This document shows positions 1-43,175 of a DNA stretch of 43,175 nucleotides, one piece after another. The notes under the pieces are model-generated. The model searched no databases and had not been told where the DNA came from. It saw nothing but the letters and a program-made list of their open reading frames with translations. The position numbers were made by a program, and so were the translations under genes. Position 1 is the stretch's first letter. Each line of letters opens with the position of its first letter. Source of the stretch: a virus. Location of the stretch: the IMG/VR virus record IMGVR_UViG_3300025151_000082, positions 1 to 43,175 of that record; one strand, given 5' to 3'.

Positions 1-275
1 AATGCAAGTATAAATGGCCCATTTCTAACCAATCTTGGTTATATCCAACTCTACTATCATAGCAATGCTTAATATACCTTGTCAACATACTAAAGTTAAA
101 CACATCATATGGCCAACCTAACCATAAATCAGACGACCTCATATTAGCATGACAGTCTAATTTATTATCTCGTATAGTCCACTGTAAGTTTAGTGTACAT
201 GGTACATCTTTTGTTATACGTGGTTGTTCTCGCCAGATATTACATACAGCTTGTCTTGTATTTTTATCCCTTATT
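1..275. repeat. Left copy of an imperfect end-to-end duplication
   Basis: This segment aligns in the same orientation with 42898-43175. Identity is roughly 90% by eye and higher over the inner 215 bp. One 6-nt length difference keeps the reading frame. Both copies encode the central part of the ThyA-family protein. The mismatches mean it is not an exact assembly overlap or an exact terminal repeat. It could reflect strain variation at a circular join, or tandem paralogues. Confidence 0.85.
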
Positions 276-604
276 AATTTATCAACAACATAACACGACT
301 GATCTACAAACTTAGGACCATAAGCCCCAAAGAATGTAAGATTGTCGTCTGAATAATCACTAATTGTTTTTGAATAAGGTGATATTGACTCTACTCTATT
401 ATCACCAGTTAAAATCCAATATGCTTCTGCAGCCATGAATTTATAACCTAACTTCCTCTTTTTTATTGTTAAGATCGGGTAATTCATATTTATAACAGTA
501 GTCTTAGTAAGTTCATAAGTTTTATATCCTCTAGGACTTATTGGTCTACCATGTTCTACTACTTCTTTTAATGTCTCGATCCAAACATCATTAACATATT
601 GCAT
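1..604 (-). CDS. ThyA-family pyrimidine (hydroxy)methylase, probable dCMP hydroxymethylase; 3' end off the left edge
   Basis: The first 201 codons are present, from ATG at 604, and the frame runs off the window edge. The fold is that of thymidylate synthase and dCMP hydroxymethylase, which transfer a one-carbon unit from methylene-tetrahydrofolate to C5 of a pyrimidine nucleotide. Visible motifs: Glu60 in AEAYWIL, GAYG (93-96), catalytic Cys136 in VPCTLNLQ, and RSSD (156-159). WLGWPYD follows, ending in Asp167. Thymidylate synthase has Asn at that position (E. coli N177), whereas T4 dCMP hydroxymethylase has Asp. ISDYS (81-85) has Ser where E. coli has Trp80. Both differences favour dCMP as substrate and hydroxymethylation as outcome; this is inference from the family. 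The start overlaps the upstream kinase stop by 14 nt. A homologous C-terminal half lies at the right edge. Confidence 0.85.
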   Translation of the reverse strand, partial: MQYVNDVWIETLKEVVEHGRPISPRGYKTYELTKTTVINMNYPILTIKKRKLGYKFMAAEAYWILTGDNRVESISPYSKTISDYSDDNLTFFGAYGPKFVDQSCYVVDKLIRDKNTRQAVCNIWREQPRITKDVPCTLNLQWTIRDNKLDCHANMRSSDLWLGWPYDVFNFSMLTRYIKHCYDSRVGYNQDWLEMGHLYLH

Positions 605-1580
605 GTTTAAGTGCCTCCACTAAATTAACTTTTTTAAATCGCTTAACATACGACGGATGCGGTAACTCTTTATGAATAGCGATTCCATGTTCAGTTACGG
701 CATCGGCCGCATGTCCCCCGAGAGTAACTACCTTAAGCGCCTCAGCCAGGTAGCCTATGTGTTTATTAAATTTACCGTCATGGTCAAAAGCGTTACACCA
801 CATAAGTTTATGTTCATCTATACCAGCCTCATGTAAACACTCAGTTAAGTATAAACTACTATTCTTGTGTTCATAGAAAGGCCAGAACAGCTCACGACTC
901 TTAGGGTTAACTTGCTCTCCAACTATAAGGTATTTTGCGCCATCTAAATGGCCTGCAACATTCCACTCGTTATGTTCTAACGCAGGTGGGTATTGTAATT
1001 CTTGTCTAAGTGATGCAAAATCAATAACTTGTTCTGCATATAAATCTAAATAGTGACCGTGTTCTGCTATGCAGTATCGTTTGTGGTCTCTTAGGTCTTT
1101 AACTCCGCCTGACCTAATTAAATAATCTATGTAGTTACCTTTATCTTCGTGTGACTGGCAACCATACCATAGTTTGTTATATAATACTGAAACATCTGAC
1201 ATATCATCATACATTTCGTATCTACTTTCTTTTAATCTTACAAATCTTTTATTATGTTTTTTATCAGGTAAGCAGTATACATAAACTGCACCTAACTTGC
1301 GAGCTATACGATCTGCTAAGCGACCTTGTAATGGCCAAGCGCTGCCATTACGAAAGACAGAGGAGTAAACCGCCTCAGAAGGCCACCATCTATCTATTAC
1401 CACCGGTACGGTGCTACGAGATGCAAAACGTATAGCCGCAGTATGGTAGTCGAATATTTTATCCTTCCACCTATAACCTAAGTGTAGGTACTTACCTGAA
1501 AGTTGCTTACACAACTCTCTAGCCAATGTGGTTTTCCCTACACCGTCAGGACCATCAAGAATGATGATTTGTCTGCTCAT
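591..1580 (-). CDS. dNMP (thymidylate-like) kinase fused to a uracil-DNA-glycosylase-like domain
   Basis: The protein has 329 aa from the ATG at 1580, which overlaps the MazG stop as ATGA; ATG 1586 is an alternative. Residues 1-150 form a P-loop nucleoside-monophosphate kinase: GPDGVGKTT (10-18) and DRWWPSEA (63-70), the latter like the DR motif of thymidylate kinases. Residues about 205-325 look like the UDG family 4/5 fold: VGEQ (220-223), CNAF (262-265), VTLGGHAADAV (285-295) and HPSYVKR (308-314). The usual first UDG motif (GExPG) is altered, so glycosylase activity is uncertain and the domain may only bind a base or nucleotide. It sits directly upstream of the ThyA-like gene, so it probably phosphorylates the product of that enzyme. 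The kinase call is firm and the C-terminal call is moderate. Confidence 0.8.
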   Translation of the reverse strand: MSRQIIILDGPDGVGKTTLARELCKQLSGKYLHLGYRWKDKIFDYHTAAIRFASRSTVPVVIDRWWPSEAVYSSVFRNGSAWPLQGRLADRIARKLGAVYVYCLPDKKHNKRFVRLKESRYEMYDDMSDVSVLYNKLWYGCQSHEDKGNYIDYLIRSGGVKDLRDHKRYCIAEHGHYLDLYAEQVIDFASLRQELQYPPALEHNEWNVAGHLDGAKYLIVGEQVNPKSRELFWPFYEHKNSSLYLTECLHEAGIDEHKLMWCNAFDHDGKFNKHIGYLAEALKVVTLGGHAADAVTEHGIAIHKELPHPSYVKRFKKVNLVEALKHAIC

Positions 1581-1927
1581 ACACAATCCTCTAAGTTAGG
1601 TTTTTTCCAACCTACAGGTTTAGAAATACCTGACTTAAAAGTTACGTCTTTGTCACGTACTTTCTTCATGTTAGCCTCATGTACCTTTTGCCATGCTTTA
1701 GAAAAATCATAACCATGTAGAATAGATGTACCGATCGCTATATAGACTAGGTCAACTATTGCATCAAGTTTATCTTCATGTGTTTTTGCATGACAGTATT
1801 CCCAAAGCTCTTCAATCATATGTGTAAAACGTTGCTCATGATAAGTCTTACTTAAAAACTTACCTTTTTTAGGGCAATCCATTTCAAACTTATTAAGAAA
1901 GTCTCTGACGTCTTGTTCTAAGGACAT
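1577..1927 (-). CDS. MazG-like all-alpha nucleotide pyrophosphohydrolase
   Basis: 116 aa. The ATG at 1927 is chosen because GGAG lies 7 nt upstream; 1939 is an in-frame alternative without a clear ribosome site. EELWE (39-43) and DAIVDLV (54-60) give the ExxE/DxxD metal-binding pattern of the MazG/HisE superfamily, followed by the family's typical EANMKKV segment (85-91). Such enzymes split dNTPs or NTPs into the monophosphate and pyrophosphate. Upstream of a dNMP kinase and a ThyA-like enzyme it could clear an unwanted canonical dNTP (dCTP or dUTP), as T4 gp56 does for dCTP. It could equally be a house-cleaning or (p)ppGpp-related MazG. It overlaps the methyltransferase end by 10 nt and the kinase start by 4 nt, so the genes are probably translationally coupled. 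Confidence 0.8.
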   Translation of the reverse strand: MSLEQDVRDFLNKFEMDCPKKGKFLSKTYHEQRFTHMIEELWEYCHAKTHEDKLDAIVDLVYIAIGTSILHGYDFSKAWQKVHEANMKKVRDKDVTFKSGISKPVGWKKPNLEDCV

Positions 1928-2766
1928 AATTGTCTCCAATCTTCAGACGAGGACCAACGACCCTCAATATCAGGTAAACTATTAAACAATCTACCATATG
2001 TTTCGTTAGTTGCTGTTTTAGTCAACTCCCAAATACAGTTACGTGAGTGCTGAGGAAACATAGGGGCAAAGATCGTAGACAAATAGTTAGTATCGTAATA
2101 CTCCCTAAACTTCTCAAAAACATAACTTAAGTTTGGGTCTGTTTCAACCATATGTTTATAATCTTTGATACTAGCGAAAGTACCCCAATGACCTCTGATT
2201 CCAAAGCCTACATCTTCAATCATAGCTCCTAATGCTTGATAAGTCATTTCGTTGATATGATTGTTAGCAGCACCTACATCTGGGTCCCAGCAAGGTGTAC
2301 TAATAAATGCAGTACCTTCTACTTCTAATAGTTCATATATTTTACCTAGCATGCGTCTAGCATGTTCAGGCGCTACATGTTCTAGCACTTCAAAACATAC
2401 AATCGTGTTAGGTGGTTCGTTAAAGTCTTTAGTACCTAAAGTACAAATATCTGTACTACCTGCTAGCTTAGGCTTCCAACCAGCCTTAGCAAATTGATCT
2501 GGCATCGTTAATTTGTTAACATCGACTGCATAATACTCAGATGGTTTCATGCGTGATGAATGCATTAACTTAGCTAGTGGTATCTCTTTACCACAACCGA
2601 TATCTAAGACACGTGCTGTAGCATAACGCTTTTGATTCATCAAATGCTTGGTCACGTGAGTCCATCTTAAACAGTGAGCTATATAGTCACGATGTAAGAA
2701 CCCTCTTGACTCCGCACTATCGATCGATAGCATAGTCTTGTCAATCTTCCTCTTAGGGTTTGGCAT
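1918..2766 (-). CDS. Class I SAM-dependent methyltransferase
   Basis: 282 aa from the ATG at 2766, preceded by GGAGGAG and overlapping the upstream stop as TAATG; an in-frame ATG at 2793 is less likely. Motif I is VLDIGCG (53-59), with YYAVDV following as the acidic strand-2 motif. CFEVLEHV and the FISTPCWD strand are typical of small-molecule or Methyltransf_11/23 type enzymes. No DPPY/NPPY or PCQ motif of adenine or cytosine-C5 DNA methyltransferases is visible, so ordinary DNA methylation is not supported. The neighbours are nucleotide-metabolism genes, so a modified nucleotide or base is one possible substrate. A cell-wall, lipid or protein substrate cannot be excluded. Confidence 0.8.
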   Translation of the reverse strand: MPNPKRKIDKTMLSIDSAESRGFLHRDYIAHCLRWTHVTKHLMNQKRYATARVLDIGCGKEIPLAKLMHSSRMKPSEYYAVDVNKLTMPDQFAKAGWKPKLAGSTDICTLGTKDFNEPPNTIVCFEVLEHVAPEHARRMLGKIYELLEVEGTAFISTPCWDPDVGAANNHINEMTYQALGAMIEDVGFGIRGHWGTFASIKDYKHMVETDPNLSYVFEKFREYYDTNYLSTIFAPMFPQHSRNCIWELTKTATNETYGRLFNSLPDIEGRWSSSEDWRQLCP

Positions 2767-3047
2767 TATAATTCTCCTCCACAATGTGGACAATGCTTAA
2801 TTAATTTGTTGTTGCTTATTAGTATATCAATAGCCTGTTTACGGATAAGATAACCTGTATAATAGGTTAAAATCCTAGCAGCTTCTTGACGTGTCCTAAC
2901 TGTCTCGCGAATGCTTTCGAGCAACTCCTTTTGCTCGATAACTTTAGCTTTATAGATAATGTCTAATAGGTAACGTGCTTGTTTTGGCAGAGGCACGTTA
3001 CCTGCACATCTATCGCGAAACATATAATATTTACGCGGCCTTAGCAT
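2766..3047 (-). CDS. Small basic protein with C-terminal CxxC, possible winged-helix
   Basis: 93 aa from ATG 3047, or 85 aa from ATG 3023. The gene overlaps the end of the DUF932 gene and its stop overlaps the methyltransferase start (TAATG). The central region (about 20-75) is helical, with alternating basic and hydrophobic residues that could form a helix-turn-helix. The C-terminus has CPHC, a single metal-knuckle half. No family is recognised. Confidence 0.6.
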   Translation of the reverse strand: MLRPRKYYMFRDRCAGNVPLPKQARYLLDIIYKAKVIEQKELLESIRETVRTRQEAARILTYYTGYLIRKQAIDILISNNKLIKHCPHCGGEL

Positions 3048-3987
3048 ATTCCGTTGCCAAGTCTAACGCTTTACGTTTCATAGTTGCTTTACTACCAAAC
3101 CACGCTGAGCGTAGGGCAGCATTTCTGTCACGACCTGAAACATGATCAGCATAGTACGTGACTGCATTAAGTGCAGACCACCATGTACCTTCTGACATCT
3201 TAGAGCCAGGTTGTTTATGCAATAATTGATGAACTGTTGTAGCAGATCGATTCCAAAGCTCACGTTGTTGAACTTCGTTAACATTATTTGGCATAAATTG
3301 ACGTACGATAAACTCGTTGAGTTTAGCTTCCGTGTATCGTTTCTTAGCTAAGAACTGAGCTTGTTGTTTAAACTCACTGAGTTGTGATTTAGCTAATCCA
3401 AGCGCTTCTTGCGCTCTAAATTGAACAGCTTCATTAAACTCTTGAACGTGTGGCATACGAAACTTCGTAGCACCGGTCTCATTCAAGGCTGCTGTAATTG
3501 TGTTATTGCACACTACACGAATGTTGGTGAACATTATAGTTAATGCTTTACCCCATTGGTGTGGGTGTGAAATAAGTAAATATCCCTCGACATCATCGCC
3601 TTTAGTTACGGAAAAACCATCTTTAATAGAGGCTAATCCCCAAACATGACGACCATCGTCAAGAGAACCCGCTGTGTCCATCTTCATGTCACCAGATTTG
3701 ACAAACTTATTAAAGAAGTCAAAAACGGTGTCATTTTGGATAGGCAAGTAATTTTTACCACAAGGACCGAGAATCTTATTGGTGTCTGATCTGACAAGTA
3801 CATTCCACTCATCAGACTTAACATAAACTTCTCCATTCAAGTGATAAACAGGCTTCTTCTGAACTTGCCACTCAAGGCCAGCGGCTTTCAACATTTGTTG
3901 TGGTGTAAGGTTGTCATCAACTCTTTCACCTAAGCCGTGCCAGGGTGTCTTGCCAGCATAAGCCATAGTATCTACCATGTGTGACAT
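3031..3987 (-). CDS. DUF932 phage/plasmid protein
   Basis: 318 aa, ATG with AGGAG 6-7 nt upstream. It matches the DUF932 (TIGR03299) family of phage and plasmid proteins. The N-terminus has TPWHGLG, followed by the family's LTPQQMLKAAGLEW segment. GPCGKNYLPIQN and FTNIRVVCNNT come further on, the latter in the middle of the protein. The family is widespread in phages and mobile plasmids, and its biochemical role is not established. A promoter-like TATAAT tract lies at 4015-4041, so this gene may head the methyltransferase, MazG, kinase and ThyA transcription unit. Confidence 0.85.
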   Translation of the reverse strand: MSHMVDTMAYAGKTPWHGLGERVDDNLTPQQMLKAAGLEWQVQKKPVYHLNGEVYVKSDEWNVLVRSDTNKILGPCGKNYLPIQNDTVFDFFNKFVKSGDMKMDTAGSLDDGRHVWGLASIKDGFSVTKGDDVEGYLLISHPHQWGKALTIMFTNIRVVCNNTITAALNETGATKFRMPHVQEFNEAVQFRAQEALGLAKSQLSEFKQQAQFLAKKRYTEAKLNEFIVRQFMPNNVNEVQQRELWNRSATTVHQLLHKQPGSKMSEGTWWSALNAVTYYADHVSGRDRNAALRSAWFGSKATMKRKALDLATEYAKAA

Positions 3988-4014
3988 AACTTTCTCCTGT
4001 ATATCTAGTTTACT

Positions 4015-4041
4015 ATTATATTATAAAATACGGAATAAACA
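4015..4041 (-). promoter_or_regulatory. Promoter-like element, short variant of the recurrent box
   Basis: Read on the minus strand this has TGTTTATTC at its upstream end and overlapping TATAAT hexamers downstream. It is 9 nt shorter between the two parts than the four 36-bp boxes at 5331, 6205, 7417 and 39862. It lies in the 63-bp gap before the DUF932 gene. Confidence 0.45.
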
Positions 4042-4050
4042 ATTTAAACA

Positions 4051-4299
4051 TTATTTATTCCATATATCCTCTTTTGGTATTTCGACATCCTCGTTAGTAG
4101 GTGGCCATATCTTTGCAGTTGTATAACCATGTCTTACTAACATGTAGGCAATCTGAGCAGAAACACTTCTCATGTCTCTTTCAGCTGCTACCTTACATGC
4201 CTTATACACATTCTTTGGCAAACTAACTAAGGTGCGCCGACTTTTGATCGGCGCTCTGTTTAGTTTTGGTCTGCCTGCTTTCTTTTTAGGCGTGTCCAT
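4051..4299 (-). CDS. Small basic DNA-binding protein, ribbon-helix-helix-like with AT-hook-like N-terminus
   Basis: 82 aa. The N-terminus KKKAGRPKLNR has the GRP core of an AT-hook. The segment RRTLVSLPKNVYKACKVAAE then RDMRSVSAQI resembles a strand followed by two helices, as in Arc/CopG ribbon-helix-helix proteins. It could be a transcription regulator of phage or host genes. The start overlaps the upstream gene by 14 nt. It is the last gene before the promoter-like element at 4015-4041. Confidence 0.65.
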   Translation of the reverse strand: MDTPKKKAGRPKLNRAPIKSRRTLVSLPKNVYKACKVAAERDMRSVSAQIAYMLVRHGYTTAKIWPPTNEDVEIPKEDIWNK

Positions 4300-4504
4300 T
4301 CTTTTTTGCTTCCTCCTCGACTATACGAGATACATACGAGACCATCTGGCCATCGACACCCATCTCATCAGCCAACAGATTATTAATCTCCTTTGAGATA
4401 TACGTTTGAATGACTCTTTCATATCTGTCTTGACCTAAGCCGACTTCCATACGTTCTACGTAGTCGTCGTCAACTTTAAACTCGATGTGTATATCTATTA
4501 ACAT
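4286..4504 (-). CDS. Hypothetical protein, 72 aa
   Basis: No family is recognised. The start overlaps the previous stop as TAATG, so translation is probably coupled. The protein is acidic (many Asp and Glu), with a predicted helical C-terminal half and a central QTYISKEINNLL helix. Confidence 0.65.
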   Translation of the reverse strand: MLIDIHIEFKVDDDYVERMEVGLGQDRYERVIQTYISKEINNLLADEMGVDGQMVSYVSRIVEEEAKKNGHA

Positions 4505-4698
4505 TAGTCTTCTCCTGATGTTATGATAGACATATCATAGATTCCAGCATCTTGCATACAGCTCATAAGTTCACGAACTATGGCTGACTGCAATTGTCTA
4601 CGTGTAGGTGTGTCATCTAGGTCGTGGGCCGTCATAAACGACCCACTCCAGTCAACATCCTTTTCGTTAAATATTATTTGTAGTTCCATACTAGTCAT
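4504..4698 (-). CDS. Hypothetical protein, 64 aa
   Basis: The start at 4698 (MTSMELQ) is chosen because it lies at the upstream gene's stop (4691). The open frame continues further upstream to 4785, but this would bury the start deep in another gene. Acidic, with no recognised family; ends in TSGED. Confidence 0.6.
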   Translation of the reverse strand: MTSMELQIIFNEKDVDWSGSFMTAHDLDDTPTRRQLQSAIVRELMSCMQDAGIYDMSIITSGED

Positions 4699-4912
4699 CC
4701 TCGCCATTGTAAGGTTCATCGATACAGTTAAGTACATGACCAAAGTGTTTACGGAATACTTTCTTAGCATGTCCGTGATCACCACTAGTCATGTCTGTCC
4801 TAATCGAAGCAATATGTTCAGGCGTCATTTCCATTTGCCTGCCGTACTGCTTGACTAAAGCTATTAGACCGAAGACATTTTGGTTCAGGTCTACTGATAC
4901 TCTACGTGTCAT
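4691..4912 (-). CDS. Hypothetical protein, 73 aa
   Basis: GGAGG lies 7 nt upstream of the ATG, and the start overlaps the previous stop as ATGA. The N-terminus TRRVSVDLNQNVFGLIALVKQYG could be a strand plus helix of a small DNA-binding protein, but no family is recognised. Confidence 0.65.
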   Translation of the reverse strand: MTRRVSVDLNQNVFGLIALVKQYGRQMEMTPEHIASIRTDMTSGDHGHAKKVFRKHFGHVLNCIDEPYNGEDD

Positions 4913-5148
4913 GACACTAACCTCCTTCTATCGGCTAATACCTTACATACTCGGTGCATTTCATGTAGCCTGTAAGCTACACCATCAACTGCATCAAGCA
5001 TGCTCTTTTTTGTTAAGCCAGATCCTAAAGCCTCTAGTGTCTTTAGTTCCTCGGCTGAACACTCATCGAAATAGTCAGACAACAAGGTCTTAGTAGTCCT
5101 GATGAACATATCCATGTGTTGTTTTTGTATATCTAGGTTAGTGTCCAT
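4909..5148 (-). CDS. Hypothetical protein, 79 aa
   Basis: The start at 5148 (MDTNLDIQ) is preferred to 5184 because it limits overlap with the 49-aa gene upstream and follows a GGAGA sequence. Mostly helical, with no recognised domain. It overlaps the next gene as ATGA. Confidence 0.6.
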   Translation of the reverse strand: MDTNLDIQKQHMDMFIRTTKTLLSDYFDECSAEELKTLEALGSGLTKKSMLDAVDGVAYRLHEMHRVCKVLADRRRLVS

Positions 5149-5282
5149 TTTCCAGTCTCCCATTTCCAGACGACTTGAGCACAATCTTTAGACAATCTGC
5201 GATGGAAGACCATCTTACCAGTGTCTGCGTCGAAGTGCACTAAGTATCGTTTGAAGCCATTATATATCTTAATCAGATGCAT
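5133..5282 (-). CDS. Hypothetical protein, 49 aa
   Basis: This short frame runs from ATG 5282, with AGGAG about 6 nt upstream, to TAG at 5133. The product is basic and aromatic (three Trp near the C-terminus, WKWETGKW). It is the first gene downstream of the promoter-like box at 5331-5366. No family is recognised. Confidence 0.65.
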   Translation of the reverse strand: MHLIKIYNGFKRYLVHFDADTGKMVFHRRLSKDCAQVVWKWETGKWTLT

Positions 5283-5330
5283 AATATTCTCCTTTCTTTG
5301 TTAGTGATATATACCCTTTTATATACCATA

Positions 5331-5366
5331 ATTATATTATATATTGAGTTAAGCCCAAAATAAACA
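5331..5366 (-). promoter_or_regulatory. Recurrent 36-bp promoter-like box, copy 2
   Basis: On the minus strand: TGTTTATTTT, then a GGGCTTAACT block, then an AT-rich block with two overlapping TATAAT hexamers. It has the same internal spacing as the boxes at 6205, 7417 and 39862. It lies between a terminator (5476-5541) and the gene starting at 5282. Confidence 0.6.
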
Positions 5367-5475
5367 GATTTGTTATTGAGCCAAAAAAGCCAATACGAGG
5401 ATCGTGACCCTATATATATGATTTTTATAGACATTATTGGCATATTGTATTTATTGAGCCGCACAGCATATTTTG

Positions 5476-5541
5476 AAAAAAAAATCTAGAAAAATCCCTA
5501 TATAGCGATAACGTATTAGGAGATACTGCACTATATAGGGA
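5476..5541 (-). terminator. Rho-independent terminator of the leftward transcript
   Basis: An 11-bp perfect inverted repeat, TCCCTATATAG (top strand 5495-5505) and CTATATAGGGA (5531-5541), flanks a 25-nt loop. On the minus strand it is followed by T5 and, after CTAGA, T9 (5476-5494). It starts 17 nt past the stop of the gene at 5558-5725. The long loop and AT-rich stem are atypical, but the T-tracts are clear. Confidence 0.65.
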
Positions 5542-5557
5542 CCCACCGACGGAGGTG

Positions 5558-5725
5558 TTATTGTTGTTCTTTCATTAATTCATCCTTGAAAGCTTTCTCA
5601 TAAAATCCTTGTATAACGATATTCAGCATCTCATGCTGTTTAACCCCATAAAACGCTGCCATAATATTTAGCAGACGTTTAGTTTCCGCCGTCATGAGAT
5701 AACGGTATTGGTATTGTTTAGGCAT
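5558..5725 (-). CDS. Small ribbon-helix-helix-like protein, 55 aa
   Basis: This short frame runs from ATG 5725 to TAA 5558. YQYRYLMTAETKRLLNIMAA then FYGVKQHEMLNIVIQGFYE resembles a strand-helix-helix CopG/Arc arrangement, so a DNA-binding regulator is possible. The start overlaps the previous stop by 8 nt, and a terminator follows directly. Confidence 0.6.
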   Translation of the reverse strand: MPKQYQYRYLMTAETKRLLNIMAAFYGVKQHEMLNIVIQGFYEKAFKDELMKEQQ

Positions 5726-5942
5726 TTTTCCACTGTACTCCTATTTTGTTAAATTTCTTTATTTCTTCCAGTTGTTTCTTGGTAATACCATAGTATTCAC
5801 AAGGATTATCAACTCTAAACCTAGAGCATTCAGACATTGTGGGATCGACGATCCACGTACCTTCATACTCAAAACCCAGCTTTTCTTCAGCTAGTTCTAT
5901 CTTGGGCTGTATTTTCTGACAACCCTTTGATATTTTTGCCAT
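5718..5942 (-). CDS. Hypothetical protein, 74 aa
   Basis: AGGAGG lies 6 nt upstream of the ATG. The protein contains two Cys (CSRFRVDNPC) but no recognisable zinc motif. No family is recognised. It lies in a run of three genes downstream of the promoter-like box at 6205-6240. Confidence 0.6.
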   Translation of the reverse strand: MAKISKGCQKIQPKIELAEEKLGFEYEGTWIVDPTMSECSRFRVDNPCEYYGITKKQLEEIKKFNKIGVQWKNA

Positions 5943-5952
5943 ATTTGTCCTC

Positions 5953-6186
5953 CTAATTGTTAATTATTTCATCGGCACCATGATGTGGTTCATCTTCCAA
6001 ATTAAATGCACGGAGGTCTTCCAATTGCATTGGTTTTCTGAGGCGAAACTCCACGAATGGATTTCCACCAGCAGGACCAATAGCTGAAATAACCTTCATG
6101 CTACCTTCATATTTTTGGATAAAACCACATAAATCACCGAAATTGGCGTCTTCCGCGACGTCAACTCTATAGATATATATAGTCAT
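5953..6186 (-). CDS. Hypothetical protein, 77 aa
   Basis: AGGAGAAAGT precedes the ATG. A small, mixed alpha/beta, acidic protein with no recognised family. It is the first gene after the promoter-like box at 6205-6240. Confidence 0.6.
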   Translation of the reverse strand: MTIYIYRVDVAEDANFGDLCGFIQKYEGSMKVISAIGPAGGNPFVEFRLRKPMQLEDLRAFNLEDEPHHGADEIINN

Positions 6187-6204
6187 ACTTTCTCCTGTCT
6201 TATT

Positions 6205-6240
6205 ATTATATTATATAATCAGTTTATCCGAAAATAAACA
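6205..6240 (-). promoter_or_regulatory. Recurrent 36-bp promoter-like box, copy 1
   Basis: On the minus strand: TGTTTATTTT, CGGATAAACT, then GATTATATAATATAAT. Two overlapping TATAAT hexamers serve as a candidate -10. The upstream part contains an exact inverted repeat GTTTAT/ATAAAC around TTTCGG, which could be an operator or an activator site. The distance to the ATG of the next gene is about 20 nt. Confidence 0.65.
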
Positions 6241-6244
6241 GATT

Positions 6245-6475
6245 TTATTCTCCTTTCATTATAGTTCCGTCTGGTAGTTCTAGGTCATATTGGTCTGAAG
6301 CATTCCACCACCACCAATTTTTAACCATCTCCTCATTCCTTATTGTCCACTTTGTAGACATATGGGGATCTGAGTCGCCAGTGGTGACATCAGGGAATTT
6401 TCTACATACTTCTTCCCAAAATGCCACCTCCGCATTATCTACCAGATCGGTAAGTTTAATTACCGGTCTAGCCAT
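6245..6475 (-). CDS. Hypothetical protein, 76 aa
   Basis: GGAGG precedes the ATG. The product contains a cluster of Trp (NWWWWNAS) and a C-terminal strand-rich segment. No family is recognised. Confidence 0.6.
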   Translation of the reverse strand: MARPVIKLTDLVDNAEVAFWEEVCRKFPDVTTGDSDPHMSTKWTIRNEEMVKNWWWWNASDQYDLELPDGTIMKGE

Positions 6476-6486
6476 TATTATCCTCC

Positions 6487-6696
6487 TTATATTAAATTTA
6501 CAATATCACAGCATTGATTCATGCGAAGCTCTTGGGCTTTCTCATCATCATTATCTTTTTCGGTCATTTCCATGAAACTTTCCATGAATTCAAAACCTTC
6601 AAGATCTAAAAACTTCTCAAACCCATTGCTGCTAAACAATTTTTTGCGAAGTTCTGCTGCGATACTAACTTTTTCTTTCAAAGTTAATACCTTCAT
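6487..6696 (-). CDS. Hypothetical protein, 69 aa
   Basis: GGAGA precedes the ATG. Acidic, helical, with repeated FMESFMEMTEKDNDDE. No family is recognised. Confidence 0.6.
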   Translation of the reverse strand: MKVLTLKEKVSIAAELRKKLFSSNGFEKFLDLEGFEFMESFMEMTEKDNDDEKAQELRMNQCCDIVNLI

Positions 6697-6699
6697 TTT

Positions 6700-6915
6700 T
6701 TATTCTCCAATTATTTCTTTTTCATTACCGACTTTGTTGATTACCGCATTATAAACGGCCGTCCATAACTCAAGTTTATCATCTCCAACAAACTCAGTAC
6801 CTTTTAGGAATCTGATTGTTGGGATAATATTACCCATTATATGGTCGGTCATTTTATGACAGTCCTCATCATTTAAGCCGGCAGATCTGAAATGGTCTTT
6901 TAAAGACTCATCCAT
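6700..6915 (-). CDS. Hypothetical protein, 71 aa
   Basis: GGAGG precedes the ATG. No recognised family; acidic and mostly helical. It follows the hairpin at 6944-6970. Confidence 0.6.
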   Translation of the reverse strand: MDESLKDHFRSAGLNDEDCHKMTDHIMGNIIPTIRFLKGTEFVGDDKLELWTAVYNAVINKVGNEKEIIGE

Positions 6916-6943
6916 ATTTGCCTCCGTTTTTTATATTAATTAA

Positions 6944-6970
6944 GGGGACTCCAGAATATCTGGAATCCCC
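6944..6970 (-). terminator. Strong hairpin between two leftward genes, probable attenuator or terminator
   Basis: GGGGA plus TCCAGA pair with TCTGGA plus TCCCC around a 3-nt loop with one C/A mismatch. This gives 11 pairs in 27 nt. The minus-strand sequence after it is AT-rich but lacks a long U-run, so termination is likely partial. It lies 10 nt downstream of the stop of the 127-aa gene. Confidence 0.5.
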
Positions 6971-6980
6971 CATTTATTAC

Positions 6981-7364
6981 CTATCCATTTTTAGGGGATA
7001 GACAACCCAAACAACCTCTTCCAAGAGGGTCTGAACCTAGAAACCAATTACGATAGAATCCAAGGATTCTTTCAGCTGGTTGTCTAATAAGACCTTCTGG
7101 GTTATCTTTCGATTTCTTACCCAAAAGTTTCTTATCAGCCGCTAATTTCTTAGCGATATTTTCTAGGTCTGCCCAAGAGTATGTTTTACCATTCTCTAAA
7201 GCACCCATTATAACCAAGGCTTGTTTAGGATAACCGCTAAGATTATCCAACTTTTTAAAAGTATAGGTAGTACCTTTCGATACTTTTTCTACTTTCTTTT
7301 CAACCGCTTTGGTTATATTTTTGGAAATAGGTTGGTTTTTTATAGAATTAGTCTGTAAGTCCAT
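6981..7364 (-). CDS. Lysine-rich hypothetical protein, 127 aa
   Basis: GGAGG precedes the ATG. The N-terminal 45 residues are very Lys-rich (KAVEKKVEKVSKG) and probably disordered or nucleic-acid binding. The middle (TYSWADLENIAKK) could be a small helical domain. Two Cys near the end (GCLGC) are present. No family is recognised. It heads its own unit, with a promoter-like box and a 5' hairpin upstream. Confidence 0.65.
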   Translation of the reverse strand: MDLQTNSIKNQPISKNITKAVEKKVEKVSKGTTYTFKKLDNLSGYPKQALVIMGALENGKTYSWADLENIAKKLAADKKLLGKKSKDNPEGLIRQPAERILGFYRNWFLGSDPLGRGCLGCLSPKNG

Positions 7365-7394
7365 AATTAACCTCCAATTTCTTCTTTCTAATTA

Positions 7395-7415
7395 GGGGGA
7401 TTATTCCCCCCAATT
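7395..7415 (-). promoter_or_regulatory. Hairpin at the predicted 5' end of the leftward transcript
   Basis: On the minus strand AATTGGGGGG, AATAAT loop, then CCCCC and TAATT form a stem of at least 5 G-C pairs, extended by AATT/AATT. It starts about 7 nt after the candidate -10 of the box at 7417-7452. The mRNA would therefore begin with the stem. A 5' stem can protect mRNA from decay; a regulator or terminator role is possible. Confidence 0.5.
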
Positions 7416-7416
7416 A

Positions 7417-7452
7417 TTTATATTATAAATAGAGTTTGTCCGAAAATAAACT
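7417..7452 (-). promoter_or_regulatory. Recurrent 36-bp promoter-like box, copy 3
   Basis: On the minus strand: AGTTTATTTT, CGGACAAACT, then an AT-rich block containing TATAAT. Spacing is identical to the copies at 6205 and 5331. It precedes the gene starting at 7364. Confidence 0.6.
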
Positions 7453-7761
7453 ACTATTTTAGCCTATTTTTAAATTAATTTTATATTTACGGATCGGAAA
7501 TGATTAAATATCAGTTTTAATCGGGACCGCGCGCGATTTCTAATAGAGTCTTGACGGACTATTTCCGACAGGAGAGGCATAAACCAGTCGCATTTGACAC
7601 TTCGCGGACGTCCCTGAATCGGGTATCTTAATCCGAGAACTCCCGACCCCTAAAAATGCGCCCTTCTCTGCCTGCCTATAGCAGAAACCACGATATGGGG
7701 TTGTTAGTTCAAGTTCAAATTGTCACTTATACAATCATAGGCATCACCTCATAATATTGTA
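7453..7761. other. Longest noncoding stretch (309 bp), GC-enriched
   Basis: No plausible gene is seen on either strand. G+C over 7501-7740 is about 46% by count, above the surrounding genes. It includes GGGACCGCGCGCG near 7524 and many CG dinucleotides. No tRNA, iteron array or long inverted repeat could be found by eye. An origin, a regulatory RNA or remnant sequence are open possibilities. Confidence 0.5.
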
Positions 7762-8019
7762 TTAGTCTTGTAAATACTCGTAGATTTGGTATAAACCTAA
7801 ATCTTTAGAGTTCTCTTCGCTCAATGCCAAGACGCGTCCATATGTAACACCCTGGTAAAAACCACAGTGTTCACACCAATGTACAATTGAGTCTGTAGGT
7901 TCGCTACAATACTCAGTTATCATTTTTTGGCCACAATCTGGACAATTGAGTCTCTTTTCTATAAGATTACTCACGTTGTCTCCTATTGTTGGTGGGACAT
8001 CCATGTCCCGGTTTATCAT
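7762..8019 (-). CDS. Small zinc-ribbon protein
   Basis: 85 aa from ATG 8019. A GTG at 7974 with AGGAG 6 nt upstream is an equally good start and would give 70 aa beginning MSNLIEK. Two metal knuckles, CPDCG and CEHCG, lie about 23 residues apart, as in single zinc-ribbon proteins. Its role in the phage is unknown; possibly nucleic-acid or protein binding. Confidence 0.65.
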   Translation of the reverse strand: MINRDMDVPPTIGDNVSNLIEKRLNCPDCGQKMITEYCSEPTDSIVHWCEHCGFYQGVTYGRVLALSEENSKDLGLYQIYEYLQD

Positions 8020-8020
8020 C

Positions 8021-8389
8021 CTACTTGCTAGTGTCAGCTAGATCAAGTTTGTAGTGTATACCACTAAACAAACGTTGTCTTTTAGGACCATCTGACTTTT
8101 TAAGGTCAAAGTAGTACTTCAGACATGCTTTAGGTGCTAAACGGTACTTATCAGAGTAACCGTCTATGCCTTCTGCAGCGTGACGTTTGTTAAGCTCATC
8201 AAGGTAAGTATAGAATGAAGTGATAGACAAAGTCTTATCAGCCATTCCATCTTCCTCGATAGTCTCCCAAAGCTTAATAAGTTGATAAGGAACAAGTTCC
8301 AAAGTCATCTTACCAGCAGCTTTAAGAGAGCTAGCGCTTACAATCTCGATCGAACCAATACCAGACTTAGCATAAATTGCCAGTTTCAT
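8021..8389 (-). CDS. Hypothetical protein, 122 aa
   Basis: GGAG lies about 9 nt upstream of the ATG. No recognised domain; a mixed alpha/beta N-terminus (MKLAIYAKSGIGSIEIV) and a basic C-terminal half. The stop is next to the zinc-ribbon gene's ATG. Confidence 0.6.
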   Translation of the reverse strand: MKLAIYAKSGIGSIEIVSASSLKAAGKMTLELVPYQLIKLWETIEEDGMADKTLSITSFYTYLDELNKRHAAEGIDGYSDKYRLAPKACLKYYFDLKKSDGPKRQRLFSGIHYKLDLADTSK

Positions 8390-8414
8390 AGTATTATCTC
8401 CGTCGATAGTTATA

Positions 8415-8435
8415 CTAGAGGACCTATTCCTCTAG
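8415..8435 (-). terminator. Perfect 8-bp inverted repeat over a stop codon
   Basis: CTAGAGGA and TCCTCTAG flank a 5-nt loop and include the stop region of the 38-aa gene. No U-run follows, so it is more likely an attenuator or mRNA-stability hairpin than a full terminator. Confidence 0.4.
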
Positions 8436-8540
8436 CTTGTTTATTAACTCTTGAATTGACACTTCTTCCGGATCAACCGAAGTAAGAGCCTCCTCTAGAG
8501 CTGCGAGCTCACGAATGAGCTCGTCGATGTCATTTATCAT
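8424..8540 (-). CDS. Acidic coiled-coil-like microprotein, 38 aa
   Basis: This short frame starts at ATG 8540 with GGAGG about 7 nt upstream and ends at TAG 8424. It is Leu- and Glu-rich (ELIRELAALEEAL) with no recognised family. Strong ribosome site and fit in the gene run support it. Confidence 0.55.
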   Translation of the reverse strand: MINDIDELIRELAALEEALTSVDPEEVSIQELINKLEE

Positions 8541-8584
8541 GACACACCTCCTGCTTTCGCTGTTATAGTTAACTCACGAATTCT

Positions 8585-8791
8585 TTATAGCTTGTACTTA
8601 AATATGTACTTACTCCAAATAAAACTTCTAACAATACTCACACACATCATTATTAGTGATATTTCGATGCATTCCCAAACATTAATAAATACTCCATATA
8701 CAGGAAATACATGTACTTGTATGAGCACTGCTATTAACAGTCCACTTCCTATATCCATTAGTCGGTGGATCCAGTGCTTCCAATTGTCCAT
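8585..8791 (-). CDS. Small membrane protein, 68 aa
   Basis: The ATG at 8791 (MDNWKHW) is chosen because GGGAG lies upstream; a frame opening at 8827 would include that site. Two hydrophobic segments (about 15-34 and 40-55) suggest two membrane passes. Function unknown; an inner-membrane effector on the host is possible. Confidence 0.55.
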   Translation of the reverse strand: MDNWKHWIHRLMDIGSGLLIAVLIQVHVFPVYGVFINVWECIEISLIMMCVSIVRSFIWSKYIFKYKL

Positions 8792-8800
8792 AATCTTATT

Positions 8801-8817
8801 CTCCCGGCTCTTAACCT
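8801..8817 (-). repeat. 17-bp repeated ribosome-site leader, copy A
   Basis: Identical to 9023-9039. On the minus strand it contains GGTTAAGAGCCGGGAG, so it supplies the ribosome-binding site of the gene starting at 8791. Confidence 0.7.
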
Positions 8818-8854
8818 TTGGGCCCATTCTCCATCGGGACTTGTTGTTGTGCTA

Positions 8855-9013
8855 CTAAACAGAGTAGAAGCAACACATTCTTTTACTGTCTTTATCTTCG
8901 TGATAAATAACATAGATCTTATAGTTATTCAATAAGCGTTGCAGCTTATAGAGTGGTAACTTACGATCTACATTCTTATAACGAAGTATACCTTCTAGAT
9001 ATACTTCCCACAT
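8855..9013 (-). CDS. Hypothetical protein, 52 aa
   Basis: Frame from ATG 9013 (GGGAGG 7 nt upstream) to tandem stops TAGTAG at 8855. Basic and Tyr-rich, with CC near the C-terminus. No family is recognised. Confidence 0.55.
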   Translation of the reverse strand: MWEVYLEGILRYKNVDRKLPLYKLQRLLNNYKIYVIYHEDKDSKRMCCFYSV

Positions 9014-9022
9014 GGTACTATC

Positions 9023-9039
9023 CTCCCGGCTCTTAACCT
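9023..9039 (-). repeat. 17-bp repeated ribosome-site leader, copy B
   Basis: Identical to 8801-8817; supplies the ribosome site of the gene starting at 9013. It suggests duplication of a leader with its gene slot. Confidence 0.7.
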
Positions 9040-9088
9040 AGTTATTAATTAAACCTACTACTGTGTAGTGGTTATTAGTTATTAGTGA

Positions 9089-9208
9089 TTAACTATTAAT
9101 TAATCGTCTAAAGCGTCTTTGTGATATATGCTTTATATTCATTGTTTCTTTTATTTTCATTAACATCTTACTAGATTCATAAGACATTCTTTTGTTATTG
9201 TATTTCAT
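9089..9208 (-). CDS. Very basic microprotein, 39 aa
   Basis: Frame from ATG 9208 with AGGAG about 7 nt upstream to TAA 9089. It is rich in Lys and Arg (QRRFRRLIN) with no recognised family. It would be the first gene of the leftward arm, next to the divergent promoter region. Short length keeps confidence moderate. Confidence 0.5.
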   Translation of the reverse strand: MKYNNKRMSYESSKMLMKIKETMNIKHISQRRFRRLINS

Positions 9209-9224
9209 AGTTTTCTCCTATAAA

Positions 9225-9238
9225 GGGCCCCGGGGGGC
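9225..9238. other. GC-only palindromic tract upstream of the terminase genes
   Basis: GGGCCCCGGGGGGC, 14 bp of pure G/C, in an otherwise AT-rich divergent region 123 bp before the small terminase gene. It contains GGGCCC and CCCCGGGG palindromes. It may be a packaging or protein-binding site, or a leader hairpin of the leftward transcript. Confidence 0.4.
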
Positions 9239-9295
9239 ATAATAAGAATAATGATTTATTCTCTTACCAACCGCGAATTTGGGGAGGGGATCTTT

Positions 9296-9324
9296 TTGAC
9301 TTCTGACAAAATTCGTAAAATAAT
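9296..9324 (+). promoter_or_regulatory. Candidate sigma70-type promoter for the late operon
   Basis: TTGACT (9296-9301), a 17-nt spacer, then AATAAT (9319-9324). This is the best -35/-10 match in the divergent region. A second, weaker candidate is TGTACA (9325) with TATAAA (9348), which would start transcription at about the terminase ATG itself. Confidence 0.5.
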
Positions 9325-9360
9325 TGTACAAATTCCGAAATAAGTGTTATAAATATTCAT

Positions 9361-9654
9361 ATGGCAAATGGTGGCAAAAGACCTGGAGCTGGGAGACCAG
9401 TTGGGTCAAAGAACAAAAGGACTCAGGAAATCCAAGATCGGTTAGATGACCTTGGTGTAGACCCTATTGAAGGTTTAGCAATGATTGTTAAAGACCCGAA
9501 CAATAGTTCTGAGTTAAAATTTCAATGTTTAAAGGAGCTAGCACAATATGTAGCGCCGAAGCGTAAAGCTGTCGACGTTAACCAAGTGTCAACAGGAGAG
9601 ATGACAATCGAAGTTGTCAAATTCTCAGACGATGAAGATCAGAATACCACATAA
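9361..9654 (+). CDS. terS: Terminase small subunit (putative)
   Basis: 97 aa directly before and overlapping the large terminase. The N-terminus GGKRPGAGRPVGSKNKR is a typical basic, AT-hook-like opening of phage small terminases. It is followed by a helical region and a LKELAQYVAPKRKAV segment that resembles other short TerS proteins. It would recognise phage DNA for packaging and regulate TerL. The start lacks an obvious Shine-Dalgarno sequence. Confidence 0.7.
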   Translation: MANGGKRPGAGRPVGSKNKRTQEIQDRLDDLGVDPIEGLAMIVKDPNNSSELKFQCLKELAQYVAPKRKAVDVNQVSTGEMTIEVVKFSDDEDQNTT

Positions 9655-10927
9655 CTGGAAACCAAGAGACTATCAACTTCCACTCTGGAAGTTCTTAGAG
9701 AAAGGTGGCAAACGGGCTGTAGCAGTATGGCACCGTCGTGCTGGCAAAGATTTGTGTTCAATAAACTGGTGTGCAGTATGCGCGTTAAAGCGTCCAGGAC
9801 TATACTGGCATCTCTTCCCAACCTATAACCAAGGACGGAAAATAGCGTGGGACGGTATGACCAGGGACGGTCGTAAGTTTATTGACCACTTTCCAGAAGA
9901 ATTAGTAGCAGCTAAAAATAATACTGAAATGAGATTAACCTTGAAGAACGGTTCAATCTACCAGGTTGTCGGTACAGATAACGTAGACAGACTGATCGGA
10001 GCCAATCCAGTAGGTGTAATCTTTTCAGAGTACTCGGTCCAAGACCCACGGGCCTGGGATTATATCAGACCTATCCTTGCAGAAAATGAAGGTTGGGCAG
10101 TATTTATCTATACAGCTAGGGGCCGTAATCACGGGTATGAACTGTATAGTATGGGACGTAAAAATGAGAAATGGTTTAGTCAGAGTCTGTCGATCGACGA
10201 TACACGGGCTGTGACCCAAGAGGCAATTGACGATGAACGCGACGCTGGAATGCCTGAGGAGATGATCCAGCAAGAGTTCTATTGCTCATTCGACGCTCCT
10301 TTAGTCGGGTCGTACTATGGTAACCCAATGGCAAAAGCTCTGGCCGATAAGCGAATTGTTAAGGTACCGTACGATCCGCTATTGGACGTGCATACCGCCT
10401 GGGACTTAGGTATGGGAGATAGTACTAGTATAATATTTTATCAGACCGTTGGTTCTGAGGTCAGGCTTATTGATTACTATGAAAACCAAGGAGAAGGCTT
10501 AGCCCATTATATAAAGATACTAAGAGAAAAGGATTACGTTTACGGAGAACACATCGCTCCACATGATATTAAGGTGAGAGAGATGTCAACGGGTCGATCT
10601 CGTCTTGAGTCGGCACGGGATTTAGGAATTAAGTTCCGTGTCATCCCTAACCTAAGAATAGAAGACGGGATTGAAGCGGTCAGGACTATATTACCTAGGT
10701 GTTACTTTGACGAGGATAAATGTTCACACCTGATCGAAGCTTTAAGACAGTACAGGAAAGATTTTGACGAGAAGAATAAATGCTTTAAAGATAGACCATT
10801 ACACGATTGGTCTTCCCACCCAGCAGATGCTATGAGGTATATGGCCCTAGCTATTAGAGATAGACAGAATACTAAAATGAAAAAACTACCTAGACAAGCA
10901 GACCAGGAGTATCAGATATTAGGATAA
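9632..10927 (+). CDS. terL: Terminase large subunit
   Basis: 431 aa from ATG 9632; a TTG at 9614 would add 6 residues. It is the ATP-driven motor and nuclease that packages DNA into proheads. The Walker A variant HRRAGKD is at 34-40, and VIFSEYS is the Walker B-like strand, both typical of this TerL branch. The C-terminal nuclease domain begins near HTAWDLGMGDSTS and continues with HDIKV and RSRLESARDLG. Length is normal for compact podoviral TerL. It overlaps the small subunit by 23 nt. Confidence 0.92.
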   Translation: MKIRIPHNWKPRDYQLPLWKFLEKGGKRAVAVWHRRAGKDLCSINWCAVCALKRPGLYWHLFPTYNQGRKIAWDGMTRDGRKFIDHFPEELVAAKNNTEMRLTLKNGSIYQVVGTDNVDRLIGANPVGVIFSEYSVQDPRAWDYIRPILAENEGWAVFIYTARGRNHGYELYSMGRKNEKWFSQSLSIDDTRAVTQEAIDDERDAGMPEEMIQQEFYCSFDAPLVGSYYGNPMAKALADKRIVKVPYDPLLDVHTAWDLGMGDSTSIIFYQTVGSEVRLIDYYENQGEGLAHYIKILREKDYVYGEHIAPHDIKVREMSTGRSRLESARDLGIKFRVIPNLRIEDGIEAVRTILPRCYFDEDKCSHLIEALRQYRKDFDEKNKCFKDRPLHDWSSHPADAMRYMALAIRDRQNTKMKKLPRQADQEYQILG

Positions 10928-10938
10928 GACCGTTTACA

Positions 10939-11373
10939 GTGGCTGATATTGAGCCAATGATTACTCTAGGGGAGAAGATGCATGAAGAATCAAACTTTAA
11001 ACATCTGAACCTAGATCGTCAAAAATTAACACAATTAGGCTATTTTGCCATAGCTAATCCTGATGTTTATTATGCTATTGTAGCAGAAGATGAAAATAAA
11101 TGTATAAAAGGTATGTTCGTTGGGTTAATAACAGAGTATTATTTTGGTAAAGACCTTATGGCAACTGATTTATTGGTATATGTTGATAAGTCAAAAAGGG
11201 GAGCCATGGCGTCAGTATTAATGTTTAAGGAGTTCGAAAAATGGGCTACAAGAAAAAACGCAAAAGAGGTAAGACCGGCGACTAGTACCGGTATTGAGAT
11301 TGAGAGGACCAGAAAATTGTATAGACATTTAGGATATGAAGTTTCAGGAAATACCTTCAGGAAGGTGCTTTAA
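10939..11373 (+). CDS. GNAT-family N-acetyltransferase
   Basis: 144 aa from GTG 10939. It fits the GNAT fold: an acidic N-terminal helix, a central YYAIVAEDENKCIKGMFVG strand pair, DLLVYVDKSKRGAMASVL where the acetyl-CoA loop normally sits (R/QxxGxG-like but degenerate), and the C-terminal RKLYRHLGYE segment. GNATs occur next to terminase or portal genes in several podoviruses. The substrate is unknown and could be a phage or host protein. Its stop overlaps the next start (TAATG). Confidence 0.75.
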   Translation: MADIEPMITLGEKMHEESNFKHLNLDRQKLTQLGYFAIANPDVYYAIVAEDENKCIKGMFVGLITEYYFGKDLMATDLLVYVDKSKRGAMASVLMFKEFEKWATRKNAKEVRPATSTGIEIERTRKLYRHLGYEVSGNTFRKVL

Positions 11374-11591
11374 TGTGCGGCGGCGGAGGATATAGTCCCC
11401 CACCACCACCTCCACCACCTCCACCTCCTAAAAAGGCGGAAGTGCAAAAACCAGTTGCAGATTATGCAGCTATTGAGCGTAAAGCAAAAGGTAGACAATC
11501 TACTTTAATGACTGCTGGTAAAGCTCAAGGTTTAGTAGGTATGGAAAATATCCAGAAAAAAAGATTAATGGGAAGTTATACTGAGACCTAA
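11373..11591 (+). CDS. Polyproline small protein preceding the portal
   Basis: 72 aa. It starts MCGGGGYS and then has a run of 11 prolines (codons from about 11397), followed by a helical basic segment. Such MCGGG/polyproline proteins are common just before T7-like portal genes. Their role is unclear, but virion assembly is likely from position. The Pro run would make ribosomes depend on EF-P. It is coupled to both neighbours by TAATG overlaps. Confidence 0.7.
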   Translation: MCGGGGYSPPPPPPPPPPPKKAEVQKPVADYAAIERKAKGRQSTLMTAGKAQGLVGMENIQKKRLMGSYTET

Positions 11592-13204
11592 TGGAAAAGA
11601 AAGTAGACCATATTATTAAGCGTATGGGTCAATTAGAATCGATGCGTTCAACCTGGGAGCCACTCTGGCAGGATTGTACTAACTTTGTCAATCCAAGACG
11701 TGGTGACTTTTCTATTGAACGAGGTAAAGGAGATCGTACACGTTATGACTTAGTGTTTGACTCTACAGCACCTTTAGCAAATGAACAGTTAGCTTCTGGT
11801 TTACACGGCTTTCTTACATCAAGTTCTGAGAATTGGTTTAGTCTACAAATTCCTGCTATGGATGATGTCTTACCACACTCAGTAAGAAACTGGTTACAAG
11901 GTACAACTGAAACATTATTTGATGATGTATTCAATGCAGCTGGTGGTAACTTTACTACAGCAGTTCATGAATTATACTTAGACCTTGGATCGTACGGTAC
12001 AGCAGTTATGTATGTTGAAGATAAAGCCGGTGGTCCTATAAACTTTAGAACATATCACTTAGCAGAATGTTTTATTGCTGAAGATTCAGAACATAAGGTA
12101 GATACACTATATCGTAAGTACAAACATACAGCAAGACAACTAGTACAATTATATGCAGATCGACTACCACAAAAATTTATAGAGAATTCATACAAACAAC
12201 CACACCAAGAATTTACATGTATACATGCAGTCGAACCTAGAGACTCTTATGGTCCTGGTTTAAAGAGTGCAACTGAACTACCATTTAGTAGTTGTTATGT
12301 ACTAGTTGAAGAAAAAATCTTATTAGCTGAATCAGGATTTAATGAATTTCCATATATGGTCCCTCGCTGGTCCAAAACTGCTGGAGAGATATACGGTCGT
12401 TCTCCAGCTATGACATGTTTACCAGATATACGGATGGTAAACGAAATGACTAAGACCGTCATTAGGGCTGCTCAAAAAGCAACTGATCCCCCTTTATTGG
12501 TTCCTGATGACGGTTTTATGTTACCACTTAGAACAGTTCCAGGCGGTTTAAACTATTACCGTTCAGGTACACAAGATAAGATCGAGCCTATTGCTAATGC
12601 AGTAAGGCCAGATATTGGTTTAGACTTTATAGAAACTAGACGTGAACATATACTTAAGACTTTCCATGTTGATTGGTTACAAATGAGGCAAGAAGGTCCA
12701 CAAATGACCGCAACAGAAGTATTACAACGTCAAGAAGAGAAAATGAGGTTGTTAGGACCAATGGTTGGTCGTCTACAAACAGAATTCTTAGGACCTTTAA
12801 TTGATAGAGTATTTGCTATCATGGCTAGAAGAAATGCTATTCCAGCAGCACCACCTGAAATACAAGGTCAGGCGCTAAAAGTAGAATATGTATCTCCTGT
12901 AGCTCGTGCTCAGAAAGCTCAGCAGATCTTTAACTTTAGCAGGTTCTTAGAACAAATGATTCCGTTGGCACAAGTAAAACCTGAAATATTTGATAACTTA
13001 GATGCTGATGGTGCATTCAAATGGGCGCATGGTACACTCGACGCACCTATCGAAACTTTGTTAGATGATGAAAGTGTTGCTATGATGAGAGAACAAAGAC
13101 AGCAACAACAAGAAGCTATGGCACAAGCAGAACAAGCACAGCAACTTGCTGGGGCTGCTAAAGATGCCAATGCGGCAGGACTACTAGGTGGCGAGGAAAC
13201 CTAA
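11591..13204 (+). CDS. Portal protein (T7-type head-to-tail connector)
   Basis: 537 aa, about the length of T7 gp8. It forms the dodecameric channel at the capsid vertex. The N-terminus SMRSTWEPLWQDCTNFVNP, then FDSTAPLANEQLASGLHGFL and the WF(S)LQIP segment, are typical of the head-tail connector family (PF12236). The C-terminal 40 residues are Gln/Ala-rich (EQRQQQQEAMAQAEQAQQ), a helical barrel-like tail. It overlaps the next gene by 17 nt. Confidence 0.93.
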   Translation: MEKKVDHIIKRMGQLESMRSTWEPLWQDCTNFVNPRRGDFSIERGKGDRTRYDLVFDSTAPLANEQLASGLHGFLTSSSENWFSLQIPAMDDVLPHSVRNWLQGTTETLFDDVFNAAGGNFTTAVHELYLDLGSYGTAVMYVEDKAGGPINFRTYHLAECFIAEDSEHKVDTLYRKYKHTARQLVQLYADRLPQKFIENSYKQPHQEFTCIHAVEPRDSYGPGLKSATELPFSSCYVLVEEKILLAESGFNEFPYMVPRWSKTAGEIYGRSPAMTCLPDIRMVNEMTKTVIRAAQKATDPPLLVPDDGFMLPLRTVPGGLNYYRSGTQDKIEPIANAVRPDIGLDFIETRREHILKTFHVDWLQMRQEGPQMTATEVLQRQEEKMRLLGPMVGRLQTEFLGPLIDRVFAIMARRNAIPAAPPEIQGQALKVEYVSPVARAQKAQQIFNFSRFLEQMIPLAQVKPEIFDNLDADGAFKWAHGTLDAPIETLLDDESVAMMREQRQQQQEAMAQAEQAQQLAGAAKDANAAGLLGGEET

Positions 13205-13439
13205 ACTAAACGAATTACACGATTCTTATCGCGCCGTGTTCAACACCAAAGACGGTGAGCGCGTGCTAGAACACCTAAGTAAGGTATGTTTCTTAGATGT
13301 AACATCCTTTACTCCAGGTGACCCACACAGTACATCTTTTAAAGAAGGACAAAGAAGTATTGTACTACAAATCCTGAAGTTCATTGAACGAGATCCGAAG
13401 GAAATATTGCGATTAGTCGCAGGAGAAAATTATGAGTGA
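13188..13439 (+). CDS. Bbp19-like small phage protein
   Basis: 83 aa from GTG 13188. AVFNTKDGERVLEHLSKVCF and SFKEGQRSIVLQILKFIERD match the small Bbp19-like family found beside podoviral portal genes. The function is not established, but assembly is likely. Its end overlaps the scaffold start by 8 nt. Confidence 0.7.
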   Translation: MARKPKLNELHDSYRAVFNTKDGERVLEHLSKVCFLDVTSFTPGDPHSTSFKEGQRSIVLQILKFIERDPKEILRLVAGENYE

Positions 13440-14277
13440 AGAGGCAACAGGGTCCGCTGAAGCTGCTACAGAAACAGCTGTAGAGTCATCAGTCGATACG
13501 GGGAGCTCGGTTGATTGGAAAAATGCATTACCAGATGATGTTAAAACCGATCCGAGTCTCGCTGATATTAAAGATGTAGGAGGACTAGCAAAGTCTTATA
13601 TACATGCCCAAAAAATGGTAGGTACTGATAAAATAGCTTTACCAACTGAAAATGCAACACCTGAAGAAATGAATACTTTTTATGATCGTTTAGGACGACC
13701 TAAAGAATATGAGTTTACTAAGGCTGAACTTCCAGAAGGCATGGACTATAATGAAGACATGGAAAAACAAATGAAAACTCTTATGCATTCAGCTGGTTTA
13801 ACAAATAAACAAGCTAATGACTTAAATAACGGTTATTTGAAATATATGTCTGAACAATTTACTAACCAAAAAACTGCTGATGAAAATCAAAAAGCAGAAT
13901 GGTATAAAACACTAAAAACTGATCTAGGTAAAGCATTTGATGAGCAAGTAGACCTTTCTCAACGTGCTGCTAGAGAACTTGGAGGTGACGATTTTTTAAC
14001 ATGGCTAGATAATACTGGTCAAGGGAATAATCCTATGTTTGTTAAAATGTTTGCAAAAGTAGGCCAGATGATGGCTGAAGCTGGAGCAGAACCTGGCAAA
14101 CCTCAATCTTTTGAGATGACACCAGACTCCGCTAGACAGGAAATTGCACGTTTACAAAGGGATCCTAATTTCATGGAGCAGTATACAAATAAAGAGACTG
14201 ACGGGCATAAAGAAGCCGTTAAGAAGTTTGGTCGTTTATTTGAGTATGCTTATCCTGATACAGAGGTGTCAACTTAG
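13432..14277 (+). CDS. Putative scaffolding protein
   Basis: 281 aa, acidic and helical, with no strong motif. The position between the portal cluster and the major capsid gene and the low-complexity Ala/Glu/Thr N-terminus are typical of scaffolds that guide procapsid assembly. SD GGAGA lies upstream of the ATG. The YDRLGRPKEYEFTK segment recurs in related podoviral scaffolds (from memory). No protease is visible. Confidence 0.75.
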   Translation: MSEEATGSAEAATETAVESSVDTGSSVDWKNALPDDVKTDPSLADIKDVGGLAKSYIHAQKMVGTDKIALPTENATPEEMNTFYDRLGRPKEYEFTKAELPEGMDYNEDMEKQMKTLMHSAGLTNKQANDLNNGYLKYMSEQFTNQKTADENQKAEWYKTLKTDLGKAFDEQVDLSQRAARELGGDDFLTWLDNTGQGNNPMFVKMFAKVGQMMAEAGAEPGKPQSFEMTPDSARQEIARLQRDPNFMEQYTNKETDGHKEAVKKFGRLFEYAYPDTEVST

Positions 14278-14292
14278 ATAAATACAGGATAT

Positions 14293-14373
14293 AATCCGGA
14301 TTAACGGGTAGCTCATAGAGTCCGTAACCGAGACCCAGGTATAGGGTAGTAGTGGTCCGAAAGGGCAACCATT
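14293..14373 (+). ncRNA. Structured 5' leader of the major capsid mRNA (candidate)
   Basis: The 128-bp gap holds four successive inverted repeats. These are the AATCCGGATT palindrome (14293-14302) and ACGG-GCTC-ATA-GAGT-CCGT (14304-14325, with a 3-nt bulge). ACCC/GGGT (14333-14347) follows. The last is AGTGGT-CC-GAAA-GG-GCA-ACCATT (14351-14373), with a GNRA tetraloop and a GCA bulge. The capsid ribosome site (AAGGAGGA) follows at 14393-14400. A regulatory or mRNA-stabilising leader, or a processing site, would suit the most highly expressed gene. No tRNA or known ribozyme core fits. Confidence 0.5.
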
Positions 14374-14405
14374 GCGATAAGTTTAACTTTTGAAGGAGGA
14401 CAATT

Positions 14406-15290
14406 ATGTCAGTTCAAATTACTACCGCTTTTGTCAATCAGTACAAAGCGAATGTTGAACACCTCTTGCAACAAAAAGGTTCGCGCCTACGTCCATTCGT
14501 AAGAGTCGAGTCTCAGAACGCTGAGTACGAGTTTTACGACAGAATAGGTGCTACTAATGCGCAAGAAGTGACTGGTCGTCATCAAGATACTCCACTTATC
14601 ACAGTACCACACGATAGAAGACGTGTCTCACTACGTGACTTTGATTGGGCGGAATTGATTGATAGAACCGACCGAATCAGATTGTTAATCGATCCAACTT
14701 CTCCATATGCTCAAAACGCAGGTTTTGCATTAGGTAGAAAAATGGATGAGATTATAATCGCAGGTGCTTTTGGAACAGTTTACACTGGTAAAACTGGAGC
14801 TACATCTGTTACTTTCCCAGCTTCACAACAAATTGCTGTGAACTATGTTGAAAGTGGCGGTGCTACAAACTCTGGTTTAACTATTGGTAAACTTAGAAGA
14901 GCAAAACAAATATTAGACCAAAACGAAACAGATCCATCAGATCCTCGTTACATCATTTGTACAGCAAAACAAATTAATGACTTGCTACAAACAACTGAAG
15001 TAACTAGTGCTGATTTTAACTCTATTAAAGCTTTGGTACAAGGTGACGTTAATTCGTTCATGGGCTTTGAGTTCATTAGAACTGAGCTTGTTGAAACCGA
15101 TTCTAACTCTTACAGACGAGTTATTTGCTACTCAAAATCTGGACTATTGCTTGCAGTAGGTGCAGATATAAATGTAGACATCGGTCCTAGACGCGATAAA
15201 CGTAATTCAACTCAAGTTTACTGTTCAGCTTCATTCGGTACAGTCCGTATGGAAGAAGAAAAAGTACTTGAAATTAAATGTGCAGAATAG
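14406..15290 (+). CDS. Major capsid protein
   Basis: 294 aa, preceded by a strong AAGGAGGA site. The place after the scaffold and before tail tubular A, the length, and segments such as RRVSLRDFDWAELIDRTD, GFALGRKMDEIIIAGAFG and KLRRAKQILDQNE are typical of podoviral HK97-fold coat proteins. No N-terminal delta domain or maturation protease is seen, so the coat is probably assembled with the separate scaffold. Sequence recognition is by position and pattern; the coat role is strongly expected. Confidence 0.88.
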   Translation: MSVQITTAFVNQYKANVEHLLQQKGSRLRPFVRVESQNAEYEFYDRIGATNAQEVTGRHQDTPLITVPHDRRRVSLRDFDWAELIDRTDRIRLLIDPTSPYAQNAGFALGRKMDEIIIAGAFGTVYTGKTGATSVTFPASQQIAVNYVESGGATNSGLTIGKLRRAKQILDQNETDPSDPRYIICTAKQINDLLQTTEVTSADFNSIKALVQGDVNSFMGFEFIRTELVETDSNSYRRVICYSKSGLLLAVGADINVDIGPRRDKRNSTQVYCSASFGTVRMEEEKVLEIKCAE

Positions 15291-15300
15291 GAGGTAGACA

Positions 15301-15798
15301 ATGGCTGTAACAACTCAGAAATCAACAGAGTATACTAATAGCACTGCAGATCCTATTACTACTCAAGCAAGACCGGATGAAATGCATGGGAGATTAAGAA
15401 TTATGTTCTTTACTCATGACCAAGACGGTGCAGGAGATGCAACTTCTAGTGTAGCTTTAGGTAAGCTACCAGCTGGACGTGTGCGTGTCTTGACTTCTCT
15501 ATCAAGAGCTTATGTTAACTGGACTACTAGTTCAGCTGCATTAGATCTTGGATGGGATGCTTATACTAATGCTGACGGCACAGCAGTTGCTGCTGACTCA
15601 GACGGTCTCGTTGACGGTCTAGACGTAGATACTGTTGGTTATCAAACATTAGAGGGTGCACTAGCTGGCATTAAAGCTACTGGTGGTACTCATACGTTTG
15701 ACAGTAAAGATGGTGTTGTAATAAGAGCAACATCTCAAGGTACTGCAATCGCATCAGGTGATGACCTTGTAGGTTATCTAATCTATGTTATAGATTAA
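15301..15798 (+). CDS. Virion protein next to the capsid gene (possible decoration protein)
   Basis: 165 aa with GGAGG upstream, 10 bp after the capsid stop. Rich in Gly, Ala, Asp and Thr, beta-strand dominated, no membrane segments. The position between coat and tail genes and a high-expression ribosome site suggest a head decoration or head-completion protein. Family unknown. Confidence 0.6.
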   Translation: MAVTTQKSTEYTNSTADPITTQARPDEMHGRLRIMFFTHDQDGAGDATSSVALGKLPAGRVRVLTSLSRAYVNWTTSSAALDLGWDAYTNADGTAVAADSDGLVDGLDVDTVGYQTLEGALAGIKATGGTHTFDSKDGVVIRATSQGTAIASGDDLVGYLIYVID

Positions 15799-15806
15799 TA
15801 TAAATA

Positions 15807-15826
15807 GGGGAGCCTTCGGGCTCCCC
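15807..15826 (+). terminator. Perfect 8-bp UUCG hairpin after the capsid genes
   Basis: GGGGAGCC-TTCG-GGCTCCCC, an ultra-stable stem with a UUCG tetraloop 9 nt after the stop. No U-run follows (GCTTGG instead), and the next ribosome site GGAGG begins 5 nt later. It may stabilise the 3' end of a processed capsid mRNA or partly terminate, which would set capsid above tail expression. Confidence 0.65.
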
Positions 15827-15839
15827 GCTTGGAGGTAAA

Positions 15840-16445
15840 ATGGCAACAGCATCAGCAGACATTAATATCGTAAACAGAGCTTTAACTTTGTTAGGTGTTA
15901 ATACAATTACTGCTTTAACTGATTCAGATAAGGCAGCTTCTACAGCTTCTGTATTATGGGATGATACAAGAGCCGCAGTTTTTAGGGCACATCCTTGGAA
16001 CTGCTTAACAAAAAGAGTAGCATTATCAAAAGACTCATCATCACCAGCTTATGGTTATGATAACAGATTTCAATTACCAGCAGACTTTTTAAGACTTATA
16101 CAATTAGAAAATGCTACGGATAACTATCAGATCGAAAACGATTTTATTCTATATGACGGAGATACACTTAATGTACAATATTTAGCTCTAGTTACTGATG
16201 TAACTAAGTATGATACATTATTGATTGATGCACTTGCTGCTAGATTAGCGGCTGAATTAGCACAACCACTACTACAAAGTTCTACAGCAATGGAACAAAT
16301 GTGGCAAATGTATACATTAAAACTTAAAGAAGCTAGATACGTCGATGCTCAAGAAAATTGTCAAGACGTAGTCGATGCAGATTACTGGATCGATTCAAGA
16401 GGTGGTTTAAAACGTCCTAATATAGAAACACCACCAAGGAGTTAA
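15840..16445 (+). CDS. Tail tubular protein A (gp11-like adaptor)
   Basis: 201 aa, as in T7 gp11. It forms the ring joining portal to nozzle. The N-terminus INIVNRALTLLGVNTI and AAVFRAHPWNC, and the central NRFQLPADFLRLIQ, are characteristic of the family. The next gene is the gp12 counterpart. GGAGG lies 5 nt before the ATG. Confidence 0.9.
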   Translation: MATASADINIVNRALTLLGVNTITALTDSDKAASTASVLWDDTRAAVFRAHPWNCLTKRVALSKDSSSPAYGYDNRFQLPADFLRLIQLENATDNYQIENDFILYDGDTLNVQYLALVTDVTKYDTLLIDALAARLAAELAQPLLQSSTAMEQMWQMYTLKLKEARYVDAQENCQDVVDADYWIDSRGGLKRPNIETPPRS

Positions 16446-16446
16446 A

Positions 16447-18807
16447 GTGGCAAAAGTTACGCCAGTACAAACTAACTTCACAGGAGGAGAAATTACTCCT
16501 AAAATGCATGGTCGTGTAGACCTGCAAAAGTATGGTGCTAGCTGTAAAACTCTTAAAAACTTTATTTGTTTTCCTCACGGTGGAATTGTTAAAAGATCAG
16601 GTACACGGTATATAGCCGAGTGTAAAGATAGTGCAAACACTAAAAGACTTATTCCATTTGTATTTAGTACTACACAAGCTTATATATTAGAGTTTGGTAA
16701 TGATTATATAAGGTTCTATCGTAATGAAGGACAGATTTTAGACTCTGGTTCAGCATACGAAATATCAAGCCCTTGGGGCGAAGAGTATTTAGATGGACTA
16801 TCATTTACACAATCAGCAGATATTTTGTATGTAACTCACCCTGAATTTAAACCTAGAAAAGTAACAAGAACCGGCCATACTACTTGGACTGTAGCTGAGT
16901 TTGATCAAACAGATGGACCGTACCTTGATCAAAATACATCTGCTACAACTATGACTCCTAGTCATGCATCAGGTTCAAGTAGAACAATTACAGCAAGTGT
17001 CAGTACTTTTGCTAGTACAGATGTAGGAAGATTAATAAGGTTAAAACACAGTAGTACTTGGGGTTATGCTAAGGTTACTGGATTTACTTCAGCGACCGTG
17101 GTTACAGTCACTATTTTAAGTGATTTTGGTGGTACAGGTAGTACAACTGATTGGAGACTAGGTGCTTGGTCAGATACTACAGGTTGGCCAACATGTGTTA
17201 CATTCTATCAAGATCGATTATTCTTTGCTAATACTACAAATCAACCAAACACAGTATATAGTAGTAAGTCAGGAGACTTTGAAAACTTTGCGCCTACAGC
17301 TACTGACGGTGCAGTTACCGATGACTCAGCCTTAGTATTTACACTAGCAACAAGTCAAGTAAATGCAATACGCTGGATGCAGGGTGCAAGACAATTACAA
17401 TTAGGTACATCAGACGGACCATTTCTTATGTCATCAGGATCTGATAACTTAGCACTAACGCCTACAAACGTAACAGTAAATAGAGAAACATCAGATGGTG
17501 TAGCAGCTCAAATACCAATAACTGCTGGACGTGCTACACTTTTTACAGATAGAAATAAATTAAGAATTAGAGAGCTAGCTTATAAATATGACATTGACGG
17601 TTTTGTAACACCAGACCTATCATTAATAGGTGAGCATATTGTATCAGGCTCTACAATAAAGAGTATTGCTTATGCAAGGTCTCCTAATAATTTAGTGTGG
17701 GTTTTGTTAGAAGATGGTGGTTTAAGGTGTTTGACTTATGAGAGAGAACAGGATGTTGTAGCTTGGCATAGACATATACCAGGAGGTACTCTTGGTAATT
17801 GTACAGTTACTGTAACAGATTACGCTAATATAGCAAATAATTCAAAACTAGTTTTAACAAAATCAGATGGTACAACTACAACTTTTTATTCTGCTACATC
17901 TTCTACGTCTGGAAAGTTTCATAGTACAACTAGTAATAACCAAACAGCTACAAACTTAAAAACATTAGTAGATGCTGACTCTGATTTCACAGCAACTGTT
18001 GCTAGTAATGTAGTAACTATAAAAGAAACATCAAGAGCAGGTGCTAGTCCTTTAACAATTACAACAGGTGATTCTACAAGACTAGCTATAACAAGTCAAG
18101 CAGAAGCTAAGGTGTTAAGTATTGCAGTTATACCTACAGCAACTGAAACTGAAGATCAGCTTTATATGATAGTTGAAAGAACAATTAATGGATCTACAAA
18201 ACATTATGTAGAATTTTTAGAAGAAATATTTGATACAAACGAAGGTAAGTCAGTTAGTAACGCTTTCTTTGTTGATTCAGGTTTAACTTATACTGGTGCC
18301 TCTGCTAATAGTGTATCAGGTTTAACTCATTTAGAAGGTGAAACAGTTCAAGTATTAGTTGATGGTGCAGTACACCCAAATAGAACTGTCTCGTCAGGTG
18401 CTGTTAGTTTAGCTAGTTCTGGTACTGAGATTAGTGTCGGTTTAGCGTATCAAGGTAAGCTAGTAACCTTAGACCCTGAAGTACAGACAGAAACAGGAGC
18501 ATCACAAGGTAAGGTAAGACGTATTGAACGAGCTACGGTTAGAGTTGTAGATACCTATAACCTTAAAATTGCAGCTGAAACATTACCACTTGAAGAATTA
18601 GATTTTAGAGATACTGGAGGCTTAGAAGCAGTACCATTTAGAGAAGGCGCTCAGTCTATGGACACAGTAACACTATTTACCGGGGATAAGAGAGTATTGA
18701 TTTCTCATACTCCAGATCGTAAATTTAACCTAGTTGTACAGCATGACCAACCTCAGCCTTGTACAGTTTTAGCAATAATGTATGCATTGGTGGTGTCCGA
18801 TCGATGA
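16447..18807 (+). CDS. Tail tubular protein B (gp12-like nozzle)
   Basis: 786 aa from GTG 16447, about the size of T7 gp12. It builds the tail nozzle. The N-terminus NFTGGEITPKMHGRVDLQKY then CFPHGGIVKRSGTRYIAE is the family hallmark. The rest is a beta-rich, Thr/Ser-rich body with ITAGRATLFTDRNKLRIREL in the middle. It follows the adaptor gene by 1 nt. Confidence 0.9.
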   Translation: MAKVTPVQTNFTGGEITPKMHGRVDLQKYGASCKTLKNFICFPHGGIVKRSGTRYIAECKDSANTKRLIPFVFSTTQAYILEFGNDYIRFYRNEGQILDSGSAYEISSPWGEEYLDGLSFTQSADILYVTHPEFKPRKVTRTGHTTWTVAEFDQTDGPYLDQNTSATTMTPSHASGSSRTITASVSTFASTDVGRLIRLKHSSTWGYAKVTGFTSATVVTVTILSDFGGTGSTTDWRLGAWSDTTGWPTCVTFYQDRLFFANTTNQPNTVYSSKSGDFENFAPTATDGAVTDDSALVFTLATSQVNAIRWMQGARQLQLGTSDGPFLMSSGSDNLALTPTNVTVNRETSDGVAAQIPITAGRATLFTDRNKLRIRELAYKYDIDGFVTPDLSLIGEHIVSGSTIKSIAYARSPNNLVWVLLEDGGLRCLTYEREQDVVAWHRHIPGGTLGNCTVTVTDYANIANNSKLVLTKSDGTTTTFYSATSSTSGKFHSTTSNNQTATNLKTLVDADSDFTATVASNVVTIKETSRAGASPLTITTGDSTRLAITSQAEAKVLSIAVIPTATETEDQLYMIVERTINGSTKHYVEFLEEIFDTNEGKSVSNAFFVDSGLTYTGASANSVSGLTHLEGETVQVLVDGAVHPNRTVSSGAVSLASSGTEISVGLAYQGKLVTLDPEVQTETGASQGKVRRIERATVRVVDTYNLKIAAETLPLEELDFRDTGGLEAVPFREGAQSMDTVTLFTGDKRVLISHTPDRKFNLVVQHDQPQPCTVLAIMYALVVSDR

Positions 18808-18844
18808 TAAATAGTCTATTATTACGAATTATGGAGGTTTACTT

Positions 18845-19306
18845 ATGTGCGTAACAGCTATGATAGCTATGACAGTAGCTAGTACAGCAATGACCATTCA
18901 AGGTCAAAGACAGGCTGCTAAGTCTCAAAAAGCTATGCATGAATATAATGCTAAGGTACAAGAAAACAACGCGATTATAGCCGAACAAAATGCCCAGTTT
19001 GAAAATGAAAAACACAAGGATAATCTTAGAAGAATATTAGGTGACCAAAAAACTTCTTATGGCGCTTCTGGTGTAACTAGAACAGGTAGTAGTTTAGATG
19101 TACAACTTGATACAATAACTCAAGGTGAATTAGATTCATTAACTATTTTATATGGTGGTGACATAAAAGCTGAGGGAGCAAGAATGTCTGCAGTTTCTCA
19201 AAGGATGGCTGGTGATGCCGTAATTCAAGAATCTAAAACTAAGATTGGTCAGACTATATTGGCTGGTGGTAACCAAGCATTAATGATTAAGGAGTCTTAC
19301 GGGTAA
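18845..19306 (+). CDS. Internal virion protein (T7 gp14-like)
   Basis: 153 aa. A short Ala/Met-rich hydrophobic N-terminus (MCVTAMIAMTVASTAMTI) precedes a helical, Gln/Asn-rich region. YGASGVTRTGSSLDVQLD is typical of gp14-type proteins that form part of the ejection tunnel in the outer membrane. GGAGG precedes the ATG. Confidence 0.8.
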   Translation: MCVTAMIAMTVASTAMTIQGQRQAAKSQKAMHEYNAKVQENNAIIAEQNAQFENEKHKDNLRRILGDQKTSYGASGVTRTGSSLDVQLDTITQGELDSLTILYGGDIKAEGARMSAVSQRMAGDAVIQESKTKIGQTILAGGNQALMIKESYG

Positions 19307-20301
19307 TGATACAAGTACCAGGAACAACACAAACTATAAATAAAAACCCGCAAACAGAAGTAGATGCTGCTAAAGCTTGGGTATTTAATAAGTCAGCTGA
19401 ACTTAGCATAAAAAATGAAGAGCATAGCAACGCAATTTTAAGTCAAGTTAATAGTGATGCTTATATGAATGACCTAAGCTATATGGATGGTTCAAACCCT
19501 AATACTTATACAAACCAAAAGAAAAACTATATAGACGAGTTATTAGCTGATCCAAGCTACACAGCACCTAACCCATTAGCACAAGAACTTTGGGGGCAGT
19601 ATACACAAGTATTTAAACAAGACCAAATTAATAAAGCTATTGCCGTAGAGTTACAACCTAGAATGGAAGCAAAAACTAACCTAATAAAAAGAGGTATTGA
19701 TGATAATGTAAAATCAATTCAACAAGATCCTCTTTCTTATAATACTAAGGTTGCAGAATTTAATATGGTTATGGGTGAGCAAAATGAATTTATACCACCT
19801 GCTCAAGCTAGAGATTTAAAAGATAGTGGCTTAAAATCATACAAAAATGCTTATATAGATGGTATGATAAAATTAGATCCAGGTGCTCTTGTACAAGAGA
19901 TTATACAAGGAAAACACGACGAACTTTCAGAGCAACAATTATTTAATCACTATAGTGCAGGTATTAGTGCTTATAAAGCCAAGTCTAAAAAAGATGTTGA
20001 GACTATTATTAATTTAATAAAAGAAGAAGAAGTAAATATTTTAGAAGATGGCGGAGAGATACTTAACTCACAGTTACAAAATATTAATTTTAATGAGCTA
20101 GCATCAGATGAAATACTTCTTAAAGTAGCGGCCACAGCACCATGGTTTAATGATAAATTAAAAGTAGAAAGTGATAAAGATGGTACTTATATTTTTAGTG
20201 GTTCACTAAGTGAATCATTAAAAAATGGAAATGCTTTACCTGTAAGAAATATAAACCAAGGTAACAGACTTATTAAACATATTTCGAGGTTAATACCGTA
20301 A
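19306..20301 (+). CDS. Internal virion / ejection protein 1
   Basis: 331 aa, coupled to both neighbours by TAATG overlaps. It has long helical, Lys/Asn/Gln-rich stretches and no membrane segments. Position after the gp14-like gene suggests an internal core or ejectosome protein. No close family is recognised. Confidence 0.65.
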   Translation: MIQVPGTTQTINKNPQTEVDAAKAWVFNKSAELSIKNEEHSNAILSQVNSDAYMNDLSYMDGSNPNTYTNQKKNYIDELLADPSYTAPNPLAQELWGQYTQVFKQDQINKAIAVELQPRMEAKTNLIKRGIDDNVKSIQQDPLSYNTKVAEFNMVMGEQNEFIPPAQARDLKDSGLKSYKNAYIDGMIKLDPGALVQEIIQGKHDELSEQQLFNHYSAGISAYKAKSKKDVETIINLIKEEEVNILEDGGEILNSQLQNINFNELASDEILLKVAATAPWFNDKLKVESDKDGTYIFSGSLSESLKNGNALPVRNINQGNRLIKHISRLIP

Positions 20302-21812
20302 TGGCTAAGATAAGTACATATACAAGAAAACAAGGTGTAAGCTTACCTACAGGAACAGGTTTTACGGCAGCAACTCGAAAAACGGCTTCTAGTTCAACCG
20401 ATCTAGGAAAAAGTCTTTTAGAAATAGGTAATACTTTGTTACAAGCTGGACAGGCAAGAAAAAATAATGTAAGCGCTGGTGCAAACGTAAAAATGCTTCT
20501 TTCTAAAATAGGAGATGAATCATTTAGAGTAGGTCTTGATCGTGACCTATTAGATATACCACAAAAAGCAATGGACGCTGGCGGTGACTGGTTTGTGGCA
20601 ACTAAAGAACTTTCAGAAAAATATGGTCTTGACTTTAATAATAAAGCCTCAGCCAAAGCAATATTTACAGCGATGGATGCCCAATATAGAAGAAAAATGA
20701 ATCAATTTAACAATGATAAAACTGGTTATATTTTATCAAGTATACCAGGAGCAAAAGAATTAGTAGATGGTTTAAGCCCAAATGATCAAGCATACCATGA
20801 AAATCTTCAACTTATAGCTGCTGAAAATAATATAAAACTAGACAATGGTTTTGATACTAATTTTCTTAAGTCAGAAGCTACTCAATATGCAGCTTTAAGC
20901 GCAACAGGAAAATATGCATACTTAGAAGGTAAAAAACAAACTATGGGTAAAGATGTATTTCACCAATTTTTAAAAGGTATGTCACAAACAAAAGGTGGAA
21001 TACCTCAAACAGATTATTATGCTACAAACTTAGATCAAACAGGAGCTACTAAATGGTTTAATGCTAATGCTACAGAAGAGGATATTGCACAGCACGAACT
21101 TAGTACAGACATAAACACCGGAGCTCAAGAAATAGCAGGGGAGTTGCTACCACTTTTATACGGCGGTAACCAAGGTCCTAGAAAAGAGTTTGTCACAAAG
21201 TTTAAACAGTTGATTTATCAATATATGGGAAATGGACATGACGTAACAACTGCTACAAGACTCGTTAAAGATGAAATAATATTTAAAGATATGAAACATG
21301 TTAAAGAAGATATGGATATGGTAGCAATAATAAATAAGAGAGAGTTAGGTGAAAAGTTTGGTGCTAACCTTGAAAATATAGAGAGTTTTATGGGTTATAC
21401 ACACTTGAAAGATGTAAAAAGATTTGTGATAGACTATGTTTATGACGATCTAATAAAAGACATGCCTGAATTAGAACAAGAAGTTAAAAGCATGTTTCCA
21501 GGTGCATCTGATGAAGTACTACAAAAAGAAGTTGAAAACCTTAAAAGAAAAAAAATTACAAGTACTATGATGGAAAATATGAGGCTTGTTAATACTCAAG
21601 ACCACTCTTTAGGTTTTGCAGTCCAAATAAATGAGGTTTTTGATTTTTATAATGAGTACTCTAAAACTGGCGACGAAATATATATACCTTTTGAAGAAAT
21701 TGCTAAACAAGATGTTCTTAGAGCAGCTAGTCGTAAGTATGGCACTAACGATCCTGATGCTTTTAATTTTGTTCCAAGGATGATTGGTATTGAAATGCCG
21801 GAGAAAGAATGA
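20301..21812 (+). CDS. Internal virion / ejection protein 2
   Basis: 503 aa, helical, rich in Lys, Asp and Asn. It probably corresponds to T7 gp15 by place in the order. No lytic transglycosylase motif (such as an SLT ES/GLMQ signature) is visible. It overlaps the next gene as ATGA; the new frame begins with a T8 run, which could allow slippage but gives no obvious fusion. Confidence 0.65.
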   Translation: MAKISTYTRKQGVSLPTGTGFTAATRKTASSSTDLGKSLLEIGNTLLQAGQARKNNVSAGANVKMLLSKIGDESFRVGLDRDLLDIPQKAMDAGGDWFVATKELSEKYGLDFNNKASAKAIFTAMDAQYRRKMNQFNNDKTGYILSSIPGAKELVDGLSPNDQAYHENLQLIAAENNIKLDNGFDTNFLKSEATQYAALSATGKYAYLEGKKQTMGKDVFHQFLKGMSQTKGGIPQTDYYATNLDQTGATKWFNANATEEDIAQHELSTDINTGAQEIAGELLPLLYGGNQGPRKEFVTKFKQLIYQYMGNGHDVTTATRLVKDEIIFKDMKHVKEDMDMVAIINKRELGEKFGANLENIESFMGYTHLKDVKRFVIDYVYDDLIKDMPELEQEVKSMFPGASDEVLQKEVENLKRKKITSTMMENMRLVNTQDHSLGFAVQINEVFDFYNEYSKTGDEIYIPFEEIAKQDVLRAASRKYGTNDPDAFNFVPRMIGIEMPEKE

Positions 21813-23623
21813 GTTTTTTTGCAATTAAAGAAAGGTATACTGAGACACAAGGTTATACTAGTTTATATGATAGACTAAACATTGGGTCTACAGCAGTTTC
21901 AGATGCTGCTTGGGAAAGAGGTTGGAATTTTACAGGTTCTAAGTCTTTAGGAAGAATGTACGACACCTCTTTATTAAAAGGCTTTGAGCAAAGAGTATTA
22001 TCAGGTAATTCATTAAGTCCAGAAGAAGTTAATCATTTACTTGAACTAGACACAAGTGACGAACTTACTTCTTTTGAAATTTTAGGACAAGACCAAGCTT
22101 CTGAAATACTTCAAAAAGAAGGAATGAAAGAACATTTAGAGCTTGACGGACCTATTTCAAATGTACGTTTACGTCGATTAATCGATCGAAAAAAAGAAAG
22201 TATGCGGAATGATTACATATTAAGTCAAGCTGAAGGTAAAACTTTTTGGTATGGTATGGGTATTGAAATGTTTGCAGCAGTCGCAGACCCTTTAAATATA
22301 CCACTTATATTTTCTGCCGCATTTACACAACCTCTCTTTTTAATTAAAAGATTACGAGATGCTAGTAGATTAAGTGCAAACACACAACTCGGAGCTTATA
22401 CAGGTGCTGCGGCAAGTGTTGTTTTAGAAGCTCCTATTTTATATCAAGCTTCTCAAGAACAATTAGATTATGGAGCAGTGAATTCTGTAGTTAACATAGC
22501 TTTTGGTACAGTTTTTTCAGGTGGCCTTGGTGCATTAAGTACTTTAGGTGGTATGGACGCTAGAGCTTTAGGTACCATTGTAGCTCCTAGAGATAAAGCT
22601 GGAAATATAAGACTTACTCCATTTAGAGGTGCTGTTAAGTATACAACTCTTGATGCCCAGGCCGCAAGATCTGCTGCTAATCAGATGTTGCACAATGCTA
22701 AAATAAAAAAAGCCGCCATAGACATTGAAAATGGAGAACCTGTTGATGTATCAGGAATTGATAATATAGATAAAGATATAAGTGCATCTGATATTGATCA
22801 AGCTTTCATTATATCTGAAGATATACAAAAATTTGGAACTCAGCTTCAACAACAAAAAGCTAGACTTAGAAAAGGTACAGGCCCAGAACCAGAAGAACTT
22901 CTCTCAGATTCTCAAATCAAAATTTTACAAAGGGATATTAAAGGACTTGAAAATAAGATAGATAAATTACAAAAAGAATTAGGTACTAAATTTCCAGGAG
23001 TTAATAGACTTATTCAGAAATTGTATGAACATCAAAATATAGTTGTACAAAACCAACCTGGTATTAAAAGAACAGTTGATGGTGTAGAACAAACAATAGA
23101 TCCAAGAAAAGAAAAAGACCCAGAGTTAAAAACAAGATTCATTCAAAAAGAGGCTGAAAAAAGAGCTAGAATAGCACAATCTTCAGACGAACTTGCAGAT
23201 ATGATGGAACAGGTTATGAAAGAAGGACATAACCTCGATCATCTCCTGGCAATGTTTGACCCAGAAAATAAACTCTTTACACCGTCAATGAGGGCTCGTA
23301 GAACGTTTCCAGGCGACAATCGAGCATCTGTTGTTGAAGAAGTAAAAAGATTACTAACACCAATGAGAAGTAAAAAATTAAGACGAATAGCTCAAGCTAA
23401 AAAAGCCTCAGAAGATTTTAACAAAGATATAGACAATCCTGAAACAGGATATGGCGAAAAAATAGAATCTAAAAAAGAACTGGCTAAAGCAATGAATGTT
23501 AAAACAGCGGAATTATTAGAAGAACAATTAAAAGAAATAGAAGCGCTATATGGTAAAACACTAGAAAATAAAGACGTAAAGGCCGCTATTAATAGATTTA
23601 TGAATTGTGAGGATGTTACATGA
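21809..23623 (+). CDS. Internal virion / ejection protein 3
   Basis: 604 aa. Two hydrophobic segments (about 150-180 and 225-250; ADPLNIPLIFSAAF and VNIAFGTVFSGGLGALS) could insert in the host membrane. The C-terminal half is coiled-coil and charged (KGLENKIDKLQKELG). It probably forms the N-terminal part of a gp16-like ejection machine whose remainder is the next gene (ATGA overlap). Confidence 0.65.
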   Translation: MSFFAIKERYTETQGYTSLYDRLNIGSTAVSDAAWERGWNFTGSKSLGRMYDTSLLKGFEQRVLSGNSLSPEEVNHLLELDTSDELTSFEILGQDQASEILQKEGMKEHLELDGPISNVRLRRLIDRKKESMRNDYILSQAEGKTFWYGMGIEMFAAVADPLNIPLIFSAAFTQPLFLIKRLRDASRLSANTQLGAYTGAAASVVLEAPILYQASQEQLDYGAVNSVVNIAFGTVFSGGLGALSTLGGMDARALGTIVAPRDKAGNIRLTPFRGAVKYTTLDAQAARSAANQMLHNAKIKKAAIDIENGEPVDVSGIDNIDKDISASDIDQAFIISEDIQKFGTQLQQQKARLRKGTGPEPEELLSDSQIKILQRDIKGLENKIDKLQKELGTKFPGVNRLIQKLYEHQNIVVQNQPGIKRTVDGVEQTIDPRKEKDPELKTRFIQKEAEKRARIAQSSDELADMMEQVMKEGHNLDHLLAMFDPENKLFTPSMRARRTFPGDNRASVVEEVKRLLTPMRSKKLRRIAQAKKASEDFNKDIDNPETGYGEKIESKKELAKAMNVKTAELLEEQLKEIEALYGKTLENKDVKAAINRFMNCEDVT

Positions 23624-26490
23624 GCGGATGCAAAATAGAAGCTTTTAGACTAGAACTTGAAAAGTTTTTTAACAGAGAAATGAAAGACCTTAAATTAGGT
23701 GATAATACTTTGCGTGGCAGTGAATTCCAAGCTATGATCGATGCTATTGTCGAAATAGCTAGCCATAAACAAAGTCAAAAAAGACTATTTGATAGGTCAA
23801 ATGAAGAGCTAACTCAACAAGTATTATATGAAGTTCAACGTGCACATAAGGCGCAAGTAAACGCTCTATTACACGACCATATTGTTATAGAACAAGCAGT
23901 TGATTATATTTCAAGGTCTGAAGATCCGATGGGCGCTTTAGAAGCTTTTCTTGTTGGAAAAATAAAAACATTTAGTAAGACAGGTGGTTTAGCAAAACAA
24001 GAAGGTTCAAGGCTTTCTATTGATACAATGCAACAAACAGAAAGAGGAATGGCTGAAGGTCAATTACTTGACGATCTAACAGAAGCAAATGTTTTAGACA
24101 TATTCAGAGATGGTAAAATGGAAGATATTATTCTTGATGTAGGTTACCGAATTTTAAATGACCCTGATTTTAAACCAACTAATCCAAAAGAACAAGCAGC
24201 AGAAAAAATAGCAAACATTATTATTAAAAATTGGGAAGCAAGGTCTAAAATATCAAATGATAACGGTGCAGTAAAATCAAAAGCTGCAGACTCTTTTGAA
24301 GAAATATTTGGGCTCATGGGCCACGATCAAGCAACTCTTTACAAGACTGATAAAGATGAGTGGATAGCTTTTATGAAAGACAATATGGACACCGAAAATA
24401 CTATTTATGTTAATGAAAAAGGTGAACTTTTGCCTCAAACACCAGACTCAATAGATGATTATTTAGATGGTCTTTGGCAAACAATTGTCTCAGGTGAAAA
24501 TATGATTTATAGGGGTGAGTCCTATCAATTTGGTAATACTGGAATGAATGTCTTTGTTCAAAGATTTCAAAATATTATTAGGAAAGCTTTTTCAGGTAAA
24601 CGTAATGTAGGTGCGAAAGAATCTACACCTTCTCAAATTAAATTTAAGTCAGGTAAAGCAGCATATGAGTACTCACAAAAATATATTAAAAAATCTCTAG
24701 TAGAAAATGTAATAAACCAAACTATAGGTCAAACTAATAATAATGTCTTGTTAAGAGAATTAGGGACTAACCCAGAAAATAACCTAATAAATATCTATAG
24801 ACGAGCTCGTGAGATTACTAAAAATAGATTAGCTAGTGCTAATGATAAACTAAATAAACTTAAAGGACAAAAGGACACTGCAAAAATTGAAGTTGACGGG
24901 AAAAAAATTACGGTTAAAAAACACAAAGAAAACCTGAAAAAAGAAATAGAATTTGCTAATAAAAGATTACGAAAAACTGATCCTGCTTCTGGAGAATCTT
25001 TACCTACAAATATAGGACGGTGGATGGCTGAACTAGATGGTAGTGCTAATGTTCAAGAAGCTGGAGTTGTTGCAAACCACTTAGCTTTTTATTCAAGAAG
25101 CTTAAGGATTATTCAAGTTATGTCTAAACTAGGCCAAGCTACTCTTTCAGCTTTTGGTGATATAGCCTTTCAAGTAGGAGCATTAACTAACTCAGGTATG
25201 AGTGGTATTGAAGCTACCTTTAGAACTATAGGTAATATCTTTGATGGTATAGGTGGTCAAAGTAAAACTAGACGAAAGTATGCTAACTCTCTTGGTGTTG
25301 GTGTTCAAATGTTTAAAGGATCTTTATTTGCTAAAGTTGGTATAGGTCAAGGTAACTATCCAGGAATGCTAACTCGTGCGCAAAACCACTTTTTTAAGTT
25401 TAACTTAATGTCTTGGTGGAATGATAGCCATGCTATCGGTATGTCATTTACTTTTATGAACCATCTTGCTAGTCATAAAAAATTATCTTTTGACGATCTA
25501 GCAAAGACTGAACCTGGTAAAGCAGTAATAAAAACACTAGAAGATTATAGAATTGGTGCTAAAGAATGGGATATACTTAGAAAGTATGGTATTAATAAAA
25601 TGGAAGCTGAAGAAATTATCAGTGTTAAAGATCTGAGATTTGATGGAGACTTAAAAAAAGATATCAAAAGTATTATTAAAGAAGGAAGTGACAGTCGTTT
25701 TAATGACAGAGAAACTGTTATTAAAGGTGAATCAAAACGTTATGAGTTTAACCCAGCTGATTATTTAGAGACCATTCGCCGTAGATATATAACCATGGTT
25801 AACGACACATCTAGAAACGGTATCATGATTCCTGGTGCTTGGGAACAAGCATTTATGAAAGGAGGAACTAGAGCAGGTACAGGTTGGGGTGAAGCTATAA
25901 GACAATTTACGTTGTTTAAAACATTCCCAGTAACAGTAGTACGTAAAGCTTTATTAAATAAAGCATATTCTAAAGTACACAATGGAGAAGCTAATGTTGC
26001 TGGGGCTATACAGCTTGTTGTTGGATCTGCAATTCTTGGTGCATTAGCTATACAGACAAAAGAAATGGCTAAAGGACGATCACCTAGAAAAATGCTTGGT
26101 GATAATAATTTACCAGACCTAAGATTTGTGCTTGATTCATTACTACAAGGCGGAAGTCTTGGTATTTATGGAGATATGTTAATTGGTAATTATCAAGGTC
26201 GTAGTCCACTGGAGCAATTAGCTGGTCCTGGATTTAATACTTTACAAGATGTACTTCAGATTATCCATACGACGGTATCAGATACTGATAAAACTCCAAG
26301 AGAAGTAATGAAGTTTATCAAGAATAATATGCCTTATCAGAACTTATTTTATGGTAAAATGATACAAGATTACTTAATATATAATCATTTAATGGAGTTG
26401 TCAAATCCAGGGTATCTTCGAAGGGAGGAACGTCGTATAATGAGGGACAGGGATCAAAGATACTTTGTTCCTAGGAGCATACAAGAATGA
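23620..26490 (+). CDS. Large internal virion / ejection protein 4 (gp16-like)
   Basis: 956 aa, the largest product here. Mostly helical, with hydrophobic stretches near 815-830 (VVGSAILGALAI). RQFTLFKTFPVTVVRKALL is a phrase typical of gp16-like C-terminal regions in podoviruses. It should be ejected with the DNA and help it cross the envelope. No lysozyme or transglycosylase domain is visible. Confidence 0.7.
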   Translation: MSGCKIEAFRLELEKFFNREMKDLKLGDNTLRGSEFQAMIDAIVEIASHKQSQKRLFDRSNEELTQQVLYEVQRAHKAQVNALLHDHIVIEQAVDYISRSEDPMGALEAFLVGKIKTFSKTGGLAKQEGSRLSIDTMQQTERGMAEGQLLDDLTEANVLDIFRDGKMEDIILDVGYRILNDPDFKPTNPKEQAAEKIANIIIKNWEARSKISNDNGAVKSKAADSFEEIFGLMGHDQATLYKTDKDEWIAFMKDNMDTENTIYVNEKGELLPQTPDSIDDYLDGLWQTIVSGENMIYRGESYQFGNTGMNVFVQRFQNIIRKAFSGKRNVGAKESTPSQIKFKSGKAAYEYSQKYIKKSLVENVINQTIGQTNNNVLLRELGTNPENNLINIYRRAREITKNRLASANDKLNKLKGQKDTAKIEVDGKKITVKKHKENLKKEIEFANKRLRKTDPASGESLPTNIGRWMAELDGSANVQEAGVVANHLAFYSRSLRIIQVMSKLGQATLSAFGDIAFQVGALTNSGMSGIEATFRTIGNIFDGIGGQSKTRRKYANSLGVGVQMFKGSLFAKVGIGQGNYPGMLTRAQNHFFKFNLMSWWNDSHAIGMSFTFMNHLASHKKLSFDDLAKTEPGKAVIKTLEDYRIGAKEWDILRKYGINKMEAEEIISVKDLRFDGDLKKDIKSIIKEGSDSRFNDRETVIKGESKRYEFNPADYLETIRRRYITMVNDTSRNGIMIPGAWEQAFMKGGTRAGTGWGEAIRQFTLFKTFPVTVVRKALLNKAYSKVHNGEANVAGAIQLVVGSAILGALAIQTKEMAKGRSPRKMLGDNNLPDLRFVLDSLLQGGSLGIYGDMLIGNYQGRSPLEQLAGPGFNTLQDVLQIIHTTVSDTDKTPREVMKFIKNNMPYQNLFYGKMIQDYLIYNHLMELSNPGYLRREERRIMRDRDQRYFVPRSIQE

Positions 26491-28346
26491 CAGTAGGTGC
26501 AGCACTAGCAAGATCGGTAAGTACAGGGAACGGTTCAACGACCGAGTTCCCTTTTAATGCTCCTGTCGCTGCAGCAACAGAGATTAAGGTCTATACTGTC
26601 GTTATAGCCACTGGTGTTCAAACATTACAAACAAAAGATGGTTCAGGGACATATGATTATTCTGTAGCTATTAACGCTTCGACAAACTATGCTACTATTA
26701 CGGTAAATACCGCGTTACCTGATACACATAAGATTGTAATCATGCGTAACGTACCACTTACTCAAGAAACAGATTACGTAGAGGGCGACGCTTTTGGAGC
26801 TGAGACTCATGAAGCAGCTCTCGACAAATTAACAATGATTGCAGCTCAAATATCTGAGGTTGCAGATCGTTCTATTAAGGTCCAAGAGACCTCTGCTACG
26901 ACGAATATTACATGCGCAGAGCTCGTAGCAGACAAGGTTTTAACAGTAAATTCAGACGGTGATGGTATTTCAATGGGACCAACAACCGCGAATCTTGATA
27001 CACTAGCAGGTATTACATCAGACATTACAACTGTCGCTGGAATCTCGTCTAACGTTACATCAGTTGCAGGTAATGCAACTAACATTAATGCTGTCGCTGC
27101 CGACGCAACGGACATTGGAGCTGTTGCAGGTAAAGCTACAGAGATCGGAAGACTAGGTACTGCAGACGCAGTTGCCGATCTAGCAATATTAGGAACTACT
27201 GATATAGTCTCAGATATGAATACATTAGGAACTTCTGATAATGTAACTAACATGGACACCTTAGCAGGTATTGCATCGAATATTACAACTGTTGCGGGTA
27301 TTTCTAGCAACGTCACAACCGTAGCAGGTATTTCCTCTAATGTGACAACTGTTGCCGGCGTCGCGTCCAATGTGACTACCGTCGCCGGTGTTTCTTCTAA
27401 CGTAACTACAGTTGCTGGTATAGCTTCTAATGTAACGACCGTCGCTAATAACGTATCAGGTATCAATGATTTTGCAGCGAGGTACAGAGTCGGATCTTCA
27501 GATCCTGGTTCTGATAATGATGCTGGTGACTTAAACTTTAACACCTCATCTAATCAATTAAAGTATTGGACTGGTAGTGCTTGGGCTGTAGTAGCAAATA
27601 CAGATACTAACGTAGCAATATCAGCAAACGATACGACACCAGATTTATTAATCAATAAACTAACAGCTGGTAGCAATATAACATTAACTGAAACAAACGA
27701 TGGTGGCGATGAGACTATTACGATTGCAGCGTCAGGTGAAACTAAACCTACGATTACTGGTATTAGTCCAACTACAATTGATAATACGGCATCGAATATA
27801 GTTATAACAGGAACGAATTATGTAGTTACACCTAACGTAGAATTTATTGCTTCAACAGGTGTTATCACTCTACCAAACAGTATCGTTAGAGATTCAGCAA
27901 CACAACTTACAGTTAATGTGACACTACCTACAGATGGTACATATTTTATACGTGTTGAAAACCCTGATGGTTTAGCGGTCAGATCTGGTTCAGCAATACT
28001 CACAGTATCAGATGCACCTACATGGACAACAGCAGCTGGAAGTCTTGGAAGTTTAGCAGCAGGATCTAGTGTTAGTTTGTCAGTTGCAGCATCAGGTGAT
28101 AGCACGATTGCATATTCAGAAACCACAAGTGTTTTAACTAGCAACTCTGACACACCAGCGAGTACTATGAATTTATCGCTTAACTCATCAACAGGAGCGA
28201 TCACTGGTACAGCTCCTAGTCCGACAAGTCAGACTACATATAACTTTACATTAAGAGCAACTGATGCAGAGAGTCAAACAGCCGATAGGGCATTTAGTAT
28301 TACAGTAACAGTAGGAATGAATAATTCAGGACAATTCAATGGCTAA
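26487..28346 (+). CDS. Tail fibre with T7-type N-terminus, short repeats and Ig-like C-terminus
   Basis: 619 aa. Residues 1-140 match the T7 tail-fibre attachment domain (STGNGSTTEFPFNAP, VIMRNVPLTQETDYVEGD, HEAALDKLTMIAAQI). Residues about 171-325 hold short repeats, including six near-perfect 10-residue units (264-323), probably a triple-stranded shaft. Residues about 420-510 look like an IPT/TIG Ig domain (TITGISPTTI, VITGTNY, RVENPDG). The last 100 look like a cadherin/He_PIG domain. It may bind host surface sugars or proteins. It overlaps both neighbours by 4-8 nt. Confidence 0.88.
   Translation: MTVGAALARSVSTGNGSTTEFPFNAPVAAATEIKVYTVVIATGVQTLQTKDGSGTYDYSVAINASTNYATITVNTALPDTHKIVIMRNVPLTQETDYVEGDAFGAETHEAALDKLTMIAAQISEVADRSIKVQETSATTNITCAELVADKVLTVNSDGDGISMGPTTANLDTLAGITSDITTVAGISSNVTSVAGNATNINAVAADATDIGAVAGKATEIGRLGTADAVADLAILGTTDIVSDMNTLGTSDNVTNMDTLAGIASNITTVAGISSNVTTVAGISSNVTTVAGVASNVTTVAGVSSNVTTVAGIASNVTTVANNVSGINDFAARYRVGSSDPGSDNDAGDLNFNTSSNQLKYWTGSAWAVVANTDTNVAISANDTTPDLLINKLTAGSNITLTETNDGGDETITIAASGETKPTITGISPTTIDNTASNIVITGTNYVVTPNVEFIASTGVITLPNSIVRDSATQLTVNVTLPTDGTYFIRVENPDGLAVRSGSAILTVSDAPTWTTAAGSLGSLAAGSSVSLSVAASGDSTIAYSETTSVLTSNSDTPASTMNLSLNSSTGAITGTAPSPTSQTTYNFTLRATDAESQTADRAFSITVTVGMNNSGQFNG
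27276..27455 (+). repeat. Six tandem 30-bp repeats in the tail fibre shaft
   Basis: Six units of 30 bp encode SN(I/V)TTVAG(I/V)(S/A), the last degenerate (VANNV). Codon third positions vary strongly between units while the protein repeat is kept, so the array is old and under selection. The middle units are locally GC-rich. Confidence 0.85.
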
Positions 28347-29769
28347 TATTTTAACAAGAGATTTTACAGGAACACCAACAAACGCTAAAAAGTTTACAGT
28401 ATCTTTTTGGGTTAAGTTTTCAAAATTTTCTGCTAACCAACAAATCATGGGTAATTATGGTAATAGTGGTAATGATGATTTTCAAATACAATTTAGAAAC
28501 GATAATACAGTAGGCATACTAGATTACAAAGGTGCTAGTGTAAATAGCAATCACGAAAGCACAAGAAAATTTGTAGACTCTACATCATGGTATCACTTTG
28601 TAATATCTGCCGATTCAACACAAAGCACAGGTGCAGATAGATTAAAGTTTTATGTCAATGGAGTACGAGAAACTTCATGGGCTAGTGCAACAGATATAGG
28701 ACAGAACAATGATTATAATTGGAATAAAGAAACAGCAGGTACTTCAGTTGGTCATATTATAGGACAAGCAGGTAGTGGTAGTAATATATTTGAAGGTCAT
28801 CTAGCACATATACACAATGTAGATGGTTCGGCTTTAGCTCCAACAGTGTTTGGAGAAACAGATTCTACGACTGGAGAATGGAAACCGATCTTGAACCCAT
28901 CATATACAGTAGGAACAAATGGTTGGTTTTTAAAGTTTGAAAATGCTGGTGCATTAGGCACAGACAGTAGTGGAAACAGTGCTACTTTTTCAGTTAGTGG
29001 AAATGTAAAACAATCTGCATCAACAACTAGTAATTTATTTTGCACATTAGATGCTAATCAAGCATATGTACCCGGAAGTGTAGATTATGCTGGTACAGCA
29101 TATTTAGGAACAAGTGCAAGTGCCGATGGGTGTGCATCTACTCAAATGGTCAAAAATGGAAAATGGTATTTTGAGGTTAAACTAGGAACTGATAGAACTA
29201 CTACAGATTCAGCAACTATATCTATTTCAAAGAATGGTTCTCATGCACAAAGAAGATGGAGATATAGTGGTGGAGCTAATGCAATCGTAGGTAAAGAAAC
29301 AGGCTCGAATGGTTGTGAAGGAATTACTTATCAACCATTAACAAGTACACCAAACATTATAGATGATGGTGGTGGTGGCACAGTAAACTATGGCTCACAA
29401 GCATCAGAAAACGATATTATTATGGTAGCAGTAGATTTATCTGCAGCTACTTCTAAAATATGGTTTGGTAAAAATGGCACATGGTTCAATGCCCCTAGTA
29501 CATCTAGTGCTGGAGACCCAGCTAATGGAAATTATCCCGGATTATCGTTTGCTAAAGGCGATGAATTTTGGGGAATAAATATTACATCGGCAAGTAATCA
29601 AGCAAATAATGAAAACAGATATATGTATTGTAATTTTGGTGAGGGTAGATTTGGAACAACAGCAGTAGCATCAGCTAATGCAGATGGTGCTGGCATAGGA
29701 GCATTTGAATACGCAGTACCAAGTGGATTCTATGCAATCTGCACAAAGAATATTAAGGATTATGGATAG
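28339..29769 (+). CDS. Fibre-associated protein with LamG/ConA-like and SPRY-like domains
   Basis: 476 aa. Residues 1-210 resemble a laminin-G/concanavalin lectin fold: KFTVSFWVKFSKF, WYHFVISAD, FYVNGVRETSW, FEGHLAHIHNVDGSAL. Residues about 230-470 resemble SPRY/B30.2 (GKWYFEVKLG, DIIMVAVDLSA, KIWFGKNGTWF). The start overlaps the fibre stop by 8 nt. Probably a receptor-binding or distal fibre protein. Domain calls are by pattern. Confidence 0.75.
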   Translation: MANILTRDFTGTPTNAKKFTVSFWVKFSKFSANQQIMGNYGNSGNDDFQIQFRNDNTVGILDYKGASVNSNHESTRKFVDSTSWYHFVISADSTQSTGADRLKFYVNGVRETSWASATDIGQNNDYNWNKETAGTSVGHIIGQAGSGSNIFEGHLAHIHNVDGSALAPTVFGETDSTTGEWKPILNPSYTVGTNGWFLKFENAGALGTDSSGNSATFSVSGNVKQSASTTSNLFCTLDANQAYVPGSVDYAGTAYLGTSASADGCASTQMVKNGKWYFEVKLGTDRTTTDSATISISKNGSHAQRRWRYSGGANAIVGKETGSNGCEGITYQPLTSTPNIIDDGGGGTVNYGSQASENDIIMVAVDLSAATSKIWFGKNGTWFNAPSTSSAGDPANGNYPGLSFAKGDEFWGINITSASNQANNENRYMYCNFGEGRFGTTAVASANADGAGIGAFEYAVPSGFYAICTKNIKDYG

Positions 29770-29778
29770 GAGATAATT

Positions 29779-30831
29779 ATGGCATTTACAACAATAGCAA
29801 AATCATCAGACCACTTTGACTGCCCTACATGGGCTGGTAGTGGTAGCACAACAACAATTACTGGCATGGGTTTTAAACCTGATTCTCTTTTGATTAAAAA
29901 TTATAGTGGTACTGGACACCCAGTATGGAATAACTCAACACAAGGCATAGCTAAAAATTGGTTGCCAAGTGGACAAAACGCATATGACACTAATGATTAT
30001 ATACAAACTTATACCTCAGATGGATTTACTTTAAAAGGTGGAGAAAATAGCACAAATGTGGGTGGTTCAAATTTTGTAGCTGCTTGTTGGAAAGCAAATG
30101 GTGGTACTACTTCCTCAAATTCTGATGGATCAATAACATCAACAGTACAAGCTAACACTACTGCTGGATTTTCGGTTGTAACTTATACAGGAACAGGAAG
30201 TAATGCAACAATAGGACATGGATTAGGTGTTGCACCTAAAATTATTTTTACTAAACCTAATGTAGCTGACTATGGAGCTACAGGTAATGGTAGCACAGTT
30301 TATGTATCAGACCCATGGACTGATTACATGGAAGTAGCAAATGCTGGTGGTAACCTTAATGATAATGCTGTGTTTTGGAATGATACAGCACCTACTACAA
30401 GTGTTTTTAGTGTTGGTACTTTTGACCATACAAATAAAGCTAGTACAGAAATAGTAGCTTATTGTTTTGCAGAAGTGCAAGGGTTTTCTAAATTTGGATA
30501 TTACTCAGGTACAGGCAATGCTCAAGGAACTAAAGTTTATTGTGGTTTTAGACCAAAATGGGTATTGATTCATTCGACAACAACAGGAGATGATTGGTTT
30601 GCAATGGTATCAGGTTTGACAGGTTATGGTGTTGGTGGACAAAGAACGAGAATGGTAAGATATAATACTAATACTGGTCAAACAAGTGCAACAATGCAAT
30701 TTGAAAGTAATGGATTTAGAATGGCATCAACATCTACTGGTAACAATCAAGAAAATACAAAATATTATTATATGGCTTTTGCTGAGATGCCAATGGTCGG
30801 AACTAACGGAACAATAGCACTAGCAATATGA
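29779..30831 (+). CDS. Tail-associated receptor-binding-like protein
   Basis: 350 aa with a GGAGA site. Two related halves carry the pattern GFKPDSLLIKN or GFRPKWVLIHS followed by a strand-rich Gly/Thr/Ser region and W/F-type edges. WKANGG and FAEVQGFSKFGYYSGTGNAQG also fit the repetitive domain common in marine phage fibres. Probably a fibre tip or decoration. Confidence 0.65.
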   Translation: MAFTTIAKSSDHFDCPTWAGSGSTTTITGMGFKPDSLLIKNYSGTGHPVWNNSTQGIAKNWLPSGQNAYDTNDYIQTYTSDGFTLKGGENSTNVGGSNFVAACWKANGGTTSSNSDGSITSTVQANTTAGFSVVTYTGTGSNATIGHGLGVAPKIIFTKPNVADYGATGNGSTVYVSDPWTDYMEVANAGGNLNDNAVFWNDTAPTTSVFSVGTFDHTNKASTEIVAYCFAEVQGFSKFGYYSGTGNAQGTKVYCGFRPKWVLIHSTTTGDDWFAMVSGLTGYGVGGQRTRMVRYNTNTGQTSATMQFESNGFRMASTSTGNNQENTKYYYMAFAEMPMVGTNGTIALAI

Positions 30832-31010
30832 AAGTAACTAACGAACAATTAGCCGAGAAGATTGATGCTCTAACTAAGATCGTAGAGGGCAATAGCAGGG
30901 ACATTGTCGAACTATACAAGATCATAAATATAGGTAAAGGCGGTGTACGAGTGCTAATATGGGTTGGTACAATAGTCATAGCAATACTAGGATGGAGGTT
31001 ATCAGAATGA
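30828..31010 (+). CDS. Small single-pass membrane protein, 60 aa
   Basis: ATGA overlap with the fibre gene and with the next gene. An N-terminal helix (EQLAEKIDALTKIVEGNSRD) is followed by one membrane segment (VRVLIWVGTIVIAILGW, about 40-56). The shape is like XhlA-type lysis accessory proteins. A lysis role is inferred from position. Confidence 0.6.
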   Translation: MKVTNEQLAEKIDALTKIVEGNSRDIVELYKIINIGKGGVRVLIWVGTIVIAILGWRLSE

Positions 31011-31438
31011 TACCAATGGAATTATTGTCAATGCTAGCTAGTACAGTACTAGGTGGCGTCATGTCTATCATGGCACAGAAAGGACAGGCAGAAGCTGAGA
31101 GAGAAAAGATGTTAATGGCTCGTAAAGGTTTTGCTGCTGAACAAACAGATAAAGCAAGAGCTGTAGCAGATCCTCATACTAAACATACAAGGAGATGGAT
31201 TGCCTTAATGTGTGTTTTCTCTATTATTGTAGTACCAATAATTGCTCCTATATTTACGGATGTCAAGGTAATCTATCAAGTAACTACTGAAATGAGTAGC
31301 GGCTGGTGGATCTTTGGTACATCATTTGAAACTACCGTATGGCGTGAGGGCTCAGGAATATTTATTACTAGTTTACAATCTCATACGATCTTCTCAATTA
31401 TAGGACTATACTTTGGCGGTTCATTAACGAGGAAGTAA
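31007..31438 (+). CDS. Probable holin (GTA-type 3-TM-like)
   Basis: 143 aa from the ATG at 31007 (ATGA overlap, GGAGG upstream). An earlier in-frame start at 30959 is less likely. Residues 4-24, about 65-90 and 115-140 are hydrophobic. DPHTKHTRRWIALMCVFSI matches the pattern of the 3-TM holin family seen in gene-transfer agents and marine phages. It would open the inner membrane at lysis. The family assignment is by pattern. Confidence 0.6.
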   Translation: MIPMELLSMLASTVLGGVMSIMAQKGQAEAEREKMLMARKGFAAEQTDKARAVADPHTKHTRRWIALMCVFSIIVVPIIAPIFTDVKVIYQVTTEMSSGWWIFGTSFETTVWREGSGIFITSLQSHTIFSIIGLYFGGSLTRK

Positions 31439-32013
31439 TGACAAAGAAAGCTATATTAGTACTTACGGTTATTATAATATTATTAAGTATTGAAGCTTCC
31501 GTAGCAGATGTAACTAGTTCAGGGGCTACTACTAATACACAGACAAATAACGCTGGTTCTAATACTGCCATAACCGGTGGATACGAGTCGTCAACAACGT
31601 ATCAGTCTGGTAGTAGCTCTAACACTACTACTAATAACGAAACTAACAATAGTACAAATACTAAGACTGCTGTAAACCCGGCTACAGCTCCAGCTATGTC
31701 TGTCTATGGCCAAGATTCGTGTGTCATACCTTTAACTGCTGGTGTAACTTTGATCGGTTTCTCAGGTTCTTATGGTAGTTATATGATTGATGAACAATGT
31801 GAACGCAGAAAAAAATCTAAAGTATTAAATGCACTAGGTATGAAAGTAGCAGCGATCAGTGTTATGTGTCAGGACCAAGATGTATGGCAAGCGATGATGG
31901 ACGCAGGGACCCCGTGCCCTATTGATGGTTTGATCGGAAACGAGGCTAAAGCTAAGTGGATGAAGAAACGTAAGAAAGAAATGACTAAGAGGTCTATGAC
32001 ATGGAACGACTAA
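31438..32013 (+). CDS. Secreted or periplasmic Asn/Thr/Ser-rich protein, 191 aa
   Basis: The N-terminus has a classical signal peptide (KKAILVLTVIIILLSIEASVA, likely cut after Ala23). It is followed by a low-complexity T/N/S/G-rich segment (25-80) and then a Cys-containing C-terminal part (CVIPLTAGVTLIGFSGSYGSY, CERRKK, CQDQ, CPIDG). The C-terminus is very basic. It could be an outer-surface or lysis accessory protein. No family is recognised. Confidence 0.65.
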   Translation: MTKKAILVLTVIIILLSIEASVADVTSSGATTNTQTNNAGSNTAITGGYESSTTYQSGSSSNTTTNNETNNSTNTKTAVNPATAPAMSVYGQDSCVIPLTAGVTLIGFSGSYGSYMIDEQCERRKKSKVLNALGMKVAAISVMCQDQDVWQAMMDAGTPCPIDGLIGNEAKAKWMKKRKKEMTKRSMTWND

Positions 32014-33215
32014 TATTCTTACTCTTGTTTCCACTAACTTTATTTGCAGAAGAATTAACAACAAACAACTTAATTACAAACGGTACTTTCGAGGGAGGTA
32101 ACTCGACTAGCTGGACTACGACGGGAGATGTAACCGTACTCAACGATTGTTGTGGGTCCAGCTACGACCTAGAGTTCGGGGACTCCGGTTCTATTGAACA
32201 AAGCTTTGCTCTCACCACAAACGTTATCACTCAGCAAATGCTTAATAATGGAATTACTCTGAACTCTAGTGTCCAAGTACAAAATGGAGAATGTGGTGTG
32301 TCAGGTTGCTGGGGAGGATCTGGACCAGCAGATACATTTACAATTAGGTTACAAATTAGAGATTCAGATAATAACATATTGGCTGTAACAAGCCAGGAGA
32401 GAACAAATGTTACAGGAATTAATGGCAAAGATTTCAGCGATTCTGTATCGTATACAGGGGCTAATTCTAACATTGGAAATATTTTTATTAGTGGGTCTGA
32501 TGGCAATAGTCCTGCTAATCTTGGCGGCCCTAACCTAGACAATATATCTGTTACTATGACTTATGATGATACTGTCTTATCGGCTACAGAAACTGCTATC
32601 ATAGCAGAAGCTTTTGAGGAGATTGAAGAAGTATTATCTACCGTAGAGATCGAAGAATTTACAGAGATACCTACTATTGTACTAGCAACTGAAGTTGAGT
32701 TTACAGAGGTAGAGGAGTTTATTCCAGAAGTTAAAACGGTTGAAGAAGAATTTGTTGAAGAAACAGTTGTACTTGTAACAGAAGAAATAATAGAAGAGGA
32801 GGTTGCTTATGAAGAAAATATCGAAGCTCCAGTGGAAACTAAGAGTGAAGAAACTACAACAGAAACAGAAGGAAGAAGAGAAGAAGAAACCGTCAGCGAA
32901 ACTGAAACTGAAACCAGAGTTTCTAACGACGACGGAGTTGATGTTAATGTTTCTGTAGAAGAAATAGCTATTCAAGTAGCAGATAAGATCAAAACAATAG
33001 ATGGTCAGTTAAAAGCTACACAGTTAATTGTAGCTAAAGCTATGCAAAAAACAAATAAGATAGACAAGTATGCACAGGTTAACTTAGAAATATTTGTACA
33101 ACCAGAATTAGTTGATGCTAATATAGATTCATATATCGCTAGCACATATACGGATATAAGAAATATATACCCAAATAAACTTTATGAGGACAGACTATGG
33201 ACATTAAGACGATAA
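32001..33215 (+). CDS. Exported Glu-rich protein with beta-sandwich-like N-terminus, 404 aa
   Basis: The signal peptide MERLIFLLLFPLTLFA is followed by NLITNGTFEGG, a common opening of carbohydrate-binding or jelly-roll domains (about 20-190). FTIRLQIRDSDNN and NIGNIFISGSDG follow. Residues about 195-315 are extremely Glu/Thr/Val-rich (EEFVEETVVLVTEEIIEEE), then a helical C-terminus with no anchor. The start lies inside the previous gene (13-nt overlap). Unusual for a phage lysis region: it may be a secreted factor, a spanin-like periplasmic rod, or a virion surface protein. Confidence 0.65.
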   Translation: MERLIFLLLFPLTLFAEELTTNNLITNGTFEGGNSTSWTTTGDVTVLNDCCGSSYDLEFGDSGSIEQSFALTTNVITQQMLNNGITLNSSVQVQNGECGVSGCWGGSGPADTFTIRLQIRDSDNNILAVTSQERTNVTGINGKDFSDSVSYTGANSNIGNIFISGSDGNSPANLGGPNLDNISVTMTYDDTVLSATETAIIAEAFEEIEEVLSTVEIEEFTEIPTIVLATEVEFTEVEEFIPEVKTVEEEFVEETVVLVTEEIIEEEVAYEENIEAPVETKSEETTTETEGRREEETVSETETETRVSNDDGVDVNVSVEEIAIQVADKIKTIDGQLKATQLIVAKAMQKTNKIDKYAQVNLEIFVQPELVDANIDSYIASTYTDIRNIYPNKLYEDRLWTLRR

Positions 33216-33388
33216 CAGGAGCAGTCGGTGCAGTCATTGCAATTGCTTCTTTATTTGTATTTCAAGGACAACTGATACAAAGAGTAGAAGTACTCGAAGC
33301 TAAAATGGTAGATCCAAAAGAAATTACAGCAATTAAAAAAGATATAGAACAATTACAACAAAAGAGTAGTAATCCACTAGCACAATGA
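33197..33388 (+). CDS. Small membrane protein with coiled coil, 63 aa
   Basis: One membrane segment (about 6-22, ITGAVGAVIAIASLFVF) is followed by a coiled coil (LIQRVEVLEAKM, KKDIEQLQQK). The topology resembles inner-membrane spanin subunits, though the protein is shorter. It overlaps both neighbours. Confidence 0.6.
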   Translation: MDIKTITGAVGAVIAIASLFVFQGQLIQRVEVLEAKMVDPKEITAIKKDIEQLQQKSSNPLAQ

Positions 33389-33765
33389 AGCATACGGATA
33401 AGGGCCATCTCGGCGAAGCTGTCGCTGAGGCTTGGCTTATTAGTAAGGGGTACTGGGTATTCAAGAATAGAGCGCCGCAGGGGCCAATAGATATGATCGC
33501 TGTCCATCAAAAGAAAGGCGAAACATTACTTCTAGATGTTAAAGTAGCGTCGTGGCAAAAGGATAGGTTTAATAAGGATGGTTCTAACGCCATCAGATCT
33601 AGAATCATTAGTAAAAAAGCACGTGAATTAGGTGTACAATTACTATATGTAGACCTCACTAATTGTACTTGTAGAATAGTTAAGAGGCGTGTAGACTGGG
33701 TTAAAAAACATGGAAAGAAACGACAATATGGCAAAGAAGAATTTACCAAAATTAGTAATGATTAA
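33385..33765 (+). CDS. PD-(D/E)XK nuclease, YraN/UPF0102-like
   Basis: 126 aa, ATGA overlap with the previous gene. GHLGEAVAEAWLISKGYWV (Glu11), GPIDMIAV (Asp36) and LLLDVKV (Asp51, Lys53) give the E...D...DxK catalytic pattern in the order of YraN and archaeal resolvase-like nucleases. The C-terminus is basic. It could cut branched DNA during packaging or recycle host DNA. It lies at the end of the late operon. Confidence 0.75.
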   Translation: MKHTDKGHLGEAVAEAWLISKGYWVFKNRAPQGPIDMIAVHQKKGETLLLDVKVASWQKDRFNKDGSNAIRSRIISKKARELGVQLLYVDLTNCTCRIVKRRVDWVKKHGKKRQYGKEEFTKISND

Positions 33766-34027
33766 CTGGGAGGATGCTATTTCACCTACCCACGGTTGGA
33801 CTGATCTAAAAGACCTACCGTCTAAACTTGCTGACTGTATTTCGATTGGTATTATTGTAGCTGAAGATGATAAGACCATTACCATTGTATCACACTTGTC
33901 AGGAGATAATAGTCAAACTGATATAGATGGTAGTTTAGTACTAGATAAATCATGGATAAAAGATATGGTTCGAATTCCTATACCTAGATCGATGTATAGT
34001 AAATTGCAATCATGGATTAAGTCTTAA
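33710..34027 (+). CDS. Hypothetical protein, 105 aa
   Basis: From ATG 33710, or 99 aa from ATG 33728. It overlaps the nuclease gene by 56 nt in another frame. The composition is globular: INWEDAISPTHGWTDLKDLP, then a strand-rich IGIIVAEDDKTITIVSHL. The stop overlaps the convergent helicase gene by 18 nt. No family is recognised. Confidence 0.6.
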   Translation: MERNDNMAKKNLPKLVMINWEDAISPTHGWTDLKDLPSKLADCISIGIIVAEDDKTITIVSHLSGDNSQTDIDGSLVLDKSWIKDMVRIPIPRSMYSKLQSWIKS

Positions 34028-35464
34028 CCAGTCTTGCCATTCTTCTGCCATTACTTGTGTAGCTATTTGTTTCTTATCACGTAGTGACTTAACAATACGT
34101 TCGTCAACAGTACCAGGACATATAATATCTACGTAAGTTACATTATTCTTTTGACCAATACGGTGTGCACGATCTTCTGATTGTATTCTATGCTCTAGGT
34201 TATAACTGTTAGAGTAATATACAACTGAACTGGCGGCTGTTAGTGTCAGGCCAAAGCCGCCAGTCTGAGGATTGCCTATGAAAAATCGACATTCAGGATC
34301 GTTTTGAAATCTATCAACAGCCTCTAATCTATCATCTTGGCTCACTGCTCCATAGTATTGTACAACAGATTTTGCGCCATACTTATGTCGTATCTCATCA
34401 GAGATAGTATGTATATCTTGTACGTATGTAGCCCAGATAATAACTTTATTAGGTGCTTCATTAAGTACTGACATAAGTTCTTTGACTCTGTTATTCTCTA
34501 CGTTAATAACATCTCCTGTATCTGACTTAAAGTGACCACAAGTAATTTGATGTAGCCTCATCATTTCAGTAAGTACATTTTGTACAGTCATATCTTTACC
34601 TTCAAGCTCTGTCATAGCTTGCTCAGATATTTCTTTGTATAATCTTTTTTGCTCTGGTGTAATATCTATAAATCTGTATTGATATATTTTATCTGGTAAA
34701 TCTAAACAATCTTGCTTCTTACAACGATAACTAAAATGCTTAACACTATCTGATAGCTCATCTAATCGTTGAAACCCTACTATATGTTTAAATGATCGAT
34801 TGCCTTTAGACATGTTAATCATAATAGCATAACGATTCCTGAAACTATAATAGCTACTAAAACCTAACAGAGCAGGATTAAGAAACTGACATTGAGTATA
34901 TAAATCTAATGGAGAACGTGTTACTGGCTCACCTGTTAAGATACGTTTATACTTAGCATTAATTGCAGTCTTTAAAATGTTTTTAGTACGTATAGCTCCT
35001 GGGTTCTTAATAGTGGTTGATTCATCTATGATTACCATACACCTACTATAGTCAACGAAGCGCTTAGCAAATTTAAAACCTTTAGATGTACTAAACGCTT
35101 CAACGTTCATGACCAATATACGTAAGTCATCAGACGGAAGTGAAACCTTGTCTAAAGCTATCTTTTCTTTTTTCTTAGCAGCTGCATTCCAATTAGCCAT
35201 AACAGATTTGATACGATCTGGCATGTGGGTAGGTATCTCATTATTAAACCAGTTCATATAATTACCTTTAGGCGCTACGATAAGTACGCAATCGATCTTA
35301 TCGCGGTCATAAAGCCATGAAAATGTATCAATTATAACCTTAGATTTGCCTGTGCCCATTTCCATAAAGAGAGCATACTCAGATAAATCTTTAGATATCT
35401 CCCACGCTTCCTCTTGATGGCCATAAGGTTTCGTTTTATATCTATATATATTACTATGTGGCAT
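34010..35464 (-). CDS. SNF2-family DNA helicase/translocase
   Basis: 484 aa. Walker A is MEMGTGKSK (about 34-42), the DEST box 147-150 is followed by KNPG, and motif VI is QSEDRAHRIGQ, all typical of SNF2/DEAD-box-like superfamily 2 proteins. It moves on double-stranded DNA and probably works with the UvrD-like helicase and primase encoded upstream in the same strand. It is the last gene of the leftward replication arm. Confidence 0.92.
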   Translation of the reverse strand: MPHSNIYRYKTKPYGHQEEAWEISKDLSEYALFMEMGTGKSKVIIDTFSWLYDRDKIDCVLIVAPKGNYMNWFNNEIPTHMPDRIKSVMANWNAAAKKKEKIALDKVSLPSDDLRILVMNVEAFSTSKGFKFAKRFVDYSRCMVIIDESTTIKNPGAIRTKNILKTAINAKYKRILTGEPVTRSPLDLYTQCQFLNPALLGFSSYYSFRNRYAIMINMSKGNRSFKHIVGFQRLDELSDSVKHFSYRCKKQDCLDLPDKIYQYRFIDITPEQKRLYKEISEQAMTELEGKDMTVQNVLTEMMRLHQITCGHFKSDTGDVINVENNRVKELMSVLNEAPNKVIIWATYVQDIHTISDEIRHKYGAKSVVQYYGAVSQDDRLEAVDRFQNDPECRFFIGNPQTGGFGLTLTAASSVVYYSNSYNLEHRIQSEDRAHRIGQKNNVTYVDIICPGTVDERIVKSLRDKKQIATQVMAEEWQDWLRLNP

Positions 35465-35499
35465 ACTAAAAAGGACTCATTTTGATATGTATATGGAGC

Positions 35500-36729
35500 T
35501 CAAATTTCATAATAAATCCGCCCCTTAGGTTGAATGATATGAATTGACTGTTTTGCGCGCGTTAGAGCCACGTAGAACACTCGATGCTCATCGTCTGGAC
35601 ATCTTTCCATATACTTATACGAGCGAGACGCCATATCAGTCATGATAGCTACATGGTCTGCCTCACCTCCCTTAACTCCGTGTATTGTGCTGATCAATAT
35701 TCTAGGAATATGTTCTAAATCTTTAGCAATTCTTTGGTAGTCCCAACCATTAACTTCACAAACTCTCTCATACTCTTTAAGTAGAAAGGCATTACGCGCT
35801 AAACATAACCATGAACCTTTACTCATATCTATATCATCAACTGAAAAGTGGTAGTGAACCTCGCCTCTTAGGCTTGCAGGCTTAAACATCTTAACTACTC
35901 TATTCTTAATGTTCTTTAATATACCAGTAGCAAGTTTATGTGCTTCTTCAGGTACACGATATGATTGATCAAGGATAGTCTTATTACCTTCTAACTTTAT
36001 AAAATCTTCTACAGAAGCTCCAGCCCAACGGTATATAGCTTGGTCATCATCACCTGCTGCATATACATATTCTGCATTACTAGCTATACGGTGTACTACT
36101 TGCCATTGTAAGTTAGACAGGTCTTGTGCTTCATCAACAATTAAAGTATGTAACTTAGGTATAGTACCTCTCTCTACAAACATTTCTAAAAGATCAGTAA
36201 AATCATAGAGTTTAAATTTATTTTTATATTTATATAAAGACTCTGACATGAGTATTAATTCATCTAGTGATATATCATCATCTACAGATGAGTCATAGAT
36301 ATCTTTTAAACTAGTGTCACTAATCCTAGCTAGGTTATCTAAGAATAGTAGTCTGTCACCTACGGGTGCTGACATATTATAGACATCCTCATTTAATCTA
36401 TTACCAGCGATATCAATACCTAAGATATCACCTAAATCTCTGTAATGAGTACGTTGCATCATCTGTTGTGGAAGTATACCTAGCTGCATAAAGCATAAGC
36501 TATGTATTGTTCTGAAGTAAGGCATATCATCCTTTTTAAAACCAAACTTATTAGCAGCTCTAACTCTTGCTTCAGTTGCTGCCTTCTTAGTAAATGCTAT
36601 GTAGCCTATATCCTGAGGATTAATACCATCTTGTATTAGGTTATTAATCTGATTCATACAAGCAGTAGTCTTACCTGTACCAGGTGGGCCGAATATAACA
36701 TTCCAATCAGAACGGTGTTCCATCATCAT
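35500..36729 (-). CDS. UvrD/PcrA-like superfamily 1 helicase
   Basis: 409 aa, shorter than bacterial UvrD (about 700). GPPGTGKTT (14-22), YIAFTKKAATEARVR (motif Ia), IVDEAQDLSNLQW (motif II), GDDDQAIYRWAGA (motif III) and VFYVALTRAKQSIHI (motif VI) are present. It is a 3'-5' unwinding motor candidate for replication. It overlaps the primase end by 23 nt. Confidence 0.92.
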   Translation of the reverse strand: MMMEHRSDWNVIFGPPGTGKTTACMNQINNLIQDGINPQDIGYIAFTKKAATEARVRAANKFGFKKDDMPYFRTIHSLCFMQLGILPQQMMQRTHYRDLGDILGIDIAGNRLNEDVYNMSAPVGDRLLFLDNLARISDTSLKDIYDSSVDDDISLDELILMSESLYKYKNKFKLYDFTDLLEMFVERGTIPKLHTLIVDEAQDLSNLQWQVVHRIASNAEYVYAAGDDDQAIYRWAGASVEDFIKLEGNKTILDQSYRVPEEAHKLATGILKNIKNRVVKMFKPASLRGEVHYHFSVDDIDMSKGSWLCLARNAFLLKEYERVCEVNGWDYQRIAKDLEHIPRILISTIHGVKGGEADHVAIMTDMASRSYKYMERCPDDEHRVFYVALTRAKQSIHIIQPKGRIYYEI

Positions 36730-38188
36730 CTAACTCCTTAGGTACATCAAAATCTCCTGTGTGTTGTTCAAACTCAGGTACTGACCAGCAGTTAACACCC
36801 TTACCTTTGCAATTAAAGAAGTGATGTTCTGCACTATTGCTTTTAAGTATAGCAGTAACTTGGTTAACTTTATACTCTCTAAAATGCATACGATCTAGGT
36901 ATGCCATAAAGTCTGACATCCTAAAATAACTTCTGCCATTCTCTTTCCAAGGCTTACCTAATAGTAATTCATCTTTGTTTCGTGCTTGTACACGGCCTGT
37001 ACAAAATCGTTCTAAGTGTTCAAATAACTGTCCAACAGGACTAGCGTCTACAGGCGCAGGAATCACGGTTAGGTTTTCCATTAAGTGGTTTACTAACTTA
37101 GTCCATGCTTGTTCATTCATCTTAGTAGGCATAGTATTTAACTTTTCCATACACTTACGTTGAAATCTTCTTTGGTTCTGTAAGTCATCTGTCTCTAGTT
37201 CTAGTCTACCACCACCCTCTATATCTAAAAACCAGATCGGTGGTGAGCTATCAAACTTCGTTAAGCTATGTACCGTAGGCATATCTGAGTTATCATCAAT
37301 ACCATACTTACGTAGTCTACACACAGGTGAATTACAGTGTGGTGCTATTGGAGCACGACTACATGTATAATGATAGTCTTTACGACTAGCTGATTTTATA
37401 ACTGCTTGTACTTCTGATGAAGGTAACGGTGGATCCATACATTCTACATTGTACTTATCTACATCTGTCTTCCAATTATCAGGATTACTCTTACGACAGT
37501 ATACGGCTACATTAAATAAACCGTTGTTTCGTGTACCTTCTGGAAATCCTTGTTGTGCTAAGTGTTGTAAACATGGTGGGCCGTCTTCAAATTGTGTGCT
37601 CACTGTTATACTTAATTCTTCTAGTTGTTTAACAGTTATAGGCTTAACTGTTCTTAAAAATTCTTGAGGTGGTATTTCACCACACCAACGTTCTGTACCA
37701 AAGTATGGCATGTTGATCCACTGACCTATGTCACCACGATCTGCTAGTATTTCAGTTTGTTTAGGGAATATTTCAGACCCACCAAAACCTAAAGCTGCAG
37801 CAAACTCCTTTAATTTATCTTGTACTAATTTAGCGGGTGTCCACTCTCCCATGAATAAATACAAGTGGACACCGCCGGACTTAGATCTACAGGCGTACAA
37901 TGGTAAGTCGAGTGCGCGAACTCGCTCCAATGTTTGGTTGTAGTCTAAGTCCTTATAATTATCTACATCAATGGCGCCAAAGCGGCACATAGAATCATCA
38001 TTAATAGGAATAATTCCAAGTCCTCTATTTCCATTTAAGTGCTCCTTCCATTTTTCTAATGTTACGTCTTGACGTACTGTTGTGGCACGTCCTTCTTTTT
38101 TACCATCAGCTCTGTTTTTACCTGACAAAGTATATTCGCCATGAGCTCTGGTTAATCCTAAAAATAATTCATTAAATTCTTTTTCCAT
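36707..38188 (-). CDS. Archaeo-eukaryotic type primase (TOTE-like prim-pol)
   Basis: 493 aa. FGAIDVDNY supplies the catalytic Asp74 and Asp76, and SGGVHLY the His108 motif. EIFPKQ and WINMPYF complete the TOTE-type AEP primase domain (about 1-180). A central Cys-rich segment (CSRAPIAPHCNSPVCRLRKY) resembles the zinc or iron-sulfur region that follows in these primases. The C-terminal 200 residues may bind the helicase or DNA. It would prime leading and lagging strands for PolA. No DnaG- or DnaB-type domain is visible. Confidence 0.88.
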   Translation of the reverse strand: MEKEFNELFLGLTRAHGEYTLSGKNRADGKKEGRATTVRQDVTLEKWKEHLNGNRGLGIIPINDDSMCRFGAIDVDNYKDLDYNQTLERVRALDLPLYACRSKSGGVHLYLFMGEWTPAKLVQDKLKEFAAALGFGGSEIFPKQTEILADRGDIGQWINMPYFGTERWCGEIPPQEFLRTVKPITVKQLEELSITVSTQFEDGPPCLQHLAQQGFPEGTRNNGLFNVAVYCRKSNPDNWKTDVDKYNVECMDPPLPSSEVQAVIKSASRKDYHYTCSRAPIAPHCNSPVCRLRKYGIDDNSDMPTVHSLTKFDSSPPIWFLDIEGGGRLELETDDLQNQRRFQRKCMEKLNTMPTKMNEQAWTKLVNHLMENLTVIPAPVDASPVGQLFEHLERFCTGRVQARNKDELLLGKPWKENGRSYFRMSDFMAYLDRMHFREYKVNQVTAILKSNSAEHHFFNCKGKGVNCWSVPEFEQHTGDFDVPKELDDDGTPF

Positions 38189-38201
38189 AATACCTCTCTA
38201 A

Positions 38202-38239
38202 GCGGCTTAGGACCGGATACTATAAAGACCCTAAGCCGC
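38202..38239 (-). terminator. 10-bp inverted repeat between SSB-like and primase genes
   Basis: GCGGCTTAGG (38202-38211) and CCTAAGCCGC (38230-38239) flank an 18-nt AT-containing loop. No T-run follows on the minus strand. It may attenuate transcription into the helicase/primase genes, or be a protein-binding or processing site. Confidence 0.55.
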
Positions 38240-38255
38240 CCTCACTTAAATAGAG

Positions 38256-38996
38256 CTAAAAGTGAGATTTTGTTTCTTCTTCTTGTACCGGTGCTGATAC
38301 TTTTACATCACCTGCACTTATAGAACTGGCAAAGTCTTTACCTGCTGCATACATTTGTGCATCAGATACTTTTCCTTCTAACTCAATAACCCAGCCATAC
38401 CAAGATCCCTTATCATTAGATTCTTGAACTGATGTTAATTTATAGAAGTGACTATACCTCGCTGGTGTGAAACTCTTACCAGAGTTATCTTGCAACTTAA
38501 TACCAGACATTAGTGAATTCCAACGTCTGTTCTTTTTAAGCTGTGTAGATGTCATGGTGATAAGACCACGCTCACAACCGTTTTTGGTCATAGCCAAGAC
38601 AAAATGATAAGCTGTCTCGACTAACCAATTACCCGCTTCAGATATAAGTCTTCCATCTTCTGAACGTTTGGCTTTAGTAACTACATCACTATCTATACTG
38701 TGTTGTGCGACCAAACCACCGCCTTGCTCACGTGGTGTCCATTCCACAAACTCACGTTTATAAGCACACGGTAGCACTAGAAGTTCGTCACAAACCTCTT
38801 CTGTCACAGTATTAAATATTTGACCAGCCTTAGCACCCTCAACAGTATCTAATTGAGGACTCATTTTCTGTAATAATACAAAAAATGGGATAGCCATGTC
38901 CTGCGAAGTTAGATCGGTCAGACCTGCGTTCGCATCTTCAGCAAAGTCAATCTCTGCAGGTAAGTTACTCTTTTTGTTTGCTACATCACGAGCCAT
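38256..38996 (-). CDS. Probable single-stranded DNA-binding protein
   Basis: 246 aa, GGAGG upstream. The N-terminus is acidic, followed by a beta-rich middle (DMAIPFFVLLQKMSPQLDTV, ARYSHFYKLTSVQ, GWVIELEGK). The C-terminus ends EEETKSHF, an acidic tail closing in Phe, as in T7 gp2.5 and bacterial SSB, where it docks partners. The position between replication genes fits. No strict OB-fold signature can be claimed by eye. Confidence 0.7.
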   Translation of the reverse strand: MARDVANKKSNLPAEIDFAEDANAGLTDLTSQDMAIPFFVLLQKMSPQLDTVEGAKAGQIFNTVTEEVCDELLVLPCAYKREFVEWTPREQGGGLVAQHSIDSDVVTKAKRSEDGRLISEAGNWLVETAYHFVLAMTKNGCERGLITMTSTQLKKNRRWNSLMSGIKLQDNSGKSFTPARYSHFYKLTSVQESNDKGSWYGWVIELEGKVSDAQMYAAGKDFASSISAGDVKVSAPVQEEETKSHF

Positions 38997-39000
38997 GATG

Positions 39001-39519
39001 TTAACCTCCTTTGATTATTTTAGTTTTCTGCCCTATATATACACCGAGTAAGTCCAGGGGCAGTTTCTGGCCTGACTCTACTTGCTCACGCACAAACGCT
39101 TTAAGTGTCTGTGGGTGAACTCCCACTTTGTCCGTGTAAGATATACCGGATCCATCTAAAGATTCTTTCAGTACTTTAGCGTTTCCATCTTCACCACGTC
39201 CAAAATCACAAGAGATAGTATTCTTAATAAGGTCGCCGTGCTCATTATCTCTAAGCCATTTGAAAGCCTCATCAGCTCTATCTTTTGGTATGCTTGCATT
39301 ATAAAACTGTTGGACAGTAATTTTCGTACCATCTACAAGTTTTACTTCTGACAAACCTGTTTCAGCAAGTGCTTCAGGTAAATCTACTTGAGAGCATTGC
39401 TTCAACTCTTCTTTTAAAGTTGCAAGATCTTCTTCTTTTTCCTTAATTTTATTTTCAAGGATAGTTTGTAATTTAGCTAAATCACCAACAACTTTTAACT
39501 GTTTATCTGTGATATCCAT
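39001..39519 (-). CDS. Hypothetical replication-arm protein with coiled-coil N-terminus, 172 aa
   Basis: AGGAGGTTAA precedes the ATG. Residues about 8-45 form a coiled coil (KLQTILENKIKEKEEDLATL). The rest includes VDGTKITVQQFYNASIPKD and a C-terminal KTKIIKGG. Its position beside SSB-like and VRR-NUC genes suggests a DNA-replication or recombination accessory. No family is recognised. Confidence 0.65.
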   Translation of the reverse strand: MDITDKQLKVVGDLAKLQTILENKIKEKEEDLATLKEELKQCSQVDLPEALAETGLSEVKLVDGTKITVQQFYNASIPKDRADEAFKWLRDNEHGDLIKNTISCDFGRGEDGNAKVLKESLDGSGISYTDKVGVHPQTLKAFVREQVESGQKLPLDLLGVYIGQKTKIIKGG

Positions 39520-39828
39520 TTAACCTCCTATATTAACTATTAAAGGATAATATTTCTTTTCTTGTCTATCCCACTTTAATAACTTAAACTTACCAGCTGT
39601 AATTTTACTTGCAACTGCGGCAGTCATAGCTATAGCAGCAGGATCCCCAACCATTAAAAGATAGTCTTCGAACGTATACTTACGTAGGTTAACTTGTAAC
39701 CGTTTAATCGTTCTTTCAGTTGAAAAAACAACTTGTCCTTCAGGTAATAAAATATCTAACTCACCAAACTCAGTAGCTGGTAGAAGGTTCATACCTTTTA
39801 TTTCCTGAACCACATATACTTTACTCAT
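39520..39828 (-). CDS. Hypothetical protein, 102 aa
   Basis: GGAGA precedes the ATG. Small mixed alpha/beta protein; no recognised family. It is the first gene after the promoter-like box at 39862-39897 and its stop lies inside the next gene's ribosome site. Confidence 0.6.
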   Translation of the reverse strand: MSKVYVVQEIKGMNLLPATEFGELDILLPEGQVVFSTERTIKRLQVNLRKYTFEDYLLMVGDPAAIAMTAAVASKITAGKFKLLKWDRQEKKYYPLIVNIGG

Positions 39829-39861
39829 TAATCTTTCTCCATTCTAATTTCTAATGATTAT

Positions 39862-39897
39862 AATTTATTATATAATAAGATTTATCCTAATTAAACA
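39862..39897 (-). promoter_or_regulatory. Recurrent 36-bp promoter-like box, copy 4
   Basis: On the minus strand TGTTTAATTA, GGATAAATCT, then TATTATATAATAAATT. It aligns at identical spacing with the boxes in the small-gene arm, 30 kb away in window coordinates but in the same leftward unit if the genome is circular. Confidence 0.6.
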
Positions 39898-39902
39898 TTT
39901 TT

Positions 39903-40334
39903 TTAATAATCGTTATAAGTTGGTATGTCAGCAAATAAGGTCTGCTGTATATCCTCCCAATCATATGGTTTATCCCACACATGCATAGAGTGTTCCAGGT
40001 CTTTAAGACTTACTCGTGCATTTTCTACTGCACGTTTAATACGATCTTCTGGTTCAAATAAACTATACGTCCTAAATGCATAGATGGTTGCACCTTTTCT
40101 AGCAATAACCCAAATGTTTGTAGAGTGTTCTTCGTGTCTCTTTTTAAACCAGGCTATTTGAGACCATTGAAATAACATGTTATTACCTTTAACTGTTTTT
40201 AATTCGATCCAAATATCTGTGTTATCCCAACAACCACACACATCAGGTGTACCAGTACCAACCGCATTCTCTATACGTTGATAATGTCCTCTTAAATTTT
40301 TTCTTAGGAGTCCCCATAAAGTTACTTCAGTCAT
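39903..40334 (-). CDS. VRR-NUC-type nuclease
   Basis: 143 aa. Glu22 (RIENAVGTG), Asp31 (TPDVCG) and ELK (Glu44, Lys46 in DIWIELKTV) fit the PD-(D/E)XK core of VRR-NUC nucleases. In phages these resolve branched DNA or degrade host DNA. The overlap with the 49-aa gene upstream is 8 nt. The PolA lacks a 5' nuclease domain, so this protein and the 33385 nuclease are the visible candidates for that work. Confidence 0.85.
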   Translation of the reverse strand: MTEVTLWGLLRKNLRGHYQRIENAVGTGTPDVCGCWDNTDIWIELKTVKGNNMLFQWSQIAWFKKRHEEHSTNIWVIARKGATIYAFRTYSLFEPEDRIKRAVENARVSLKDLEHSMHVWDKPYDWEDIQQTLFADIPTYNDY

Positions 40335-40476
40335 CTTCTGTCCTCACTAACGCATCAAAAAATGCTCTTTCTATAGCATCTATCTTATCATAATCTTTTC
40401 CTAATTCTTTAGCTTTTTCTTTAGCTTTTTGTAAGTAATAATAGCTATGGTCGTTAGGTGTTTTAGTTATACTCAT
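40327..40476 (-). CDS. Small basic protein between PolA and VRR-NUC, 49 aa
   Basis: Frame from ATG 40476 (overlapping the PolA stop as ATGA) to TGA 40327. Lys-rich helix (YYYLQKAKEKAKELGKDYD) and an acidic end. Coupling to both neighbours supports it. Function unknown. Confidence 0.65.
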   Translation of the reverse strand: MSITKTPNDHSYYYLQKAKEKAKELGKDYDKIDAIERAFFDALVRTEDD

Positions 40477-42335
40477 TCTATATTCCCCCAGTTAGGTCCA
40501 ATCTCTACATCTACCTTTAAAGGTAATTCAAGTTGAACACAATTTTCCATAATTTCTCTTGCTAATATCAGATCCTGATTGTTATCAAAAGAAAAATCTA
40601 TCTCGTCATGCACAGTAAGTTGTGGTGTAATACCGTTCTCATGTAATTCTATCAATGCTTGCTTCATCATATCAGCTGATGAACCTTGTATTAAAGCATT
40701 CAATGCTTTATGTGTGTAAGCTCTACGTAATGGTCTACCTTTCCATACTTTTTGTGCAGCTTCATGGTTTAATGGTATCTCTTTGTTCGGCCATTTATTT
40801 TTAAAGTCAGCTGGTTCCCACATACAAAAATGTCTGTGTCTACCGAGTAATGTTCTTACAAGACCGCGTGTACCTGCTGCTATAGAACATTCTTGTGCTA
40901 ATGCTCTAACAAATGGTACTTGTTGATGATACTGTTCGAACAACGGTTTAGCTTCTTCCATAGTCATGTTAAGTTGTTGCGAAAGCTTAAAAATTCCCAT
41001 ACCATAAAACATACCTAAATTGATCGTTTTCGCTTCCTTTCGGGGGATACCTGCCATTTCGGACACAATTCGATGGAAATCTGCGTTTGGATCGTTTCTA
41101 AATTTCTCAACTGCCTCTTCAGCACCTCGTAATTTTCTTAAATAAGCATAGTGTAATAGTACTCTAGGTTCTTGTTGTGAATAATCTAGACAAGCCCAAT
41201 GTTTACCTTCATCAGGTATAAATAAACTTCTAACTAATTCATCATCTGGTATTTGTTGTAAATTAGGATTACTAGAACTAAAACGACCTGTACGTGTACC
41301 TTCTGAATCTTTTCTTAACTGGTGAAACTGTGTATAAATACGTCCGTTATGCGAGTGGTTTAAGCAAATACCTTCTACAAAATCTCGTCGCATTTTACAA
41401 GCTCTTCGCCATTGTGCTATCTTACGAGGAAATTCATGCTCATGGTTTTGTAACCAATCAGATACGAATGATGGGTTTCCTATTGCTGTCTTAGGGTACC
41501 ATATACCCATCGAATCAAACGCTTTTGCCATTGAGTCATTAGACCATAAGTCTATAATCATTCCACAATCTTTTCTGATCTGTCGTAGCTTATGTACTTC
41601 TTCGTTAAGCATTCTGTCATTTAATTGTTCAGCAGCATACATATCTATAGCAACACCCCTAAACCTCATGTCTAAAACAACGTGTAATAATTTTGACTCT
41701 AGTTCAAATATCTCCCACAAATCTTGTGCTTTTAGTTTAATCTTTTGTAAGTCCCAAATACGTAATGGTAGTTCTGCATCAGCTTCAGCATATGGACCTA
41801 CATATTGAGCAGGTAGTTTCCATAAACCTGACTTAGGGTCTACTTTGTAAATAGTAGCAACTTGTTTAAGCATTTCCTCATCTTTACCTTTATCTAAGTA
41901 ACGTTTAGCAAGTGCTTCTAAACTATAACCACCATCTAATTCTTCATTCATTAAAGGTTCAGCAATTTGGATATCACGTAGTGTACCTGTAACCTCTACA
42001 CCATTAACACGTAACCATTCAAGATCGTATAAGACATTTGCACCAACATACTCTATATTTCTGTTAAAGATATCCTTAGCCCAACGTAATACTCTTTGTT
42101 TATCCATATTACCTTCAGGATGACCTATTGGGAAATAACCCTTAAAACCTGTATCTGTACATATAGATATACCAATTAACTTACCATCATTGCGCACGCC
42201 ACCTGGCCCTAACGTCATTAAGTTAGGATCGTGTGTCTCTACATCAAAAGATATTATCTTAGCATCTTTAAGTTCAGGCAGTTCTCTCGGTGGCTTCCAA
42301 GAGGACTTTGGCAAGAACATGTTCAATTGGTCCAT
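40473..42335 (-). CDS. Family A DNA polymerase with 3'-5' exonuclease
   Basis: 620 aa, chosen from ATG 42335 because the exonuclease motif begins soon after and AGGAG lies upstream. Exo I is FDVET (Asp31, Glu33), Exo II GANVLYD, and Exo III near YAEAD (182-186). Polymerase motif A is CLDYSQQEPR (Asp384). Motif B is RKEAKTINLGMFYG (Arg432, Lys436, Leu440). Motif C is VHDE (575-578). There is no 5'-3' exonuclease domain. The residue equal to E. coli Phe762 is Leu440. This is the replicative polymerase. Its first 62 nt overlap the deaminase end. Confidence 0.95.
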   Translation of the reverse strand: MDQLNMFLPKSSWKPPRELPELKDAKIISFDVETHDPNLMTLGPGGVRNDGKLIGISICTDTGFKGYFPIGHPEGNMDKQRVLRWAKDIFNRNIEYVGANVLYDLEWLRVNGVEVTGTLRDIQIAEPLMNEELDGGYSLEALAKRYLDKGKDEEMLKQVATIYKVDPKSGLWKLPAQYVGPYAEADAELPLRIWDLQKIKLKAQDLWEIFELESKLLHVVLDMRFRGVAIDMYAAEQLNDRMLNEEVHKLRQIRKDCGMIIDLWSNDSMAKAFDSMGIWYPKTAIGNPSFVSDWLQNHEHEFPRKIAQWRRACKMRRDFVEGICLNHSHNGRIYTQFHQLRKDSEGTRTGRFSSSNPNLQQIPDDELVRSLFIPDEGKHWACLDYSQQEPRVLLHYAYLRKLRGAEEAVEKFRNDPNADFHRIVSEMAGIPRKEAKTINLGMFYGMGIFKLSQQLNMTMEEAKPLFEQYHQQVPFVRALAQECSIAAGTRGLVRTLLGRHRHFCMWEPADFKNKWPNKEIPLNHEAAQKVWKGRPLRRAYTHKALNALIQGSSADMMKQALIELHENGITPQLTVHDEIDFSFDNNQDLILAREIMENCVQLELPLKVDVEIGPNWGNIE

Positions 42336-42753
42336 GTTTAATCCAACTCCTATTCCATATTTTTCGTCCTGAATTAGGATAGCTTTGTAAGAAAACTATC
42401 GTCTGACAAGACGTGTTTAATAATAACTTAGTACAACTAACGCATGGTGCTGTTGTAACATAAGCTGTCCTAATTTCATCTACATTCTTACATTGTAAGA
42501 TAGCATTTTGTTCTGCGTGTATAGCAATACAATCATCTAGACCTTCTCCAGATCTATGATCAGCTCCCGAGCACGGTGTCTCACTACAATGTGTCTCACC
42601 AGAAGCAACACCATTATAACCAGTTGCTAATACTCTAGCTCTTTTGTCAACTAATACGCAACCTACTTTACGTCGTACACAAGTACTACGTTGTGCAGCA
42701 AGTACAGCTAGTGCTAAAAAGTATTCAGACTTACTTAGTCTTTGGCCACTCAA
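42274..42753 (-). CDS. dCMP deaminase
   Basis: 159 aa. The cytidine deaminase-type zinc site is HAE (79-81) and PCVSC (103-107), with the N-terminal LAALAQRSTCVRRKVG-like strand typical of dCMP deaminases. CSETPC is a further Cys pair in the T4-type insertion. It converts dCMP to dUMP. In a phage with a dCMP-directed ThyA-family enzyme the two would compete for dCMP. The start lies 23 nt inside the ThyA-like gene. Confidence 0.9.
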   Translation of the reverse strand: MSGQRLSKSEYFLALAVLAAQRSTCVRRKVGCVLVDKRARVLATGYNGVASGETHCSETPCSGADHRSGEGLDDCIAIHAEQNAILQCKNVDEIRTAYVTTAPCVSCTKLLLNTSCQTIVFLQSYPNSGRKIWNRSWIKHGPIEHVLAKVLLEATERTA

Positions 42754-43175
42754 AACCTGTCTCCCTTAAGTTAAATAATATACTCTTTAAACTGTTAACA
42801 TCTTTTGAATTTATCACTGGTTCTATATGTCTAACAGGTTCTTTAATACATGCTTCAGCTTGTTCTATATCAGTTTTGTATAAGTGCATACAGCTTGAAT
42901 GTAAGTATAAGTGGCCCATTTTTAAACCATTGTTATCTTCCCAAAATCCAATTCTACGATCGTAGCAATGTTTAATATACCTTGTCAACATACTAAAGTT
43001 AAATGTATCATAAGGCCAACCTAACCATAAATCAGACGACCTCATATTAGCATGGCAATCTATCGTATTATCTCGTATAGTCCACTGTAAGTTTAGTGTA
43101 CATGGTACGTCTTTTGTTCTACGTGGTTGTTCTCGCCAAATATTACATACAGCTTGTCTTGTATATTTATCCTCT
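42731..43175 (-). CDS. ThyA-family enzyme, second fragment; 5' end off the right edge
   Basis: The C-terminal 147 or so residues are present, open to the edge. They correspond to residues about 112 to the end of the left copy's family. VPCTLNLQ (catalytic Cys), RSSD, LGWPYD with the same Asp, and the C-terminal MHLYKTDIEQ (HxY motif) are intact. The two fragments differ at about one residue in seven over the shared part. It is followed closely by dCMP deaminase. Whether it is the same gene as the left fragment (circular join) or a paralogue cannot be decided here. Confidence 0.85.
   Translation of the reverse strand, partial: EDKYTRQAVCNIWREQPRRTKDVPCTLNLQWTIRDNTIDCHANMRSSDLWLGWPYDTFNFSMLTRYIKHCYDRRIGFWEDNNGLKMGHLYLHSSCMHLYKTDIEQAEACIKEPVRHIEPVINSKDVNSLKSILFNLRETGFEWPKTK
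42898..43175. repeat. Right copy of the imperfect end-to-end duplication
   Basis: Homologous to 1-275 in the same orientation, with about 90% identity by eye and a 6-nt length difference. See the left copy. Confidence 0.85.

Follow-up and report, generated by a model that had tools for sequence, protein, structure and literature searches.

A phage gene cassette for probable cytosine replacement, with a methyltransferase as candidate decorator of 5-hydroxymethylcytosine

Gene content of the locus

The ORFs of the window, the whole 43,175-nt stretch of viral DNA analysed here, match the description given in an earlier note on this sequence. Five adjacent leftward genes lead up to a DNA polymerase gene as that note had claimed, and the families assigned to them were confirmed by Pfam and PHROG matches. 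These genes and their neighbours are as follows.

1918..2793, minus strand: SAM-dependent methyltransferase, class I (Methyltransf_23; Pfam E=1.8e-12)
1577..1939, minus strand: MazG-like all-alpha NTP pyrophosphohydrolase (PRA-PH/MazG-like PF01503, E=2.7e-7; phrog_671, E=3e-17)
591..1586, minus strand: fusion of a TMK-type P-loop (d)NMP kinase and a UDG-superfamily-like domain (phrog_761 thymidylate kinase, E=3e-13)
2..604, minus strand: predicted ThyA-like pyrimidine hydroxymethylase, N-terminal 201 aa, running off the window start (PF00303 Thymidylat_synt, E=1.4e-19)
42731..43174, minus strand: C-terminal part of the ThyA-like gene at the other contig end (Thymidylat_synt, E=1e-12)
42274..42753, minus strand: dCMP deaminase (PF00383, E=1.3e-20; phrog_174, E=2e-38)
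40473..42335, minus strand: family A DNA polymerase (PolA) with a 3'-5' exonuclease domain (PF00476, E=8e-60)
2766..3047, minus strand: 93-aa protein with a zinc-ribbon-like C-terminus, kept upstream of the methyltransferase in close relatives (L002-L013)
3031..3987, minus strand: DUF932 protein (PF06067, E=1.4e-41), a neighbour kept in close relatives

PolA lies downstream of the cassette and adjoins it in relatives of the window too, and the DUF932 gene lies outside the core cassette. The module had been placed at 591-2766, which spans the kinase-UDG fusion, the MazG-like gene and most of the methyltransferase gene, but the ThyA-like gene, the deaminase and PolA lie outside it, across the join of the contig ends. 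The ThyA-like gene is indeed split over these ends, but the join is not exact: when positions 1-269 are aligned with 42898-43172, identity over the 275 aligned positions is 89%, and each contig end therefore bears its own variant of a single ThyA gene. Two tandem ThyA genes were rejected on the basis of this overlap and because in relatives ThyA is one uninterrupted ORF of about 250-290 aa; the doubled ends most likely reflect strain variation in the assembly rather than a second gene. A megablast search of window positions 1-20000 against phage records returned no match.

Conservation and distribution of the cassette

The earlier note proposed searching metagenomic phages for the gene order, and took lack of conservation in relatives to count against the module. 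The 110 distinct ThyA loci include 54 with exactly the order methyltransferase, MazG, kinase/UDG, ThyA, deaminase, a recurrence that excludes chance and favours the note's reading. This order spans podovirus-like contigs as well as the cultured Stenotrophomonas siphovirus AXL3. Among ThyA-seeded loci with sufficient flanks (n=57), the methyltransferase is present in 45, the deaminase in 51, MazG in 49 and the kinase in 52, and the methyltransferase stands directly upstream of MazG-kinase-ThyA in two deep ThyA clades and >75 distinct loci. The cassette is common in phage contigs of about 35-65 kb, and the suggestion that a 43-kb podovirus holds it in an unusually small form is not supported. 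Twelve marine loci of a Pelagibacter-phage group have kinase-ThyA with no methyltransferase, MazG or deaminase hits nearby, and the decorator is thus not universal. A scan of genome contigs with the methyltransferase returned only four relatives, with the cassette on three MAG contigs; a short Nitrospiraceae contig (L069) has the methyltransferase alone.

An identical gene order occurs in AXL3 and in Pseudoxanthomonas phage PW916, both siphoviruses of high GC whose proteins are about 30% identical to those of the window (kinase 31%, methyltransferase 30%) and in which the cassette genes were annotated by the original authors as thymidylate synthesis. When AXL3 DNA was treated with 37 enzymes, cutting was limited to two, AATT and TTAA cutters, and the DNA resisted the other 35, including KpnI and Eam1105I (PMC7504290).

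Active site of the ThyA-like enzyme

The residues of the ThyA-like enzyme predict an active site of the dCMP hydroxymethylase type (T4 gp42). In alignment (EcTS numbering), the N-terminal fragment has Tyr83, Asp143, Cys146, Thr147 and Asp177 and the C-terminal fragment Asp143, Thr147, Asp177, His207 and Tyr209; Asp143, Thr147 and Asp177 are also the residues of T4 gp42. Cys146, catalytic in the thymidylate-synthase fold, is found in all aligned sequences, and Asp177, the equivalent of T4 Asp179, is shared by the two fragments of the window and every relative. An Asp at position 177 selects dCMP over dUMP (PMC8670742, PMC6400193), and T4 Asp145, to which Asp143 of the window corresponds, has been tied to hydroxymethylation, i.e. 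hydroxylation instead of hydride transfer (PMC6400193). The same alignment gives Asp143/Asn177 for the SPO1 dUMP hydroxymethylase and Asn143/Pro147/Asp177 for the Xp12-like enzyme of AXL1, a phage of the same genus as Xp12 that served as the comparator for 5mC. The C-terminal tail of thymidylate synthase is absent from the aligned window enzyme, whose best solved-structure match is the CMP hydroxymethylase MilA. In the MazG-like protein E43, E44, E47, D59 and D63 are kept in at least 44 of 46 sequences, and the zinc motifs of the dCMP deaminase, HAE and PCxxC, are intact and conserved across relatives.

The kinase-UDG fusion

The kinase comprises about residues 1-175 of the fusion and the UDG-like domain about residues 200-331 (window 989-591), in a model with a pLDDT of 90. 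The kinase half is nearest to human TMK and YorR (3kb2; Z about 14), and in its alignment (A4) the P-loop residues G12, G17, K18 and T20 and the motif D65-R66-x-W68-x-x-E71 are invariant. Foldseek matched the UDG-like domain to TmUDG (1l9g) and UdgX (6iod); its PF03167 match (E=4e-4) is under the curated cut-off, and a profile search of this part alone against the PDB had UDGs as top matches at a weak best E of 0.13. The domain does not conform to UDG motif 1, GE-x-PG with an invariant catalytic acid, as the position reads GEQVNPK in the window and GExFxxxK in most others and the Glu is not invariant. The invariance or near-invariance of P37, F38, N66, H111 and P112 (alignment A6) suggests that the base pocket is retained.

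The methyltransferase and its alternatives

The AlphaFold model of the methyltransferase (pLDDT 88) is nearest to CmoM, ChlM, HEN1 and UbiG; the fold is generic, and these nearest folds act on many substrates. E135, E138, H139, N178, H179 and E182 are invariant in 81 of 81 sequences, forming a pattern ExxEH...NHxxE whose first part aligns with the ExxEH of UbiG and Hen1. The metal motif of such metal-dependent O-methyltransferases includes a further His with a metal role, for which H179 is the candidate here. Pattern and fold (UbiG/Hen1/CmoM-like) suggest that the enzyme is possibly an O-methyltransferase. The earlier observation that it has no DNA-methylase motif was confirmed: strand 4 (130-134) ends in FEVLEH and motif IV (PCQ or D/S/NPPY) is absent from its end; it is the long strand that follows (161-168) that closes with STPCWD. 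A DNA C5, N4 or N6 methylase was rejected on this ground.

New here is the observation that loci without the methyltransferase have either a homologue of the T4 beta-glucosyltransferase (BGT) or an SGNH+PALP+X403 gene set (SGNH/PLP), never alongside the methyltransferase in the loci compared. The BGT homologue (PDB 1bgt, E=3e-25; PF09198) adjoins ThyA in L049, L051 and L054, is found in exactly these three among 46 whole records, and none of the three has the methyltransferase. The SGNH/PLP set is restricted to methyltransferase-less loci, two of which (L139 and L110) fall inside the AXL3-like methyltransferase clade of the ThyA tree. The lineages behind this exclusion are few, with one origin for BGT and 2-3 changes needed for PALP on that tree. 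We infer from the mutual exclusion that the methyltransferase is an alternative decorator of 5hmC. The proposal that it hypermodifies the base gains support from this exchange of genes, while its chemistry is an inferred one.

That the window has no recognisable glucosyltransferase, as had been noted, is borne out by scans with PF09198 over the whole record, which gave no match, and by the Pfam matches to early-region ORFs, which include no glycosyltransferase. Carbamoyltransferase was rejected as the decorator, with none in 48 records, nearly all of which have the cassette and which include the window. Given that neither enzyme was found in the window, plain 5hmC in its phage is possible. An ORF of 362 aa upstream in locus L133 is glycosyltransferase-like in appearance, with no PDB or Pfam match.

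A model of cytosine replacement

We consider it probable that the operon replaces phage cytosine with 5hmC, which the methyltransferase then decorates. The MazG-like protein, a putative dCTPase in the role of T4 gp56, would remove dCTP to give dCMP; the ThyA-like enzyme would convert dCMP to 5-hydroxymethyl-dCMP, which the fused kinase would phosphorylate towards the triphosphate, while the deaminase would drain leftover dCMP to dUMP and PolA would build DNA in which replacement by 5hmC may be complete. We propose the methyltransferase (1918..2793) as a putative decorator of 5hmC, in the role held by BGT in T4 and in methyltransferase-less relatives, with O-methylation of the hydroxymethyl group as its favoured chemistry. 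More tentatively, the product could be an undescribed cytosine, 5hmC capped by O-methylation (e.g. 5-methoxymethylcytosine) in place of the glucose of T4, and the kinase-UDG fusion could act on the nucleotide or base so modified. None of the papers listed in a literature search on cytosine in bacteriophage contained '5-methoxymethyl'.

The steps are common to the T4 pathway (gp56 dCTPase, gp42, gp1 kinase, cd deaminase, a-gt/b-gt), and the T4-like logic claimed earlier is well supported by the dCMP-hydroxymethylase residues, the conserved order and the restriction resistance of AXL3 (PMC7504290). In contrast to T4, the window cassette is a tight operon of small phages with PolA replication, uses a MazG-like protein for gp56, joins its TMK-type kinase to a UDG-like domain, and has a SAM methyltransferase instead of a glucosyltransferase. 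Thymidylate synthase, PRA-PH and dCMP deaminase also co-occur on the modified-cytosine phage contigs of MetaGPA (PMC8670742), which share this core and a decorating enzyme, there a carbamoyltransferase making 5-carbamoyloxymethylcytosine.

Ordinary nucleotide salvage, in which the deaminase would act with a thymidylate synthase and a thymidylate kinase to increase the supply of dTTP, is the annotation in the AXL3 and PW916 papers and fits a deaminase that feeds dUMP; it is highly improbable, as Asp177 and Asp143 are wrong for a thymidylate synthase, AXL3 has a separate ThyX-type enzyme and its DNA is restriction-resistant at G/C sites. It is also very unlikely that the ThyA-like enzyme makes 5-methyl-dCMP, giving a genome with 5mC as in Xp12/Bosavirus. 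Such phages share with the window an Asp177 TS-like enzyme, a pyrophosphohydrolase and a dCMP deaminase, and show G/C-dependent restriction resistance (PMC9206674). However, residues 143/147 are Asp/Thr here and in T4 but Asn/Pro in AXL1; the DHFR gene that adjoins the AXL1 deaminase has no counterpart in the scanned early-region ORFs; and those phages have no methyltransferase-kinase/UDG pair beside the TS-like gene. Moreover, KpnI and AhdI, an Eam1105I isoschizomer, cut the 5mC DNA of Xp12 (PMC7653180), so that 5mC alone does not explain the resistance of AXL3.

Two further readings accept 5hmC and differ in what follows. The methyltransferase might act on RNA (by Hen1-like 2'-O methylation of 3' ends or by methylation of tRNA) or on some other metabolite, leaving 5hmC in DNA undecorated, as would fit Hen1 and the tRNA-modifying CmoM among its nearest folds and the profile hits to Hen1 and to phrog_4752 'tRNA methyltransferase'; we regard this as rather unlikely given the stable operon linkage upstream of MazG-kinase-ThyA and the mutual exclusion between this gene and both BGT and the SGNH/PLP set. 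Alternatively, the kinase-UDG fusion itself could hypermodify DNA, its UDG-like domain binding or flipping 5hmC and its kinase phosphorylating the hydroxymethyl group before the methyltransferase or another enzyme finishes the base. That a kinase is joined to a fold for recognising DNA bases invites this idea, a 5hmdU DNA kinase is a precedent for thymine (PMC7653180), and the UDG-superfamily proteins Brig1/Brig3 recognise glucosyl-5hmC/5hmC in DNA (PMC13160076). We nevertheless consider it improbable, as the kinase resembles the nucleotide kinases TMK and YorR and also accompanies the same ThyA as a kinase that has no UDG-like domain, among others in the BGT-carrying L051 and L054 and in the Pelagibacter-phage group.

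Implications

In the preferred reading of 5hmC replacement followed by decoration, T4-style cytosine replacement would be widespread in small phages as a portable cassette with a fixed core and an exchangeable decorator gene. A gene annotated as 'methyltransferase' would become a concrete chemical prediction, testable on the isolated phage AXL3, and the kinase-UDG fusion is named as its unexplained partner. New 5hmC decorations would bear on restriction, on 5hmC-specific glycosylase defences (Brig3) and on tools for reading cytosine modifications. If the model is true, phages may hold a cytosine decoration that nobody has described.

Organisation and conservation of the cassette

The gene module described in the earlier note was confirmed in the window, where adjacent cassette ORFs overlap by a few bases:

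1918-2793, minus strand: methyltransferase (MTase; SAM-dependent), most upstream of the cassette
1577-1939, minus strand: MazG-like, downstream of the methyltransferase
591-1586, minus strand: kinase-UDG fusion, between MazG-like and ThyA-like
2-604, continuing 43174-42731, minus strand: ThyA-like, across the contig ends
42753-42274, minus strand: dCMP deaminase, downstream of ThyA-like
42335-40473, minus strand: PolA, downstream of dCMP deaminase

Catalytic motifs are complete in the MazG-like protein (E43, E44, E47, D59, D63) and in the deaminase (HAE and PCxxC). The 43,175-base window is an entire IMG/VR viral record with a linear class, in which terminase, portal-type head-tail adaptor, major head protein, tail tubular and internal virion proteins are encoded rightward, and replication genes leftward, spanning the contig ends. 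The ends overlap (1-269 versus 42898-43172, 89% identical with small indels) and their join falls within the ThyA-like gene; because all relatives have a single ThyA ORF at that place, they most likely represent two strain variants of one ThyA gene in a circularly mapping genome. The divergence is probably an assembly strain bubble, the record being effectively circular despite its linear class. No near match was found in the annotated phage collection searched. Elsewhere, three consecutive genes match cyanophage Pam3 gp32-gp34 families (38256-39828, a conserved block beside PolA), an archaeo-eukaryotic-type primase (AEP-TOTE) with PriCT_1 (36707-38188) is used with PolA, and one ORF is UPF0102-like and nuclease-like (33385-33765).

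The gene order singled out by the earlier note proved to be conserved. Searches seeded with the kinase-UDG, ThyA and a ThyA profile yielded 110 distinct ThyA loci, 54 of which have the exact order MTase-MazG-kinase+UDG-ThyA-deaminase, with most others keeping this order but lacking one element. Among the 57 loci with sufficient flanks in the ThyA-profile set, which involved no selection for other cassette genes, MTase occurs in 45, MazG in 49, kinase in 52, the UDG-like domain in 36 and deaminase in 51. Carriers include the cultured siphoviruses Stenotrophomonas phage AXL3 and Pseudoxanthomonas phage PW916, a Manatee Spring podovirus and, in reduced form, Pelagibacter phages. In the ThyA tree the window groups with L002-L005/L076 (support 100/99), apart from the AXL3-containing group. 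A short MAG contig assigned to Nitrospiraceae carries an MTase homologue on its own (L069:4550-5320, 45% identity). Nitrospira matches exist for AXL3 genes as well (PMC7504290), and together these suggest a phage or prophage from the Nitrospira group.

Predicted nucleotide chemistry

The ThyA-like enzyme was aligned with E. coli TS (EcTS, whose numbering is used), T4 gp42, SPO1 gp29 and the enzyme of AXL1, a phage of the same genus as the 5mC phage Xp12. Position 177 is Asp, as in T4 and AXL1 (Asn in SPO1 and EcTS); 143 is Asp, as in T4 (Asp145) and SPO1 (Asn in AXL1, Leu in EcTS); 147 is Thr, matching T4; and 83 is Tyr/Phe, not Trp. The C-terminal PVAI tail of TS is not present in the aligned ThyA-like proteins. 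Positions 177 and 147 are the top two separating modified-cytosine contigs (PMC8670742), and T4 Asp145 and loss of Trp83 are features of hydroxylation (PMC6400193). MilA, a CMP hydroxymethylase, is the best solved match. By its residues the enzyme is thus predicted to be a dCMP hydroxymethylase, and the T4-like base-replacement pathway envisaged in the earlier note is largely supported by these residues and the conserved order. The MedDCM homologue deviates (Val143/Cys147) and may not share this function; the ThyA of a Mediterranean Votkovvirus (L063:6488-7246) combines Asp177 with Val143/Cys147, in contrast to the related HTVC200P, and may yield a different product.

In the predicted model of the fusion (pLDDT 90), the kinase half is similar to thymidylate kinases and to YorR of SPbeta, and the C-terminal half to the UDG of T. 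maritima and to UdgX. In motif 1 the UDG-type Glu varies, while Phe38, Asn66 and His111-Pro112 (domain numbering) are invariant or nearly so, so this domain may bind a base without cutting. Brig1 and Brig3, of the UDG superfamily, recognise glucosyl-5hmC and 5hmC (PMC13160076). The fusion could possibly act as a DNA-level kinase; however, a kinase without the UDG-like domain adjoins the same ThyA in loci with a beta-glucosyltransferase (BGT) and in Pelagibacter-phage loci, making a nucleotide kinase that has gained an extra domain the favoured reading.

Restriction data bear on the product in AXL3, whose DNA was cut by only 2 of 37 enzymes, TasI (AATT) and Tru1I (TTAA), and whose modification was left unknown by its authors (PMC7504290). 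KpnI and AhdI (an Eam1105I isoschizomer) cut Xp12 5mC DNA completely (PMC7653180), and AXL1 DNA was partly digested by KpnI and Eam1105I (PMC9206674), whereas both spare AXL3 (PMC7504290); its base is therefore probably not 5mC.

Exchangeable end-modules and the methyltransferase

At least three different end-modules alternate beside the core (MazG, kinase, ThyA, deaminase), in a survey that covered few lineages, loci that are not phylogenetically independent, and flanks of 8-10 kb in most cases. Three MTase-less loci (L049, L051, L054) encode a T4 BGT homologue between ThyA and deaminase (PDB 1bgt, E=3e-25; PF09198, E=4e-16), thus providing one end-module with known 5hmC chemistry. PF09198 occurs in exactly these three of the 46 whole records searched and in no MTase-bearing one. 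The BGT (L049:10765-11892, and L051, L054) lies in a small MazG-ThyA-BGT-deaminase cassette on phage contigs of about 24-40 kb. In six further MTase-less loci (L110, L120, L126, L132, L139, L145), an SGNH-like protein, a 403-aa protein of unknown function and a PALP-fold PLP enzyme adjoin the core in place of the MTase:

L110:2878-6808, L120:3739-6998, L126:9148-11868, L139:3063-6117: SGNH-like, 403-aa and PALP-fold set

This conserved set has the look of a further module for cytosine hypermodification, one not yet described. L139 and L110 nest in the AXL3-like MTase clade of the ThyA tree, where the label 'none' denotes merely truncated contigs for some loci. A 362-aa ORF upstream of MazG in a further MTase-less locus (L133:5698-6783), with a glycosyltransferase-like start and phrog_14998 (unknown) as its sole match, is a candidate decorator.

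The predicted MTase model (pLDDT 88) has CmoM and ChlM (Z about 19), HEN1 (17) and UbiG (16), all O-methyltransferases, as nearest folds among many. Across 81 aligned sequences, 28 positions are at least 97% conserved, including E135, E138, H139, N178, H179 and E182, and its ExxEH lines up with the metal-binding ExxEH of UbiG and Hen1. The MTase has no DNA-methylase motif IV. A metal-dependent O-methyltransferase acting on a hydroxymethyl group is plausible, although this fold is a generic one; the enzyme would O-methylate that of 5hmC.

We are highly confident that the cassette leads to a cytosine modified at C5, and 5hmC is very likely its identity, as supported by exchangeable end-modules of which one has known 5hmC chemistry. 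The same exchange points to 5hmC as the substrate of the MTase, and such decoration is somewhat favoured; O-methylation specifically is a tentative proposal. The cassette genes have been annotated piecemeal, and a TS/PRA-PH/deaminase core is already known from the MetaGPA study (PMC8670742). The papers open to searching contain no description of the complete cassette that includes MTase and kinase-UDG, nor of the exchange of decorators around its core.

Follow-up and report, generated by a model that had tools for sequence, protein, structure and literature searches.

A UDG-superfamily domain fused to a thymidylate kinase-like protein in phages with a probable cytosine-replacement module

Introduction

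Why should a phage nucleotide kinase carry a domain of the uracil-DNA glycosylase (UDG) superfamily, a group of DNA repair enzymes? The question is raised by a viral contig of 43,175 nucleotides (IMG/VR record IMGVR_UViG_3300025151_000082; this whole stretch is called the window below), in which one gene encodes a deoxynucleoside monophosphate (dNMP) kinase followed by a UDG-like domain. Phages that swap a base of their DNA for another must exclude the wrong pyrimidines, and little is known of how they do so beyond the action of a dCTPase and the choice made by the polymerase. The fusion is conserved among several phage groups that are not related to one another, a distribution that points to an as yet unstudied step of quality control or coupling in the synthesis of modified DNA, and a cytosine-type hydroxymethylase is encoded nearby wherever the diagnostic residue can be read, which makes the question of wrong pyrimidines directly testable. 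A literature search, with Iyer et al. (2013) and Lee et al. (2018) outside the comparison, found no published description of a kinase-UDG fusion. Here, we describe a computational analysis of the two halves of this protein, its distribution among phages, and the genes that surround it.

Results

The fusion protein contains a complete kinase

The fusion gene occupies positions 591..1580 on the minus strand and encodes a protein of 329 amino acids that starts MSRQIIILDGPDGVGKTT, an open reading frame borne out by full-length homologues. An AF2 model of the whole protein has a pLDDT of 89 and a pTM of 0.89. Residues 1-205 (966..1580, minus) are a complete P-loop kinase of the thymidylate kinase (TMPK) type. 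This half matches PHROG 761, thymidylate kinase, with an E of 1.8e-12 and the YorR structures 2axp and 3kb2 by profile with an E of 5e-14, and its model aligns with thymidylate kinases at a Z of about 14. The features examined for membership of the TMPK-like family are all present: a Walker A motif (GPDGVGKTT, 1527-1553, minus), a DR(Y/W/H) motif (in the TMPK-type form DRWWPSE, 1374-1394, minus) and the fold. The likeness to YorR and the phage thymidylate kinases of PHROG 761, in sequence as well as fold, is that of the kinase half; YorR has no UDG domain, and its solved chains comprise only 171-173 residues.

The C-terminal domain has a UDG fold

The remaining residues, approximately 206-329 (591..965, minus), form a domain that is a member of the UDG superfamily by fold and homology. 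Pfam family PF03167 (UDG) matches residues 213-316 with an E of 4e-4 in the whole protein and 5e-5 in the domain alone, at a score of 23.8 bits that lies half a bit under the curated cut-off of 24.3, and the same family is matched by 11 of 21 aligned fusion members. A sequence search of the PDB with the domain gave weak UDG matches (E about 0.3-0.5) ranked under cathepsin noise; the assignment rests on profile and fold comparisons. A profile of the phage domains aligned with one built from 79 family-4 UDGs of bacterial and archaeal genomes at an hhalign probability of 96.5% (E 9e-10); 30 column-shuffled profiles gave 1% or less, and thymidylate synthase (TS) and kinase profiles gave 0.2-4.5%. 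The window and AXL3 clades (see below) by themselves reached 95.7%, and the DSL-LC01 clade by itself reached 37% against the family-4 UDGs and 98.9% against the window clade.

Because a structural search with the full-length protein was swamped by kinases, the domain was modelled and searched alone (AF2 model m13b03535002a, pLDDT 85, pTM 0.83). Its best structural matches are UdgX and family-4 UDGs, at a Z of 12-13 over 131-134 residues, with Foldseek E values against these structures of 1.5e-5 and up; the Z against MUG, TDG and SMUG is 9-10. It is practically certain that the gene encodes a kinase-UDG fusion with a UDG fold. The initial annotation, which had read a family 4/5 UDG pattern (VGEQ, LGGHAADAV, HPSYVKR) behind a complete thymidylate kinase-like domain, is thereby upheld: all three motifs occur in the open reading frame, profile and fold bear them out, the predicted structure is that of a UDG of the family 4/UdgX type, and the fusion to a dNMP kinase recurs in several unrelated phage groups. 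Its span of 591-1205 for the fused feature was too wide, as positions 966-1205 encode the C-terminal part of the kinase domain.

Family-4 pocket residues are kept, and the Fe-S cysteines and one loop are lost

In the profile alignment the phage motifs pair one to one with those of family 4: VGE with VGEGPG, PF with PF, WCN with ICN, LG..A with LG..A, and HPSYVKR with HPSYLLR. The motifs PF, N, HP and R are invariant in 79/79 family-4 UDGs and in 31/31 phage fusions (alignment A1), two groups that share about 20% identity, and the family-4 pocket residues Gly, Glu/Asp, Phe, Asn, His and Arg are kept in the main phage clades. The sequence VGEQ (residues 220-223; 912-923, minus) is a remnant of UDG motif 1, which reads GE(G/A/Q)PG in family 4 and GEQVN or GDxRN in the phage domains; GE or GD is retained, with the carboxylate of E222 being E or D across the 31-sequence alignment, and the P-G is gone. 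Residue F235 of WPF (residues 233-235; 876-884, minus) pairs with the invariant uracil-stacking Phe of family 4, and N263 of WCNA (residues 261-264; 789-800, minus) pairs with the Asn that recognises uracil; both are invariant in the 31 phage sequences. The stretch TLGGHAADAV begins at residue 286 (TLGG at 714-725, minus) and is followed by HPSYVKRF (residues 308-315; 636-659, minus), UDG motif 2, which carries the catalytic-type His and the Arg and is present as HP(S/Q/A)..(K/R)RF in all 85 complete, undecayed fusions.

The domain is also markedly reduced. It has about 125 residues, as against about 200 in UdgX and the family-4 enzymes. The alignment shows no counterpart in it of the four cysteines that hold the 4Fe-4S cluster of family 4, and the cysteines of the window's domain (Cys 56, 70 and 137) are not conserved. 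Of the iron-sulfur cysteines and catalytic residues that the initial annotation proposed to look for, catalytic-type residues are present and the cysteines are absent. The KCRPPxNR loop of family-4 UDGs, which forms part of their DNA-contact surface, is likewise absent from the aligned phage domain. UdgX is defined by a KRRIH insert with a covalent His109, and no counterpart of this insert was seen behind the Asn strand when the alignment was inspected by eye. Judged by the features that define the two groups (Fe-S cysteines and motif 1; KRRIH insert), the domain is neither a family-4 UDG nor a UdgX. With 14 K+R and 18 D+E residues it is mildly acidic, and because it is not basic, DNA binding by the domain is not evident. 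The UDG-like domain is under purifying selection: its dN/dS is mostly 0.04-0.15 and, in most pairs, no higher than that of the kinase half, a near-identical pair with a value of 0.78 being uninformative.

The fusion recurs among unrelated phages

Nineteen IMG/VR loci carry the fusion, some of them cut by contig ends, at 45-89% identity to the window. Besides the window clade, a second clade comprises gp29 of Stenotrophomonas phage AXL3, Pseudoxanthomonas phage PW916 and ctUtU524, alongside which stands locus L033, and a third consists of Actinomycetia phage DSL-LC01 and 65 IMG/VR relatives. A more divergent fusion is gp315 of Bacillus phage G (L032:2462-3457), whose UDG domain is longer and more canonical, with the motifs VAQNPGG, TNLVPYP and HPAYVKRF. 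The possibility that the window's protein is a chimera found in one sequence is ruled out by these many independent contigs and named phages, and database records in which AXL3 gp29 and related proteins appear simply as thymidylate kinases are corrected accordingly.

In Pelagibacter phages HTVC119P and HTVC200P, in MedDCM-OCT-S28-C10 and in ct3Et533, the corresponding place in the operon is taken by an orthologous kinase that lacks the domain. In two further loci (L011:5883-6803 and L012:4532-5452) the kinase is intact and the UDG domain is decayed, being shorter and without its motifs; this pair constitutes a natural loss experiment for the domain. The kinase-only orthologues and decayed copies together indicate that the UDG domain is an accessory of the kinase, retained for a function and yet dispensable. 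When the DSL-LC01 protein was compared with bacterial and archaeal genomes by a scan that reaches close relatives only, none emerged, and within that reach there is no evidence for a cellular or prophage version. Three other matches were set aside. That in Brevundimonas phage Kikimora is to a protein that is not a kinase-UDG fusion and that in Brevundimonas phage Marchewka lies outside any annotated gene on its strand, both being taken as chance; a human-faecal contig matching the phage G domain encodes an ordinary family-4-type UDG with its cysteines present.

The neighbouring genes form a probable cytosine-replacement module

The genes of interest around the fusion lie on the same strand. 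A MazG/PRA-PH-like NTP pyrophosphatase, probably an analogue of a dCTPase, lies at 1577..1927 (minus; PF01503, E 2.4e-7; PHROG 671), and a SAM methyltransferase of the same module lies at 1918..2766 (minus; PF13489, E 1.7e-12). The N-terminal part of a TS-family pyrimidine hydroxymethylase or methylase, cut by the contig end, is found at 2..604 (minus; PF00303, E 1.4e-19), its C-terminal part is found at the opposite end (42731..43174, minus), and a dCMP deaminase is encoded at 42274..42753 (minus; PF00383, E 5e-18). Within the TS gene the contig ends (1-269 and 42898-43172) share an overlap of about 270 bases with 88.7% identity, so the contig looks like a circular or permuted genome whose closure involves two strain variants; the TS query was a composite drawn from the two ends. 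In the window and AXL3 clades alike the gene order is methyltransferase, MazG-like pyrophosphatase, kinase-UDG, TS homologue, and dCMP deaminase. The methyltransferase adjoins the MazG-like gene in ct3Et533 as well; it may act further on the base or nucleotide, and the AXL3 copy was reported to be most similar to a Nitrospira protein (PMC7504290).

The TS homologue contains the catalytic Cys, and at the position equivalent to residue 177 of E. coli TS it has an Asp in both the N-terminal part (GWPYDVF) and the diverged, overlapping copy (GWPYDTF). The same Asp is present in all 89 loci that contain a kinase homologue and in which the position is readable. By alignment this residue is Asp in T4 gp42, the dCMP hydroxymethylase, and Asn in the SPO1-type dUMP hydroxymethylase (gp29) and in E. 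coli ThyA. Residue 177 is an experimentally established determinant of specificity for dCMP versus dUMP (PMC8670742, PMC5175136, PMC6400193), and its change from Asn to Asp marks contigs of cytosine-modified phages, in which PF00303, PF01503, PF00383 and PF14437 co-occur (PMC8670742); the same families occur around the window's fusion. The DNA of AXL3 resisted 35 of 37 restriction enzymes and was cut by TasI and Tru1I, whose sites contain only A and T (PMC7504290), a digestion pattern consistent with an altered C (or G). Taken together, the Asp at 177, the co-occurring families and the resistance of AXL3 DNA indicate that the module most likely replaces cytosine, and that the window derives from a phage with such a module is very probable. 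The Asp sets the base and not the choice between a hydroxymethyl and a methyl product; judged from sequence, the product is most likely a modified dCMP, either 5-hydroxymethyl- or 5-methyl-. The link to base modification made in the initial annotation is supported in this way, and the nucleotide is sharpened by the TS Asp to what is most likely a 5-substituted dCMP rather than hmdUMP; by the identity of the neighbouring genes, this 5-substituted dCMP would also be the substrate of the kinase.

Discussion

The arrangement of these genes suggests a cytosine-replacement pathway of the T4 type. The MazG-like dCTP pyrophosphatase would remove dCTP, the TS-family dCMP hydroxymethylase or methylase would generate a 5-substituted dCMP, and the kinase would convert this modified dCMP to the diphosphate, towards dCTP, with the dCMP deaminase as a further member of the module. 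We propose that the kinase in such a pathway gained a minimal UDG domain, devoid of an Fe-S cluster and equipped with a uracil-type pocket and a catalytic-type carboxylate and His, and that this domain could serve as a glycosylase-type proofreader coupled to precursor supply. Its targets would be U that stems from leaked dUMP, or 5-hmU produced by deamination of hmC or hmdCMP, in newly made phage DNA or among free nucleotides. TMPK-like kinases are lax and the deaminase yields dUMP, so that U-type nucleotides would be a predictable contaminant; with the pocket Asn and Phe and the catalytic-type His and acid kept, the domain is most simply read as one that removes U or 5-hmU. We regard a kinase for modified dCMP with an attached glycosylase domain that removes uracil-type bases as the favoured reading, with slightly less than an even chance of being correct. 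Recognition of a U-type base by the domain has about an even chance, and the prospects that it is catalytic in vivo appear equally balanced. Such a glycosylase may act on DNA or on free nucleotides; the latter is possible given the loss of the loop and Fe-S region and the mildly acidic charge, and a crystal structure of UdgX contains dUMP (6ajp). The stronger proposal, of a single polypeptide in which the making of modified dCTP is linked to glycosylase removal of the wrong pyrimidine (U or 5-hmU), whether at the fork or on dUMP and hmdUMP, is rather doubtful. Were it true, hydrolysis of free dUMP or hmdUMP would extend the UDG superfamily to a class of substrate that is new for it. More generally, the fusion would represent either a new form of proofreading, of the nucleotide pool or of DNA, or a further instance in which a UDG fold has been taken up by replication proteins of phages.

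From the invariant Asn of the pocket, the predicted base is of the uracil type, and excision of hmC is disfavoured. In hUNG, an Asn-to-Asp change at the equivalent position permits excision of cytosine. Among the anti-phage glycosylases Brig1 and Brig3, which also belong to the UDG superfamily and are tied to phage 5hmC (PMC11078745, PMC13160076) and which differ from the phage domain in being bacterial defence genes, Brig3 requires D127 for excision of 5hmC (PMC13160076), a residue that may correspond to the invariant Asn in the predicted base pocket of the phage domain. An hmC glycosylase is disfavoured both by this requirement for Asp and because it would attack the phage's own DNA.

Several observations speak against a glycosylase role, namely that the P-G of motif 1, the KCRPPxNR loop and the cysteines of the Fe-S cluster have gone, that the domain is not basic, the reading of motif 1 as VAQNPGG in phage G, the dispensability of the domain in the Pelagibacter phages and ct3Et533, and its decay in L011 and L012. 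A serious rival, and the main one, is that the UDG-like domain is non-catalytic and docks or tethers the kinase to DNA at the replication fork, a role that such domains may also have in other replication proteins of phages; the same losses (Fe-S cluster, one loop, part of motif 1) can be cited for it. The UDG of vaccinia virus, D4, is a processivity subunit of the polymerase. The kinase-fused domain of phage G is similar to the UDG-like N-terminal domain of the SPO1 DNA polymerase (E about 1e-6), in which the pocket Asn has been lost and replaced by Ser (TSIVKYP; L185:3462-4100), and the structural matches of the window's domain include a phage family-A polymerase with a UDG-like domain (9qhs, Z 10.7) as well as phage PolA models. 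SPO1 gp31 provides a precedent for a UDG-superfamily domain on a DNA-synthesis enzyme of a base-modified phage, although its partner is a polymerase, its modification is hmU, and its pocket Asn is replaced. Unlike the SPO1 domain, the kinase-fused domains of several clades invariably retain the Asn, the Phe, the His, the Arg and the carboxylate, and this counts against docking, which alone needs no such conservation; we consider docking a tentative possibility, short of an even chance.

That the domain is instead an allosteric or substrate sensor, controlling the kinase by non-hydrolytic binding of a pyrimidine nucleotide (dUMP, hmdUMP or hmdCMP), would accord with its attachment to a dNMP kinase and with the crystallisation of UdgX, its closest structural match, with dUMP (6ajp, among the structural matches found). 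A sensor has no need to retain a catalytic-type His and carboxylate, and we know of no sensor role in the UDG superfamily; we judge this improbable. Least probable of all is a module for thymine hypermodification of the 5-hmU type, with the kinase acting on hmdUMP or 5hmU DNA as in M6 or ViI. Database names, such as deoxyuridylate hydroxymethyltransferase in PW916, would suggest it, and other Mesyanzhinovviridae hypermodify thymine (PMC11946847). Against it stand the Asp at position 177 wherever this can be read, the cutting of AXL3 DNA at A/T-only sites while sites containing G/C resist, and the TMPK/YorR-like nature of the kinase.

The proposed replacement of cytosine resembles the T4 pathway (gp56 dCTPase, gp42, gp1 dNMP kinase and cd deaminase) in its logic, its gene set and its TS Asp, and differs from it in that the kinase is of the TMPK/YorR type and bears a UDG-like domain and that no glucosyltransferase was identified within the window. 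Sugar genes were seen in other phages with the fusion. The neighbours of phage G gp315 include an alpha-glucosyltransferase, together with a TS homologue that has the Asp at 177. In DSL-LC01 (L027:18298-20300) a glycosyltransferase and a UDP-galactopyranose mutase are encoded at a distance of about 8-9 kb from the fusion, a possible hint that the modified cytosine bears a sugar.
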